A DNA stretch of 64,000 bases, from NCBI GenBank assembly GCA_029204225.1, contig CM055102.1, positions 28,820,969 to 28,884,968 of the forward strand, in the 5' to 3' direction. This DNA comes from Diphasiastrum complanatum. Lineage: Eukaryota > Streptophyta > Lycopodiopsida > Lycopodiales > Lycopodiaceae. The position numbers and the translations under genes were made by a program. The stretch's first letter is position 1; every line of letters starts with the position of its first letter. Of the stretch, positions 1-64,000 are shown in pieces. The notes under the pieces were generated by a model that was not told where the DNA came from, searched no databases, and saw only the letters and a list, made by a program, of their open reading frames with translations.

Positions 1-1531
1 AAACAACAGTGTCAGCTTTTTGCAAGGTGACAGTCATAAAATCTCATTTCCTTAATATTGGGGTAGCCCCACACTTTGCCAGAGTCATTTCCTTAACATT
101 TGAGACACTATGAAAAATGCAAAAAATATGACTCTGCATTTTTACTCGTAATTCTTGATAGGCAAAAAATGTGAAAAAGGTAACATTGCATTTTTACACG
201 TAATTTCTGACAGGCGACACAGTTTGGATTGTAGAGAGAGAAAATGTGACACTGTTGTCAAACTCCGTGTATTTTTGCAGACTGTGTAAAAACACTTGTA
301 AATCTGCAGACTGTGTAAAGACACGGGAAAATCCGCAGAACTGGATAAACAATGGATGAGGATTAAAACCGATTAGTCGATTAGTAAGAAGGAGAAGAAT
401 CCAACACAGTCTTCTTCCCTTGAGAATCCATGTGGAACTTAGTCTAAGTGATAGTGATAATTATCAATGAATCAAAAATAAAATCTAGTGCTATTTATCA
501 GAACAAGAAGACAATTATTCTATCGGTTGATAGAATTAGATTATAAAGGAAGCTTTTAATTTCAAGCAATGTTGAAGTAAGATATCAAGATTAGATATAT
601 TATAGAAGCTTTGATACCATGTTGGGAGAAGTCGTGTGATATTCTCCTCGCTGCATGTGTTATGCCTATTGAATCAAAACATGATGGTGAGTCAAACGAC
701 TCGACTGTTTCTACTTGATTTTGGCTTTGAAGTCATCAGAATCAATGGGGTCAATTACGTAGACAAACACAAAGTATGTAGACTTTTAAATGCAAAAGCT
801 GCAGAAAGTTTAGACAGTTCTATAAGAGGGCAATATTAGATAGAACAATAAATTAGAGCGGTATAACATTTACACTGACATAAATCTAAACGCAATAAGC
901 CAATGAATTCAGAAAGTAAACAAGTCAAGTGAAATGACGAGCACAAGACTTAATTGCAGTAATAACCTCATACTTGAAACTTGCTTTTCTGTAACAGCTT
1001 CGATGATGCGAAGATCAGTCGATAGCTTATTCTAACTCTTAGTCTAAATCCAATCGATGTGATAACATCTAGTGTGTCTGCTTATTGATTACAATGATCA
1101 TATTATTCGGAGTGCTTGTTGATCAATTGAATAATCTAATGCTTCATGTTTGCTTGATATGTATCAACTTACTTTAAGCTGTACATTTAATTAGATTTAT
1201 ACAAATGCATAGAGACATAATCAAATGAGGTATGTGGTCAATCTTTACGTGGAGATTTTGTGATTTCATTTAGATAGATGGTTTGTTATATTTCAATGTT
1301 AATTTCATAGTACATGTTTTGTTCTTGATACTAGATTACACAAACATTGACATTAAAGGAAAAAAGAACTATATGTGAGTTACTTTAAAACAATGAACAT
1401 TCTTATAACAAAAACAAGATCATAATGCAATCATAGATGGTGAACAATAGATGAAATATAAATGAGTAAAAGTTAAAACAAACAATGCAATTATAGACAA
1501 TAATTAAAATGTACAACATAGATGGTGAAAC

Positions 1532-1534
<3 letters not shown>
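1..1534. other. intergenic, no gene recognised
   Basis: I see no supported gene here. The only local structure is short imperfect duplication near the left edge. A block beginning TGCATTTTTAC(T/A)CGTAATT occurs at 135 and again at 187, and a GCAGACTGTGTAAA block occurs near 279 and 306. This looks like decayed repeat DNA, but no element family can be assigned. A 67-codon open frame at 636-839 was considered and rejected. Confidence 0.5.

Positions 1535-1573
<39 letters not shown>
1535..1573. repeat. (AC)n microsatellite
   Basis: An uninterrupted AC dinucleotide run of about 19 units, read directly from the sequence. It lies just downstream of a minus-strand gene remnant. A run of this length is expected to vary in length between individuals. 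Confidence 0.98.
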
Positions 1574-1576
<3 letters not shown>

Positions 1577-1694
1577 TGATCCTTTAAAAAAGTACATGGA
1601 GTTTTATTTGTAAGAAAGGGCTTGAAACAAACTTCCTTCTTTCCTACTTGCTACATCAAAGCTAAAACGTAAACATGAAACAAGCAAAGACTTC

Positions 1695-2353
1695 TTAATT
1701 GTCATCGTCCGAATCCAATTTTTGTGAGGAAGCTTGCCCTTCATCACTCTCACTTTCTGACATCTCTTCTTCCACTTCCGTTTCACCGGCTTCTTCCCCT
1801 CCTCTACATAAGACGCTGAACTTCTCTACACATAGTAGAAGATAACAAAGGTCAATAGCAAATAAGTAAAGTAAATGAAGCTCATTAACAAGCAAGAAAA
1901 AGTAATAAAAGTGATTACTAAATAATAGAATCTAATGAGATTAACGTAGCAAGAATTTACCATAGGATGAATGCCTTGTTGAGCAAGATGGTCAAGCAAA
2001 GCATTGTAACCTTGTTGATACCCAATCTTGTACTCTGCATTCATGTATATTCGCCCAAAGTCTTCTTGCTATACAAACATGATTGCAATCATTTAGATAT
2101 GAAAAATGATTAGTAATTAAAAACATAACTATTTACTATAATAAAATTAAACTAAAAAAGCAAAACTTACAAATTGGCCTTGTAAATTGGCTTTTCCACC
2201 TGAGCCAAAGTGAGATTGGCCCAAGAGATTAATTCCTGATTTGGCTTCCCGTTGTTGTTTGAAGCGATTGGGATTCGGATGCTTGGCCTCGTGTACCACC
2301 TTTGGCCAATCTTTCTTTGAAGCCCACCTCGGTCTCTTTTTGTCATTTTTCAC
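1695..2353 (-). pseudogene. three-exon gene remnant, unrecognised (possibly from a DNA transposon)
   Basis: Three minus-strand coding blocks can be joined by plausible splice sites. Exon 2171-2353 (start MKNDKKRPRW, containing LGQSHFGSGGKANLQGQF) has a GTAAGT donor at 2170. Exon 1961-2068 (containing YKIGYQQGYNALLDHL) has a TATAG acceptor and a GTAAAT donor. The last exon runs from about 1825 to 1697. One frame of the last exon is strongly acidic (EEAGETEVEEEMSESESDEG, ending at 1695); another is basic and stays open further, so the final frame is uncertain. The short, charged, exon-split layout resembles the accessory proteins of plant CACTA/En-Spm elements. That is only an impression; no catalytic motif is visible and no family is assigned. 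Confidence 0.35.
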
Positions 2354-2469
2354 TTATCTTTGTAACGATTGGTGCTTATAATGAATATGCGTACACTGTA
2401 CTCGTCAATGCCCATATCGTATTGAATCTATTTGATTGAGGAATATCATTATTCAAAATCTCAATTACC

Positions 2470-2861
2470 TTATTTTTGTTTCCTTGATCTTGTTGCTTCC
2501 AAGGAGTAAATAAGTGTGGCCACAATGTTTGAGAGCAAGGTTGTGCATCCTATTGATCACGATATTGCCCTTACTATCTTTGATGATGGAGCCATCATCA
2601 TCTAGATTATAAAACATATTGCATGATCTCCGATGAGATATCCATCAAAGGAATGTCATGTACTTCTAGTACATCAGTGCTTATCAGTGTATTAGAAGAA
2701 CTTTTCAATTCCAAGTCATCTTGCTCTCTTAAGTTCTTTTCCATTCCTTGTAGTTCAAGCCCACGTAGAAGTCCCAAGGTGAGTTTTCTTGCTCTCTTCC
2801 GCAAGTTGCCGGCATAATACAGAATACAGTAGCCTCCGGTCCATACGAGTAAGTATGTCAA
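2470..2861 (-). other. possible additional exons of the same remnant, unrecognised
   Basis: A minus-strand frame from 2861 to 2607 encodes 84 codons (basic start, then an acidic serine-rich stretch). A second frame, ending near 2470 in TPWKQQDQGNKNK before a GTAATT that could be a donor, may be a further exon. They share strand with the remnant at 1695-2353 and could belong to it. No domain is recognised, and the frames do not join unambiguously. Confidence 0.25.
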
Positions 2862-4510
2862 AGTTTGATCTACTAGATAGCTATCTCAATAGCACATATC
2901 TATCTCTCAACCATCCAGCGTAGATGACTGCAGACTCCAAGATAGATCTCCAGCATATTGCTTTAACTGAACACGTTCAGAACGCGTTCCATTTCGGAAT
3001 GGGCACAAGGTTTAGACTGTCATGAGACAAGTTAATTTTATCCTATTGTTGCCAAGTGCCACAATGAGATTCAACTTAGTACGAGAAGAACTGTTGATTC
3101 ACATAATGAATCATTGAGCACATGTCCCACATCTTTGTACATAGTTAGGAGCTAATTAAATATAAAAGATGATTTATATTCATTTACATGCTTAGGAGGT
3201 TCTGAATTGAGCCCATAAATCAATGTCCCACACTATAGGCTTAATTTGAGAAAATTTAGTGACTAGGCACATGTTTCGCCTTATCCACCTACCAAATGGG
3301 AACGATTCCTAGATTAGGGATTAAATGACAGGGTTAGGTCTATACCTAACCATGGACATAACCATGGACAACCCTAGATCTCATATCTGAGCTAATCTAT
3401 TTGTATTTTTATGAGGATATTTTTGTACATTAATTGATGAGATGCAATTTGAATGTTTGAGTACACATTGTTCTTCTAAGGCCGAGTTGAAGCATCTATG
3501 TTTGAGTGATTTTGATGATCTACATAGTTAATGGAATGATATGAAGTGATTTGCTATCCTACAAACATTTAAGGTTGCTTTGATTGCTTGATCATAGTAA
3601 TTCTAGGAGCAATTGCCACGTAGTCAATTTAGATGCACTTAATATAACCTAAATCCGAAGCTAGTCTAATTGATTTGTTATTTTGGAAACTCTAGTACTT
3701 GATTGGTCTTGTTAGAAGTCTAAACCATTAAGATCCATCATTATTATCAAATAAATGTATTGTGTTGAATGCACAAGTGCTAGGAGGTCACTCAACTCAA
3801 GATTCAAGTCAAAGAAATATTGGATGATGTTGTTTATTTAAAGAAAGTGAGCATCAATTATTGAAGATTTAGATAATATTCTCTTTGTTCATTGTTACTA
3901 GGTCATTGTTCATTTAGATGCACTTAATATAGCTTGAGTTTGAAACTAGTCTTGATTAATTTGGTTATTCTTGATTGGTCTTGTTAGAAGTCTAAACCAT
4001 TAAAATCCATCATTATTAACAAATGAATGTATTGTGTTGAATGCACAAGTGCTAGGAGGTCACTCAACTCAAGATTCAAGTTGAAGAAATATTGGATGAT
4101 GTTGTTTATTTTAAGAAAGTGAACATCAATCAATGAAGATTTTTAACATATTCACTTTGTTCATCGTTAGTAGGTCATCAATGTTGATCTATCCAAACCT
4201 TCTATGCCCATAAGGTAATGGTCATGAGACACTTGCAACCTTTGGTCTGAATCTCAAAAACTCTAAGCTTGCTTTTGTCTTGGCACCATTTGAACAATAT
4301 CATTAGGAGATACTGGAACTCAAAATGGGCCCTTTGTGAAGATGTTTTTTTTTTACTTCGCATGCTTTCAATGTCCATGTGGTTCAATAAAGTACATCCA
4401 CCTATGAGAAACTATAACAATGCTTGACAGACTGAATTTTTTTCTTTCCTGGCCAAAATTTAATCGTTTTCAAAAATCTTGCCAGGTAGTACAAACTAAT
4501 GTGATCGATA
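2862..4510. other. non-coding repeat-derived DNA
   Basis: No coding signal was found. The stretch is AT-rich and contains the tandem duplication listed at 3622-4180. Otherwise I see nothing in it. Confidence 0.5.
3622..4180. repeat. two-copy tandem duplication, about 280 bp unit
   Basis: Copy 1 (3622-3907) and copy 2 (3908 to about 4180) are adjacent and in the same orientation. Both contain the blocks CACAAGTGCTAGGAGGTCAC and AGAAATATTGGATGATGTTG at matching spacing. Differences are scattered substitutions and small indels, so the duplication is not recent. No coding function is apparent. Confidence 0.9.
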
Positions 4511-4511
4511 G

Positions 4512-4932
4512 TTGATGCCTGAAAACATTTTTGTTGCCCGCATTTGGGAACTTGAGGTCAATTTGGAATTGATACTCACAAACTATAGTAAAGTAACCAT
4601 TGTAGGAACATTCTTGTCATTCTCAAATATACTTCCCATTTTCTTCATTCTCTTTATATGTTTGAGCTCAGTGTCCACAGAAAAAGATGGTGACATATAG
4701 TAAAGAACCAAGAGGAACCATTGACGCTATCAATATTTTCAACGAAAGAAATTCAATGGGTCAATGGAAGCCCAAAATATATTGCAAGTCTCAATGGATT
4801 TTGATGCGTCCATATTCCAAAGGCATGTTCCGAAAAAGAAAGCGATCAGATAACATATATAGAAGCTCTTGGAAGAGAAGGATAATGGATTTTAAAGTTC
4901 ATCTCCTAGTCAATCTATCACGGAAGTTCTAG
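4512..4932 (+). other. two overlapping short frames, possibly upstream exon material of gene X copy A
   Basis: Frames at 4512-4700 and 4687-4932 lie just upstream of gene X copy A. Neither has a recognisable domain. The second is moderately basic and could be an exon of X. Copies B and C are both truncated before this part of X, so there is no second copy to confirm it. Confidence 0.2.
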
Positions 4933-5110
4933 TTCAGCACATGTACCTTCACAACATGCACGTGTACCTTTACAACAAACTAAACATTCAAGATTTGAAT
5001 CCGAATGATAGAAAAAAAAAATGCAATTGTAAGTCATGAGATTTACGTGCATATTTGAATGAATTTTCTTTCTTTAAACATAACTAACTATCATATTTGT
5101 TGATTTTGTA

Positions 5111-5865
5111 GATTTATACCCATCCGACATCTTTAAATGGAAATCGGTTCAATCTCTTGCAAGAATAAGAGATGTCATACATTCTAATAATGGTTTACTT
5201 CAATATAAGGGATGGTCTACCATGTATATTTCTAATAAAAAAAGTTTTGTGGGTAGATTAGAGGCATACCCTCTACCAAATTTTACAAGCGAGGAATGGA
5301 TTTCTCCATATTCAAGAATATCAGAAAGTTTTCGATTGAGATTATACATGGATATTCAGAGCATATCAAAATATAGCACTTGTTCAAAGAATAATATATT
5401 GATTGGTATCTACCTTTTAGTATTTTTGTTGATTTTTTTTCATAATGCAATGTACGTCGAACAAAAACAATGTTTATTTGTAAGGACTTAAGTGATGAAA
5501 TGTTCGTTGAGATGTTGGATGATCATTGGGATACAAAACAAAATGAGCAAGTCGAGTGCCGAGTTTGTAAATTATCAATGACATTTGGATATCACATAGA
5601 AAAACAAATGATCACTTTGCTGTTATATTATAGAAGGTGGATAAAATGCAAAAATGAGTGGAAGCCACTAGATCAAGATTATGCAGTAAATCATCAAGAG
5701 CAACTTCAAATAATAATAAAAAGAAATGACATTCTTGCGATGATTGAGTCTGAGGAATATTGGAGTCTCAATCACATTCGATTAGAACTAGACATGTTGC
5801 AGTTTGATCTACCTCAGTATTATCAATTTCGATTGAATGGTGTTAAGGTATGTTATGCCATATGA
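5111..5865 (+). pseudogene. gene X, copy A of the four-gene element
   Basis: The coding part starts after a TTTTGTAG acceptor at 5110 (LYPSDIFKWKSV...). It runs to about 5420, where a GT...AG intron of roughly 65 bp precedes the block that starts DLSDEMFVEMLDDHWD near 5486. That second block aligns over its whole length with gene X copy B at 14133-14510. Shared landmarks are FGYHIEKQM/FRYHIEKQM, W(K/L)PLDQD, and EE(Y/H)W(S/K)L(N/D) ahead of a final NG. Both copies then have a donor at the same place (AAG GTATGT here, CTC GTAAGT in B). The short terminal exon seen in B and C is not found here. The protein family is not recognised and no membrane segment is convincing. Homology between copies is clear; function is unknown. 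Confidence 0.6.
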
Positions 5866-6084
5866 AAATTTTGGTTTTTTTGTTTGCTAGTGATTCCATT
5901 TTGCAAGATAGGCTATACATCATTAATTAATTGAACATAAATAATTTCTCATAAGAGCAAGGTAGGAAGAGCATATAAAATGCAAAGACATAAGTACAAC
6001 CATCAAAATTGAAGATTCGTAGAATTTGAAAAACGCAATTTTCTATAATGTCGTACAATTTTTTGTATACATCATGTTCGAACA

Positions 6085-6570
6085 TATCTTATTAGAGTCA
6101 TGAGGTACATTCGAGATACAACGGACCTGTGCATCTGCAATGGAGAAGTCAACAATGACAACCTTCATCACCTAAGTGGATATTTAAATGCAAGCTAGGG
6201 AGGAGATGTAGATATTTGTAAATCCACATCTGGATTTACATTCTTCTTCAACATCAATCCTATCTCTTGGAATAGTCATAAAAAAACCTCTACTGCTCTT
6301 TCCTCTATAGAAGCAGAATACATTGTTGTTTCTCAAGCTATTAAAAAAACAATTTGGTTGAGAACTTTATTGTCAAATATTATTGTCAGAGTGCCATTTC
6401 CTTATCGGCCAACCCTAGATTTCCCTCTAGGAATAAGCACATTGAGATTCGATAGCAAAACATGATAGCAGATGTGTTTACCAAGGCTTTGAGCATTGAT
6501 GCACACAACAAATTTTGTGCACTGCTTAGTCGAAAGATCAAGGCATTCACGGATCCAGATTAAGCGGGGG
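6085..6570 (+). mobile_element. Ty1/copia 3' end: RNase H fragment and polypurine tract
   Basis: Translation gives the copia RNase H region: RYIRDTTDLCI, then KSTSGFTFF, then STALSSIEAEYIVVSQAIK, which carries the conserved acidic AEY motif. Further on, AT-rich sequence leads to AAGCGGGGG at 6563-6570, a typical polypurine tract, followed directly by TGTTGAATTT, the expected start of a 3' LTR. Several stop codons show that it is dead. The insertion sits between genes X and D of copy A and has removed or displaced gene H there. Confidence 0.85.
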
Positions 6571-7350
6571 TGTTGAATTTATTTTTCTACTTTCCTAAAT
6601 CCCATGTTAATCTAGTTCCATTCATATTGTTGTAGTTTTACATGCATTGTCGCATAGTCTATAGAAATATGCAAGAGAATGGCAGTCTGACTTGTCGGAG
6701 TTGGTCGACTTATTGGAAAAAGACTTGGTCAACTTATCGAGGAGTCCGACTTATCAACTCAACCAACCATCATTAGGAACCATCATACGACTATTCTAAC
6801 TCCATTGACTATCGACAACAACATGCTCGACTCCGAATAGTTGAAGCCTTCTCACATCCACTTCCTGTACTATGCAACTACTTGGACAATGACAGCGACA
6901 ACCACAATCTACTCTAGACGGCGTAACAGCTCCATGCCATCTTCTTGTACATACATATGGACAAATGTAAATTATATATAATTGATTATTGTAATCAATT
7001 AACATATGTCATAAAATGTCAATTATAATGCCAGACAAGATAAGCTGATTCCACATATTCTCAAGCACCCATAGACGGCGAGACGACAGCTTATCAGAGA
7101 CAGACATAGTAGATACTGTCAAATATTGATTCTTCCTTCTCAAACTGATTGTCAAAATAAGCTCATAGCTATTACAGATTGTAGTTAGCTTTGTGAGCAT
7201 GCGGTTTCGCCCGCTATTGTTTTGTGCTCACCAGCATCATCTGACTTGTATTTATATACATTCAATCTGAATAAATTACTATCTGGTTTTGCGTTGAGAT
7301 TTTGTCAATGTTGCATGCTTTCGCTCTCTATCTGACTCTCTAATTGATTT
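6571..7350 (+). mobile_element. probable copia 3' LTR
   Basis: This follows the polypurine tract and starts with TG. A TATA-like stretch (TATTTATATACATT) lies near 7250, as expected for an LTR promoter. The right boundary is not certain because no second LTR is present to compare and no clean target-site duplication was identified. Coding sequence of gene D copy A resumes by about 7640. Confidence 0.5.
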
Positions 7351-7639
7351 GTCTGCTGTCTACTCTTCTGGTTCCTCATAATCGCAATTAAGCTCTATTT
7401 TGTGTTTGCCTACTATTGTAGTAGTGCACACACTGAGGGATTCAGTCGACCATTGCCTTCGTGCAGTAGTAGGATAGTTCTGATCCAATTGTTCGACCTG
7501 TGTGATCACCACGGTCATGTTTTGATATCGATAAGCTTGTTTCAATCGAAGTAGATGATCTAGATACTGATATAGGTGTTGAAGCTGAAGCATCTATGGC
7601 TTCAGAGTTTGTGAGCAAACTATCTCTTGTTCTATAATC

Positions 7640-8634
7640 CTATCTAATTCTTTTCCAACTTCAACTCCTATTAATATAAAAACTATACTTGATGTTTCTG
7701 TATACTTTATAGATAATCACAATTATATTTTTTTTTATGATATAGAAGATGTTTTTAATATGAGAGAAGATGAAGTCTTCTCTATTTTTGCAAAACAATT
7801 CTTAGAATTTTTTGACATTATTGATTTTAGTTATAATGATCTCAAAAGTGAGATAGATTTTCATAAAGATGGCAATTGGAAATCTGGCAAGAAGGCATTG
7901 AAGCCCATAATTGAAAAATCAAAAGCATATGAGAAAAGTTTGCCAAACGAGAAAGAAATTTTGGAATTCCAAAAAAAGTATACTCCAAGAACTTAGTATA
8001 TCCCCTCGAGCAATGTAGAAGCTATTGGAGGACATTGCATTAGTAGAAAAAACGTTGTTGAATCCGATGATTATGATCTGGTAAGCTGATATTATATTGG
8101 TTTTGATGTTGTACTATTTTCTTTCAATCAAAAGTTTAAGTTTGAGATGGTATTGTTTTCTTTCATTCTAAATATATTACCTTTACTTGTTACCAGATGC
8201 TATTGAACTAGATAACTTTGGTATGAGACATGGAGGCCTTCGAGATATATTATATGGGAGAAAGGATGCATCTCTTTCCCATTATTCAAAAAAACTTTGA
8301 AAATAATGAGATCTGTATACATCATGGGTCTTTAAATCCATATGTTGCCACTATCATTATGGCTATTAAGGCATTATCTGTTAGTTTAGGAGGCCATACT
8401 TACTCTAGAGGAAATTCCAAAATAGTTTTTGTTAAGAGGGATCTGGCCATTAAAATATTGGGTTATATCCCTAAAGATACTACAAAAAGATACTTTGCAA
8501 TGGCCATTTATTCGGGTTATATAGATATGACCAAAAGAAAAAATTTAGAATTTTTGGATCCATATGAAAGGAGATTATTCCTTTATGACAATACCATCCG
8601 CCTGAATCTTGGAGAGGATGATGATAAAAATTAA
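7640..8634 (+). pseudogene. gene D, copy A of the four-gene element
   Basis: The first block (VSVYFIDNHNYIFFYDIEDV..., 7690-7996) aligns with copy B (PVYYVNDDVYFTTADLCKF). A stop follows at about 7996. A spliceosomal intron is conserved in position with copies B and C: GTAAGC donor at 8081, TTACCAG ending at 8196. The last exon starts DAIELDNFGMRHGG (copy B: DALIIDDFAARRGG). It shifts frame near 8260, then continues as IIMAIKALSVSLGGH...KIVFVKRDLAIKILGYI to a stop at 8634. That region carries the family signature (I)IMA(I/V)KALS-x3-GGH. The acidic C-terminus (GEDDDKN) matches the acidic end of copy B. The family is unknown to me. The frameshift and stop mark it as a relic. Confidence 0.7.
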
Positions 8635-8699
8635 ACAATGTTCTGTAACAGATTATCGTTATATTACAAAGATCAATATTTTGTTATGAATTTGAATGC

Positions 8700-8890
8700 C
8701 ATTATTAAAGATCATAAGGTTTGGTGAGCTTTTAGCTTGATATCTAAATTGTGCTCTTCTATAAAACCACTGAAAAGTTGAACTAGATATTTATTTTTTG
8801 CATTATGTCCACCATGATTTGTAGCTCAATGAAACGCTCCTCTGGCTTGCCAATGCAATTTTTCCATTCCTTGAGAGATGCGGATATGGG
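8700..8890 (-). pseudogene. gene T 3' end, copy A
   Basis: On the minus strand the frame reads SQGMEKLHWQARGAFH, then a stop, then TNHGG. It matches gene T copy B (SSQGMEKSHWQARAAFH, 19.2 kb) and copy C (SSQGMEKSHWQA, 50.35 kb). It lies convergent to gene D, as in the other copies. Everything upstream has been replaced by the Ty3/gypsy element that begins at about 8890. Only the C-terminal piece remains. Confidence 0.7.
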
Positions 8891-11310
8891 CATTGCTACA
8901 AGAATTGCCCAATTTAACTTGGAACAAGCGCACCCTTGAATTTAATTTTTGTGTAACTGACAGCAGTTCTAGGAAGGACGCCACAGGGAAAGCAAAACCC
9001 CCAAGTTCAAGTGCTAGTCGTTACGCGAGCACAAAAAGGGAAGGGAGTGGCTACATCACCAACATCATCAGTATCAATGGCCGATGATCAACCCATAGCT
9101 GCAGGACCATATCCTAATGTGAGGGAGGAAGGAAGACAATACCATAAGATATGCCATTGGATACAAGATGCACAGGCAGAGGAAGCAGCGCGAGCAAGGG
9201 AACAACTAGCAGCACCTCTACCATTAGAAGTACCAGCACCACTAGTCGACTCTCCATTGTGAACATTTCACCATCATGAAGTACCATTTCGTGTAGCATG
9301 AGTTAGGTTCACAATCAGGAGTGCTCGCAAGATTTCTAACTAGCCGCATGGACATATCTTTTGGGGAACTCTTGCGGATGGCACCACAAGCTAAAAGCAT
9401 TCTACCAGATTGGCTCAATTTAGAGTCGGAACCAACCACAATGGAGCCCTTATACTGAGCAGGCTACGAAGGAACAAGCAATGGGCAGCATGGGAAAGTG
9501 AAGAGCAGAACATCACCCTGCCAATCAAGCACAAGTGATTTGAAGACAAAGCAACAGTGGTAGATGGAGGATCAGGTGTAAATTTGATCTCCACTACCTT
9601 GTATCAGAAATGGGGTTTGCAAGGATTGAAACCAGCAAAATTTGCCATGAAATTAGCATATCAATCCTGTGTAAAACCAAAGGGTCTAGTTGACGACATT
9701 CCGGTAAAAATAGCAGGAATGCAATTCGTAATCACCTTCGTGGTGATGGACATAAGACTTGTCAAAGACAAGGGTCATTGTTGATCTGCCACCTCTAGAG
9801 ACGATTCGTGGAGTCTACGTGTTTATGGGTCATGCCGACTACTACCGGATTTTCATTCTAGATTTTGCGGAGTTAGCACGACTAATATACAAGCTCACAA
9901 CGAAACCACATTGGACGGAGGAGGCCCTGCAAGATTTCCATAAGCTTAAGGATGCATTGGTCTTAGCGCCAATATTAAGACCACCCAATTGGTCCGTAGA
10001 GTTTCATGTTCATATAGACGCATCAAAGTATGTAGTGAGAGCAGTCTTAACTCAGCCAGTTTGCTAGCCGACAACTCAGTGATTCAGAGATGAACTAGTC
10101 GACCACAAAGTGGAAGGCACTGGCTATGATTTATGCGTTCAAAGATTTTTGACGTTATTTGATGGCCACCCATTTTGCTTTTTATATGGACCATCAACCC
10201 TTGCTTTATCTTGTTGATAAAACTTGCAACACATGGAGAATCACTCATTGGTTACTTTTGTTGTTTAAGTTTGATTTTCGATTCGTGTGCGCAAGGGAAA
10301 GCAACATTATATGATAGATCATGTGTCGCAAATCAAGAGGAAGGAGACTGCAGCCCTACATGGGTGGTGGTCATTTCGCATCTGACAGTTCACAAGGTCT
10401 TGTAGTCAAGATGCTGGTGGCCAATGATTCATAAGGACACGGATGAGTACTTGAGGAAATGCGACGTGTGCTAGAGAGCCAGAAGACCGACAAGATTGAA
10501 CTATGATCTTCTACATCCAGTCCTAGCTCAAGCACCATTCGAGAAATGGGGATTGGACTATATTGGTCCTATTCATCCTGGTGCAAGAAGTTCACAAGCC
10601 CGATATATTATCATGGCTACGGATTATCTCACCAAGTGGGTAGAAGCCAAGGCAGTGCGAACAGTTGACCCTCAAGCAACTGCCAAGTTCCTATACGAAA
10701 ATATCATTGTGCGCTTCGGATGCCTGGTGGAGATAGTCATCAGCGATCGCAGAAGCCATTTCGTCAATGAGACCATTAAAGTCCTGTTGGAGGAATCTTT
10801 CGTGATCCATCAGCACACCTTATTATCCTCGCGGTAATGGGCAGGCAGAGTCATCCAATAAGATCTTGTGTAGCGTGATCACGAAAACATTGAAGCTAGC
10901 AGATTTAATTGGGAGCACAAGCTACATGTTGCCCTTTGGGCATTCAGGACAGTGTATAAGAAAAGCACCAACCACACACCATTCCAATTGGTTTATGGTC
11001 AGGATGCAGTAATGCCAACAGAGTTTTTGGTGCCATCATTAAGGGTTGTCATGACACAACGCCTGGATGAATGCAAATTTCTACAACTATGCCATGAAGC
11101 CTTACACAAACTTTGCGAGACACGCATCTTGGCAGTACATGCAATAACAGCCGAGAAATCATGGTGCAAGGCATGGCACGATTGTCAGTTACACAAGAAG
11201 GATCTTTGATCTACAGCCTAGTCCTAATATATAAAACCCAAGCAATCAAGGAAAAATTGAAGTTCACAGGCAAAGGCCCGTATCGTGTCAAGAAAATCTT
11301 AAGCCATGGA
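8890..11310 (+). mobile_element. Ty3/gypsy retrotransposon remnant 1
   Basis: Domains in order on the plus strand are as follows. A gag zinc-knuckle piece (CGYGHCYKNCP, about 8880-8912). A protease region at 9557-9745 with VDGGSGVNLI, where D-G-G replaces the usual D-(S/T)-G. The end of the reverse transcriptase and start of RNase H at 9780-10067 (FMGHADYYRIFILDFAELA, then HVHIDASKYVVRAVL). The remaining RNase H to about 10300. An integrase at about 10430-11060 with a zinc-binding remnant (LRKCDVC), catalytic-core landmarks GLDYIGPIH and ISDRRSHF, and the downstream NHTPFQLVYGQDA. The catalytic reverse-transcriptase core between protease and RNase H is missing. Stops and frameshifts interrupt every domain, so the copy is dead. 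Confidence 0.9.
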
Positions 11311-11319
11311 GCTATGTAA

Positions 11320-11530
11320 CCTTGAACAATTTGATGGGACACCCTTTATCAAGCCTATCGGAAGTCACCACAACCAGATCTAATGAAAATAAGTCAGATC
11401 TAAGTAGATCTAGTCAGATAAAGCAGAATCCATCAAGATTCAAAAAGATCGGGCAAGATCTAGGCAGATCAAGCAAGATCCAACATGATTCAAATAGGAT
11501 CTAGATCCAAATGGGACCAAAAGAGTAGCA
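11320..11530. repeat. degenerate AGATC-type short repeats
   Basis: A run of imperfect units built on AGATC(T), such as CAGATCTAAGTAGATCTAGT and AGATCTAGGCAGATCAAGC. It lies between the gypsy coding remnant and the LTR-like region to the right. Units are of unequal length, so this is a degenerate array rather than a clean tandem repeat. Confidence 0.6.
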
Positions 11531-12165
11531 TATCATCATCAGAAACTACTTAGCCTCAAAAAATTCATATTTGAGACACATATCTCAAGAAAAAGTACCA
11601 AAAATAGGGGTGAAAATCACTTAAACTGATGGATCGGTAACCAAATCTTCAAAAGAACCTTCACAATAGCTTCCATATTTAGATCTACCCCAGTTGGACC
11701 CACAAAAATCTCTGCAAAGATTACCTATGAAGAATCAATCTAAATTGAGTGTTTGCGAAGGTTTAGAGAAGTTGTATCTAAGGAACCTTCGTAGGGCATC
11801 AAAACCTTCAAACTAACCTTCGTAGACAGCATTTTTGAAATCAAGACAGTGAAATTGACCTACCTACATGGTCAAATCATGAAAATCTATTATACAGAGC
11901 ATGTTGTGCGAGAGTTCAACCTTCGTAGAGCTGAAGAACCTTCGGAGAACCTTCACAGGGCATCCAAAACACCTTCTGAACCTTTGCAGACTTCTTTGAG
12001 ACCTTATAATTATGAGAAACAGGCCCTTGCAAAAATTTGGTTGGAAATGAGCTGGGGAAAGTGTACTTTCCTAATATGCACTCAATTCTTGCCTATATAA
12101 GGACAAAATTTGAGTCATTTGGCACTTCATTCAATGAAGCTCTGCCAAAATTTACATTGAATTTT
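11531..12165 (+). mobile_element. LTR-like region with CCTTCG repeats and TATA box
   Basis: No coding content. The motif ACCTTCG(T/C)AG and close variants recur at least six times between 11760 and 11990. A TATATAAGG box lies at about 12093, followed by the kind of leader seen at LTR promoters. The position, after gypsy coding sequence and before a gag-like region, suits an LTR. No partner LTR is present to set its ends. Confidence 0.4.
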
Positions 12166-12364
12166 TGATATTTTTTTATTGCGACAAAAATTGTCACACG
12201 TCTTCATCAGCCTCACAACCACCTATTACACACTCCTTACCAACTTTTCCATCTTTGTTCTCACAAATTTCACCTTCTTTAGTTTTTAAAGCCTTTGCCT
12301 CCATTTTTAACATCTTTTTCTTAAAGGTCTTTTCACTTTTTTCCATCTCCGTCATTACTGAATC

Positions 12365-13614
12365 CCATCTAACATCATGGCATCCTCGTCTTCTTTTGAC
12401 GATACTTGCACCAAATAGGTTATCCAATGGGAGATACGTACGACCACCAAGATTTGGCCTCTGCCATCTCTGACACCTTGGTCGCACCATGGATTCAGGT
12501 AGCTGGGCCCCTTCTCTTGAAGCAATGGGCATTTACCAAGTGCTTTTTACCTCTACCATTGACATGAACCTTGCCTTACACGCCTATGCATTGTGGGATG
12601 GGAAGAGTTCTCGTTTCCACATCATGTACCAGGTACCACGTACAAGGTATGCATAAATGCTAACTCCATGGTCACCGTCGAAATTGTTTCTGGTGATCGA
12701 CAACCAATCTCCAACCGCCAAGCCAAAAACCTCATCAATCCCTTTGTGACCCGTCTCTCCCCTAGCATCCCAATGAAAACTAACAACGGGTATATGACCG
12801 CATTCAATCCACTCTCTTGAGCCAAATCGTGAAATCCTTTATTGAATTCCTAAGCTCCTCAGTTGTGCCATATGACTGGCATAACCTCCTTCTTTATGAG
12901 CTTTCCATCACCATCAAGCCTAACACACACGATCGCATCGTCGTCGGCCCCCTGCTCTGTAACTTTGCCTGCGCATTCTTTGAATAGAAGGTTCGGGGTT
13001 TCAATTAATCTGTCATCCTCTCCTCCACTGTTCCATACACTAACCTTTATCCCCCTTACAATACATCCACCTCTGCTCATACAGCTATTACTAACACAAC
13101 GACCAGCAAACATATGTGTGGCGCCGCCTCCACCTCCGCTAGCCCTCCTAACACAAGACAATGCATTAACCCTCAACCACGTCCTGATACCACCTCTTCT
13201 ACTTCCACTACTACCATTTCCGCACAACCATCCACTGTTGTCATCAGTTATGTTTCTATCGTTCCAGTTTCGGCTCCATCATCCATCACGATCGCTTCTT
13301 CCATCCCTCCTGCCATCTCTATCCCATCCACCCAGATTAACCCAGATGACGCCCAAATCTCGCCTAACACCCTCCAATGGATGAATATTTTTAACTCCTT
13401 ACACACTCATGTCTCTAGTCTCAACACCACCCTACAATTTCCTTCCATCCCTCTTGTTCCATCCTTTGAGAAATCAGTTCTCCAACCCTTTTCCACCACT
13501 GCCACTCCTCTCACACCACCTACACAAACTGCTGAGGGTGACAAACCATTGTCTAATGAAGCATTTATTCAAACAATGTATATAAGATTCTCTCAGCACG
13601 TTGATCCTAAATAG
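12365..13614 (+). pseudogene. low-complexity coding remnant, probably a retrotransposon gag-side region
   Basis: Plus-strand frames shift several times: 12593-12820, then about 12860-12990, then 13114-13614. The last 166 codons are very rich in Ser, Thr and Pro (STSTTTISAQPST and similar) and end in LSNEAFIQTMYIRFSQHVD before a stop. The position after the LTR-like region suggests a gag or pre-gag reading frame. I recognise no zinc knuckle or capsid motif. The protein family is unknown. Confidence 0.35.
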
Positions 13615-13719
13615 CCAAAGGATCTGGTCAAGCAAGAAGAGCTCGTTGAAGACAATGTAGCTGCCGATGTTCAAATAATTTCACCACCGCAGCAGCAAGT
13701 ACCAACACAACAACCCTTA

Positions 13720-14130
13720 TCGGTCATGCCAACGGATATTCACTCGGCGTGTTTCATCATCTTCTCCATTTTCTTCAATAATATTGCCTTGCTACTTCAC
13801 TTTCCCTTGCTTGATATCAGCTTTCTTTTTGTAGCACTCTCTATCCCAATGACTTGGCTTGTGGTAGTAGTAGTACTTGTCTTTCTTCTTATTTGGCAAT
13901 GATGACGACTCTCTCTCATCCTCATCATCCTTTACCTTTCTTGGAATGCATTTCTAGCCCTTTTGCTTACATTTGGCCACCAATGCCTGATCTTCTTGAG
14001 TGGTATGTCTCGACTTGACCAGTTCACGCCTTTGCTCTTCCTACAGCAAGATCCCATGAAGGTCCTCAAAAGTGGGCAATTTATCCCTTGATGTGATACC
14101 ACTCATAAACATTTGCAAGCTATTCGCCAT
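13720..14130 (-). mobile_element. copia gag fragment
   Basis: The minus-strand frame reads MANSLQMFMSGITSRDKLP, then basic acid-rich linkers, then a zinc-knuckle remnant (YYYYHKPSHWDREC). This order is typical of copia Gag. The fragment ends within a few bases of where gene X copy B begins, so it marks the left breakpoint of copy B. Confidence 0.7.
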
Positions 14131-14132
14131 GC

Positions 14133-14680
14133 CACTCATTATCAGATGAGACTTTGTCAGATCTCATGGATCAAGGCTGGGATAGTAAAACAAATAGTGA
14201 CATAGAATGTAGGATTAAAAAGTCCTCAATGATCTTTCGTTATCATATCGAAAAGCAAATGCTCAGTCTCACATTTAGCTACCAGAGGTACAAGAAAATT
14301 GAAGGTACATGGCTACCACTGGATCAAGACTTTAAACTAAATGGTCACACAAACCGAATGGAGATAAGCATTATCTACAATGAGGAATATTTGACTATGG
14401 TTGAGGTGGAAGAGCATTGGAAGCTTGATTTTATCAGAGCAGAGCTCATGCTATTACAAACCAATCTACCAACATATTTCACATTTATCATCAACGGAAG
14501 ACTCGTAAGTACTTTATGTTTATTGCCATTTCAAAATAGAACAAAATAATAGAAAATGTCATCATTTACAATTGCACATTCACTAATATTTGCCTTGTCA
14601 CAGATGCGAAAAAGACAAGAGCTAATAACGTGCTGCAAAGATCTACCTGCAACAATCACCATTGTGGGAGAACAATAGTT
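14133..14680 (+). pseudogene. gene X, copy B
   Basis: The coding sequence opens at a breakpoint with copia DNA: HSLSDETLSDLMDQGWD corresponds to DLSDEMFVEMLDDHWD of copy A. It continues to FTFIINGRL at about 14505. A GTAAGT donor and a TTGTCACAG acceptor near 14604 then lead into a short last exon (RKRQELITCCKDLPATITI) that stops at about 14680. This last exon aligns residue by residue with copy C (CKKHELEIKCRDIGETIQL). The 3' end lies about 170 bp from the 3' end of gene H, tail to tail. The N-terminal part is missing. Function is unknown; the repeated pattern shows it was a real coding gene. Confidence 0.65.
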
Positions 14681-14849
14681 TCAAATAAACTTTAGTAAAA
14701 ATCTGTGTATTCAATAAATGAAAGCCCAAGTTGGACATCAGTACATGTATTTTGTGCTCCCAAATTCATAAACTGGAGCAGCATTTGATATATCAATGTA
14801 TATTTTTCTATGAATTCTATACATGTATTTTTGTTCTATGTTATCTATA

Positions 14850-16560
14850 TTTGTTCTGATCTTAATTTAGTATAACTACATATACTCAAGATAATTTCTT
14901 GTCTAAATTTGTACACCTGGCTTGATGTGTACTCAGGAAGTGTAAACTGCAAAATAGAACATTCATGTATTAGTAATGGCCCAAAACATCAACAAAATAG
15001 AAAACTAATCATGATTCCAAAATAAGAATAAACAGAATTTATTATCTTAGAAATATCAACATCTTGCTGAAGGTTGAACCACTCAAAAAATAACTTTGCA
15101 TTGTATAATGTGTAACACCCACAGTTGAATGAATCATTTTGCTAGGGTGACTGCAAAATAATTCAGCACACAAGAAATCAATTATGAAACATAATGAATT
15201 AGAATGAAACAATTACATTAGAATACTGATTTCAAAATGCTATTATGAAAGACAGAGTTACCTCCAAACTGACAATCTGCCAGTCCACGAAATGGGGAAT
15301 ATCTGTAGGAATATATTTACTTAGATATGGAAGGTATATATCTACATTTTTATGCGTATTTCTCGCCGAATTCATCTTGACACAAAAACCTTTAATAATA
15401 TTATCAATAGATCTCTTGATAGAGATCAGGTTTAAACTCCAGTGGTCACTGCAAAATAAGATTGAAATTTTCTTAGCTGCAATTCTGAGAACTATTGCCA
15501 TTGACAATGCCAATGTTAATGCATAAAACAGCAAGAAGCATTTAATATATCTTACTTCGTATGATAAGGGATGAGCAGATACTTTGTTGCTAGTGTGAAT
15601 CCACTTGTCAGACACTGTGACAATGTGTCATTATTCTCCTTGAAGGCCTAAAAAAAAAAGCTACTCAGCATTAGCAACTCATTGGATGAATCTCTTGCAA
15701 TGTCATATTGCAAGAGTGTAATCTCGGACTCTATCATAGGATCACTGATAGAAGCCCGTCTGTCTTTGAGATCCAAGCAATCTAGAGCTCTAAAATTAAT
15801 ACTAAAATTAAGTTCATCTAGTCTAAAACAAAAAGGAGTACCTATTGTATCTATAGCATCGGATATGTCTTTCTCAAATTTAAGATAATCATTCGAATCT
15901 ATATATGTATAAAAATTTGGAGGAGGAGGAGGAGGTGGATGTGTAGTATCTACAGGAATTAAAGGGGTATCCAAAACAGATGTAGCTATATATACAACAT
16001 TATCAACAACAACGTTATCTACAATGGATTCCAGGTTAGGCTTCACAGAATCTGTGGTGTCTACCCTGCTTACTTTCTTCGGAGCTCTCTTGGGGGTTGT
16101 CTGCTTCCTAGGATGCTTCATAGGAAGATCGGTCATATCAGAGGAGCTGGTCTAGGAACAACAGGCTGAGATACGAGTAACCTACAATACCTATCCCTCA
16201 TTCATATCAGGAGCGAAAATCCTTCGGCATTATGGTGACTCTCTTGGAGTGGATTGCAAGCAAAAAAGAATCCTAAAAAAAAAGGCTAATGTAATCTTCA
16301 ACAGCCTCCTGAAGTCACTGAAGAGCACTGGGTGTGAATCTAACTAGCTGTCCGAGATCATTTCTTGTTATGTTTCGGACAGCACGGTAGAATGGAGCTC
16401 TTGGGATCAATAGAGCTATTGATCTTTGATACTTGCATATCTCAGAGAGCCACCTACTGCGGTTGCGCGTTCTAGGTCTAGTGGGTGGTGTAATGGCTGT
16501 AGGGGCTGAGGATGAGCCAGGAGAGAAGAAGTCCCTCCTTGTCTGCTTTCTCCTATCCAT
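14850..16560 (-). pseudogene. gene H, copy B: histone-H3-fold plus Ulp1-like protease
   Basis: Exon 1 (16560-15557) starts MDRRKQTRR. It then carries a histone-H3 core: SEICKYQRS, LLIPRAPFYRAVRNIT, LQEAVEDYISLFF, LAIHSKRVTIMPKDF. Stop codons sit inside the core at the second helix and after KDF. A basic and proline-rich linker follows (PKRAPKKVSRV, a run of seven Pro), then a protease-like domain. The exon ends LLIPYHT at a GTAAGA donor. Exon 2 (15448-15262) completes N-DHWSLNLISI, the His motif of Ulp1/C48 proteases. Exon 3 (15150-15046) has QNDSFNCGCYTLYNAKLFF, with the Gln and Cys-Gly of the active site. Exon 4 begins at 14946 (FTLPEYTSSQVYKFRQE) and decays leftwards. The exon 3 donor is mutated. 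Several stops make this a relic, but architecture, exon lengths (187 and 105 nt) and intron positions match copy C. Confidence 0.8.
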
Positions 16561-17392
16561 GGATGTGTACTATGGGATAGCGGACTTGTGCGTGACGATT
16601 AGAATGAGCAGGGAGGGATGATAAAGACCTCGTAGAGGACCGATATGTATGGACAGAATGTACGGTATATCGGACCTGTGCGAGCCGAATATAAGAGAGA
16701 GCGATTAGTTTTGAAGAAAGATGCACAAGTGTGATATGGAGAGACACGTAGGCAGATGTATCGGACCTATGCGCATGGAAGGCGATAGGAGGAATATTGA
16801 TTGTGAAGGACGTGCACAAGTGCGATATGCGGAGCGAAAATAAAAGTGAAAACAATTCATCAAAGTTTGTGATTTTATATCGCGGTTCGCACATGTGAAA
16901 GAACGTCCTGTCACACGTGTGGGAGTTGTACGGACAAATGCGATAGCGACATGTGTCACCCTGTCACATTACACGTGTGGGATTTGTATAAGCAAATGCG
17001 AGAGCGACACGTGTTGTCGAGCAAACGAATGAACACACGACATGTGTCCATGTGTCATTTCACACGTGTCCAGGTGTCACTTCACACGTGCCAGTGCCTG
17101 TAGTCCAATTGAAAGTAGACACGTGTCCTTTGGCCGTTGACCACACGTGCAAAAATTTAGTATAAATGGCACGAAAACAGAATAATTTTTTACCTTTTCT
17201 GTTCTCAAAATTTGTGGCATATCGCTCTTGTGCGCACGCATTGTTGTCTGTTTGCTTGCAACGATACCTACTTGCGCACAAGTGTGATATTCGGTATCTG
17301 CCTGTCGTACATATCCCTCTTGTGCGCCATCTTGATAGTTAGTTTTGTTTCAGTTCTCCCTCGCGCACAAGTGTGATATTCACGTTACTGCC
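16561..17392. promoter_or_regulatory. divergent promoter between genes H and D, copy B, with iteron array
   Basis: This region separates divergent starts (H at 16560 minus, D at 17393 plus). In the centre, about 16910-17150, lie seven CACGTG cores, most as CACACGTGT or ACACGTGTC. Outward of them is a TATA box on each side: ATTTTATA at 16872 (minus) and TATAAATG at 17161 (plus, 15 bp after CACACGTGC). Outward again, in both leaders, the motif GCGCACAAGTGTGATAT or its reverse complement recurs. Copies are at about 16576, 16667, 16723, 16758, 16814, 17218, 17274, 17311 and 17363, with weaker forms at 16877, 16934 and 16992. Copy C has the same layout with a different half-site. Confidence 0.7.
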
Positions 17393-18906
17393 ATGGCCTC
17401 TTCCTCAGGATCCTCACGAGATTCAGGCTTGAGTTCATTTCTTAGTGAATTTGGGATTCTGAAAACCTAGACTACTTCCACAGCCTATTCAGGCCATATC
17501 TACATGTTTTCAGGACTGCACAACCAAATTCTGACGTATTTTATGAACATTATGTTAGATTTAGAGATATACTTAGTAAGCCTATTTTCTCCATAGGTCC
17601 ACTCCAGTAGATGCATTATAGTGATCTTGTTATTTCTTCCCAGCTTTCAGACATAGGCTGGATAGAATGTTCACCAAATTGTTTGATCTTATAGAAAGTA
17701 GTCAATGTGTTCGTATTGCAACAAGAAATGTCAATTGGTTGAATATCAGAGTGGTTTCGTACTTTTCCTGTTAGTTCAGATCCCAGATGATGAGGAAGTT
17801 TCTATTGCTGACCCTCCTTTTGCATCATCCTCTGTTCAATCAACTATTAAAGATATCAGTCACTTTCTTATCGACAATCCTGATAAGGAAAGTGACTTTA
17901 TTGATGTAAATACTGATGTTCTCCGAGATTCTTTTATTGGCCAAAATACATCTGATGATGAATCCAACCCTATAGAGGAGTCGAAATGTCTTTTCAATTT
18001 TCCAGTATATTATGTTAATGACGATGTATATTTCACTACTGCTGATTTATGTAAATTTTTTGACTATTGTGAAGATGAGGTTCTATGTTTATTATCTGGC
18101 ACAATTTTTGAATTCTCCGACTTTGTAGATCTTGAAATAGATGACCTTGTTGCTGGTATTGATTTTGATGATGAGGAGAGACTTATGACCGGTGAAGAAT
18201 GCCTGACTAAGACTTTATCAAATATAGCTAAGGATGGGCGAGGCAGAGCATCTGATGAAGAATTCATGGCATTTCAATCCCAGATGGACTTCCCTTGTCC
18301 ATCATTAATGCATTTCACTAATGATTCCACTTTAGTACGTGGTCATTATATTGATCATCCTAATCTAGTTGCTATTGATGATGAAGAATGTGTAAGTGTT
18401 TAAACTTCTTTGCATTAGAATGTTTTCAATCAATGAATGTGTTTTTGCTAACACATTTCCTATTGCAGGATGCTCTCATAATAGATGATTTTGCTGCGAG
18501 ACGAGGTGGTTTCAGACAACACGCATCCTCGTTCCAGAGGGACAGTGGACTGGGCCACTATCTTAGGCATTTCCTGAAGAATGAGATCTATATTGCTCAT
18601 TGCAAGCTGAGCCTAGTCGGGGAGAATCTTATAATGGCAGTTAAAGCTTTATCATTTTACCTAGGAGGACATAAAATTGTTAAGACAAATAAGATCATTT
18701 TTGTCAGAAGATCTTATGTTTTGAACATTTTAAGCTTTATTGATGGGAATGTTCCTTTAAGGAGCTCCCATTATTCATTGTATTCCACTTATATTGAGCT
18801 TAGTGGAAATAAGGATAATGCACATCTATTAGATGCATACGCTAGCAAAGAATTTCTTCATGACAATACTGCCATAGAATCTGACACAAGATCTGATGAT
18901 GAATAG
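17393..18906 (+). pseudogene. gene D, copy B
   Basis: The first ATG (17393, MASSSGSSRDSGLSSF) opens a short frame. The homologous body starts in a different frame at LDYFHSLF (17467), the same frame relation as in copy C. Decay near 17600-17690 includes one stop and one shift (LDRMFTKL in both copies). The long block to 18391 contains PVYYVNDDVYFTTADLCKF and an acidic stretch. A 77-bp intron follows (GTAAGT donor 18392, TTGCAG ending 18468), at the same site in all three copies. The last exon reads DALIIDDFAARRGG, then LIMAVKALSFYLGGHKI, then KIIFVRRSYVLNIL, and ends in an acidic tail at 18906. Of the three copies this has the longest open frames. The protein family is unknown; conserved GGH and IIFV(R/K)(R/K) motifs are its signature. 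Confidence 0.7.
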
Positions 18907-19059
18907 TTGACACTTTGTATTTTGGTATACTACAATCAATACATTTATATTGAGTATTTCTCCTCTCTTGTTCAATGAATTTGCAAAGCAATTCTGAACA
19001 TGTCATGATTTGATGACAATGATGATCTTCTACTCAACAAACATCTAACTTTCTCTTCC

Positions 19060-19838
19060 TGTATGAACTTGTGTGCTTTTCTAAACTTGTTGTATCATGT
19101 GGACTTTGTTATATGTCGAATCTGAACTTTGCGGTAGAACCACTGAAAAAATTGACAAATGTAGTTTCATTTTTCATTGGTTCCTCCATGTTGTGTATTT
19201 CAATGAAATGCTGCTCGCGCTTGCCAATGTGACTTCTCCATCCCTTGTGATGACCATACACTCAAGCTTCCATATGTATTTGCAAAAACTGTTGTATGAT
19301 CTCTTAGTATGTGCTGCATATGTCAAAATCATAATGTTAGTCTTATGTTTGGATCTAGATATATATAAAAATTTGAAAGCATTTTGAAAATTTTATACTA
19401 ATTATGTGATGAGTGATGTGATCTCCTCCCCATGCTTTTGATACTGCATTAACAAACTTGACACAAGTCCTTTGGATAGCTTTCTTATCGATATCAGAGT
19501 ATTTTTTTTTCTTAAAATAGCAATCATACTGTCAAGATTTTTCCATACATCAACAACTTTTAGTACTCTGGTTTTGCCGTCTTTCTCGAAGTCCTGAGTG
19601 GCAGCAATAATATCTGTCCAGACTGAGTGTTGAATATTAGAAGCCTTATCAGTATGATTTGATAGGAAACGACATGCTTTTTCTCCTCCTATGCTTGACT
19701 TAGTTGGCATGTTCCCATTCTTTCCTGAAAGCTTTTTATCTTTTTGAATTTTGACATGTCCTTTATGGAGTCCTGCTTTTGATAAAACATCTTCTAATCG
19801 AGAGATAGCTTCCTTTGCTATTGCGTTGTCTAGTGTAT
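19060..19838 (-). pseudogene. gene T, copy B, C-terminal half (transposase-like)
   Basis: The minus-strand frame 19842-19402 (AKEAISRLEDVLSKAGLHKGH, then CRFLSNHTDKASNIQHSVW) aligns with copy C (AKEAISRLEDVLSKAGLHKGH, RRFLSNYSGKQSKVQYTVW). After an intron, 19310-19130 encodes HILRDHTTVFANTYGSLSVW, SSQGMEKSHWQARAAFH, a stop, then NTQHGG. It is convergent to gene D. At about 19838 coding sequence stops abruptly at an inversion breakpoint and opposite-strand copia sequence begins. The matching upstream half of T is found inverted at 20779-21940. Confidence 0.75.
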
Positions 19839-20205
19839 TCAAGATGGTAGATCTAGGACTTCTTAAGTTTATACTTGGAATAGAAGCTTCTAGAGGCAGT
19901 CATTTTACCTTTATTTGTCAATCAAAGTATGCTACTTCCATTCTTGAAAGATTTGGAATGAAAGATTGTAAAGGGATTGACACCCCTATGGAGCATGTTG
20001 TAAAAGTTTCTAATGATGGTGATGAAGCATTCTTTGAGGACATCACACTCTTTAAAAAGCTTATAGGCTCTTTAATCTATTTGACAGTCACTAGACCAGA
20101 TTTGACTTATTGTGTAAGTAAGTTGAGTCAACATATGCAAGGTCTTTTAGTACATCATTGGAAAAGTGCCAAAAGAGTGCTTAGATATATCTCACATTAG
20201 AGGAG
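19838..20205 (+). mobile_element. copia reverse transcriptase, C-terminal fragment
   Basis: The frame reads KMVDLGLLKFILGIEASRG, then the FGMKDCKGIDTPMEHVVKVS and LIGSLIYLTVTRPDLTYCVS blocks typical of the end of copia reverse transcriptase, then RVLRYISH. It is open for about 120 codons. It supplies exactly the part missing from the minus-strand copia element that ends at 21946. Together with the split gene T this shows an inversion. Confidence 0.9.
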
Positions 20206-20778
20206 TTCTCAATATCAAAAAGACCCTTTAAGGAATGCCATGTAGGATATAGAAAAATATCAAAAGAAAAAAAAACAATATTGTTTATTTGCTTGCCCAC
20301 ACCACTCCCAAGGCCTCCCCAACTCCCAATGATATAACCACAACGTCTATAGTCACAGTTAAGAACTGTTAATAGTTCGCAGTATAACTTGACTAAATTC
20401 AAAAATATTCCCTCCATTGGTTACGAAAAGGGCAATATCTTCATTGGATCTAGAATATGACCGCCAACCCCAAATTCGAATCAGGAAAAATTGCAAAATG
20501 TTTACATATGCATTCCTTCCACAAGAATGGAAATGTGAGCACCAACTACCTATTGGAATGAAAAAATGAGCGTCATTTCCAAATTTGAATCAAGTATACA
20601 AGCATGGAGATTGGATTGATCGTACATAGTATATAATATAATCAAAGATGAGTATTTTGTTTTGCTTCATAGAATCTGGTCATAGTACTTTGATGCAACT
20701 GATTACTCTATTATTTTTTTGATGATGACATTGTATCATCTACATGTGGATATCCCTATTGATTTGGCACCTTTGCAG
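20206..20778. other. non-coding, nothing recognised
   Basis: AT-rich sequence between the copia fragment and the first recognisable exon of gene T. A lone weak frame on the minus strand (20417-20181) has no domain. Part of it is probably intron or upstream sequence of gene T. Confidence 0.4.
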
Positions 20779-21940
20779 GGAAGATGAGGCAAAGGAATTC
20801 AAATATCTGCTAAAGATCGTCCTCGTTACAGGGCAGAAGGAAAGAAACACTTGGATTTGTAGATAGATGGAACATTATATCCACAAGATCCAAGCACTTT
20901 GACACATCCCACATTCTCTTCAATAACCCATTTAGCTACATGGATATGCAATGGGCATAGTGGATTACTAGGATATTGTGAAAGATTGCAGAACCATGGA
21001 AAACAACTCTATATGAATAAAGTTCACTTTTTAGAAGGTGAGTTAATTTGGATATCCTCTTATTGTCAGAATAAAAATTGTCATCTCCAGAAGAAAATGA
21101 ACAACTTAAAAAAAATAATGAATAATTACAGAAGATAACAATCAATATCAAATCAGAACTAGAGCAAATGCAATCAGTCTTACAGTCTATTCGTATTGAA
21201 GACTTGCAAATCCACTGAGCGTATCATGATGAGCAATAAGATTTCAAATGTAAAGTGTAAAATAGCAGAGTCTTTGATGGTGAACATTCAAAAAATTTTA
21301 GATAAGACTATAGTTCAGGGTGCTTGTGATTTTGCAGGTATTAGCAGGGAAGCATATGCAATAATATTTAAACTAATTAGAGAAGCTTTTAACCAAGTTC
21401 AGATTAGAAAAGTCCCAATCCCTGGGACATATGACTTGAAGAAAGAGAGGGATACATTAAACACAGGTATGCATAAGATCACTGGAACTCCATTTCATAT
21501 TGAGGAGGTGTATGAAACTGATGGAAGATCATACATTGTAAACTAAGTCTGATTAATTCTTTGGATAGGTGCTGAAAGAGGATCACGATATATTATCATG
21601 GATATTCTCAAAGACATCTTATCCTAGGATCATCAAGGACCATATGGATGGAGGACTTCTCAACGTTCCAGGAGTTGGAGACTTCAATGTTAAATAGCAC
21701 TTAGCAGTGATTTGAAAACATTGAAATGTATGTATAATATCTCTCACGGTGCTACATCAAAACACCCTTGTTTGTACTGCATGAAAATGGCAGAATATGT
21801 AACTAGGAGTACATGAATTACTAGAGAATATGTAGATCCAAACTGGAAGCCTTGTGCTGCCTATCCCCTTAAAAAATGTGCATGTTTGCACTCTTCATGC
21901 AGATGTTAGATTAATAGAAAAGCTCCTTTCTTATGCCTTT
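20779..21940 (+). pseudogene. gene T, copy B, N-terminal half (inverted)
   Basis: Exon 20779-21037 follows TTTGCAG and ends at a GTGAGT donor (LYPQDPSTLTHPTFSSITHL, then KQLYMNKVHFLE). The next exon, near 21080, is coiled-coil-like (SPEENEQLKKNN, then SELEQMQSVLQSIRIEDLQ). The frame 21196-21546 gives ACDFAGISREAYAIIFKLI and HIEEVYETDGRSY. A piece that in copy C carries LKLDESEI is missing here. After an intron, GAERG opens a decayed exon carrying DLKTLKCMYNISHGA, SKHPCLYCMK and VHVCTLHADVRLIEKLL, with several stops. These match copy C at 51.3-51.0 kb. The CxxC and the spaced acidic residues suggest a DDE-type transposase, but I cannot assign a superfamily. Confidence 0.7.
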
Positions 21941-21945
21941 ATGAT

Positions 21946-24900
21946 CATTTCATGTCAATATGATATCATCAACATAAAGAACCAAGATGATGACCTTTCC
22001 ATCATTGCATTTGATATACAAAGAAGGTCCATAAGAACTTATCATAAAATTCATAGAGTAGAGGAAGGTATGCAACCTAGAGTACCAAGCTCTAGGTTCT
22101 TTCTTAAGACCATATAAGATTTTCTTCAAGTGGAAAACTTTATCTTTATCTCCATCTTTGATGAAGCCCTCGGGTTGCAACATGTAGATCTCCTCCTCAA
22201 GTAGCCATTAAGAAATGCATTTGTCACATCCATTTGGAAAAGATCCCATTTGAATCCAGTAGCAATACAAATGATCAGCCTTATAGGTACAAGCTTTGCT
22301 ATAGGTGCAAAAGTTTCATCATAATCTATACATTTAGTTTGAAAAAAACCTTTTGCAACAAGTCTAGCTGTGTACTTGTTTATAGATCCATCTTGATTGT
22401 ACTGTAATCTATAAATCTTACAAGAAAGTGGCTTCTTCCCATGTGGAAGGTATACAAGATCCCAAGTTTGATTATCTAGCAAAGCATCAAACTCTACTTG
22501 CATTGCATCTCTCCAAAATTGTCACTTACTAGCATCTTCAAAACTAGATGGCTCTTCAAGCATTGTGGCTAAGAAAGAGTAAGAAGTAGTAGGATTTGAA
22601 TCTTCCCTTTGCTTTCCCTTCTCAAAGTAGGTAAGCCTCGGCCTTGTGCCTTGTAGATCTCCTTGGACCTCTTGGATCTTGAGGTAGATCCTCCAAAACT
22701 TCATCACATTGAAGCTCCTCCTCGGGCCTTGCATGATTTTGGACACATTGTGAATTAGATGCACTTTCATACATCTTGGAACTTTGAGATTCATCAAACA
22801 AAACATCCTTACTCACTTTTACTTTCTTTGAGATAGGATAAAAAGTCCTATATCCTTTGCTATGTTCACTATAGCCAGCAAAAATTCCTTTGAAAGAAGT
22901 TGCGTCCTCTTTCTTTCTTGTTTAAAGAATATGGACATAACAAATACATCCAATTTTTTTAAAATCTTTTACACTTGGCTTATTGCCATACAAAGCAGAT
23001 ATGGTGAGATCCCACCAATGGCATTGCTTGGAAGCCTATTACACAAAAAGTTAGCACATGTAGCTTCTCCCCAAAAAGAAATGGGTAGAGATGCATCTAA
23101 TCTCAAAGATTTAGCACATTCACATAGAGATCTATTTTTCCTCTCGGCCACCCCATTTTGTTGGGGGGTGTAGGAACATGTGAACTCTCTTCTTATGCCA
23201 TTACTAGCAAAAAAATCTCTCATTCTATTGGAGATATATTCTCCTCCATTATCACATCTTAGTACTTTGATGTTAGAACTAAGTTGCTCCTCAACAAGAA
23301 ATTTAAACTTAACAAAAGCTTCACATCATACAAAACTCTTCTTTGGAAATAGATCTATCCAAGTAAATCTAGTACAATCATCTATGAAGGTCACATACAT
23401 TAAAGCACCTACATTACTTTCATGTGAAAAGAATGTACATTAGAATGTATAAGATCTAAAGGAGAGGTAGATCTTGTCAATGATGCCTTGTGAGTCCTTG
23501 AAAGTTCACAAGCCTCAAATATCTTGCCACATCTTGAGAATGATTTGGGGAGGGCGAGAGAAAGCTCCTTGGGGACCATGGATTCCATTACTTGAAGATT
23601 AGGATGACATAATCTTTTATGCCATAACTCCACTTGTGTCATTTCCTCCCTAACCATGTTCACACTTTCAATGGCCACATTAGAATCCAATTTAAAAAGT
23701 CTTCCTTGCTTAATGCCACTAGCTATGCACTTATCATTTTTCAAGATGGAACAAACTCCATTCTTGAAATGTACATCTAGTCCATTATCCATCAATTGTC
23801 CCAACACTAAGCAAATTTTTTGTAATAGATGGAACATACAAGACATTATCTAGATCTACCCTCTTAGATGATCCTAAGCACAATGGAATAGATCCAATAC
23901 CGTCTATTTTACATTTTTGATTACTAGCAGTGAATATAGATTTCTTAGAATCATTACAAGAAAGTAAAGTAGAGAAAAAGTCCTTGTTGAATGATTGTGA
24001 GAACTAGCCCCACTATCAAACCACCATATGTCTTTGCTTGAAGTTGGATTTGATGCTACCATCAAGGATGTGTTGAAACCATCCTCTTCCTCCTCCCCTC
24101 ATGTGCAAGATTGCCATGATCTTCATTCCCTTGAGCATTCTTCTTTTTAAAGCACTCGGAAGCAAAGTGTCCTTTCTGTATGCTTTCCTTTGGAGGTAGA
24201 TCCACCATCTTTGCCCTTGGCCTCCTTGCCTTGGTGCTTCTTGAATGGTTGGAACTTTTTCTTGCCTTTGGATGTGAATTTTGCTTTCTGATCACCACCT
24301 TGTAGTGACATAGGACCCCATCCTTGCTTTGAGATGTAGCATCCTACTCTCCTCGGCCACAAGTACATTATGTAACTTGTCAATTGTTGGAAGTTGGTCT
24401 TGAATGGCAAATTTTTGAACAAGATTGGTGAACTCATCACCAAGTCCATTCAAAATGACTTGTACCAATTCATTATCTTGGATTTTATCTCCAATCGAAG
24501 CCAATTATTTGTTTAAAGATTTAATCTTTAGCACATATCCTTGTGCACTCTCTACACTTCCCTTCATGCTTTGGAGCACTTGATTACTTAGCATGAGTAT
24601 CCTAGAAGTGTTGTTGGATTCATAAACGCCTTTTAATGAATCCCAAGCCTCTCTCCTTCAAGAGATCATTGTTGACATTCCTTTTTAAACAATGCAAGGC
24701 CAATCTAGCCTTCTTCTTGTATTTTACTTGTTCTTGACCTCCTTGAGGTTCTACATCCTCTCCAAGAACTATATCATAGAGGTCATAGATCACCATTGGT
24801 GATTCCATCCTCACTTTCCATATGGAATAATTTGTGGATGTTAGTCTCTCACAAGATTCTAACAAGAGTCCACCCATGGATGACATAATGAATGATTTGA

Positions 24901-25423
24901 TTATGAAATGTACAAAGATTTTTTGAAAATAAATAATCTAAGATAGACTTCTAGTTCACTAAGAAGCTTCTAGTCTCGGCCCAATCAAACTAGCCTAAGC
25001 TTGGATGCTGGTATAATAGATTCACTCAAAATTCCTAGCAATTCACTCCCTCAAAGGTTGATTTTAGCACTTTCTTGCTTGAATTAACTTCACTCTCTCA
25101 ATGATTCAAACCTCTACTAGATCATTAGCATTTGATATATTGAACCTAGATCTAGACGATACACTAAAAAGCTTGAAATTTGGACAAGTATGCAAGATTT
25201 TGGACAAAAACAAAGATGGAGCTCCTTCACACAGGATATGTACGGCCTCACACGTGTGGATAGTACACCTGCAACCCACAACTCGATTTGAACCAAAACT
25301 AATGATGCTATCACTCTCTTTAAGCTTGCCCACTCAAGATTAGATCAAAAAACACAAAATTCCAATAATTTTGATATGATCAATGCTTCATTTACATCCC
25401 TCTTATACCAAGCTCTGATACCA
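21946..25423 (-). mobile_element. Ty1/copia element, minus strand, 5' two thirds
   Basis: Reading right to left, gag spans 24886 to about 24050 (start MSSMGGLLLESCERLTSTNY; zinc-knuckle remnant KGHFASECFKKKN). The protease and GAG-pre-integrase region spans about 24000-23409 (VELWHKRLCHPNLQVM). Integrase spans 23223-22960 (CSYTPQQNGVAERKNRSL). Reverse transcriptase spans 22503-21950 (YTARLVAKGFFQTKCIDYDE, QMDVTNAFLNG, ILYGLKKEPRAW), ending at the catalytic YVDDIILT. The rest of the polymerase was moved by the inversion; RNase H and the 3' LTR are absent. Stops and frameshifts are frequent. It is 5' of, and in the same orientation as, gene T before the inversion. Confidence 0.92.
25406..25423 (-). 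promoter_or_regulatory. primer-binding site of the copia element
   Basis: On the minus strand this reads TGGTATCAGAGCTTGGTA, starting immediately after the LTR end. It matches the initiator-Met tRNA type primer site usual for plant copia elements. Confidence 0.85.
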
Positions 25424-26276
25424 TGTTGATTTTCTGATTTTTGGACAATGATTGATTAGTACAATCAATCTTCAAGAGGTGTTGATTGCCAAATCAAGTG
25501 ATCTAACAAGTACTATTGATTAGATCAAGATCTACATGTAAATCTTTAACTATTTAGCAAGATCAACTCATGTAAACTTCAAGAAACATCAAGGGCGGCC
25601 TCACACGTGTGGAATACAGTCCCTGTATGGACTTTTATCAGAGAACAAAGTACAATACTTAATGATAGCTTACAAAGCATAAAATCACAATTGGTGAAAT
25701 CACAAGCAATACGCATATAATCACAATGTCTCATCAACTTCTCATTGAAATGGGTGATCTACTTATAGATCAAGTACAAGCACGACCTGTATGCTGATTC
25801 AACAGGTCTTACATGTGTGGAGTGTGCCACATCATTTAGATCCACCCATGGGAGCAAGTTAGTCCCATACAACAAAGTTGACTTATGCTACTAGTTAGAA
25901 TCCAACTACTAGTCTCCTTGAAAATAGGAATCTTTCCTAAAAAATAGGATCTAGGAGAATATGTACATCTTATCTAGCACAACAAGCTTCACTCGTGTGA
26001 ACATCTAGCATGTGGGAGCATTTACTCATTCACATGGAAGTGCTAGCTACATACAAGGAAATAGTGCCAAATGGCAATTTTATAGATTCTAGTCAAAAAA
26101 CTAGTTCACACTTGTGTAGATTGATCCATCTTAAATCCAAACTATATACAACTACTCTTTTGACTTCCATTCACACGTGGGAATAGGCTCTACATGTGTG
26201 AGATCATAATGTGAACATTAACCATGAGATCAACATGTTTGATTTACAGGTTAGAAGTGACATTTTAACATTAACA
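25424..26276 (-). mobile_element. 5' LTR of the copia element
   Basis: 853 bp on the minus strand, beginning TGTTAATG and ending TCAACA directly before the primer-binding site. It contains several ACACGTGT or ACATGTGT boxes. Only this LTR remains, so element age cannot be judged from LTR divergence. Confidence 0.8.
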
Positions 26277-27528
26277 ACATGAACCCTTCAACTTAGCAAT
26301 CTACTCACTCAATGAATGTGTCATGGGAAGGTTGCTAACATAGATGCATGTTGTTGATTTGAAAAACTCAAGCCTGAGTTTGAAATCAAGGTAGCCAGAG
26401 ATTACCTGAATAGAAATAAGCTTAGATTGCAACAATCAAGAGCCACTGTTAAGCACATTCTAAAGGCAGCTTTTGTTTTGTGAGTTTATGGATGGCAAAC
26501 AAGGTCTGTAACATTCTATCATTGTTGTTGAAGAAGATGAGGACTTCTTTTTCCAACAGACAATAAATAGACCGTTCTTATCTTTTTCCTTTAGGCTTTG
26601 ACAATGACTGAATGCTAAGGATGTAAAATCTGTATCTGATGTGCTATATTTGGATGCAACACGATCTATTCCTCTCAAAAGTGAGGTAGCAAGTCATCAG
26701 TTCATGCCTCTATTATTATTCTGATATTTATATTTTTAGCCTAACCAAAATAGAGGATTTGCAACTCGACTTATGCCTCTGACATTGAAAGTGATGATAT
26801 AGCAGTAATTCCATCTCTCTGCAACAATTATTCACTCTACTGTCTCAACTATCTGATACAAACTTAAAAAATTAGCACCATTCAAAAATTTTGTTGAGCA
26901 GCCACGGAAGCCAAACCTTACAGCTCAATGCCAAGATTCAATCTCCTGGAAATTGGATCACTTACAGTATTGATAGCAGCAACTTAGTTTTGTAATCAGA
27001 AGTGGGGTGAAGATGTATCAGCAACCAAAAATAATAAGAAGCCATAGACTCCCATGATTCATTCATCCATTTATAATGCAATCATAAATGATAACATCAT
27101 TAGATAACTCAGCCAGAGCCTTTATGCATCTGCAAGTTTGCAGTGTACATTGAAAGTGTGAAAATTTGTGATATTTCAAATCAACTGAACACTCTGCAGC
27201 ATTCTGTTAGCTTATAAAAGTAATAATCATAAGGAAATGAGTTCTTAGGAGCTCGGTTTTCAGCATTTTGCATCCGTGCATCACACATGTTATAGATTCA
27301 ATGAGTAGTTATACTAACTTTCAATTATCTTGAGATAGGTCATCTGCATCACTACTTGCTTCTGCTGCTGCATCTTACAGATTAAGCATTGCTTTAGCAG
27401 TCCCAAGGTGCTTTCTCGGGCTGTTATCTGATCGAGACATTTCTAGACAGTGTGTATCTGTTTGAAAGCTTAATGAGCTACATTCTTTCTCCTTTTTCTA
27501 GCTGTTGTCAAATAATGTAACACTCCAG
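26277..27528. other. 3' flank of the phospholipase D-like gene
   Basis: No coding gene. It lies downstream of the phospholipase D-like stop codon on the minus strand, so its right-hand part is probably 3' UTR and terminator. A 72-codon frame at 26460-26678 has no domain and was not accepted. Confidence 0.5.
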
Positions 27529-30500
27529 CTAAGAAGAAGAAACTGGCACAGAAACTGCATATGGAGAGTTCCAGTCAGCATCAAAGACAGCTTGAAGTTG
27601 TGTAATGATATCGGGATTATAAGATCCAAAGCTAATGCCAGAAGTTACATAGAAGTAATCCCAAATCAAATTACTTGTGCCAATATGAGCCCGGACATCA
27701 CTGACAGCATACTTGGCATGGTTTACTCTCGTGAAATCTGGATAAGCATTTCCTGTTGACACATTCTTTTTTATAGCTGGTCCTGTTGACTCGAAGCCTG
27801 GGACTTCATAGAGCTTGACCTCTACCTTCCCAGAACACTTGTTAAATGTTGATGAGGAGCACAGTGTATTCGTAGAGGCAACAAACCTCAGATAATCATC
27901 TCCTCCAGAAAGACTATGATTCCAGTGAGCCACCAAAAGTTTGACAGTTGCATGTTTTGAAAATACAACCTGAAAATTTTCAAATGATCAATAGTGCAAA
28001 GGACAATTTTGCAAGGTAAAAAGTATCTTCATGGATAGTTTTCTATTGTCATGGAGAGAGAGGGAGAGAGAATTGGCAAGGGTAGCAGTGGTAATCTCAT
28101 CTGTTTTGAAGAGGCCTAATTAAGAACTGAACCAGTATACTTCAACTTTGAGAAAATGATAAACATGTAGAGACTGAACATTACTCAATTAATTAATAAA
28201 ATTAAGTGTCTACAGAAATTTGTTCAAAACACACCTATTTGTAAGAAAGGGCTGATGGAAATAAATGAGAAAGGAGAAATCCGTAAAGGGAGTACAGCAC
28301 AATATATGTAGGATTCAGGAATCAAAAAAGGCCCCCCCATACATGACAACAGAACGTAATAGAGGAAGATGTAAATGCGCTGATAGAGCTTTACATTAAA
28401 CTAAGAACAAGACAGCTTTCAGAGGATCAATGCATAGATATACCTTCATAGAATCTTCTCTCCTCAACTTTGTGGCATCTACATGGATGAAACTAAATGC
28501 TAACCAGCATAATCATCATAAATCAGTATCAAGTATTACCAATTTACTTTAATGAATGGATATATAGAGGTTTATTCTTTGAAGCGCCTTTCAAAACCAT
28601 TCATAAGTTTCACATAATGGATGTCCGTAGAGAAGATTTAATCAAGTGGATTTCTAAATCCCACGGCCTTTAAAAGTACACCCTATCGGTGAAACATTCT
28701 CTACAAGAAGGATAAAGGTTTGAGAGAAAGCATTGCAGGAGCTAAGCTCAAAAGAGTTTATGGCAGATCTATAAGGTGATCTGGAAATGACATTAAGTAG
28801 GATCCCACTTGCCGTTAGCAACACTCAGTGAGTGATAAGTAGCACCAACTGAGTTGATGTGACACCCCAAGTTTACATTTTCAGTTAGCACTACCTAAAT
28901 AGAGTACTTTGTTGTGCAAGCAAGAAAGAGCCACAGTCCACATATTGAACATAGGAAATGGATGTTAAAATGGATGATGGAAGCATAAAGTACAAGTATC
29001 ACATGCAAAAAATTGATGATGGAAGCACAAGTATCACATGCACAACAATTAACGTAAATTTGAAGATGATAATTTTCTTGAAATGATATTGACCTAGCCT
29101 AACGGCAGCAAGAACTTCCCCCTAAGGCATTTATATTTGCATAGTGAAGAAAGCAGGAATAAGGTGACAAGAAGTGCGGAATGAGCAGTTTCTTTGCCAT
29201 TATAAGAGTTTGTAGGAAAAAGCTCTCTTTTTAGTGTAATTCTGGTATATAAGCTCGAAACAGAACTGCTCTACTCATGTCAAAATCAGAATCTACATAC
29301 CATATAGATTCCATTACATTGGATTTAAATATGACCTATCAAGGTCTAGGATGTTTTAATGGACATAGTAAAGACAGTTCATTGCTACATACATATTCTA
29401 TTCAGAATGTACATTCCAGAACACTGGGGAGTTTGAAATGATGTTCCAATACAACTTAGATTAAATAGGCTCTTTGTTAAAGAGTAGTAAACCTGCATTC
29501 CTTGAACTAAACGAATTCAAATTGAGTCAACCTTCTTCTTGCGTAGCACAAAAAGAGACAAAATTTGATGTAGACCTGCAAATCATATTTAAAGGCATTA
29601 GAGCTTTCAACATCAAGACAGTTCTATACCTCCGAGATTGCAGAACTTAAGACACTCCAGTAGACAGGCGGATTGACGAATTGTGACTGGCCCAGCCAAT
29701 CCATAGTACTCATTCTCACTGTTCCGTTAACTGGAACAGAGCGTATCGTTTGTACCCAGCCTTGTTCATCAGATTGATAATCACAAGCCAAAATCTGTAT
29801 CATCGAAAAATTTCGTCTTATGAGCATAGAGCCAGAAAACGGCACACCGTTGTTTTGTGATCTTTAAAGTAAGCAACTGAAACTACTTAGAACTGTCATT
29901 TGTATCGAATGAGGACATATCAGCTGTGGGCATTACTATTGACACAAGAAGATAGCCTTCACCTGCAACTTGTCTTTTATCACTTTTATTAAGACTAGTT
30001 AAGGTTTCAATCTATGGACAGGTTTTTTCTATTCTTGCATGTATGCTCGTTGAAAACCTTATAGCTGCAAACTGGTAGTAGACAGGAAATTGACTTGCAA
30101 TGAAGGGTCTATCTAGTACTGATCCACCAATTCTATGTTGTAGAAAAAGTTTTAGAATTAAACCTCTGGTGGAGCAAATGAGATGTAAGTTGTTGAAGGG
30201 GTTGGGCCTCCACTTGAGCCGCCAGGTGTCTGCAGCTGTATATTGAACAGGAATGGGTCTGCAAGATAAGGGTAACCTGATATCTGAGGTGTCTCCACAT
30301 AGGCAGGTAAAGGTGACCTAAAACATCAGATGAGAGATAAGAGAACATCACTTTATAGCACACAAAAGTAGGACTGGCTGAAATGTTCATAAGTTGATGA
30401 ACTGGCTCAAGACAAGTTAAACCTCCCTTCATGGACATCAACTAAATGCAATAAAAAATACATGTAACGGTAAACAACAGATTCAAGTCCGTCATAAATA

Positions 30501-31289
30501 GTAGGAAACTTGATGGAAACATTCATCATGCTACCCTACTCTCGCTGGAGAACGTGAAGCTTTTTAGCTTTTCTCCAAAGAATTCTAAACCATCCACAAA
30601 AATTGCACTGCCATGAAGCCTGTGGTTACTACCGACTAGCAGTCCTGCTACTAGTCCTTGATAAATGCTGCAAAATTTGAAAAAGATTCCTGCTCTTATT
30701 CAGAAAACTTTAGCCTATAAGTGTACCTATACGAATGTAACTACTTCAAAAATAAATCAGGGACAGAGAGCTCAGAGGATGGAAAGAAGCTGCAACACTC
30801 AATAGAGAAGGTAATGCTTGATTGTGTAGTGGCTGGTCCCATAGGCAATTTTAAGTGCAATCAGAGAAGGTAATGCTTGATCTTGTAGTGGCTGGTCCTA
30901 TTGGCAATTTTGAGTGCAATCAAGTCTTTGTTGCAAAAACAACATTTACTTGGTTTGTCATTATTCATAGAATCCTAGAATTATGAAGCTGGTAAAGAGT
31001 TTCTATTTTACATTGTCCTCAAATCAAGAAGGGGATCTGGTCCGATAGGCAATTCAAAGCGCAATTAAGTACTTGATGCAAAAACGGCCTTTTTACTTGG
31101 GTGTTAAACAGATAAAATCCCAAATTCCTTGCAAGTAATTGAGGAAAATAAAATTTTCATCACTCTGGCTTGCTCAAAGCCTAGAAGAAGAAGCAAAAGT
31201 GGTTTGTTTTATTGATGTCTTTTGTACCAAAACAGGTATGTAAGACATTATCAATTACAATGTATGTACCCCTGATAAGAAGAATTAGT

Positions 31290-31343
<54 letters not shown>

Positions 31344-33302
31344 CAAAACTTTATGGGCCCAATTGAGCAAAATATAATATACAATCTCAGTGTAGTGGTT
31401 TAACGGGGAAATTATCCTTTAAATTGAAAAACCAGTAAAAAAGTTTGTGAGCATGACGAAGTTCCCAAGCATGTGTAAATCCTCTTGCTGAAGAAAGATG
31501 TGAACGCACAAAGGCTCATGAGTACAGCAAAGAGCTGGAGCACATAAGGAAGCATACAGCTAGAACAGACTGCAGGAAAGTCCATTGCAAATTCATGAAC
31601 ATATGAAGAATAAAATTTAGAAGTTAGCCAGCTGTAGAAGGCAATACGGAAAGAACGAAAGCAATGCATGGAAATGGCAATCATGCCATGGCACCTTCTA
31701 TCATGTAAAATGGATGAGGGATGCAAGATGCTCATGAGTGTTTGAAAGAGACACCAAGGGTCTTTCACTTAACATAGCGATGTTTAAGTTAATTGATCCT
31801 ACTGGCTCAAGAAGGATATTAGAAACTAACAGACAATAAAAGAGATCAGGCATTTGCAGACAATAAGTGATTTGCCACACTTGAATCTTATGAATGTGCA
31901 AAGAAAAGGTATTTGAAGTTATCTGGGAGAGATATTAAAGAGAAGCAAGGTTGTGTGCCATACGTGCAGCGATTGTCTGGGCTCACAAAGTAGGACCAAC
32001 AAGGAACTTGTCGATTTATTTGCCATTGTTCGTCGAATATGTTTGTGATGTATGAACTTGCATTTAAGAATGACAGTGCCCATAGATTGTCCAGAAAAAT
32101 CTCCACTTTCTCTCCGACTTCTGGACAATCCGTTAAGAAAATACCTAATTCCTTCACCTGCCAAACTAACAGATTGTTAACGCATCGTCAAGGACTGTCA
32201 AGATAAGGAATCAAGTAAAATCTACACAACGGAAAACTTCAGAATCAAAAAAATTATCCTTCGTGACTTATAAGCTTGGGAGAGGTCTATACAAAATGTT
32301 CTCAAGAGATAGTAATTGTTTATGTAGAAAGGAAGATAATAACCAATAGATTTCTATTGATAGAATGAAAGATAAGTCTACAAACTGGCGCATTGACTAA
32401 CTCCTTCATAACATTTCAAGATTGTGAGCTACCAAACAAGCAAATGTTCAACATCATGCCACGCATAATTGGTTGCTGTTGACATAGCAAAAGACAAAAA
32501 GAACTCGCCTGCGTGAGCGATTTCCAATCGTTATTTGCAGACCCAATGTAGATGTGTTTTTTGTCTGCTACCCAGACTTTTGAGTGTACAATGCCAGAAC
32601 CGTACCATTGTCCCAGCAACAGAGTCCTGTTTTGTACGTTTGGTCTTCCAGCAGCAATAGCAGCCGACTCTGTGTTGAAATCAGGGAAGAAGCCTGAGTG
32701 CTGGATGATCCTGTCAACATTATAAAGGAAAACTCAAAAGACATTTAGTAATGTTTAGGAAGCCAAACATCGGTTGAAAAAGATAGTTGGTGTTAATCGG
32801 CCTCTAGCTAAAATTAATAACTGCAATCAAAATTACACGAAACCATTACTCAGAAAGAGCTTTTTTGAGATTCAATTTGTTTTCTGGCATGCCTGATTGG
32901 TATCCCTCGTGCGGCTGCTGCATCCAGTGCATCAAATACCGCCTTTCCCACTGGAGCCCCAAAGTGGTTCATTTTTGCTTGTCCAAACCCATAGTCACCA
33001 GAAACAGGATTGTCTGGTTGAGCTAACAGCTGCCAATACTGGGAGGAGATATCCAATCCTTCAGTAGCATTTGCAGCTAGCCATTGCAGTACATCCCCTG
33101 TGGCAAGAACTCCAGGAACAAGAGGCAGATCTGGCATGTCAGTGGGTATAGACTGCACGAGCCATGCTTTACATTGCCCACCGTATTGCTCTTTTTTTTT
33201 CCAATCATGTCCAGAAAAAGGCTGTCGATCCTCAAAGCATAGGGCCGTGAATGCTAGGTGTTGTACAATCATCGCAGCCACAACTCTTCTGAAGGAACCC
33301 AT
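27529..33302 (-). CDS. phospholipase D-superfamily protein (PLD3/4-like), two HKD motifs
   Basis: Six exons join in one frame to 521 codons plus stop: 33302-32893, 32710-32509, 32157-31964, 30317-30164, 29794-29630 and 27969-27529. The first HKD motif is in exon 2 (HSKVWVADKKHIYIGSANND), the second in exon 6 (HAKYAVSDVRAHIGTSN). Each has H-x-K-x4-D. These His/Lys pairs form the catalytic site of phospholipase D-type phosphodiesterases. Length and motif spacing fit the PLD3/PLD4-like branch rather than the C2-domain plant PLDs, because no C2 domain is present. The start at MGSFRR precedes a short hydrophobic stretch that could be a signal peptide; an in-frame ATG lies 51 bp upstream. Introns 1 and 2 appear to use GC donors (CAG|GCATGC and CAG|GCGAGT). 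No inactivating change was seen. Substrate cannot be told from sequence. Confidence 0.88.
30805..30922. repeat. 59-bp tandem duplication in an intron
   Basis: Two adjacent units (30805-30863 and 30864-30922), each starting GAGAAGGTAATGCTTGAT and differing at a few positions. A third, more diverged partial copy occurs near 31031-31075. It lies in the third intron of the phospholipase D-like gene and has no visible effect on splice sites. Confidence 0.9.
31291..31341. repeat. (AG)n microsatellite
   Basis: About 25 uninterrupted AG units in the third intron of the phospholipase D-like gene. On the coding strand of that gene this is a CT run. Read directly from sequence. Confidence 0.98.
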
Positions 33303-34295
33303 ATTGAAAACTACCAGCTTGCTACAAAAGGAAGCTTTCTTGTACAAAAGCATGATCTACATCACGAGTTTCCATATCATTCTTTTTTAAACGTCTCAAG
33401 CGCAGGACCTCCGACCAGCTATCATTCATGGGTTTGATGAAAGAAAGCACATTCTTCCAGAATACGAATCTTCCCTCTGTCATATGGTTTTGCCAATAAT
33501 TATCTATTGCCAAGTAGATCATCAAATTACTTGTAAGTTACTTGCTTCTAGTGCTGCCCATTATGTATTTTACTTTTGTAATTTGTGACAAGGAGGTTTG
33601 CTGTTGCTATTGGAGGCAAAAGTCAAGTTAGATGTGTCTTTCTTTGCTCAAAAGTCTTTTCATTTTACCCAGTTATATTCCCAAGTTCACAGTGGAGTGA
33701 AATCCCAAGACCTCTCCCTTTGAAGATCTCAAAGTCTAGCTGCTCAAGATTTCTACTTTTCCGACAAAGGAAAGCAAAAAAGTATTATAATGATGACTAT
33801 GAAATCCTTTATGTGACTTGTTTGATCACATGGGGATGGTTATTGGTAATTTGCAAATGGTTAAAAACTTAAAAGACTCCAGACTCAATCAATCAAGAGT
33901 CAAGACAATGATGATCAAATGTACTTTGCAGCCATCAAACAACAGGTGGGACCTACAGACTTCTCATCACCAATCTTTAATTCCGAAAATCCGAGGGAAT
34001 GGAAGGAATCACTGATCAGAATCACTGAATCAGGATCATACAAAACTCTGGATTCGCATCCTTTGGCAGTGATGCTATCTATGTCTTGTGACTTGTCCTA
34101 CTTTGTGGCATGTGCAGGCATGTCTTTGTGGCAAGTGCAGGCATGTCTTTGTGGCAAGTGCAGGCATGTCTTTTGTCTTGAACTAGCTCGAAACCTGCGG
34201 AAGCAACAAGTTAAAATTAAAGCAACAACGTGGGTCCTACATGGTTGCCTCGAGGCTTAGATAATAAAATAAATAATCCAAAAAAATAAGGTCTT
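33303..34295. other. upstream region of the phospholipase D-like gene
   Basis: No gene recognised. The right-hand part holds the 23-bp repeats listed separately. The promoter of the minus-strand gene should lie here, but no TATA box could be placed with confidence. Confidence 0.4.
34101..34169. repeat. 23-bp tandem repeat, three units
   Basis: Three adjacent units of CTTTGTGGCAAGTGCAGGCATGT; the first differs at one base. They are almost identical, so the expansion is probably recent. It lies about 0.8 kb upstream of the phospholipase D-like start codon. Confidence 0.97.
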
Positions 34296-35440
34296 TTATA
34301 TCCCCAAGTTGGATCCCAACCTATAACTTTCATCCAAATTGTAAGCCATTTCCAAGGAGAGGAAATGTCTTACAATTTGGATTTTGTTATACTGTTGTGG
34401 ACAGAATCCGAGAACCGATCCAATATCGAATTTAGTTGTAGATCGAGCTTTCCGAATCGATTTCAAAGCCTTTTGAAATCTATCAAACTTTGCTAGGATA
34501 TTGGCCTTGTTAGTCACCGCTTGCTTGCTCTGCTGGTTGCTGGAGGTCGCCTTTGGATACACTTGGGCTTCGTCGGATATCGCCGGTCCTCCTTTCTGAA
34601 GAACCTCTTTTGAAAACAAAAACAAAAATTGCGCTCCAAGTGGAACGTGCATGCTATTATGAAGCAAAAACTGCAGTAAATCAGATAAAGTATGAAGGCT
34701 AGCGATTAAAGAACGTTTTCCTTCAAGGAGCCAGCTTTCATAGAGAGAGATTGACAAAAGCTCAAGAAATTTGGATTTCTTGGAGGCAAGGGTTTACAGG
34801 TGCAAAATCCCTGATTTTTCACTATAGAAGATGGTTTTTGGTGTTGTAAAGCATTGCAGTTGGACGCTCCAGTAGGCCAAAGGTATTTGCAGACAACAAT
34901 GGGCGACCGTGGATTGGCTGGCAGCAGGATTAAACAGGAATTTGCAGCCATAGCTAAAGGCTTGAAGAAAAGGATTGGAAAAACCAAGTGAACTACCGTA
35001 GGCAGCAGGCAAATCGTTGTCAAGAGTAGGTGCGTAGACAGATCGATCACTGGTTGGAAAGGTGTAGGCAGCTGTCAGAAGTTTGCAGGTCAACCACTGG
35101 ACAGCTCGCACAGAGGAGGGACTGGTGGGCAGATTTCTCATTGCAGGCAGGTCACGGCAGATGGTGGTGGGCAGAAATCGTTGTAGCAGCAGCAATTCAG
35201 CCGCAAGCAGACAGGAGGTCAGCACAGAGGAGTGTTCAAGTTCAAGAAACCTTTTTCATGAATACAGATTCCTGCAGCAGACGCAACAAATATGCATATC
35301 TTTCGGTGCATGCAGCTCATAGGTGATGATTTGAGGCAATAGGGCTCCCGGAATCTCCAACTCTTCAATAGAAATCAGCACACTTTTCTGCCATACCCGT
35401 GTTTGTCTGATTCACTATCAGTTTAGGGCAAAGGAGCAGC
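34296..35440 (-). other. unrecognised open frames, minus strand
   Basis: A 153-codon minus-strand frame (34757-34296; contains NILAKFDRFQKALKSIRKA) and overlapping frames to 35225 show no known domain. The sequence is less AT-rich than its surroundings on the right-hand side. It lies beyond the 3' end of the non-LTR reverse transcriptase on the same strand, so it may be unrelated host or repeat sequence. I do not assign a function. Confidence 0.25.
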
Positions 35441-35699
35441 GGTGGAGCTTTCAAAACTTTTTCTATTGTGGTCTTTCAAAGTTTTGGTGGGTGCTTTTAT
35501 TTGGGCAAGTTCTCCGGAATCTATTGCAAAAGGTTTACAACGGCCGACAGCTCCATCGAGGTTAACGGCGTCCCGTGGAAAGAAAAATTCAAAAAAAAAA
35601 AATGTAAAAAAGATCTCGGTTCAGTTGGTGAGGTGGTCCATCACAGGGTTCCCTTTGTACAGTTGTTCTCATGGCTTCGGACATCTCCCTGCTTCGTCC

Positions 35700-37510
35700 T
35701 CTCAGTCTCAAACGACCTGTTTCAACTGTATCTCCCCCTCCTGACTCCCCTCCTCATTTGCGTCAGGCTGTGCTGGGTTCCTCGCTTGCCACAACCCCCT
35801 CTGTTCCTCCTTCGCCCACCTCTTCCCATGGCATTGTTGCCCCCTCGCTTGGTTGTGAACCTCCTTCAACCCCAACCCCCTGTACGGGTTCATTGCCATG
35901 CTTGTGGTCATTTCTTCTCTCCTAGAGGAGCTCTTGCCCGAGGGCGAAAGCCAAAAAGGAACCGAGAAGACAAAGCAGGGGCGACAAGAGCCCAGCTCCA
36001 AAGAAAAGCTGCAGGAGCAGAAGAAATTGTAGAGAGAAGACCCACACCACCACAAGAAATGGGTAACCGAGCCTGGTTCCGAGCTGAAAGGGTCTCCACA
36101 CCATCCAAAGAACCAGGGCCCAAAAGGCGGCCAAAAACATCCATAAGAGAGCTGTCAAAGGACGAGAGGAGATGCAAAAAGTCCGAAGTAGGGGGGAAAG
36201 TCCGCAGCAGATAAGAAGGACGCTGGATAAAGCAAGACGCCAAGATGCCAAACGCGACTTGAGTGTCGCCCGACCGGGGAAGCAGATCTGAATGAGCAAC
36301 ATCCTCTTGGAGAGCCTCACCAAGAAAAGCAGAGCTGAAGGAAGCAGACCTGAAAGGAACGCCCAAAATGCGAATGCCATCTGAAGAACAAGGAGACCTT
36401 GAGGAGGAACAAAGTCCGGGGGAATACCTGCTGGAGACCACACTGAACACTTGCGAGGTTGAATAGACAAACCAAGAGAAGCTAGCTGCTCAGAGAAATG
36501 ATGAAATGTGAGGAGCACCGTAGGAGCAGGACCAACAATATGAGTGTCATCAACAACCAAAGGAAATAAGCAGGAGGGAAAGGCCTCTGCAGAAGCTCGA
36601 AGTGCACGGAAATGAGCCAGAGCGAAAAGAGGACCAGCCAAAGGATCACCTTGACGAGTACCTGCTGCAGACTGGATAGTAGAAAGATCCCCAGAGCGCA
36701 CATGGTGACTGTAAAAGAGAGGAGTCTCAGTAGCATAAAACAACAGCACAAACGGGATAAGCTGAGCCAACTCACCACCAGCCGCGCGCAGCTCCTGAAA
36801 GATCGCAGCTCTAGAAACATAGTTAAAAGCATTGGAAACATCCACTTGGAGAACAACCTAGTCAGGATGAAGATCAAGGGTGGCACGCAAACCATGATTG
36901 ACAGCTTCACAGCCGCCAGGAGTAGGGACGCCAAACTGATGAGAGGAGAGAAAAGAGACGAAAATCTGTTGGAACTGAAAATAGATAGAGCGACTAACAA
37001 GACGAAGGAGGACTTTGCCAATAGCGATGGGACGGACGCCACCCAAGGCTTTAGACATGGCGATCAAACGAGACGCAGACAAAAGACGTGCGACAGAAGA
37101 AGGAATGTGACCAGAGGCGATAAAAGAGTAGACCTGAAAGAGTTGAATGAAGCCACTAGCAAAGTCCTCATGTGGAAAGCAATCACGAAGGTGTTCATAG
37201 ACCAAACCAGAGGGACCACCAACAGCAAGATGAGGACTACGATGGAAGGCACGAGAGAAAGAATCACGATCAAGCACCAAGTCGACATAAGACACAAAGT
37301 CCTCCACAAACAAGGGAAGAATGCCTTCAGAAGCATGATGCAGAGCTTGGAGAGCAACAACAGTATCAGCAGAAGAGGGAGCGGGTGTGAGACGAGCTAA
37401 AGCTCGAGCTGCACGAGAATATTCACCAACTTGCCCAAGAAGTAGAGTGCGACGAAGGTGACGGTGGAGAGGTGGGGCGCCTTGAGGTTGAGAGTCCTGC
37501 GAGTTGCGAG
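35700..37510 (-). mobile_element. non-LTR (LINE-type) retroelement, reverse transcriptase
   Basis: Reading right to left, the frame passes GQVGEYSRAARAL, then PHLAVGGPSGLVYEHLRDCF, then VRPIAIGKVLLRLVSRSIYF, then HQFGVPTPGGCEAVNHGLRA. A stop follows, then the catalytic motif A (VLQVDVSNAFNYVSR). Motif B is AGTRQGDPLAGPLFALAHFR. Motif C is VVDDTHIVG, where VVDD replaces the usual (Y/F)ADD. A frameshift near 36440 leads to the conserved C-terminal LPISCGGVGLLS. This arrangement is that of plant reverse-transcriptase-like LINE proteins without an LTR. Endonuclease and ORF1 are not seen. One stop plus one or more shifts make it inactive. Long plus-strand frames here are antisense shadows. Confidence 0.88.
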
Positions 37511-38253
37511 CAACAAGTGCCTATATAATTTTTGGAGCAAGGGTTTAGCATGTTATAAGTGAACTCCCGAAGCTCTATAATAAATCCATTTGATTCTATT
37601 GAAAGCCTACAGAGAGGAGAATGTGGTCAAATATCCCCAAGCTTGAGCAACTACGTTTTGATCACATAGTACTTGGTCAAAATCACTTTGGGACATTAGT
37701 TCGCGACCTAAGGCTAGAATAACAAGCGCCACCTAGAATATCATCCTTAGGCCACCTCCAAGAGCTATATCATCATCTAATATTGATTTATGGACTCACC
37801 ATCAACTTGCAGAACCATTAGAGCTCTTTCTACCTATACCACATATTTGGCCATAATAAGACTAGAAAATTTGTATAGATTGGACCTATTTTTGGTCACA
37901 ATACAAATTGGTGTACATAGGGTAAAAGAGCTCTAATTTCAAAGCAATTTGTTCTAGCTATTGCACAAGGTGAGAAAAACTTGGCCGACATCCCTTAGGC
38001 TTCCACTGTGCCAAACAAGACTAGAAAAACGATTTAGAAAAAATGAGCCCTAAGCAAGCTCCTACTCTAAAACACCAATGTGGAGATTATCTAGTATGGT
38101 ATCCTAATACAGTATTCATCAATACAACATCAACAAGTTAGACATTTCTTTAGAAAAGGCTAGTTGGACAACTATGTTATAGCCATTACAATACCTAACT
38201 AATGAATTTGGTTCAAGAGTTAGTAGTTCTTGCCATAAGTACAAGAGGGTATC
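37511..38253. other. non-coding, nothing recognised
   Basis: No coding frame or structured repeat was identified between the non-LTR element and the isolated LTR to the right. Confidence 0.4.
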
Positions 38254-38745
38254 TGTTATGGCCATATCCAGCTTAGAGGATTTGGAATAGTCCTGATATG
38301 GTAGACTTGCTCTCTAGTCTTTGAGATTGTTGGTTATGCATTGATTTAATTCCATGTCAAGGCCAGTTTGTAACTAATAACCTTGAGAGGACCCAGACAC
38401 TCCTATTGAGACATGTGGAGTAGTGCTTGGCTTGTGATGGTCATATGCTCACATGAGGATAGCATGGGATATGTGACCTATGTTTAGATGGACTGCATGG
38501 GAGGTTGCATGGATGCATGCACATGCTTCTTACCCTTATGTATACGAGTAGGGACACGCACTCCTTTATTCTAAGTTTTTGGCTCTAGGTTGCCCGTTTC
38601 ACTCCTCTCTTCAGGTATTCACTTGCCATGGCTCGGGGGTGAGGTGTTTGGATACATCTCAATTGGATGGGTGGTTTGGCTCCCACTAGTCTCTATGTGT
38701 GTTGATCATGTCCTCATCATAGTAGTATTCTTGGTGGTTTTTACA
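38254..38745 (+). mobile_element. LTR of a truncated retrotransposon, with primer-binding site at 38747
   Basis: 492 bp, starting TGTTATGG and ending TTTTTACA, so it has matching TGT...ACA ends. It is followed after one base by TGGTATCAGAGCTCGGCT, an initiator-Met tRNA primer-binding site. This is therefore a 5' LTR on the plus strand. No gag or pol follows that can be linked to it. A second primer-site-like sequence (TGGTATCAAAGCC) at about 39034 suggests another truncated element directly after it. Confidence 0.75.
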
Positions 38746-39649
38746 TTGGTATCAGAGCTCGGCTAAGGTGAGTTGAAATGTAAATAATTAACGTGTAAGA
38801 ATATGACAAACACTTGCCATTTTTTATGACAACTTTCTCTTTCCAGCTTTATAGACTGTGGGCCGATCTTTTGTGCCTCTAAGTTGCTATTTAGCTAGTC
38901 CTTTTTGAACTTGATATTAACATAGTGTGAATATATAGATTTGGAATTTGTGAAAAATATTGTGTTTCTTGTATTGAAGAATTTGTTAAAATGTTCTGGT
39001 AATTGCATCGATTAGTAATGTTGTTGTCAACTTGGTATCAAAGCCTAGTGAATGGAATCACTGGACAAGGATGGGAGTTAGATTCCTGAGGAATCTAAGG
39101 TGAATTTGTGTTGAGTTGAGTGGGATTTGTAGAAGTGAGAAATACCATTTGGAAGTCGTGGAGGATAAAAACTGACCAAAGGGAAAAGATTTTTCATCAC
39201 ATTGACAAGAGAGAATTCGTGCCAAAATTCTAAGCTTCAGCTGACATAAATTTGTCCTTCCATAGAAGGGGTTTTCATGGCACTCAATTTAACACCGATT
39301 GACAAATGGGTTGAAGCAAATCCTTCTTTACTGTTGAAATGACCTTAGAGGAGTGGTGATTTGCCACATAAATCATAGGAATCTAGAGTTATTGTTCCGA
39401 AAGGTAAAAAAATTAATCCAATCCAGGGTTTTTACTGACAAAAGCTTAGTTCTTGAGCCACACTAGCTATGTGTATGAGCGCCCTCGTGAGGCCAAGCTG
39501 TAGCCTGGTGGCTGTTGATAGTCACACAGAGATGGAGATCGAGGAGCCAATCTAACTAAGCCATAGTCATAAACCCTAGGTGAAGCAAGGAGAAGGTTTC
39601 TTCAAGAGATAATGAGAGGCACTCATGCCTTGTTTGTGCGCCCAACCCA
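38746..39649. mobile_element. retrotransposon leader debris
   Basis: Non-coding DNA after the LTR and primer site. It contains a second primer-site-like TGGTATCAAAGCC at about 39034 and no supported gene. The right end is where homology to the copia leader at 25.2-25.3 kb begins. Confidence 0.4.
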
Positions 39650-42600
39650 CTGATCTAAACTATACCCAAATTTGCAGGTTTTTGGAAACAAGCTAATATT
39701 GAGGTAGCAAGGTTGAATGGATAGCTAGAACCATCATATTTGTACCAAATCTTGATGTGGGCTGCAGGTGTACTTTCCACACGTGTGGGGCCGTACAAGA
39801 CCTGTTTTGGACAGTAAAATTCAGTTTGGTGCATTTTGAGCTTCATACACCCAATTTTGAGTCAATTTAGTGCATTTTTCAAGCTTTCACTTGCATTGTT
39901 TCTATTCCATTGATTTGTTCTTGGTTTAGAACAATCATATAGATGGATTAAAGCTTGTTTACAGTACATTAAAGTTGATTCTCTGATTTTTTGAGTGTAC
40001 ATTGAAGTTGAGAGAGAAAGAGTGCTATAAACCAAAGATTAAGGAGTGATTTGCAAGGGGAGAGATTGAAATCCATTATACCTTCATTCTAGATTTGTTC
40101 AAGAGTGAAAGGGCTGAGTCTAGAAGCATCTAAATGCTAGAAGACACTCTTGGATCAGTCCTCCAAGTGAAATCTTAGTGAATTTCTAAAGCACAAACAC
40201 TCATAAAGGCAAAATCTACCAATACAAGGCGATAAGAATTGTTGGCAAGTACTAGGAGAAAAATTTGAGATCCAAGTCACATTGTTCATCCCTACTCAAG
40301 TGTGTGAGTGTGTTTTTGACTTTAATTAAATTCATAAATGTGAGTGAGGCATATGTGTTGTGGTTGATCCAAAATTTTCAAGAGATCCTTCCTTTGTAGA
40401 GGGCAAGAACTAGTAACTCAATTCTTGACTTTGGTGGAAAAATTGTCTTAATCATTGTGATCAAATCTTGCTAAGTGGAATTAGCTCTTTGTAAGCACAT
40501 ATCTTAGTGAGAGAGAAGCATCACATTTCTGAAAATTTGAATTTCATTCCAACTCTAAAGAGGTAGAGTCATTGGTACTTGGTGGAGTCCAATAGGAGTG
40601 AATGAATTCAATTTTTTGAGCAAAACTTTGACATTATATGTATGAAACTCAAATAAGTTCTATTCAACTTTCTTTGTGAGAGTGTGAGGGTCAAGTTGTG
40701 ATCCCATTGGGAGTCTAGAACAGGGAGGAGTCCATATTTGAGTGTTTATACATGATTGGGATCTTTGTGAATCTCTAGATGTCTAATTTTTAAGCTTGGT
40801 GAAAAATTATTGACATAGATTGTTATCAAACCATTCCATGTCCATTCTAGTGTTTGGATCTGATTTTTGTGATTTGATAGAGTGCTTTTGTCTTAGTGAT
40901 CAAAGCAAAGATTAGTTTCCAATTGACTAGGTTGAAAGAGATATGATTCAAAATTTGTGGTCTAGATCTTGTGTAGATCCTTCTAGATTGTTGAATGTGT
41001 TCAAATCTAGTTCCTTGAGAGTCACAAATTACATTTTGAAAAGTCATATCACTAGGTTTTACTTCCTCATCATGGCATCAATAGGTGGCAACCTATTGGA
41101 GGCAAGTAAGGATCCTAAATGCAACCTTCGTGGCAAGAGAGATCATTTTGTCTCAAGATGCTACAAAATGAGGACCAATCCATCCAAGGAGAACCAAAGC
41201 AAGGGGGCCGAGGTGAAGGATGGAGCTTCAACTTCAAAGTGCAAAGAAAAGAAGGACAAATCCAAGGAAAGGTGTTTCCTTTGTGGAAAGATGCATGAGA
41301 ATTGGAGTCTCACAAGGACTTACAAAATTTGTCTTCAAAAGTCCATCATCACACATTTCAAACCTTTAGAAGTTTTTCATTTGGAAGTGCATTGTTTGGA
41401 TCAAGATGCAGAGATAAATGTCACTTGGATTTATTTCATGTCCTTCGAAAGCATTTTGTTTAGAACTTTAGAAAAGTTCAAATTTATTGTTATGATCCAA
41501 GAGAAACCAAGAAAGATTGAGGAGCAATCACAAAATGAAAATAGTTCCATTTATGCTCTCATGACATCTTATGAAGAACTATTTTGCTTTGAAGAGATTT
41601 TTGTATCTCAAAGCTGGATTAAGGCAATACTAGTTAAGTGTGATGCCTTAATAGATAGCAAAGCACATTTTCCTTGTAAAATTACATTGAATATGAAGTC
41701 AAGGAAATGGAAATGTCTTCATAATGTATTTTTTGTTGGTTTCAATAAGATCATGAATGATGTGTTCATTCATAATGTTGAAGATTGTAAATTTTCAATT
41801 CTAAAGGCAAGTTGTAAACTTCTTATGAGAATAAGTGAAGCATCCAAAGTGGACACTTATATCCATAAGCAAGTAGTTAGCCTTATTGAGATAGAAATAC
41901 TTCTTGATTTCAATATTAGAAAAATCATGCCAATTTGTGGTGATTTTTGGACTTATGTTTCTAGCATAAGTAATGTTGATGATCACATGAAGCACACATT
42001 ATATGATCATGTTTGTTGTGATCATTTTGAGACATGGAGGTCTCGGATTTCCATCAAGGAGGAGCACCAAGAAGTTGATCTTGAGGAGTCATCTTGAGGT
42101 TCAAGTGTGCCAAGGATTGAGGAGGAGAGTCCTTCTCAAGTTATGATTCCAAGAAGAATATCAAGAGACATGGTTGAGCTCATATGGCTCACATTTCAAG
42201 GGAAAGAGGAGCACATTTCAAGTAGTATACATCTCATGGTTGCTTCTCTTATGTCATTTGGTGAATCAATTTGCTTTAGTGAGACTTTTGCATTTCAAAG
42301 TTGGAGTAAAGCAATACTAGTTGAGTATAGTGTCTCCCTTGAGAACATAGTTGATGTTCTTAATGATATGAAATTGATTTTAGATCAATTAGAAAACAAA
42401 TGGTTATTTCATCAAATGTATGCTCTGGAGTCTTGCAAGAGCATGAGTGAGTTGTTCACTCATAGTGTGAAAATTTGTCTTTTTTCATGTATTGAGGCAA
42501 ATTGTAAACTCTTTATGAGAGAAAGTGAATCATCCTCTAAGGAAACTTATCTCCATAATGAAGTATTTAGCCTCATTAGATCTGATATTAGCATGGTAAC

Positions 42601-43780
42601 CAAGCATGAAGATATGATACAAACTCTTTGTTATTATAGCATGCATAGTCTTGCCAATGTTGATGAGCCTAATCCTCGAGATCTTGGTAACATGATGTTG
42701 GATCTTTGTGATCCTCATGAGTCAAGAAGGAATCTTTATTTTATCATGTAGTTGCAGCTATTTTCAAGGAGGAGGAGCTTTTGGATCAACCATATGCTTC
42801 AAGGATGGAACAAATCAATGAAAGAGGTGCTAGGATGGTGCAAAGCTCTCAAGTTCATCAAAAAAGTCAACATCAAAGAGGCACTATCATGGATATGGTG
42901 ATTTCGGATCGACATCAAGCTCATTGGCTGATCTTCACACCTTTGAACTAGCAAGGATCCATATTAGAAGACCAATTCAGCCCACGGAGTCAATCTCAAT
43001 ATCATCATGTTTTTTTCAAGTTAGTTTTGAGGAGGAGTGTTAAAATTGGCAAAAGCTAACTTGATCATATCTTGTGAATACCATTACGAGTAGTACATAT
43101 CATCATAAGACATGTGTGGATCCTGTTCCCACATGTGAAATAAATGCATTTATCATTTAGATGAGTCATACAGGTTGTACATACAATTTCATTTGAGATC
43201 TAGTGGCTAAAATAGCCAAAATCTAGTTTTCTAGCTATATGCCACTTGGCATCATTTTATTGGTAGGAAAAGCTATTTCACATGGATAGGAGTGATCTCA
43301 CACGTGCTCAGGACTGCTCACATGTGTGAAAACATCAGTAGTAGGTGAGATCCAACTTGTAGTAGATATTTGTGCAAGTCCCTATAAATTAGAAAAATTG
43401 CCTAAAATCAAGGGAGGTGGCTATAAGTTAGGAAACTTGGTCCATGTGCCATATTGATGATTATTGGTGGATCCTTTGATGAGTAGGCACTATCACACGT
43501 GCCAAATCAGCTGAGTAAGCATCAGCTCTTGTGTATATATGGTGGCTCATTTGGCCATAATTGACAAGAAAGCTAAATCTTGGTTTTGGAGCAATTCTAG
43601 TCTATTCTCTCTATTTGTCTTGTGTTTTTATGCATTGATTAGGTTCTAAGCTTAGTATACTTTATTCTCAGCCTAATTTCTGTACTTTGACAGGTTTTCA
43701 CACGTGTGAAACCAGAAAGTACAAGTTTTGATCAGACTACGGCCATCATGGCCTACATCCTTGCACTACAGAAGATACGT
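39650..43780 (+). mobile_element. non-autonomous LTR retrotransposon related to the 22-26 kb copia family
   Basis: The leader at 39740-39800 (GGGCTGCAGGTGTACTTTCC, then CACACGTGTGG) matches, in reverse orientation, the leader of the minus-strand copia element at 25.24-25.29 kb. The coding start MASIGGNLLEAS resembles the gag start of that element. It runs straight into a CCHC-type zinc-knuckle remnant (CNLRGKRDHFVSRC) and then an unrelated coding region. No protease, integrase or polymerase is present. The 3' end has a purine-rich GGAGGAG stretch followed by TGTTAAAATTGGC at 43038, an LTR start resembling the TGTTAATG start of the copia LTR. The left end is truncated, so no 5' LTR is seen. 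The right LTR end is not exact. Confidence 0.65.
41072..42751 (+). pseudogene. long coding region of the non-autonomous LTR element
   Basis: Two frames nearly abut: 41072-42097 (342 codons from MASIGGNLL) and 42107-42751 (about 214 codons), separated by one stop and a frame change. After the zinc-knuckle remnant, the sequence carries an internal duplication. CFEEIFVSQSWIKAILVK pairs with CFSETFAFQSWSKAILVE about 700 bp later. ASCKLLMRISEASKVDTYIH pairs with ANCKLFMRESESSSKETYLH. I recognise no enzyme domain. Length and preserved frame suggest that the protein was once made. Function is unknown. Confidence 0.55.
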
Positions 43781-43889
43781 TACTCTGTACTTCTCCTTCT
43801 TCACGACGCTCCAATAACGGATCTACGGATCTTGTTTAAACAACTGTTAATCATCTTGTAAACTATATTTACAGTAAATAAAAAAGACT

Positions 43890-45680
43890 CTAACAGTTAG
43901 AAACATGTATCTGAACAAAGAGAAAGAGGGAAAGGTGTTGTTGAGTTGAACAATCTGTATACACAGAGTGATCAAATGACCAAAAAGGTCTTAAGTAACT
44001 AGCTCCTTAGAGTTAGTGATTTATACACAGAGAAAGAGAGATTTAGAACTGTAGCTATTGTTTTGAGTCTGTAATTAGGAGCACACGCTTATCAGTGCTA
44101 TTGTATTGTGTTCCGATTCTCTTTTATATATAGATAGATTCGCTACTATTCAATCTTTACGTTCTTGATTGAGTGAAATTGTCTCTCTCACTCTCTTGCA
44201 CACAAACACGGTTATCAGAGACAGAGAATCGCATGGCTATCCAAGACGCCTAATGCTTCGCAATCCTACTGTTACGACAGTCTCAGACTCCTACTCTGAT
44301 AATCCAAAAGGGATAACAAGCTTTTGATTCCGTTCCCTAGTCAATCCACATTCCTGAAATCGCAGTTACTATTGTGTTCATTATTTTCTTACTGTTGGTA
44401 GAGGCATCATTTTATATCATAATTACCTCTCGTGTCCTACTTCCTTCACATCCACTGCAATCGTAATCAATCGTAGACCAAGCATTTCACATCATACACC
44501 AATACTAACCACCATCGATTTCATTATTCTTTGATCCTACAATCGTTATCAACAAAAATGAGATAAACCAACTTCGGTGAACAATTTTTGAGCCTTTGCT
44601 TGATGATCGCATGGGGATTCTACAGCAGTTGATTCCAAATAGTGAAAAGTGAGAAATGCTTTTTATTCAAGTCAAAGCAACTAAGAATATCTAGCTTTGC
44701 GTCTTCAAAGGCCATAGAAACAACTAAGTAATAGTATGCTAAGTAACGATGTATCTGAATTTTGAAGCACATTAGATTTTTATCATTCATTGAGGATCTA
44801 TGATTGCGCTGTTAAATCCTACTCATAATTAAAGACGTGTTTTTCTTAAAAACTTTGGCAATCTCTTAGATTGTGAGGCGTCTACAAAAACTACCGTGTT
44901 TTTTATTCGAAACCAACTCAAGTAGATTGACCTTTCTTAAATGCTCCATTTATGTGCAACTAGATAGAGAAGAAATGTTGGCAGTTGCAATCGATTATGT
45001 GCAACTTATTAAAACCCTAAAACAGCTGGATCGTTAAATATCCCAAGGGTAGTTACCCACTTTGTACATATACAAAGACTGGCATAAATAGCATTCAATA
45101 CTTGAAAGATATTTTTTGAAGACACTTGTAAATATATACTACTAGCTGAATCAAGCAATGTAAGTGTTGTTTTAACATTATAATCAGAGTCCTTTTGTAG
45201 CCAGCGTTATCATGCTCAACAAGCTGAAGTTATTACTTCAAGCCATTGTACTCACTGTTGATATTAATCAGAGTGCAATTTTTTGTCTCACTACTGTATT
45301 GTTCATTTGCGCAATTTGTATGAATGATTCATCTTGAATATTTCTATTGCTAACTTTTGCATTTCCGATCCTACATGCCTACGCTCACGTTTTGTGACAT
45401 GGTATCGGAACAGACATTTCAATAATCTATATTCTACTACGGATTATCAGTCTTGTTTCTACCAAGATGTCTCTCTAGCAAACGCGCAGCCAACAGTATT
45501 CCGACAATCGTTGTTTCTACCAACGATCTCGTTCAACCAGAATGGATACATCATCTAGTTTATCTCTCGTTGACAAACTCAATGGAGAAGATAACTACCA
45601 TCTCTGAAAATTCAAGATGAAGGTTATACTACTAGTCAAAGAACTGTGGGACATCGTTGATGGCACAGAGCTCTTCAAGA
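43890..45680 (+). mobile_element. copia 5' end: LTR, primer site and start of gag
   Basis: A primer-binding site TGGTATCGGAAC starts at 45400, directly after TGACA, so the LTR ends at 45399. An LTR-like promoter (TTTTATATATAGATAG) lies near 44130. The left LTR end is not certain; TTAGAAACATG near 43896 is one candidate. A gag start follows at 45541 (MDTSSSLSLVDKLNGEDNY, then KELWDIVDGTELF). It breaks off near 45680, exactly where gene X copy C begins. This is the insertion or rearrangement that removed the front of X in copy C. Confidence 0.7.
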
Positions 45681-45684
45681 TGAT

Positions 45685-45905
45685 GTACTTTCAGACTTCA
45701 GATTCATTTTCAATGGTAAACTCATAAGTAACTGTAAATACTCGATCTTTTATGAATAGTTTCAATCAAATCTTTCTAATACAAAATGTGTACTAAATCT
45801 AACTAACTTTGTATTAGTTTTATACAAGTATGCAAAAAACATGAGCTCGAGATCAAATGCAGAGATATTGGCGAAACAATCCAACTTATGGAAGAACATT
45901 GAGAT
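45685..45905 (+). pseudogene. gene X, copy C, 3' end only
   Basis: The fragment SDFRFIFNGKL aligns with copy B (TYFTFIINGRL). A GTAAC sequence at the expected donor site and an intron of about 100 bp follow. The last exon, near 45835-45905, reads CKKHELEIKCRDIGETIQL and stops, matching copy B (RKRQELITCCKDLPATITI). It ends about 180 bp from the end of gene H copy C, tail to tail as in copy B. Confidence 0.6.
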
Positions 45906-46088
45906 TCACTATCAGCAAATACATGCCAATGTCTTTTTATCATTATAGAAAAATTGCATTCCATTATTAGACTATGGACACAAGATGATTGTAAGAATCT
46001 ATTGTGATATCACCCATAAACGGGTTGTTTACAAGTAAAATGATTGTATCTTTTTTTTTTTTATGTCTCTCTATTTACAAATAGTTCT

Positions 46089-48168
46089 CTATTCAATCAA
46101 TTTTTCTATATTTTCTATATCAGTATTAGGACTTGATAAAGCAACAGCTCCTTCTATAATCTTGTCCTCCTCTGTTTCGGGAAGGGCCTCAATGCCTTTT
46201 AAGACAAGAGGAATATCTGCTACAAAATTGCCTTCCTCTGTATTAGGAAGGACTTTTATTCCTTTTTTATCATATAAAATAAGATCTGCATCTTGAACAA
46301 CCTGAAAGACTGTTAAGACAGGAGCAGCTTTCTTTTAAGGGCCCTCGATTGCAGGTGCAACGCTTACACCGTACTGGGCAAAGGTTCTGATCAACTCTTG
46401 CCGAAATCTATATACATCATCAAGAGTATACGGCTCAAGAGTGAACTGTCATCACAAAACACGAGAATTGGCAAATTACAAACAATGATAGTAATAAAAT
46501 ATGAATAAGAATCAAATGAACTACAAATGAATAGAATATTACCTTTTCAATATCTACATCCGTTTGTAAATTATACCATTCAAAAAATAGCTTCGTATTG
46601 TACAAGACGAACCATGCACAACTAAAAACGTCATTTTGTTGTACACACTGCATATATAGAACAAAAATTAGTAAAATTATGATAGAAATTTTATTTATGC
46701 TATGACGATACATTTGAATTAAAAAAGGAATACATGCATATCAGAGATAAATTGAATATACCTTGAGAGATTTAATGGTTATATCTCCAATTGAAGTTGC
46801 CGTTGTCGGTATTTCTCGAACGACATCATGAAGTAGAGAATCAAATTCTCTATGTGTATTTGCAGCTGAGTTTAATTTTACACAGAGAAAATTTGATACT
46901 TCCTTCTTATTTATCTTTACAAAAAGAATGTTGAGGCTCTAATGCTGACTGCAACAACCAAGGTACAAATATCGTTAAATTCATATTTATGAAAAAATTT
47001 CATTCTTATTAAAGCAATGAGGCATGCAACAATTTAAAGCAACAAAAACAAAAGAGCAATTCTTACTTATTTTCATATGGAATCAAATAGAATTTCGCCA
47101 TAGGACTGCACTTCATAAAATAGACAGCCTTCTCAAAATTGGCTTCTTTTGCCTTTACCGCTCTCATGAAAAATGGACTAACTACAAAAACTATACCATG
47201 GGCATCGAAACTAATATTATTCTGCAAAAAAGAAACTCCAGCCTTTACTATTGCATCTGAAATTTGTGAGGTCTTATCTTTTAGCTCGGCACAAAATTTG
47301 GGACCTAATCTAAAGCTTCTACGTGTATTTGGAAGAAAAAAATCAAAAAAGTTGTCGAAAAGATCAATTTTGTTAGCTAGGTATGTCTCGTATTGATTAT
47401 AATGGTCAAAATAAAAAAAAATCTAGGCTAGATCATATGGAATTCTCACAAAAACATTATGTACAGGAACAAAAACAGAAGTGGAAAGAATATTTACAAA
47501 TTTCTCTGTTATTCTATCTAGCTCCTCTTGGGTAATCAACACTTTTGGTGATGAAACCTGCTGAGGAGCTGGACGAATAACAAGAGGAGGACTAGGTGAA
47601 GATTCTCAATCTGAGTTAGATTCTCCAGCATCTGACTCAGAGCTCAGGAAGACACGGGGTCTCTTGGTCGGGATACATCTAGGAAGAAGGGAACCAACTG
47701 GCCTTCGAGATCTAGCCTTCTTGGGGACAGCCTGCTTTCTCTTCGTCCTAGAGGTAATAGGCACGTTGGTTCTATCCAGAGGCAGGTCTTTGGAGGTGCT
47801 GGCATTATCAACATGCAGACCAGAATATCTGTCCCGAAGCCTTTTGAGAATGACGAAATCCTTTGGCATGATGGTGACACGCTTACCATGCATTGCCAAA
47901 AAACAAGTATTCTCAAGAAACTGGGACAAAAAATCTTCTGTAGCACCTTGCAAGGCCTGCATGGCTGTCACGGCAAAACAAACATCCAGCCCAAGTGACA
48001 GAGTGACATTCCGTAAAGATCGGCCAAAAGGAGCTCTAGGGATCAACAATTCAGTTGATCTCTAGAGTTTTCTGATCTCCCTCAACCAGACCTACTTCCT
48101 GCCACGCCTACGGCCAGTACCAACTGTACAATGGTGATGGCACAGACGATGGATTTGGTCCTGGCCAT
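46089..48168 (-). pseudogene. gene H, copy C: histone-H3-fold plus Ulp1-like protease
   Basis: Best-preserved copy. Exon 1 is 48168-47067. It opens MARTK, as H3 does, in a frame one base off the rest. Then come REIRKL, STELLIPRAPFGRSLRNVT, ALQGATEDFLSQFLENT, AMHGKRVTIMPKDF and LKRLRDR. This covers the whole H3 histone fold in order. A basic linker (KRKQAVPKKARSRRP) and acidic patch lead to the protease-like domain, ending FYLIPYEN. Exon 2 is 46948-46762, with NQH-stop-SLNILFV where copy B has NDHWSLNLIS. Exon 3 is 46647-46543, with QQNDVFSCAWFVLYNTKLFF, the Gln and Cys of a C48 active site. Exon 4 is 46445-46089, FTLEPYTLDDVYRFRQE plus an acidic tail with a repeated L-P-x-T-E-E unit. About 585 codons. 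Stops at only a few places. The H3 core is convincing; the protease call rests on motif order. Confidence 0.85.
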
Positions 48169-49011
48169 CATTCTCGGAAGAAGAAAACTAACAAAAAGAA
48201 GTTTGAACAAAACAAAAGTGGATCAAAACAAAAAATTTGCGATGAAAGGGCGCTTGAGATCAATACCAGCACTGAATATCAATTTTGAGCGCAAGATCTA
48301 CAAAGATTATTTGCAGAAAAGAGATGCGCGCTCGAAAGCGATATTTCACAGCAGGCGGTATCGGACTCGAGCGCACTGTGAGAGAGGGCGGAAGCTTGAA
48401 AGATGAAAGAGCGCGCTTGAGAGTGATATCGGAAGCTAAAAGCAAAAAAATTTGTGAAAAAATTGAAAATTTCGAGGACTTATATATACAAAATTTTTGC
48501 ACGTGTGAAAAGACGGCCAAGACACGTGCTGTTAGATGATTAGACCATGTAGAATGTCGATACTGACAATGATGACCCAATTATGAGGCCACGTGGGCTG
48601 AGACATGTGCGCGAATCCCTAATCGACGTGTGTCATTCTCGCACATGACAGATGTCAGATCAATCATACTAGGTACAACGCATTTAATTTGGCCAATCAC
48701 AAGTCGACACGTGTTCCTTCACCACTCCTCCACACGTGCAATTTTTTTTTTATAAATATGTCTTTTTGGGCTTGGATTTTCACCGTCTCGTTGACTATTA
48801 TGCGCCTAGATCCGATACTGCATCCTCCGGTATCGCATTCAAGCGCGTTTCGTGTCCCTTTTCTTTCCTGCTCGTTCTTCTTGCGCTCGGATCCGATACT
48901 CTAGCTTCCAATATCTCTCTCGAACACACGTTGCCTTGACGTGCTTGTCTAACCTGGGGTTTGCGCCTGATAGCGATATTTGGAACTTCAGTTCTATTAT
49001 TTTTGTTTAAA
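48169..49011. promoter_or_regulatory. divergent promoter between genes H and D, copy C, with iteron array
   Basis: The layout is that of copy B. The centre holds CACGTG cores (near 48498, 48520, 48583, 48705 and 48731). TATA boxes flank them: a minus-strand TATATA at about 48481, and TATAAATA at 48751 on the plus strand, each next to GCACGTGTG or CACACGTGC. Both leaders carry a repeated motif, GCGC(T/C)(T/C)GA-x-xGYGATAT or its reverse complement. Copies are at about 48326, 48355, 48408, 48801, 48828, 48881 and 48963, with weaker forms at 48248, 48288 and 48909. Compared with copy B, GYGATAT and GCGC are kept while the middle four bases change. Confidence 0.65.
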
Positions 49012-50325
49012 ATGTCTAATTTTGAATCTAGTTTGTTTTCTTTTTTTTTAATAAATTTGGTATTATTGATAGGTTGGACTATTTCAAATCTCTTTTTTCT
49101 TCTATTCTTTTTATTCTACCTTCTATAACTGAGGGCCTTGGTGTGGAGGCATTTTCTGAGATATATCTCAGATTTAAGTCCCTGCTCAATACTCTGTTAT
49201 TCAAGTCTCAGAATAAAGACATGATTCATTATCAGGACCTGGTGGCCCTCGACAAGCATATCTACAAAGCTAAGCTTGACAGAATGTTTACCAAGTTACA
49301 TAATGATTTCAAGTCTGTAGATGAGTGTCCAATTCATAATAAGAAATGTAGATTTGTTGATTTTCAGTTTGTTTTTTTTTTTTTCCTTTTGTTAAATATT
49401 TTTGATAATTCGGACTCTGTGCCCTCCACTTCTGAAGCAGTTTCTTCTAGTGGTACAAAGTCTGAAAAGTCAAAGATTGTAGATATATATCTTTTTGATT
49501 GACACAAGAGTTAATTTAGATGATTTGATTTTGATCCTACTCAAAGTAGGGCTACTTTTATAGGCCCTAGAACACCCACTACCCTTTCTCCTTCTGATAA
49601 ATCTTTGATCACTTTGCCTACTTATAATATAGATAATAATTCCTTTTTGACAATATCGGATTTTTTTTATTTCACTGAAGCTAAGACTCTTTGCATTTTG
49701 AGCAAAGAGCTTGATGAATTTCCGAATATAATTTCTTTTGATGCTGATGATCTTCTCCCTGATGTTGACGATGTACATAATGATAAGTTTTATTCAGGGA
49801 AAGATTGCTTGAAAATGGTTGTGGAGGAACTGCGCAACAAAGAAGATGATCTACTTTCTGAGGAGGAGTTTCAAAGTCAACTTGGTTTTCCACAGCCAAC
49901 TGACTATTCACCAACAATATTGACATCGAAAGGTGGACATAATATTGATGGAGAGACAATAGTTAGAGAAGACAAAGCCGAATGTGTAAGTTTTTGTCTC
50001 TTATCAAGTACTAGTAGATTTGTTATGTCAGATTATATACTGGAGCTTACTTTGTTTTTTATCATTTCAGGAAACAATTTTTCTTGATGATTTTGCAATT
50101 CGTCGAGGAGGGCAGAGATCTTTTGTGGGAGAATTTTCAAGAGATCATGCACTCGGGCACCATCTAAAGTCCTTCAAGAATAATGCCCATTCAAAGTTTC
50201 ATCAGTATGATTATGGCAATCAAGGCACTGTCTCGTTTTTTTGGAGGACATAATTTTAATAAGGTGTATAAAATAATTTTTGTAAAGAAAACTATTGCGG
50301 TTAAAATTTTAGGATATGGACCAGT
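49012..50325 (+). pseudogene. gene D, copy C
   Basis: A first ATG at 49012 (MSNFESSLFSF) opens a short frame. The homologous body LDYFKSLFSSILF starts at 49074 in another frame, as in copy B. LDRMFTKLHNDFKSVD and a poly-T tract follow, then a stop at 49502. A second frame from about 49600 (NIDNNSFLTISDFFYF, then acidic DADDLLPDVDDV, then LLSEEEFQSQLGFPQP) ends at the conserved intron (GTAAGT donor 49986, TTTCAG ending 50070). The last exon reads ETIFLDDFAIRRGGQR, shifts frame, then IMAIKALSRFFGGHNF and KIIFVKKTIAVKILGYG. It breaks off at about 50325, where minus-strand gene T sequence begins. The acidic C-terminus is deleted. Confidence 0.7.
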
Positions 50326-51790
50326 AAATTCCATTGCTTGCCAATGAGATTTTTCCATTCCTTGCGATGACCATATGCTAAGACTTCCACTATTTCTTGC
50401 AAAGAATGTCGAATGATGTCGTAATATGTGCTGCATATCATAAAAACATCATCTAAATCAGTACCAAAAGTATCTAATTTAATTGCACATATTTGTCTAT
50501 CGTAGTGTAAAATCAAAATCTTACCATATAATGTGTTATATGATCAACACCCCATGCACTCTGAACTGCATCCACAAATTCATTGGTTGTTTTCTGTATC
50601 ATTTGAACATCAGTATTTGAAAATTTATCCTTTCTCAAGTATTTCACCATGTTGTCTAACGTTTTTCAAACTTCTACTTTGTGTATACGAGTAGAACATT
50701 CTTCTTCGAAATCTTGAGTTGCTGCAATAATTTCTTTCCAAACCGTGTATTGAACCTTAGATTGTTTGCCAGAATAATTTGATAAAAATCTTCGAGCTTT
50801 AGATCCTCCAATGCTCGACTTGCATGGAATATTTCCTGTTTTACTTGATAGCTTGTCATCTTTTTTTATTATAACGTGGCCTTTATGTAAGCCCGCTTTG
50901 GACAACACATCCTCTAATCTAGAAATAGCTTCCTTCGCAGAGGATTATGACTCGGAATTCCATGCAAACAAGATGTGAAGATATATTATTTTTTCTATAA
51001 TACGCACCTCCGCATGCAATGTACAGATATGAACATTTCGTAGAGGAATCGGTAGTACAGGTTTCCAATTAGGATCTTCTTGATCTCTTGATATTCTTGT
51101 ACTCCTTGTCATGTCTTTTGTTGTTTTCATGCAGTACAAACAGGGGTGTTTAGAGTTAGCACCATGAGATACATTGAACATACATTTTAATGTCTTGAAA
51201 TCTCCTGCTAAATGCCATTCAATATTGAAAGTGCCAATTCCAGGAATATTGAGTGGAACTCCCTCCATGTGATTTTTTATGGTGACAGGATATGATCTTT
51301 CAGCACCTATAAGAGAATACAAAAACGTGATTAGCCTCATAATATTAACACAGAGAAGATTTTAGATATGAAATCCATATTCAAATGATTATCCCTATTT
51401 ATTATGCAAAGGAACTGCTATACTTGAAATGCTGCCAACCACCAGATATCATTTTTTGATTGAACATTGAAATTGAGGTCTTCTGAGTCTTTTGAATTTG
51501 AAAGTGCTCCATTCATCATCGTGAGACTGACTCTTTCCATTTTTTGTCCTTTTATAATTTCAGACTCATCTAACTTGAGAACAACTATCAACTTGTTATT
51601 GACATGCTCATTTGTAATACCATAAAAATTTATGATGAATGTTAATAACTGATTAATGTCAATAAACAAATTGTTGGAATTGTTATATGCTAGACTTTCT
51701 CCTTTCAAGCAATACACTTCATTGATATGAGATGGAGCACAAGCCTTCGACAAACAATTTGTAGGTCTGATAGCTTGTTGGGAAGGTCAA
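50326..51790 (-). pseudogene. gene T, copy C (transposase-like)
   Basis: Exon 51790-51424 contains HINEVYCLKGESLAY and VVLKLDESEIIKGQKMERVS. An intron follows (donor 51423, acceptor at 51307). Exon 51306 to about 50945 starts GAERSYPVTIKNHMEG and contains EWHLAGDFKTLKCMFNVSHG, SKHPCLYCMK and CTLHAEVRIIEKII. A further block (AKEAISRLEDVLSKAGLHKGH to WGVDHITHYM) ends at a GTAAGA donor near 50521. The last block is HILRHHSTFFARNSGSLSIW and SSQGMEKSHWQA. Spaced Asp (LKLDES), Asp (AGDF) and Glu (AEVR), plus CxxC, look like a DDE-type transposase. The superfamily is not assigned. One stop splits exon 2. The 3' end is deleted against gene D. Confidence 0.75.
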
Positions 51791-54009
51791 GATGGATACT
51801 AATCAGGCTGGACCATCCATGATCCTCTTGTGGATATGTGGCACTAAATCTCCCAAGAAGATTAATAAAGACAATTTTCAATCCTTTTTAGCCTTCTACA
51901 TCCTCTAATGTCCGAAATCTTTGTTCTAACCTCTTGGAAAGCTTCAAAAGACTTTGATAAACCCTCATTCAAGGTCTACAAGGTGATTTACATCAATATG
52001 TAATCAAATCTATGAAAAAACTTGCAAAACTCATCATATTTGGCAATATTTCCAATTTTTTTACATTATATAAAGCCGATTTCTACCTCATGCATCTACA
52101 TACTGCTCACATATAACTCAAATTAGTTATCAAAAGCCATCTAATGATCTAATTTTGTTGGATTATGGTTCTTACTACACCTTTAAAAAAAAGTAATTCT
52201 TGACCAAAATCATAGTCTAGAACCGTAAATTTTGTAAATTATCAGCACGCATCATTAATTCAACAATTAATGAATTCACAAACGAAAGTAATTTGCTGGA
52301 AATTTAGATCTACCATTATTTTTGAGCTACACAAGCAAAACCTTGAAAAATTGTCACAGTGAAAAACTTGAGATATCATCCACTTGGAAGCTTTCTCCAT
52401 CAAGAAGAAAAATTCGATCGATCCACTACCTAAGATCCAATGAAAAGCTTTAGAACTCCAGGTTCCCTTAAGCCTTGGCTTTGATACCACAAGCTCCTCA
52501 AGATCCTGCTTAATATAAAACAAACACAAAGAGAACATTGTGGAGCAAGACCACCCAACCAATGAGAAGCCATCGATCAATCTCCAATAGCATCACCCCC
52601 GAGCCACAAAATAGGATGCAGGTGTCGAAAGAGAAAATTGGTAATGAAAACTACACTACGGAATGGTAGGATGGCGAGTTCCTGCTAGGATATATAGGCC
52701 CCAGTCCCACCTATGCATGTGCCCATATAAGCTAGGTAAATCCCCAAAAGCACTTTTCACTACTATTGATACTCTACATACCTATAGTCATCCTAATCCG
52801 TGCACTAGCTCCACTAATGTAACTGGGCCTTCACAAGGTTATTGATTACATTTTTGGCCTAGACTGAAATAATGAGGCATAAGCAATAATCTCGCCTACT
52901 GAGATTATAAACGATTCATGTGGATTAAGGCACATGAGACCAAGACACACACATCTCCAAGGTTCACATCGACAAAGACGAGTGAAGGTTCTCTCACTAA
53001 GCAAATGAGCCAGAAGATACCTTTCCATGATAGAATAGGCTACTTATGACTAGACGAATTCAAACCTTAACCAAATTCAATTGTCTTTGTGAAATCTGTA
53101 ACTCTTCTAATTACTTGTTGGGCCTTATTTGGCCAATACTCCTTATTTGACTTGTCTTTGAGGGGTTTAAAGAGGGATCACATTTGTTTTTATCAAGGTT
53201 GAGAGATCTTTTGGGCCCAAAAGAGTTTAAATTGGATACCCACAATTATGAAGTACATGACACATTACAACTCCAAAATGAGCTCAAACTAGAGCATCAC
53301 GAATGTCATCATGAACAAAATATACAAATGTCATCAATAAGCAACATCACAGTTCAGTTGCATAAACATGAATGAAAAAAATATAAGAAAGACTTGTTGA
53401 GAGTTGGGGTTTAGGACATTGTTTGAGTTCTACTCAAAGGTGCCAATACCTCAAATTGGGCCTATAATGTGATTGAAAAACGTTGGAACACCTAGTTCAA
53501 GGTCAAGAAACAATAATGAACTCAAACAAATTTTCTTAGCTTGAATGATGTCTTTGTTTGAGGACCTCAAACAAGGTTACAAAAGCTTGATCAAGGTTTG
53601 TTGTGGAACACACATTGAACTGAGTAAAAGATATGAAGGACATTCACATAAGCATTTGAGGAGTGTCCAACATGTTGGATACACAAAGATGAAATGCATC
53701 GAGCTTCTTTAATTGTTGGATAAGGGTGGGGCCATGCATGCATGCTAAGGTTATGGAATACGCTCATCTCCTCATTCAACGATCAAGAAGCGTTGATTAT
53801 GATGGATACATAACGATGAAATGCATCAAGCTTTCTCAATCGTAAAGCACTACACTGCTAAAAAAAAGCTCAGTCTATTTTGAAGAATGCTTAATAACCA
53901 CTTTTAAAAATAGATCCGAGCAAACAAATCTTAAAGATTCATTATTATGATGGAAAGCATAATTTCCTAGAAATAGTTATTTTTGTCTCTATTTTAAGCA
54001 AATTACTTT
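51791..54009. other. repeat-derived DNA, no gene
   Basis: No supported gene. On the minus strand, at about 52473-52490, the sequence TGGTATCAAAGCCAAGGC resembles a primer-binding site, so part of this stretch is probably LTR retrotransposon debris. Two short related blocks carrying GATGAAATGCATC(G/A)AGCTT occur near 53690 and 53815. Nothing else is recognised. Confidence 0.45.
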
Positions 54010-54440
54010 TATGATGGGTTTACGTATGGGCTAGGCAGGCCTTCCCCTATAGGTTTAATGAGAGTAGGGCCATGCAATACATTAAGCAAAGTTGAGAAAT
54101 ACGTTGACCCCACAAGATCCCACATGTTAAAACCTAATATACAAAGCAGCGAGGTGGTTTTACGAAGTAAGAAAGAGTAGATATAGATGTTTGTGAGGGT
54201 TTTCTTAGTTGCGCAATTTGTTTTAGCACTGGTTTGACGTACGTACAAGAAGGCCTGAGGTTGGTCTTTCCCTATACTTAAACTTACACCAAGGCCATGC
54301 TATTATAGCTTAAGCAAAGTTGAGAAATATCTGACCTTACAACATCAAGTGATCACCCCAAATGTTAAAACCTAATATACAGGCCAGCCAGGTAAGAAGG
54401 AGTAGATTAGGTATATAGGTATTGATGAGGGTTTCTCATA
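54010..54440 (+). promoter_or_regulatory. ALY upstream region with tandem-duplicated core promoter
   Basis: Two roughly 200-bp units (about 54019-54201 and 54231-54437) share TTAAGCAAAGTTGAGAAATA, TGTTAAAACCTAATATACA, a TATA-like stretch (GATATAGAT in the first, GTATATAGG at about 54412 in the second) and GAGGGTTT. The second unit leads straight into the pyrimidine-rich leader of the ALY gene, so it probably holds the active core promoter. The first looks like an older copy of it. Confidence 0.55.
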
Positions 54441-54766
54441 CTTTTGTGCTTTTTTCTCTTGCCTCGCCGGCTAAACCATTCTCCTTGTTCCTGCCACTGC
54501 CATTCTCTCGCCCCTGCGTCTTCGATCTGAGCTATTTTCCTTCCGATCAGCGTCCTTTGCACCTCTTTTCCTTGGATTTGATCGCCGCTCGCCTTTTTGC
54601 TCTCTCATATTGGAAAGATCAAAACCGCTTTATTCATAAAATACATCATCCATCCTGAAGATCCACGTTTTTGGATTCTGAAGCTCAAGCTAGCTTTTGC
54701 CCTAATCGGACTTCTCGTGCATAGCCGTTCGTTGTGCGTCACATATCTTTATAGTGCAGAAATAAG

Positions 54767-57700
54767 ATGTCGAGCTCGCTTGACATGTCACTGGATGATA
54801 TTATCAAGAATAACAAACAGGTTGGCGGCGGCCGGGGAGCAGGCCTCCGAAGAGGGGCATCCAATGGCGGGGGTTATGGCAGCGGCAGATCATCAGGACC
54901 GATCCGCAGAGCTAATAGCCGGGCCACTGCTCGTCCTTCGCCTTACTCCACGGCTAAGGCAAGCAAGCAACATCTTCTTGTGCATAAAAATCATATTGGA
55001 AATTGCAGGCGACAATGAGTAGTGTTTAATGGATAAGTTCTTGTGTAAATGCTTTGAAATAGCTATTTACTCCTCTAAGGATTACAGTCTCTCAGAATCC
55101 ATTGCTTTGTAAGAGCCTCTAGTACACGCGGGATAGTAAGGAAAGAAAATATCGGAGCAGTGATAGCACTTCCGTCTATTTCGGATGGAATAGAAGATGG
55201 TTGGATTGGGGCATTGGAGGGCCGTGTTTCCGGGCAAACCCTTCTCACGGCTCTTTTAGGTCATCTTCAGCTGTACCTTTTGTATCTAGTTTGGGTTTGG
55301 GCCACCATTTCTCCACGCTGGGCGTTGCTGTTTATCAAATATGACCGGTCTTACTTTTCTATGCAAGTTCTGGAGGTGGTATTTCCAGTTTTAGCTTCTT
55401 GGTCTGTAGCATGCTATGTGAACCAAGATCAAACCCTAGTGGCATGCTATATGAACAACGATGAAGCCCTAGTGGCATGTTATGTGAACAATGATAAAAG
55501 CCTAGTTTGAATGCATGTGATCATCTCTTTACAGGATGACAAGACTTGTGTAAGTTCATAAGAGTTGTGGTTGCTGAAACTCTAGCCGTGCATGCATCTG
55601 CTATTACACAACGCTTACTCTCTGTTGAATGTTTAAGCAGCCTGCTCAGCGCGACACAGATGGAGTCTGGCAGCACGACTTGTTTGAGGAAGGGGGAAAT
55701 GCACCCGGTAAAGCCGTTGGAATAGAGACTGGTACCAAGCTGTATGTGTCCAATTTGGACTATGGAGTTTCAAATGAAGATATTAAGGTATTTTTCTTTT
55801 CCTGAAAATGCTAGCAAACTGCTTAGTTTGGACTCGCTGGAACAACTCAATCATGTGATTGCTAATATCATGCCAGTGTTAAATTACATATTTCTAGCAC
55901 AGTTACTTGATTTGTATCCTTCTAACACACTTTGTAGCTGTATGTGGGTGTATGGTGATTCATCATTGTTGCTTTGTATCACGTATTATTAGTTTACGCG
56001 TTTGGAAACTTGGAAAGTGCTGATAAGCATATGAGCATTGAGCATCAGCAAGTTCTTTGAGATTCTTCAGGAATTTACAAAGTATGGATTTAATATTATC
56101 AATGCCATATAAAATATTTGTCATCAATGTTCAAAATTTTGGCCTTGGTGCAAGTTATGTTTATATAATTGTTGGGACTTCTTACTAGTCGTTTCAAGTG
56201 TTGTGCTGGGGTTTTTATTTTGCTTTGTGATTTATATCAATCATAGAATCTGAGAGTCCCGTGAACGGTTCACCGCGGTTCTCAGAACAGTGAACCATAT
56301 GGTTCACAAAGATTTTGCTGGTGAACCGTGGTGAACCGTACAGCAATTAATTAATTATTTTTTATATATTATTGTGCGGAAAGTTAGCGGAAAGTCATGC
56401 AGCGGAATCCTTTCTCTGATGGCCTCATTTGCACTGCCCGTAAGCGTGGTTGGGCATCGCGCCCTCTGCAATGCAGAGCATAAGTGGTCTTCTAGATATG
56501 AGGTTGATCTTGGCGACCTCACCTCCATTGTTTAGATCGATAAAGAACGGAAGCTCATGAAATGTGAGCCTATGGTGACGATGTCGCAGCTGAGGGCTGC
56601 CACTATTCCATATGGTTTTGCTCCTGAGGTTCTGCCTGAGCTCGATGACCTCACCATTGGGGGGCTTATCAACGGCTATGGCATCGAAGGCAGCAGACAG
56701 AGAGGATTAGAGAGTATTAATAATTAATTAATTAATTACAAGAACTGTACCACGGTTCATGAACTGTGGTACGGTTCACCCAACGGTTCTTGGGACCCAC
56801 GGTTCCAAGAACCGTTGGTTCTATGCTATCAATATTTGCTTTTATCGGTAGTAGGAAGGTTGTTGCTTTAATCTCTTTGTAATTACATCATTGAGTTGAG
56901 AACACAATTGCATGAAAGGACTGTGTACAAGGTGGTATACAAGTGAACACAAATATATCTTCATGAAATCTACCAATGCTATATAATCAACTCATTGGTC
57001 AACTTGATGTAGGTGTTGTCTAGTTCTTGTCAAGCTGTAACTGGTGCCAAGCGCTGACCTCGTAGTATGCAATGTGGTGGATTGGTGGTCACAAAAACAG
57101 ATAATTACCGGTGTTTAACATGGGTGGTGATTGGACCACTTTATGTCCATTTGATCCTTGATCTCTATCTTGGTCCATAATTTCTCTTAGTTGCTAATCT
57201 TCAACGAAATATTGTGGAATCTATACTTGTGTTAAGGATGAACTTGCATGTCATGTTGAGGGTAAGTCGAGCTTTGTTTTTTCCTTGTATATAAGGCATG
57301 CTCCTTACTTTCAGATCATGCGTCTTCTCTAGTTATCTCATGGAATCTGCCAGCCTCAAACTCAAGATGATGTGAAAGTATTATAGGCCAGCTCCTTGTG
57401 AATTGAAGCTAAGTTGCATTGGAACGACGTTTCAGAGGCATAAGGTTCCGGAACGAGTTTTCTAGAACGTCGGAACCCTAAAAATTAAAAACTTCCTACA
57501 TTTTAGTTTGTACTAGATGTTTTCTTTATTATAGTTTTGGAGACGTTTTATACGCTCCCATGGTTACCACATACTTGACATGTACTTCATTAGTCTTATA
57601 TGCCCTTTGGCATGGAAAAGACATTAATAAAGCTTTCTTTCTTTCTTACAACTATGCGGCTGGTTCGCGAACTATGTCCATGTTCTTTTACCAAATTAAT

Positions 57701-60700
57701 CATTAAAATTTAGATGGTTTAGAATCTATAATATGTATAACCGTGGGGTGAACCGTACCATGGTTCACGAATCGTGGTACGGTTCATCATAAATAAATAA
57801 ATAAATTATTAATTAATTAATGCTTGATAAAAATGAACGAAAAAAATAAAAAAAAAGTTAATTAATTAATCAATAACTACACTGTTCACCACGGTTTTGG
57901 CCAAAAAAGTTAGAGAACCGTACGGTTCTCAGAACCGTGGTGAACTGCCTACGGTTCATTAATTCTATGATTATGTTGGCAAGGTCGTCACTCACTAGTT
58001 TATCCTAAAAGAGATGAAAACTGGTTCTAGAATGTGCTGTTACTGTAGTAGTTTGTTTGTTCATATGCACAACTCCACAATGACTCACTTTAGCAACTTA
58101 CAAGAATTGAATTCTTAGCCAAATTTGTTCTCAATGTTATCTTCGAGGCAGGAAATATTTTCCAAGTGACTTCTAAGGTTTAATGGTCCTACGTGATGCA
58201 AGGTTCGGGCAATCGCTGATTGGCCTGTTCCCACAGATGTCCACCATGTTCGTATGTTTCTTGGTCTCGCTACTCACCTTCGTCGTCTTGTTCCTCACTT
58301 TGCCACTGTGGCTGCCCCTCTTCATGCCCTTTTGAAGAAGTCTAGTGCTTTTGTTTGGACTTCTGATTGTCAGTTCGCCTTTGACACTCTTCGTCGTGCT
58401 GTTGTGGAGGCCTCTGTCCTGTGTTTACCACAGTTTGATCAGAAATTTATTGTTGAGACCGATGCTAGTAATGTTGGTTTGGGTGCCTTGCTTCGTCAGT
58501 CTCAGTGTATTATTGCTTATGAGTCGTGTCGTTTACGCTCTTATGAGCAACGTTATTCTATCCATGAGAAAGAGCTTCTTGCCATTATCTATGCTCTTAA
58601 GAAGTGGCGCCATTACCTGTACCGTGTTCCTTTTGATATCGTTGCTGATCATCAGTCCTTACGTTATCTCTTCTCCTAGCGTGATCTTAGTGATCGTCAG
58701 TTTCGTTGGTTGCAGTTTTTACAATCTTTTGATTTTTCTATTTTGTATCGTCCTGGTCGTGCTAACACTGCTGCTGACGCATTGTCTAGACTTCCTGCTT
58801 TATTGAATACCCTTGTTGCCACGATCCCTTCCTGGTTTGATGATCTTCCATCTGCTTATCTTACATGTTCTGATTTTCGTGATGTTTATAGTTCAGCTCC
58901 ACCTATGTCGTCTTCACCTCATCAGGCTTATTCCATTGTTGACCACCGTCTTTATCATTATGGTTCTCTTTGTATTCCTAGTTCTTTGGGTATCCGTTCT
59001 CAGTTGTTGTCGGATGCTCATTCGTCCCCAGTTGGGGGTCATTTTGGTTTTCAGAAGTCTTATGCTCGTCTTAAGGATCATTTCTATTGGCCATCCCTTA
59101 GGAAAGAGCTTGTTGTACTTATTCGTATCTGTCCTTTCTGCTTACGTAATAAGTACTCCCGTGCTAAGTCCGCTGGTTTGCTTCAGAGTTGGCCTATTCC
59201 TCACTGCCAGTGGACTGATATTTCTATGGACTTCATCATTGGCCTTCCCCGCACCCGTCGTGGTCACGATTCATGTATGGTGGTAGTTGACAGGTTCTCA
59301 AAACAGGCACATTTCATACCCGTCCGCAGTACTATCACAGCAGAGCAGCTTTTTTTAACTAAAAAACTTGGGGAGGAGGATGCATGTATGGGGAATGTGC
59401 ATATCCCCATACATTTGCACATATTGTGTGCATTGAGGGGTGGACCCCAAAAAGATTCCTCACCCCCATTCTTTTAGTTTCTTTCCTTTAGCTAACTGTC
59501 ACTGCTTTGAGACTCTTATAGTATTCCTTATTCTAATATGGTGTTCCACAAGTGTATTGTTTAGATGAAAAGCCTTAAAGTAGCTTTGTCCTTTTTTATT
59601 ACTCGTCTTCAGTTGTGCCAGACTTTGTAGTATGTTGATAACTTGTCTAGGTGCCCTATCCATGTTCTGTAACCTAATAATGACCATTTGTAACTTTCTG
59701 TGGTTTCACAGGAACTTTTCTCTGAGGTTGGTGATTTAAAGCGATGCTCCATCCACTATGACAGAAGTGGCCGTTCAAAGGTAACTCCTTGCTTTATAAT
59801 TCATAGTTGCACAGAATCGCATTTCTGGGAGGAGACGTTTCGGAAACCGCGTTTCTCCTCCCATAATCGCAAATTTTTTCTTTTGTTTTTTTTGTTGGAA
59901 AAATAGCTTATGGCTGAAAATTTTTTAGGGGATCAATGGTCAAATGAGCGTTTTGCCTCTCAAAAGTGCAGTAGATGGGGCACAAACAGATCTTATTTTC
60001 AATAGCTACTTGGTTGTTATTTGCTCTGGATTTCAATAAATGCTCAGGGGGTTCGGGGGGCGGTAGCCCCCCGAGAAACGGGGGGTCTGGGGGGCGGTAG
60101 CCCCCCGGTGGGGGGTTTGGGGGGCAACGCTTCCCAATGGCAGGGTCCGGGGGCTGCCGGTAGACCTCGGCCCCGACGGTAAGGCCTCTTCATGACTTGG
60201 CCTTCCAACTCTCTGAGCGAAAACACACTCTGGGACCATTTGTGATCGTAACAAACACGCTAGAGGTTAACTTTTGAATTTTTATCCTTGACAAAACCCA
60301 ACATGGATTAATGCACCTGAACTGGACCATCCTGCACCCGAAACAGTCGGCAAATTACACAGTAATTATGCTCTTAATTAGAGCTTTCACCTGATATCCA
60401 TATTGCACAAAAAAAAACCAAACAAAAAATTAAAAAAAAAACGTTTCTGAAAGAATTCCATATTTCCGAAATGTGTTTATCATTTGCTTTCTAAACTATT
60501 GTAGTAGTTTGCTATGCGTGAGTTTATGTTTCAAATTGGTGATGTGAAGGGTTTGATTTTCATGTTCATTCCAGGGTACAGCTGAGGTAGTATTTACCAG
60601 AAAACCAGATGCTTTGGCTGCTATGAAAAGGTACAACAATGTGCAACTGGATGGAAAGCCCATGAAGATAGAGCTGATTGGCACCAATTTGATGACTGGT

Positions 60701-61120
60701 GTGGCACAAATTGCTAATGGGAGCACAGCAGCTGCAGGAAGAGCCCGTTCTGGTTTGACAACGTATGCTTCTGCCTATTGTTAATTGGTGGAGTATATGA
60801 TGAACATTATTCATGTCGGAGAAATTTTTCCTTTCAATTTTTTATATTGGTTATTTATATCAAGCTTGAATTGATTATTCTAATCTGTTTGAAATGAGGA
60901 GGGTAGATCTATGACCCTTGCTCCGGATAGCCTCACTTATAATTTTTTGTTGCATTAAACCAGAGTTTCAACACGTGGACGTGGTGGTCTTGGGCCCAGA
61001 CGATTAAGTCGTGGGCGTGGCAGAGGGCGAGGGCGCAGGGGCCCTGCTTTACAGAAGTCAACAGAGGATCTAGATGCAGACCTTGAAAATTACCATGCCG
61101 AGGCTATGCAGACATCTTAA
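54767..61120 (+). CDS. ALY: ALY/REF mRNA-export adaptor (THO complex subunit 4)
   Basis: Five exons join in frame to 250 codons plus stop: 54767-54958, 55641-55787, 59712-59780, 60575-60762 and 60964-61120. The N-terminus [17 protein letters not shown] is the UAP56-binding motif, followed by a Gly/Arg-rich region. The RRM runs through exons 2 to 4, with RNP2 LYVSNL and RNP1 GTAEVVF. The C-terminal region is [11 protein letters not shown], then [18 protein letters not shown], the usual plant ALY ending. ALY proteins bind mRNA, recruit the helicase UAP56 and pass mRNA to the nuclear export receptor. The first intron seems to use a GC donor (AAG|GCAAGC). Intron 2 (55788-59711) is 3.9 kb and packed with transposon DNA. 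All exon joins keep frame and no inactivating change is seen. Length is normal for the family. Confidence 0.95.
56242..56826 (+). mobile_element. hAT-like non-autonomous element carrying a DWF1 fragment
   Basis: The ends are CATAGAA and TTCTATG(C), flanked by TATCAAT on both sides (56235-56241 and 56827-56833), fitting a 7-8 bp target-site duplication. The subterminal regions are rich in inverted GGTTCAC(C/G) and GAACCGT units, followed by ATTAATTAATTA on both arms. Between them lies a host-gene-like coding fragment, listed separately. No transposase is present. Size, ends and duplication length fit a non-autonomous hAT-type element; the superfamily call is an inference. Confidence 0.6.
56412..56702 (+). 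pseudogene. DWF1/DIMINUTO (delta24-sterol reductase) fragment
   Basis: After [12 protein letters not shown] and a frame change, the sequence reads [15 protein letters not shown], a stop, [20 protein letters not shown], then [21 protein letters not shown]. The last stretch is the highly conserved FAD-binding segment of plant delta24-sterol reductase, an enzyme of sterol and brassinosteroid synthesis. Only about 95 residues remain, in one exon, with a stop and a shift. It lies between the arms of a hAT-like element in the ALY intron, so it is a captured fragment, not a working gene. Confidence 0.8.
57721..57972. mobile_element. second, shorter element of the same hAT-like family
   Basis: Both ends carry GGTTCAC-type and GAACCGT-type inverted units, with ATTAATTAATTAAT in the middle. 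The right end, TTCTATGATTATG, matches the TTCTATG end of the element at 56242. No coding fragment is present. The left end is degenerate, so no target duplication could be set. Confidence 0.55.
58190..59370 (+). mobile_element. Ty3/gypsy retrotransposon fragment 2
   Basis: The plus-strand frame covers the reverse-transcriptase thumb ([20 protein letters not shown]), RNase H ([47 protein letters not shown]), the tether ending in [15 protein letters not shown], and the integrase zinc finger (GGHFGFQKS, then CPFCLRNKY). It also includes the first part of the integrase core ([20 protein letters not shown]). There is one stop after RYLFS; otherwise the frame is open for more than 370 codons, making it younger than the other gypsy copies. 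Both ends are cut. It sits in ALY intron 2 in the sense orientation. Confidence 0.93.
59385..59413. repeat. hairpin at the end of the gypsy fragment
   Basis: A perfect 10-bp inverted repeat, TGTATGGGGA and TCCCCATACA, with a 9-base loop. It lies just past the point where gypsy coding similarity ends. It may be part of a separate small repeat at the breakpoint. Confidence 0.8.
59820..60200. repeat. inverted repeat and G/C-run block in ALY intron 3
   Basis: At 59826-59862, GGGAGGAGAC and GTTTCTCCTCCC form a hairpin. At 60040-60180 there is an unusually GC-rich block. GGGGGGCGGTAGCCCCCCG occurs twice, as near-palindromic units, with other G runs of five or six. The composition differs sharply from the surrounding AT-rich intron. 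It looks like a small repeat element; no terminal repeats could be fixed. Confidence 0.7.
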
Positions 61121-63199
61121 ATTTGTGGCGTACTAGCTTGATAGAGTGCAGATCTGAAATTTTATGTAGAAGTTAATCTGGTTAATGGACCAGCTAAATT
61201 TGGGTTCTATTTGAGCAGGCTTTGTTTAGGTATCCCATGATTTAGGCTTCATACTCAATTGGGGTATGTTTCCTCTAATTCTGTTTAGATGTATGCCCAT
61301 TGCTCAAAAGTTTTAGATAAAAGGTATCAGAAATAGTTTGACCGTCAGTCCAGTTCTATTTGTGTGAGGTATCTCTCCTTAAAAAGTGTTCAATTGTTGA
61401 AATGGTATGAAATATGAACATAACAAGGAAGCTGGATGATTTTAACAGTGGATGGACTGAAAACTTTGAATGCTTTTCAGAAAGAGCTGCCTATTATAGA
61501 ATGTTGTATTATTACATTGTTTGCTGAGTAGTTTTCAGCTCTGCAGTATTTCATGGCATGATCTCTGTGTCAATTTGGACAATAGCTTTCTCCACGATGG
61601 TTTGGATAATGCTTTTCAGCAATTAACTGCAGGATGTAGCTGAATTTTGAAGAGTTTGTTAGCCCTTTTTGCAGTTCACTGATGAACATGATTATTTCAC
61701 TGCTTTCAGATGATGGATTACGCAGTGAAAATATTTGTGTTCTTGGAATACTTCGTTCCTTCATGATTGGCCCTAATGCGAACAGCTGGAAAAGGATGTT
61801 TTAGGAGAAGGCTACATAAAGTATTAATATATTAAATGTTTTTGTTGGCAAAGCATAGTGATGAGGGAATGGGAGCAGAGAATGGGGACAAATCATTTCT
61901 AACAAATTGGACGGGGAAAGCCACATCATCATACCTGTGGAGCATTTATGTATGTTATAAGAACTAAAAATGCTCATTTTGAAAGCACATAAACAGAATC
62001 AAAGGATCAGTACTTCATTTATTTAGGGGGCACTCCTATAATGTAAGGTACCATTTTAAGTCTTGGGTCTGTGCAGAAGCTGTTACCATAGGGAACCACT
62101 TTGAATGTGGGAATTTGTGCTTCCAGACCTGAGAGCTTGAGGAACGTGTGGAAATGCCTAAGATGCCACTTCCCTGGTCACGCCGTGGAAAAGTCATTCT
62201 CAATGAGATTTGTTTTACATGAAAGAGTATGCATCAGGTGAATTAAAATTCCACCCATTTAGCCATTGTCGGTGAGCCCATATATGAGAAATGTGGACAC
62301 ACACTAGCTAAATTGTAATGTTGAGTTCAGACGTGCTATGAGAACTCGACCTATCTATATCCAAGTTTTAGTGCAAACTTGTAGACATAAAAGTCAAAGA
62401 AGTGGCTAAATACTTCTCTGAAGTTTAGAAACTTGTTCCTACCAAATCTGCTTGGAACGTACTGTATGTTCTGGTACAGTACATTTTGGAATGTAATGCT
62501 CGATAACGCATCAAAAAATTGACTGGAAAATACTTAAATACTGTCCGTAAAAATTCATTCAAGCCCGTAAAGTTGGAACATACCACTTTCACGGATCTCT
62601 GCAGGTCGCTGCAAACACCAAGTTTCTTTCTTGGATACATACCTTTGGTTCCTTGTAGTCCTTTCCTAGTTTTCTTGATAATTAGTATTTGTTGAGCTTC
62701 AAGTTCATGCAAAAACAAACTCACAGGCTGATTTCGATCAAATTCCCAGAGAGTAGTTACGTGGCACCTCGCTCAATGGTCAATTGGTTGAAGTGGTATG
62801 ATGCATATCCGGCCACAATTATCCAGGTTAGAACTTCAAAATTGATTTGGGAAGTGTTGCTTTTTTATTATGCAACTACTTTCAATTGATAGATTTAAGT
62901 ATATTTTCATGTAGTTCAACTGCCAAACAGTATTCTGACTCTCTTTAACAAAGTGAAAGTGAATTTGCTGAGCACCTTAAGTCTTAGCTATTCTAGAGGT
63001 AAATTTTTTCGAGTGTTTTTTTTGTGCTTATTTTTTTGTGGGTCGTTCTTAAATTGCATGTGTTTTTTCTATCCCTAAAAGCATCACTTTGAATACACTA
63101 AATCCCCAAATCTCATTTTGTGCAAATCATTGAATTCCTGCCTAAATTCATTATAGGCTTCAAACTCCGTAGTGTTCTCACTGGGTATATTCATGACAT
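61121..63199. other. 3' flank of ALY, no gene recognised
   Basis: The first few hundred bases are probably ALY 3' UTR. Beyond that, no frame with a recognisable domain was found. Short frames at 62425-62724 (minus) and 62689-62889 (plus) lack any motif. Confidence 0.45.
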
Positions 63200-63994
63200 T
63201 TATGTTAAGCTTTTTTTATCATTGTAGCAAATGAATTTATTATGAAAACATAAGTAAACTTTAAAATTAGAATTCTTCATTATTGAATTAAGTTCATGTT
63301 TAGAATAAGGATTAACATTTTTAGTGTTAACACTTAAACTAGCCTTGATCTTAATCAAAGAATTCTCATGCATAAAAGATAAAGATTTTTCAGCAAAATC
63401 AATTCTGAATGACTTATTCTTATCAAAATGCCATTGTTGCCCGAGAAAAATATCTACATTAGCTAATGCAACAACATAGAATTCTAGTTTTTCAGAGTAA
63501 TCCTCTATGTGTAACTCTACATCAGGAATAACATAATCCATAAACTTGGAATTGCTTTCCGATGCCATTGTCACACAATATTTTTTCTCATGACTTTTTT
63601 GGGTAGGAAGGTTTAGCGTCTGCACCAAATTTACATTAATATAGTTATGAGTGGATCCTGTGTCAAAAAGAACATTAACAACTTGAACTTTAACTTTACC
63701 TTTAATGCAAATAAGGTCATTAGGTCCAAAAACTAAAGAACTAAGGAAACATACATCCATCTCATTACTTCGAGACAAATTACCTGAGGTAGAAACTGGT
63801 TTTTTTACGCATGTTAGTTGATGCCATGTCCCATGGTGTCGATGATGGATGAGTTTACACCGCCCAATCATCCAAATGATGAGAACAAACCCTATCGGCT
63901 TAGATCTCAGGTAAATCAAGATTCTGGACCATCCAAGTGGAGACCCAATCAGTCTAAAATTTATGATGATCAACTTGTTTACAATGCTCATCAT
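63200..63994 (-). mobile_element. Ty3/gypsy protease region, minus strand, running off the right edge
   Basis: An open frame of about 264 codons on the minus strand. The centre reads VNVLFDTGSTHNYINVNLV, the D-T-G active site of a retroviral-type aspartic protease. It is followed by VTMASESNSKFMDY and ANVDIFLGQQWHFD, the usual second half of the fold in gypsy polyproteins. The upstream part resembles the linker after gag. Polymerase would be expected to the left (3'), but only AT-rich decayed sequence is seen there. The element may continue beyond the window. Confidence 0.85.
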
Positions 63995-64000
63995 ACTATC

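What the first reader, a model, noticed from the sequence alone, without database searches (positions are those of the whole stretch)
46089..48168. Histone-H3 fold fused to a Ulp1-like protease in a repeated mobile-type gene
In copy C the H3 core is present in order (REIRK, STELLIP, ALQ-x2-TEDFL, KRVTIMPKDF, LKRLRDR). It continues in frame through a basic linker into a domain with the Ulp1/C48 order PYEN..H(W)SLNI, then QQND-x3-C. Copy B at 14.85-16.56 kb has the same architecture, and exons 2 and 3 have identical lengths (187 and 105 nt). A retrocopied host H3 gene would not bring a shared protease domain and shared introns in two places. I know of no described protein that joins an H3 fold to a C48-type protease in a plant mobile element. 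It could package or mark element DNA, or interfere with host chromatin; that is speculation.
Basis: partly seen in the sequence, partly recalled or inferred. Interest (0 to 1): 0.92.

Follow-up and report, generated by a model that had tools for sequence, protein, structure and literature searches.

The report
Transposon-borne histone H3–protease fusion gene
A family of jumping genes in this genome carries a gene that joins a histone H3 domain to a Ulp1-like protease domain, which the element may use to act on the chromatin that would otherwise silence it.

Summary
Copy C (46089-48168, minus) and copy B (14845-16560, minus) encode an H3 domain followed in one gene by a C48/Ulp1-like domain. 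Exons 2 and 3 are 187 and 105 nt in both, though the proteins are only about 39% identical. Pfam: Histone 2.5e-17 (C), 5.7e-9 (B); Peptidase_C48 1.5e-9 (B), only 0.025 (C). The host genome (1.74 Gb) holds many copies: the 149 other scored hits to C's H3+linker piece are 77-88% identical over 149-151 residues. Six fetched copies, chosen for long frames, read H3, linker and at least the start of the protease in one frame; one has no stop in exons 1-4. They start MARTKSTAR or similar, like the H3 tail. A transposase gene is linked: 22 of 150 H3 hits have one within 8 kb, always on the 5' side, 20 on the same strand (0.22 expected). Its predicted fold matches RAG1/Transib. The protease keeps His, Gln and Cys, but an Asn stands near the expected catalytic Asp. 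Best reading: a chromatin-directed Ulp-type protein of the element, probably an anti-silencing factor. Architecture is shown; function is inferred. I found no described histone-protease fusion in a mobile element.

The parts
47067..48168 (-). Copy C exon 1: MARTKS start, H3 domain, basic linker, N-part of protease domain; broken by in-frame stops and one frame break
   Evidence: open relatives
47828..48082 (-). Copy C H3 histone-fold domain (REIRK to KRLRDR)
   Evidence: Pfam 2.5e-17; H3.2 in PDB 3e-14; AF2 helices at 9-22, 31-61, 66-80 of the ORF; Foldseek
46762..46948 (-). Copy C exon 2 (187 nt): catalytic His region NNQH(stop)SLNI; KLNSAANTH
46543..46647 (-). Copy C exon 3 (105 nt): QQNDVFSC, Gln and Cys of the active site
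46089..46445 (-). Copy C exon 4: C-terminal part (FTLEPYTLDDVYRFRQE... to stop), with one in-frame stop
15556..16560 (-). Copy B exon 1: MDRRKQTRR start, H3 domain (16216-16446), linker, protease N-part; broken
15262..15448 (-). Copy B exon 2 (187 nt), TNDHWSLNL
15046..15150 (-). Copy B exon 3 (105 nt), QNDSFNCG; one stop
14845..14946 (-). Copy B exon 4 (FTLPEYTSSQVYKFRQE...)
50336..51786 (-). Copy C transposase-like gene: KLDE, WHLAGDFK, CLYC, VHICTLHA; C-terminal exon GSLSIWSSQGMEKSH
19203..19899 (-). Copy B 3' part of the transposase-like gene, incl. GSLSVWSSQGMEKSH
49032..50332 (+). Copy C gene q (unknown protein), divergent from the H3-C48 gene; interrupted frames
17449..18906 (+). Copy B gene q
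14109..14549 (+). Copy B gene p (unknown protein), 3' of the H3-C48 gene on the other strand
   Evidence: same place in the C5 copy
5446..5865 (+). Copy A gene p (47% identical to B's)
7589..8634 (+). Copy A gene q
8829..9020 (-). Copy A fragment of the transposase C-terminus

Best explanation
It is a gene of a multi-gene DNA transposon whose transposase has a RAG1/Transib-type (CMCT-like) fold. The gene encodes a protein of about 590 residues: an H3 tail (ARTKxTAR), an H3 histone fold, a basic linker, and a C48/Ulp-type domain with His, Gln and Cys. Most likely it is an anti-silencing factor. The H3 part pairs with H4 or H3-H4 chaperones, or is read through its tail, and so brings the protease to chromatin. 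There the protease removes or binds SUMO or another ubiquitin-like tag on silencing factors and helps the element stay expressed and mobile. Shown: domains, single frame, many copies, linkage to the transposase, signs of constraint. Inferred: chromatin placement, proteolysis, substrate and anti-silencing role.
For: Both domains in one gene in two old lineages with identical exon lengths. One frame in other genomic copies. Starts such as MARTKSTAR compare with canonical H3 MARTKQTAR of P0001; copy B has MDRRKQTRR. Codon-position mismatches B vs C are 28/19/47 over 76 H3 codons and 170/127/207 over 314 linker+C48 codons, as under protein constraint. Mean dN/dS among six copies is 0.34 (tail), 0.64 (H3), 0.43 (C48 exons 2-3). 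Linkage to transposase: 22 of 150 H3 hits, 0.22 expected. Precedent: Ulp1-carrying VANC (KIU) genes in VANDAL MULEs, which cause hypomethylation of related elements; the role of the Ulp1 domain is given as unknown (PMC13317346, passages).
Against: No function was measured. The canonical catalytic Asp is not found; an Asn stands near its place in B, C and the five other copies read, so activity is uncertain. C48 in the C lineage is below Pfam's cut-off (0.025 and 0.098), and hhalign with a host C48 protein matches only the QQ...C segment (prob 8.7%). Linker dN/dS is 1.30 and C48 N-part 0.85. Expression, H4 binding and chromatin state are unknown. Copy A lacks the gene, so it may be dispensable.
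Confidence: 0.45

Rival explanations
1. Transposition cofactor: the H3 part binds nucleosomes or element DNA and helps place or assemble the transposase complex; the protease part matures or releases it, or is a structural binder.
For: On the 3' side of the linked transposase in 22 of 22 pairs and on the same strand in 20 of 22; possible loss of the catalytic Asp would suit a binder.
Against: Copy A has no H3-C48 part; 128 of 150 H3 hits had no scored transposase hit within 8 kb, though only the best 150 of each were scored; no physical evidence.
Confidence: 0.2
2. Interference with host chromatin: a tail-bearing H3 mimic or CENH3-like protein that competes with host H3/CENH3, chaperones or tail readers, with the protease domain as scaffold.
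For: ARTKxTA tail kept in most copies read; a small tree puts B and C together (89/79) and next to a CENH3 core typed from recall (91/88).
Against: The CENH3 row is recalled, the tree has no fully supported branch and its bootstrap had not settled; B and C keep Phe (not Trp) and KRVTIMPKD as in H3. A host CENH3 could not be fetched.
Confidence: 0.15
3. Passenger capture: the H3 fragment was captured once and serves only as a start codon and basic N-terminus, without histone function.
For: dN/dS of H3 0.64 and linker 1.30 among young copies is weak or no constraint; transposons often carry host gene fragments (PMC13317346, passages).
Against: H3 core kept at 43 of 76 residues between old lineages B and C with third-position excess; TIMPKD is kept in B, C and all six fetched copies, LLIPRAPF in all but L025; AF2 gives three helices.
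Confidence: 0.15
4. Two separate genes placed side by side (H3 and Ulp1), read as one by accident.
For: Both window copies are broken by stops and frame breaks.
Against: No stop at the natural end of H3; the frame runs on into the protease N-part in the six fetched copies; only 243 of 10000 shuffles of copy C's post-H3 stretch stay open.
Confidence: 0.03

Closest known systems
VANC/KIU (Kaonashi) genes of VANDAL (non-TIR MULE) elements
   Same: A transposon gene with a Ulp1 domain beside a transposase gene; VANC proteins counter silencing of their own family (PMC13317346 passages; abstract starts of PMC5735166 and PMC10398659 in a listing)
   Different: No histone mentioned there ('histone' 0 times in PMC13317346); KI-MULE ULP lies in reverse to mudrA (PMC2528002 passages), here mostly same strand as the transposase; no DUF1985 or MULE transposase match in the proteins scanned
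CACTA elements with Ulp1 (grapevine Cactavine families, rice proteins)
   Same: Ulp1 domain in a CMC-type DNA transposon (PMC2528002 passages)
   Different: No histone in the passages seen; no Transposase_21 match listed for 24 relatives scanned
RAG1 / Transib transposases (CMCT clade)
   Different: No sequence-level match by Pfam, PDB profile search or hhalign; neighbours are H3-C48, p and q; no Pfam family for p or q
C48 peptidases in Crypton elements of oomycetes
   Same: Ulp1-related peptidase carried by a mobile element (PMC3212892 passages)
   Different: Tyrosine recombinase elements; no histone in the passages seen
Canonical histone H3 / CENH3
   Same: Tail, fold and signature TIMPKD
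   Different: Fused to a linker and protease domain; 47% (C) and 55% (B) identical to canonical H3 over the core

Membership tests
Core histone H3 (PF00125) | Profile match above curated cut-off | tested here: met
   63.7 (C) and 36.7 (B) bits against 26.4; 69.1 bits in L028
Core histone H3 (PF00125) | Three-helix histone fold | tested here: met
   Predicted helices 9-22, 31-61, 66-80; block pLDDT 93-95 for residues 11-50, lower after; whole model 69.7, pTM 0.38. The 33 Foldseek matches at E<=0.001 come from nucleosome or histone complexes, 42-45% identical, with rmsd about 10 A. AF2 was given an alignment of H3s, so this is weak support
Core histone H3 (PF00125) | Incorporation with H4 into nucleosomes | not testable with these tools
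   Needs biochemistry
Peptidase C48 / Ulp1 (PF02902) | Profile match above curated cut-off | tested here: inconclusive
   Copy B 38.4 bits over 20.7; copy C 14.9 and L028 12.9, below
Peptidase C48 / Ulp1 (PF02902) | Catalytic His, Cys and oxyanion Gln | tested here: met
   Of 7 copies read (B, C, L026-L030): His before (W)SL in 6 (L030 has Asn), Gln six residues before Cys, and the Cys, in 7
Peptidase C48 / Ulp1 (PF02902) | Catalytic Asp | tested here: not met
   No Asp there; VK(M/L/I)NSA with Asn in 7 of 7 copies read; a host C48 protein has HYDSM. The exact alignment at this spot is uncertain
CMCT transposons (CACTA, Mirage, Chapaev, Transib, RAG1) | C(2)C and H(3-4)H between second D and last E | tested here: met
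   C302, C305 (C305 nearly invariant), H342 and H347 of P0017; E candidate in the C-terminal exon; definition from PMC12730594 passages
CMCT transposons (CACTA, Mirage, Chapaev, Transib, RAG1) | Terminal inverted repeats and 2-5 bp target duplications | tested here: inconclusive
   One sharp left terminus GGGCCCTATAAGAA(A/T)TGCC at three places; right end only tentative, no target duplication seen
Transib / RAG1 proper | Sequence-level homology to RAG1 | tested here: inconclusive
   hhalign no hit (profile ends before the catalytic Glu exon); C-terminal GSxxxWxSxGxE match, 13 (B) and 5 (C) of 2000 shuffles as good, but the mid-region pieces did not stand out (327 and 596 of 2000)
VANC/KIU of VANDAL MULEs | DUF1985 or MULE transposase | tested here: not met
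   No such Pfam match in L028's spliced protein at E<=1 or in the transposase relatives at E<=10

The most novel reading that the evidence does not exclude
A transposon lineage with a RAG1-type transposase evolved its own H3 variant fused to a Ulp-type enzyme, which enters chromatin as a histone and edits or reads ubiquitin-like marks on it: a mobile element that brings its own chromatin-embedded anti-silencing enzyme.
Probability: 0.3. Interest if true: 0.95.

Novelty: new variant of a known kind. Interest (0 to 1): 0.8.

Why it matters
Transposon-encoded Ulp1 domains recur in plants, and their role in VANDAL elements is described as unknown (PMC13317346, passages). A version joined to a histone H3 points to chromatin as the site of action and makes that question testable. 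It would also be, as far as the searches listed here show, the first histone-protease fusion described in a mobile element, carried beside a transposase of RAG1-like fold.

Tried and rejected
Protein database: both H3-C48 searches returned 12 hits each, all with a listed H3 domain and none with a listed C48 domain; the fusion was not found there. In one search only the 7996 candidates sharing most words were scored. Viral contigs: 15 stretches matched a pattern, none encoded a relative of the transposase. A sample of about 200 kb beside the window: no match to nine element queries at E<=1e-3. H3 or CENH3 origin: unresolved. Pfam for the p, q and transposase pieces given: nothing above a cut-off. 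Folding the spliced protease was not attempted, because that tool does not take joined exons. VIA-align lists only the best chains, so families it does not list are not excluded. Literature: searches showed no histone-protease fusion in a mobile element (listings and abstract starts seen; passages only of the papers cited, and of PMC8355894); open-access PMC papers only; one search found 0 papers; one search failed.

Weak points of my own tests: the codon-position counts use a protein-guided alignment, which favours matches at positions 1 and 2. dN/dS is a mean over 15 non-independent pairs of 6 copies that include the broken copy C; L025 was left out because its frame diverges early in the protease N-part; codons were read in L026's columns, so residues inserted in other copies are dropped (three in L028's N-part, also missing from the letters given to where they overlap). 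The six fetched copies were chosen for long open frames, so they overstate intactness. Among the 22 linked pairs, six couples have nearly equal spacings (C15/C2195, C17 twice, C1723/C19, C23 twice, C5 twice, C14/C455) and may be one locus seen twice, which would leave about 16; the window copy is one of the 22. The chance figure assumes even spread over the genome. The candidate numbers (6704, 9203) are a loose first look, not a copy number.

Full report
WHAT IS THERE. On the minus strand at 46089-48168 (copy C) and 14845-16560 (copy B) a four-exon gene begins with an H3 domain and ends in a Ulp1/C48-like domain. Pfam Histone scores 2.5e-17 in C and 5.7e-9 in B. The nearest PDB chain to C's domain is H3.2, 3e-14. 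The spliced protease part of B scores 1.5e-9 for Peptidase_C48, and C 0.025; B's best PDB match is a Ulp1-like SUMO protease at 2e-4. Exon 2 is 187 nt and exon 3 is 105 nt in both copies, with the same phase at the first intron. Over the aligned protein the copies are about 39% identical, so they parted long ago and kept the same architecture. Mismatches by codon position are 28/19/47 in 76 H3 codons and 170/127/207 in 314 linker+C48 codons: the third-position excess expected of a protein under constraint, in both halves. The alignment was protein-guided, which biases this somewhat.

BROKEN HERE, OPEN ELSEWHERE. Both window copies carry stops and a frame break. The host genome is 1,744,706,496 bases, with the window at C11:28820969-28884968. 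A search with the 151-residue H3+linker piece of C scored 150 of 6704 first-look candidates: the window copy itself, and 149 others 77-88% identical over 149-151 residues. I fetched six of these, chosen for long open frames. All six read H3, linker and the start of the protease N-part in one frame. L026, L027 and L028 are open to the end of exon 1; L025, L029 and L030 are interrupted within the N-part. L028 has no stop in exons 1-3 (469 codons in L026's columns), and its exon 4 adds 118 residues. L026 and L027 have a stop in exon 3. The starts (MARTKSTAR, MARTKSTAH twice, MARTKCTAR, MSRTKSTAR, MVRTKSTAR) compare with canonical H3 MARTKQTAR (P0001), and B has MDRRKQTRR. Mean dN/dS over 15 pairs of six copies (L026-L030 and C) is 0.34 (tail; dN below dS in 14 pairs), 0.64 (H3; 11), 1.30 (linker; 5), 0.85 (C48 N-part; 12) and 0.43 (C48 exons 2-3; 14): constraint on the tail and the catalytic exons, weaker on H3, none visible on the linker.

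THE PROTEASE. In seven copies read (B, C, L026-L030) the His before (W)SL is kept in six (L030 has Asn), and the Gln six residues before the Cys, and the Cys, in seven. The catalytic Asp is not found: VK(M/L/I)NSA, with an Asn, in seven of seven, whereas a host C48 protein, L001, has HYDSM. The exact alignment at this spot is uncertain. Papain-family enzymes use an Asn in the triad (recalled), so activity is possible, not shown. In the C lineage the domain falls below Pfam's cut-off (L028 0.098), its best PDB C48 match is weak (SENP8, 0.56), and hhalign with L001 finds only the QQ...C segment, prob 8.7%. The assignment therefore rests on copy B plus the B-C homology (3.6e-24).

THE H3 DOMAIN. 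AlphaFold2 gives three helices at 9-22, 31-61 and 66-80, and Foldseek's 33 matches at E<=0.001 come from nucleosome or histone complexes, with a large rmsd of about 10 A; the alignment given to it was of H3s, so this is weak support. B and C form one clade in a small tree (89/79) and share 15 of 73 columns that differ from canonical H3, which fits a single capture. The same tree puts a CENH3 core typed from recall next to them (91/88), but no branch is fully supported, the bootstrap had not settled, and host CENH3 could not be fetched. H3 or CENH3 origin stays open.

LINKAGE. Of the 150 H3 hits, 22 have one of the 150 scored transposase hits within 8 kb; in 22 of 22 the transposase is on the 5' side and in 20 of 22 on the same strand; 0.22 pairs are expected under an even spread. 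Six couples of equal spacing may be one locus seen twice, leaving about 16. At C5 the order is transposase, q (reverse), H3, C48, p (reverse); at C17 transposase, q (reverse) and H3, with C48 and p not found. A sharp left end, GGGCCCTATAAGAA(A/T)TGCC, occurs at three insertion points and, in altered form, at window 20224 (89% over 36 nt). The right end and target duplications were not settled. Copy C's 3' part is 92% identical to the C5 copy until 45670.

HOW IT MAY WORK. Shown: the fusion, its spread, signs of constraint and its linkage. Inferred: the H3 part brings the protein to chromatin; the protease removes or binds ubiquitin-like tags; the effect is anti-silencing. The precedent is VANC: in VANDAL elements these proteins counter silencing of their own family (PMC5735166, abstract start, and passages), some carry a Ulp1 domain, and the role of that domain is described as unknown (PMC13317346, passages). 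Rivals are a transposition cofactor, an H3 or CENH3 mimic, and a passenger; two separate genes is nearly excluded.

NOVELTY. Transposon-borne Ulp1 domains are known in MULE, CACTA and Crypton elements. Literature searches showed no histone-protease fusion in a mobile element (open-access PMC only). PMC9435367 (passages) reports Transib-like proteins in plants, so a RAG1-fold transposase in a plant would not be new in itself.

Noticed in passing
50336-51786 (-), 19203-19899 (-), 21163-22114 (+), 8829-9020 (-): Transposase-like gene family of RAG1/Transib fold without a Pfam match; besides the window copy, 149 scored genomic hits are 80-96% identical.
   Followed up: yes
20224-22114 (+): Left end and 5' part of a second, oppositely oriented copy of the element, next to copy B's transposase fragment.
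   Followed up: partly
5446-5865, 14109-14549, 7589-8634, 17449-18906, 49032-50332 (+): Genes p and q of the element: conserved between copies, no Pfam match above a cut-off, function unknown.
   Followed up: partly
about 45540-45690 (+): Sequence that looks like a Copia gag start (recalled, not searched) where copy C's similarity to another genomic copy ends (45670); perhaps an insertion that cut off gene p.
   Followed up: partly
27529-27987 and 32850-33356 (-): Open frames that look by eye like phospholipase D-type proteins; possibly parts of one host gene. Not searched.
   Followed up: no
40931-42751 (+): Two long open frames, about 33% identical to each other over 170 residues; no Pfam match for the first.
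   Followed up: partly
3698-4178: Pair of 209-nt direct repeats, 92% identical, spacing 272.
   Followed up: no
35922-37520 (-), about 9.8-10.8 kb and 58.2-59.5 kb (+): Frames that look by eye like a LINE-type reverse transcriptase and Gypsy-like retroelement parts. Not searched.
   Followed up: no
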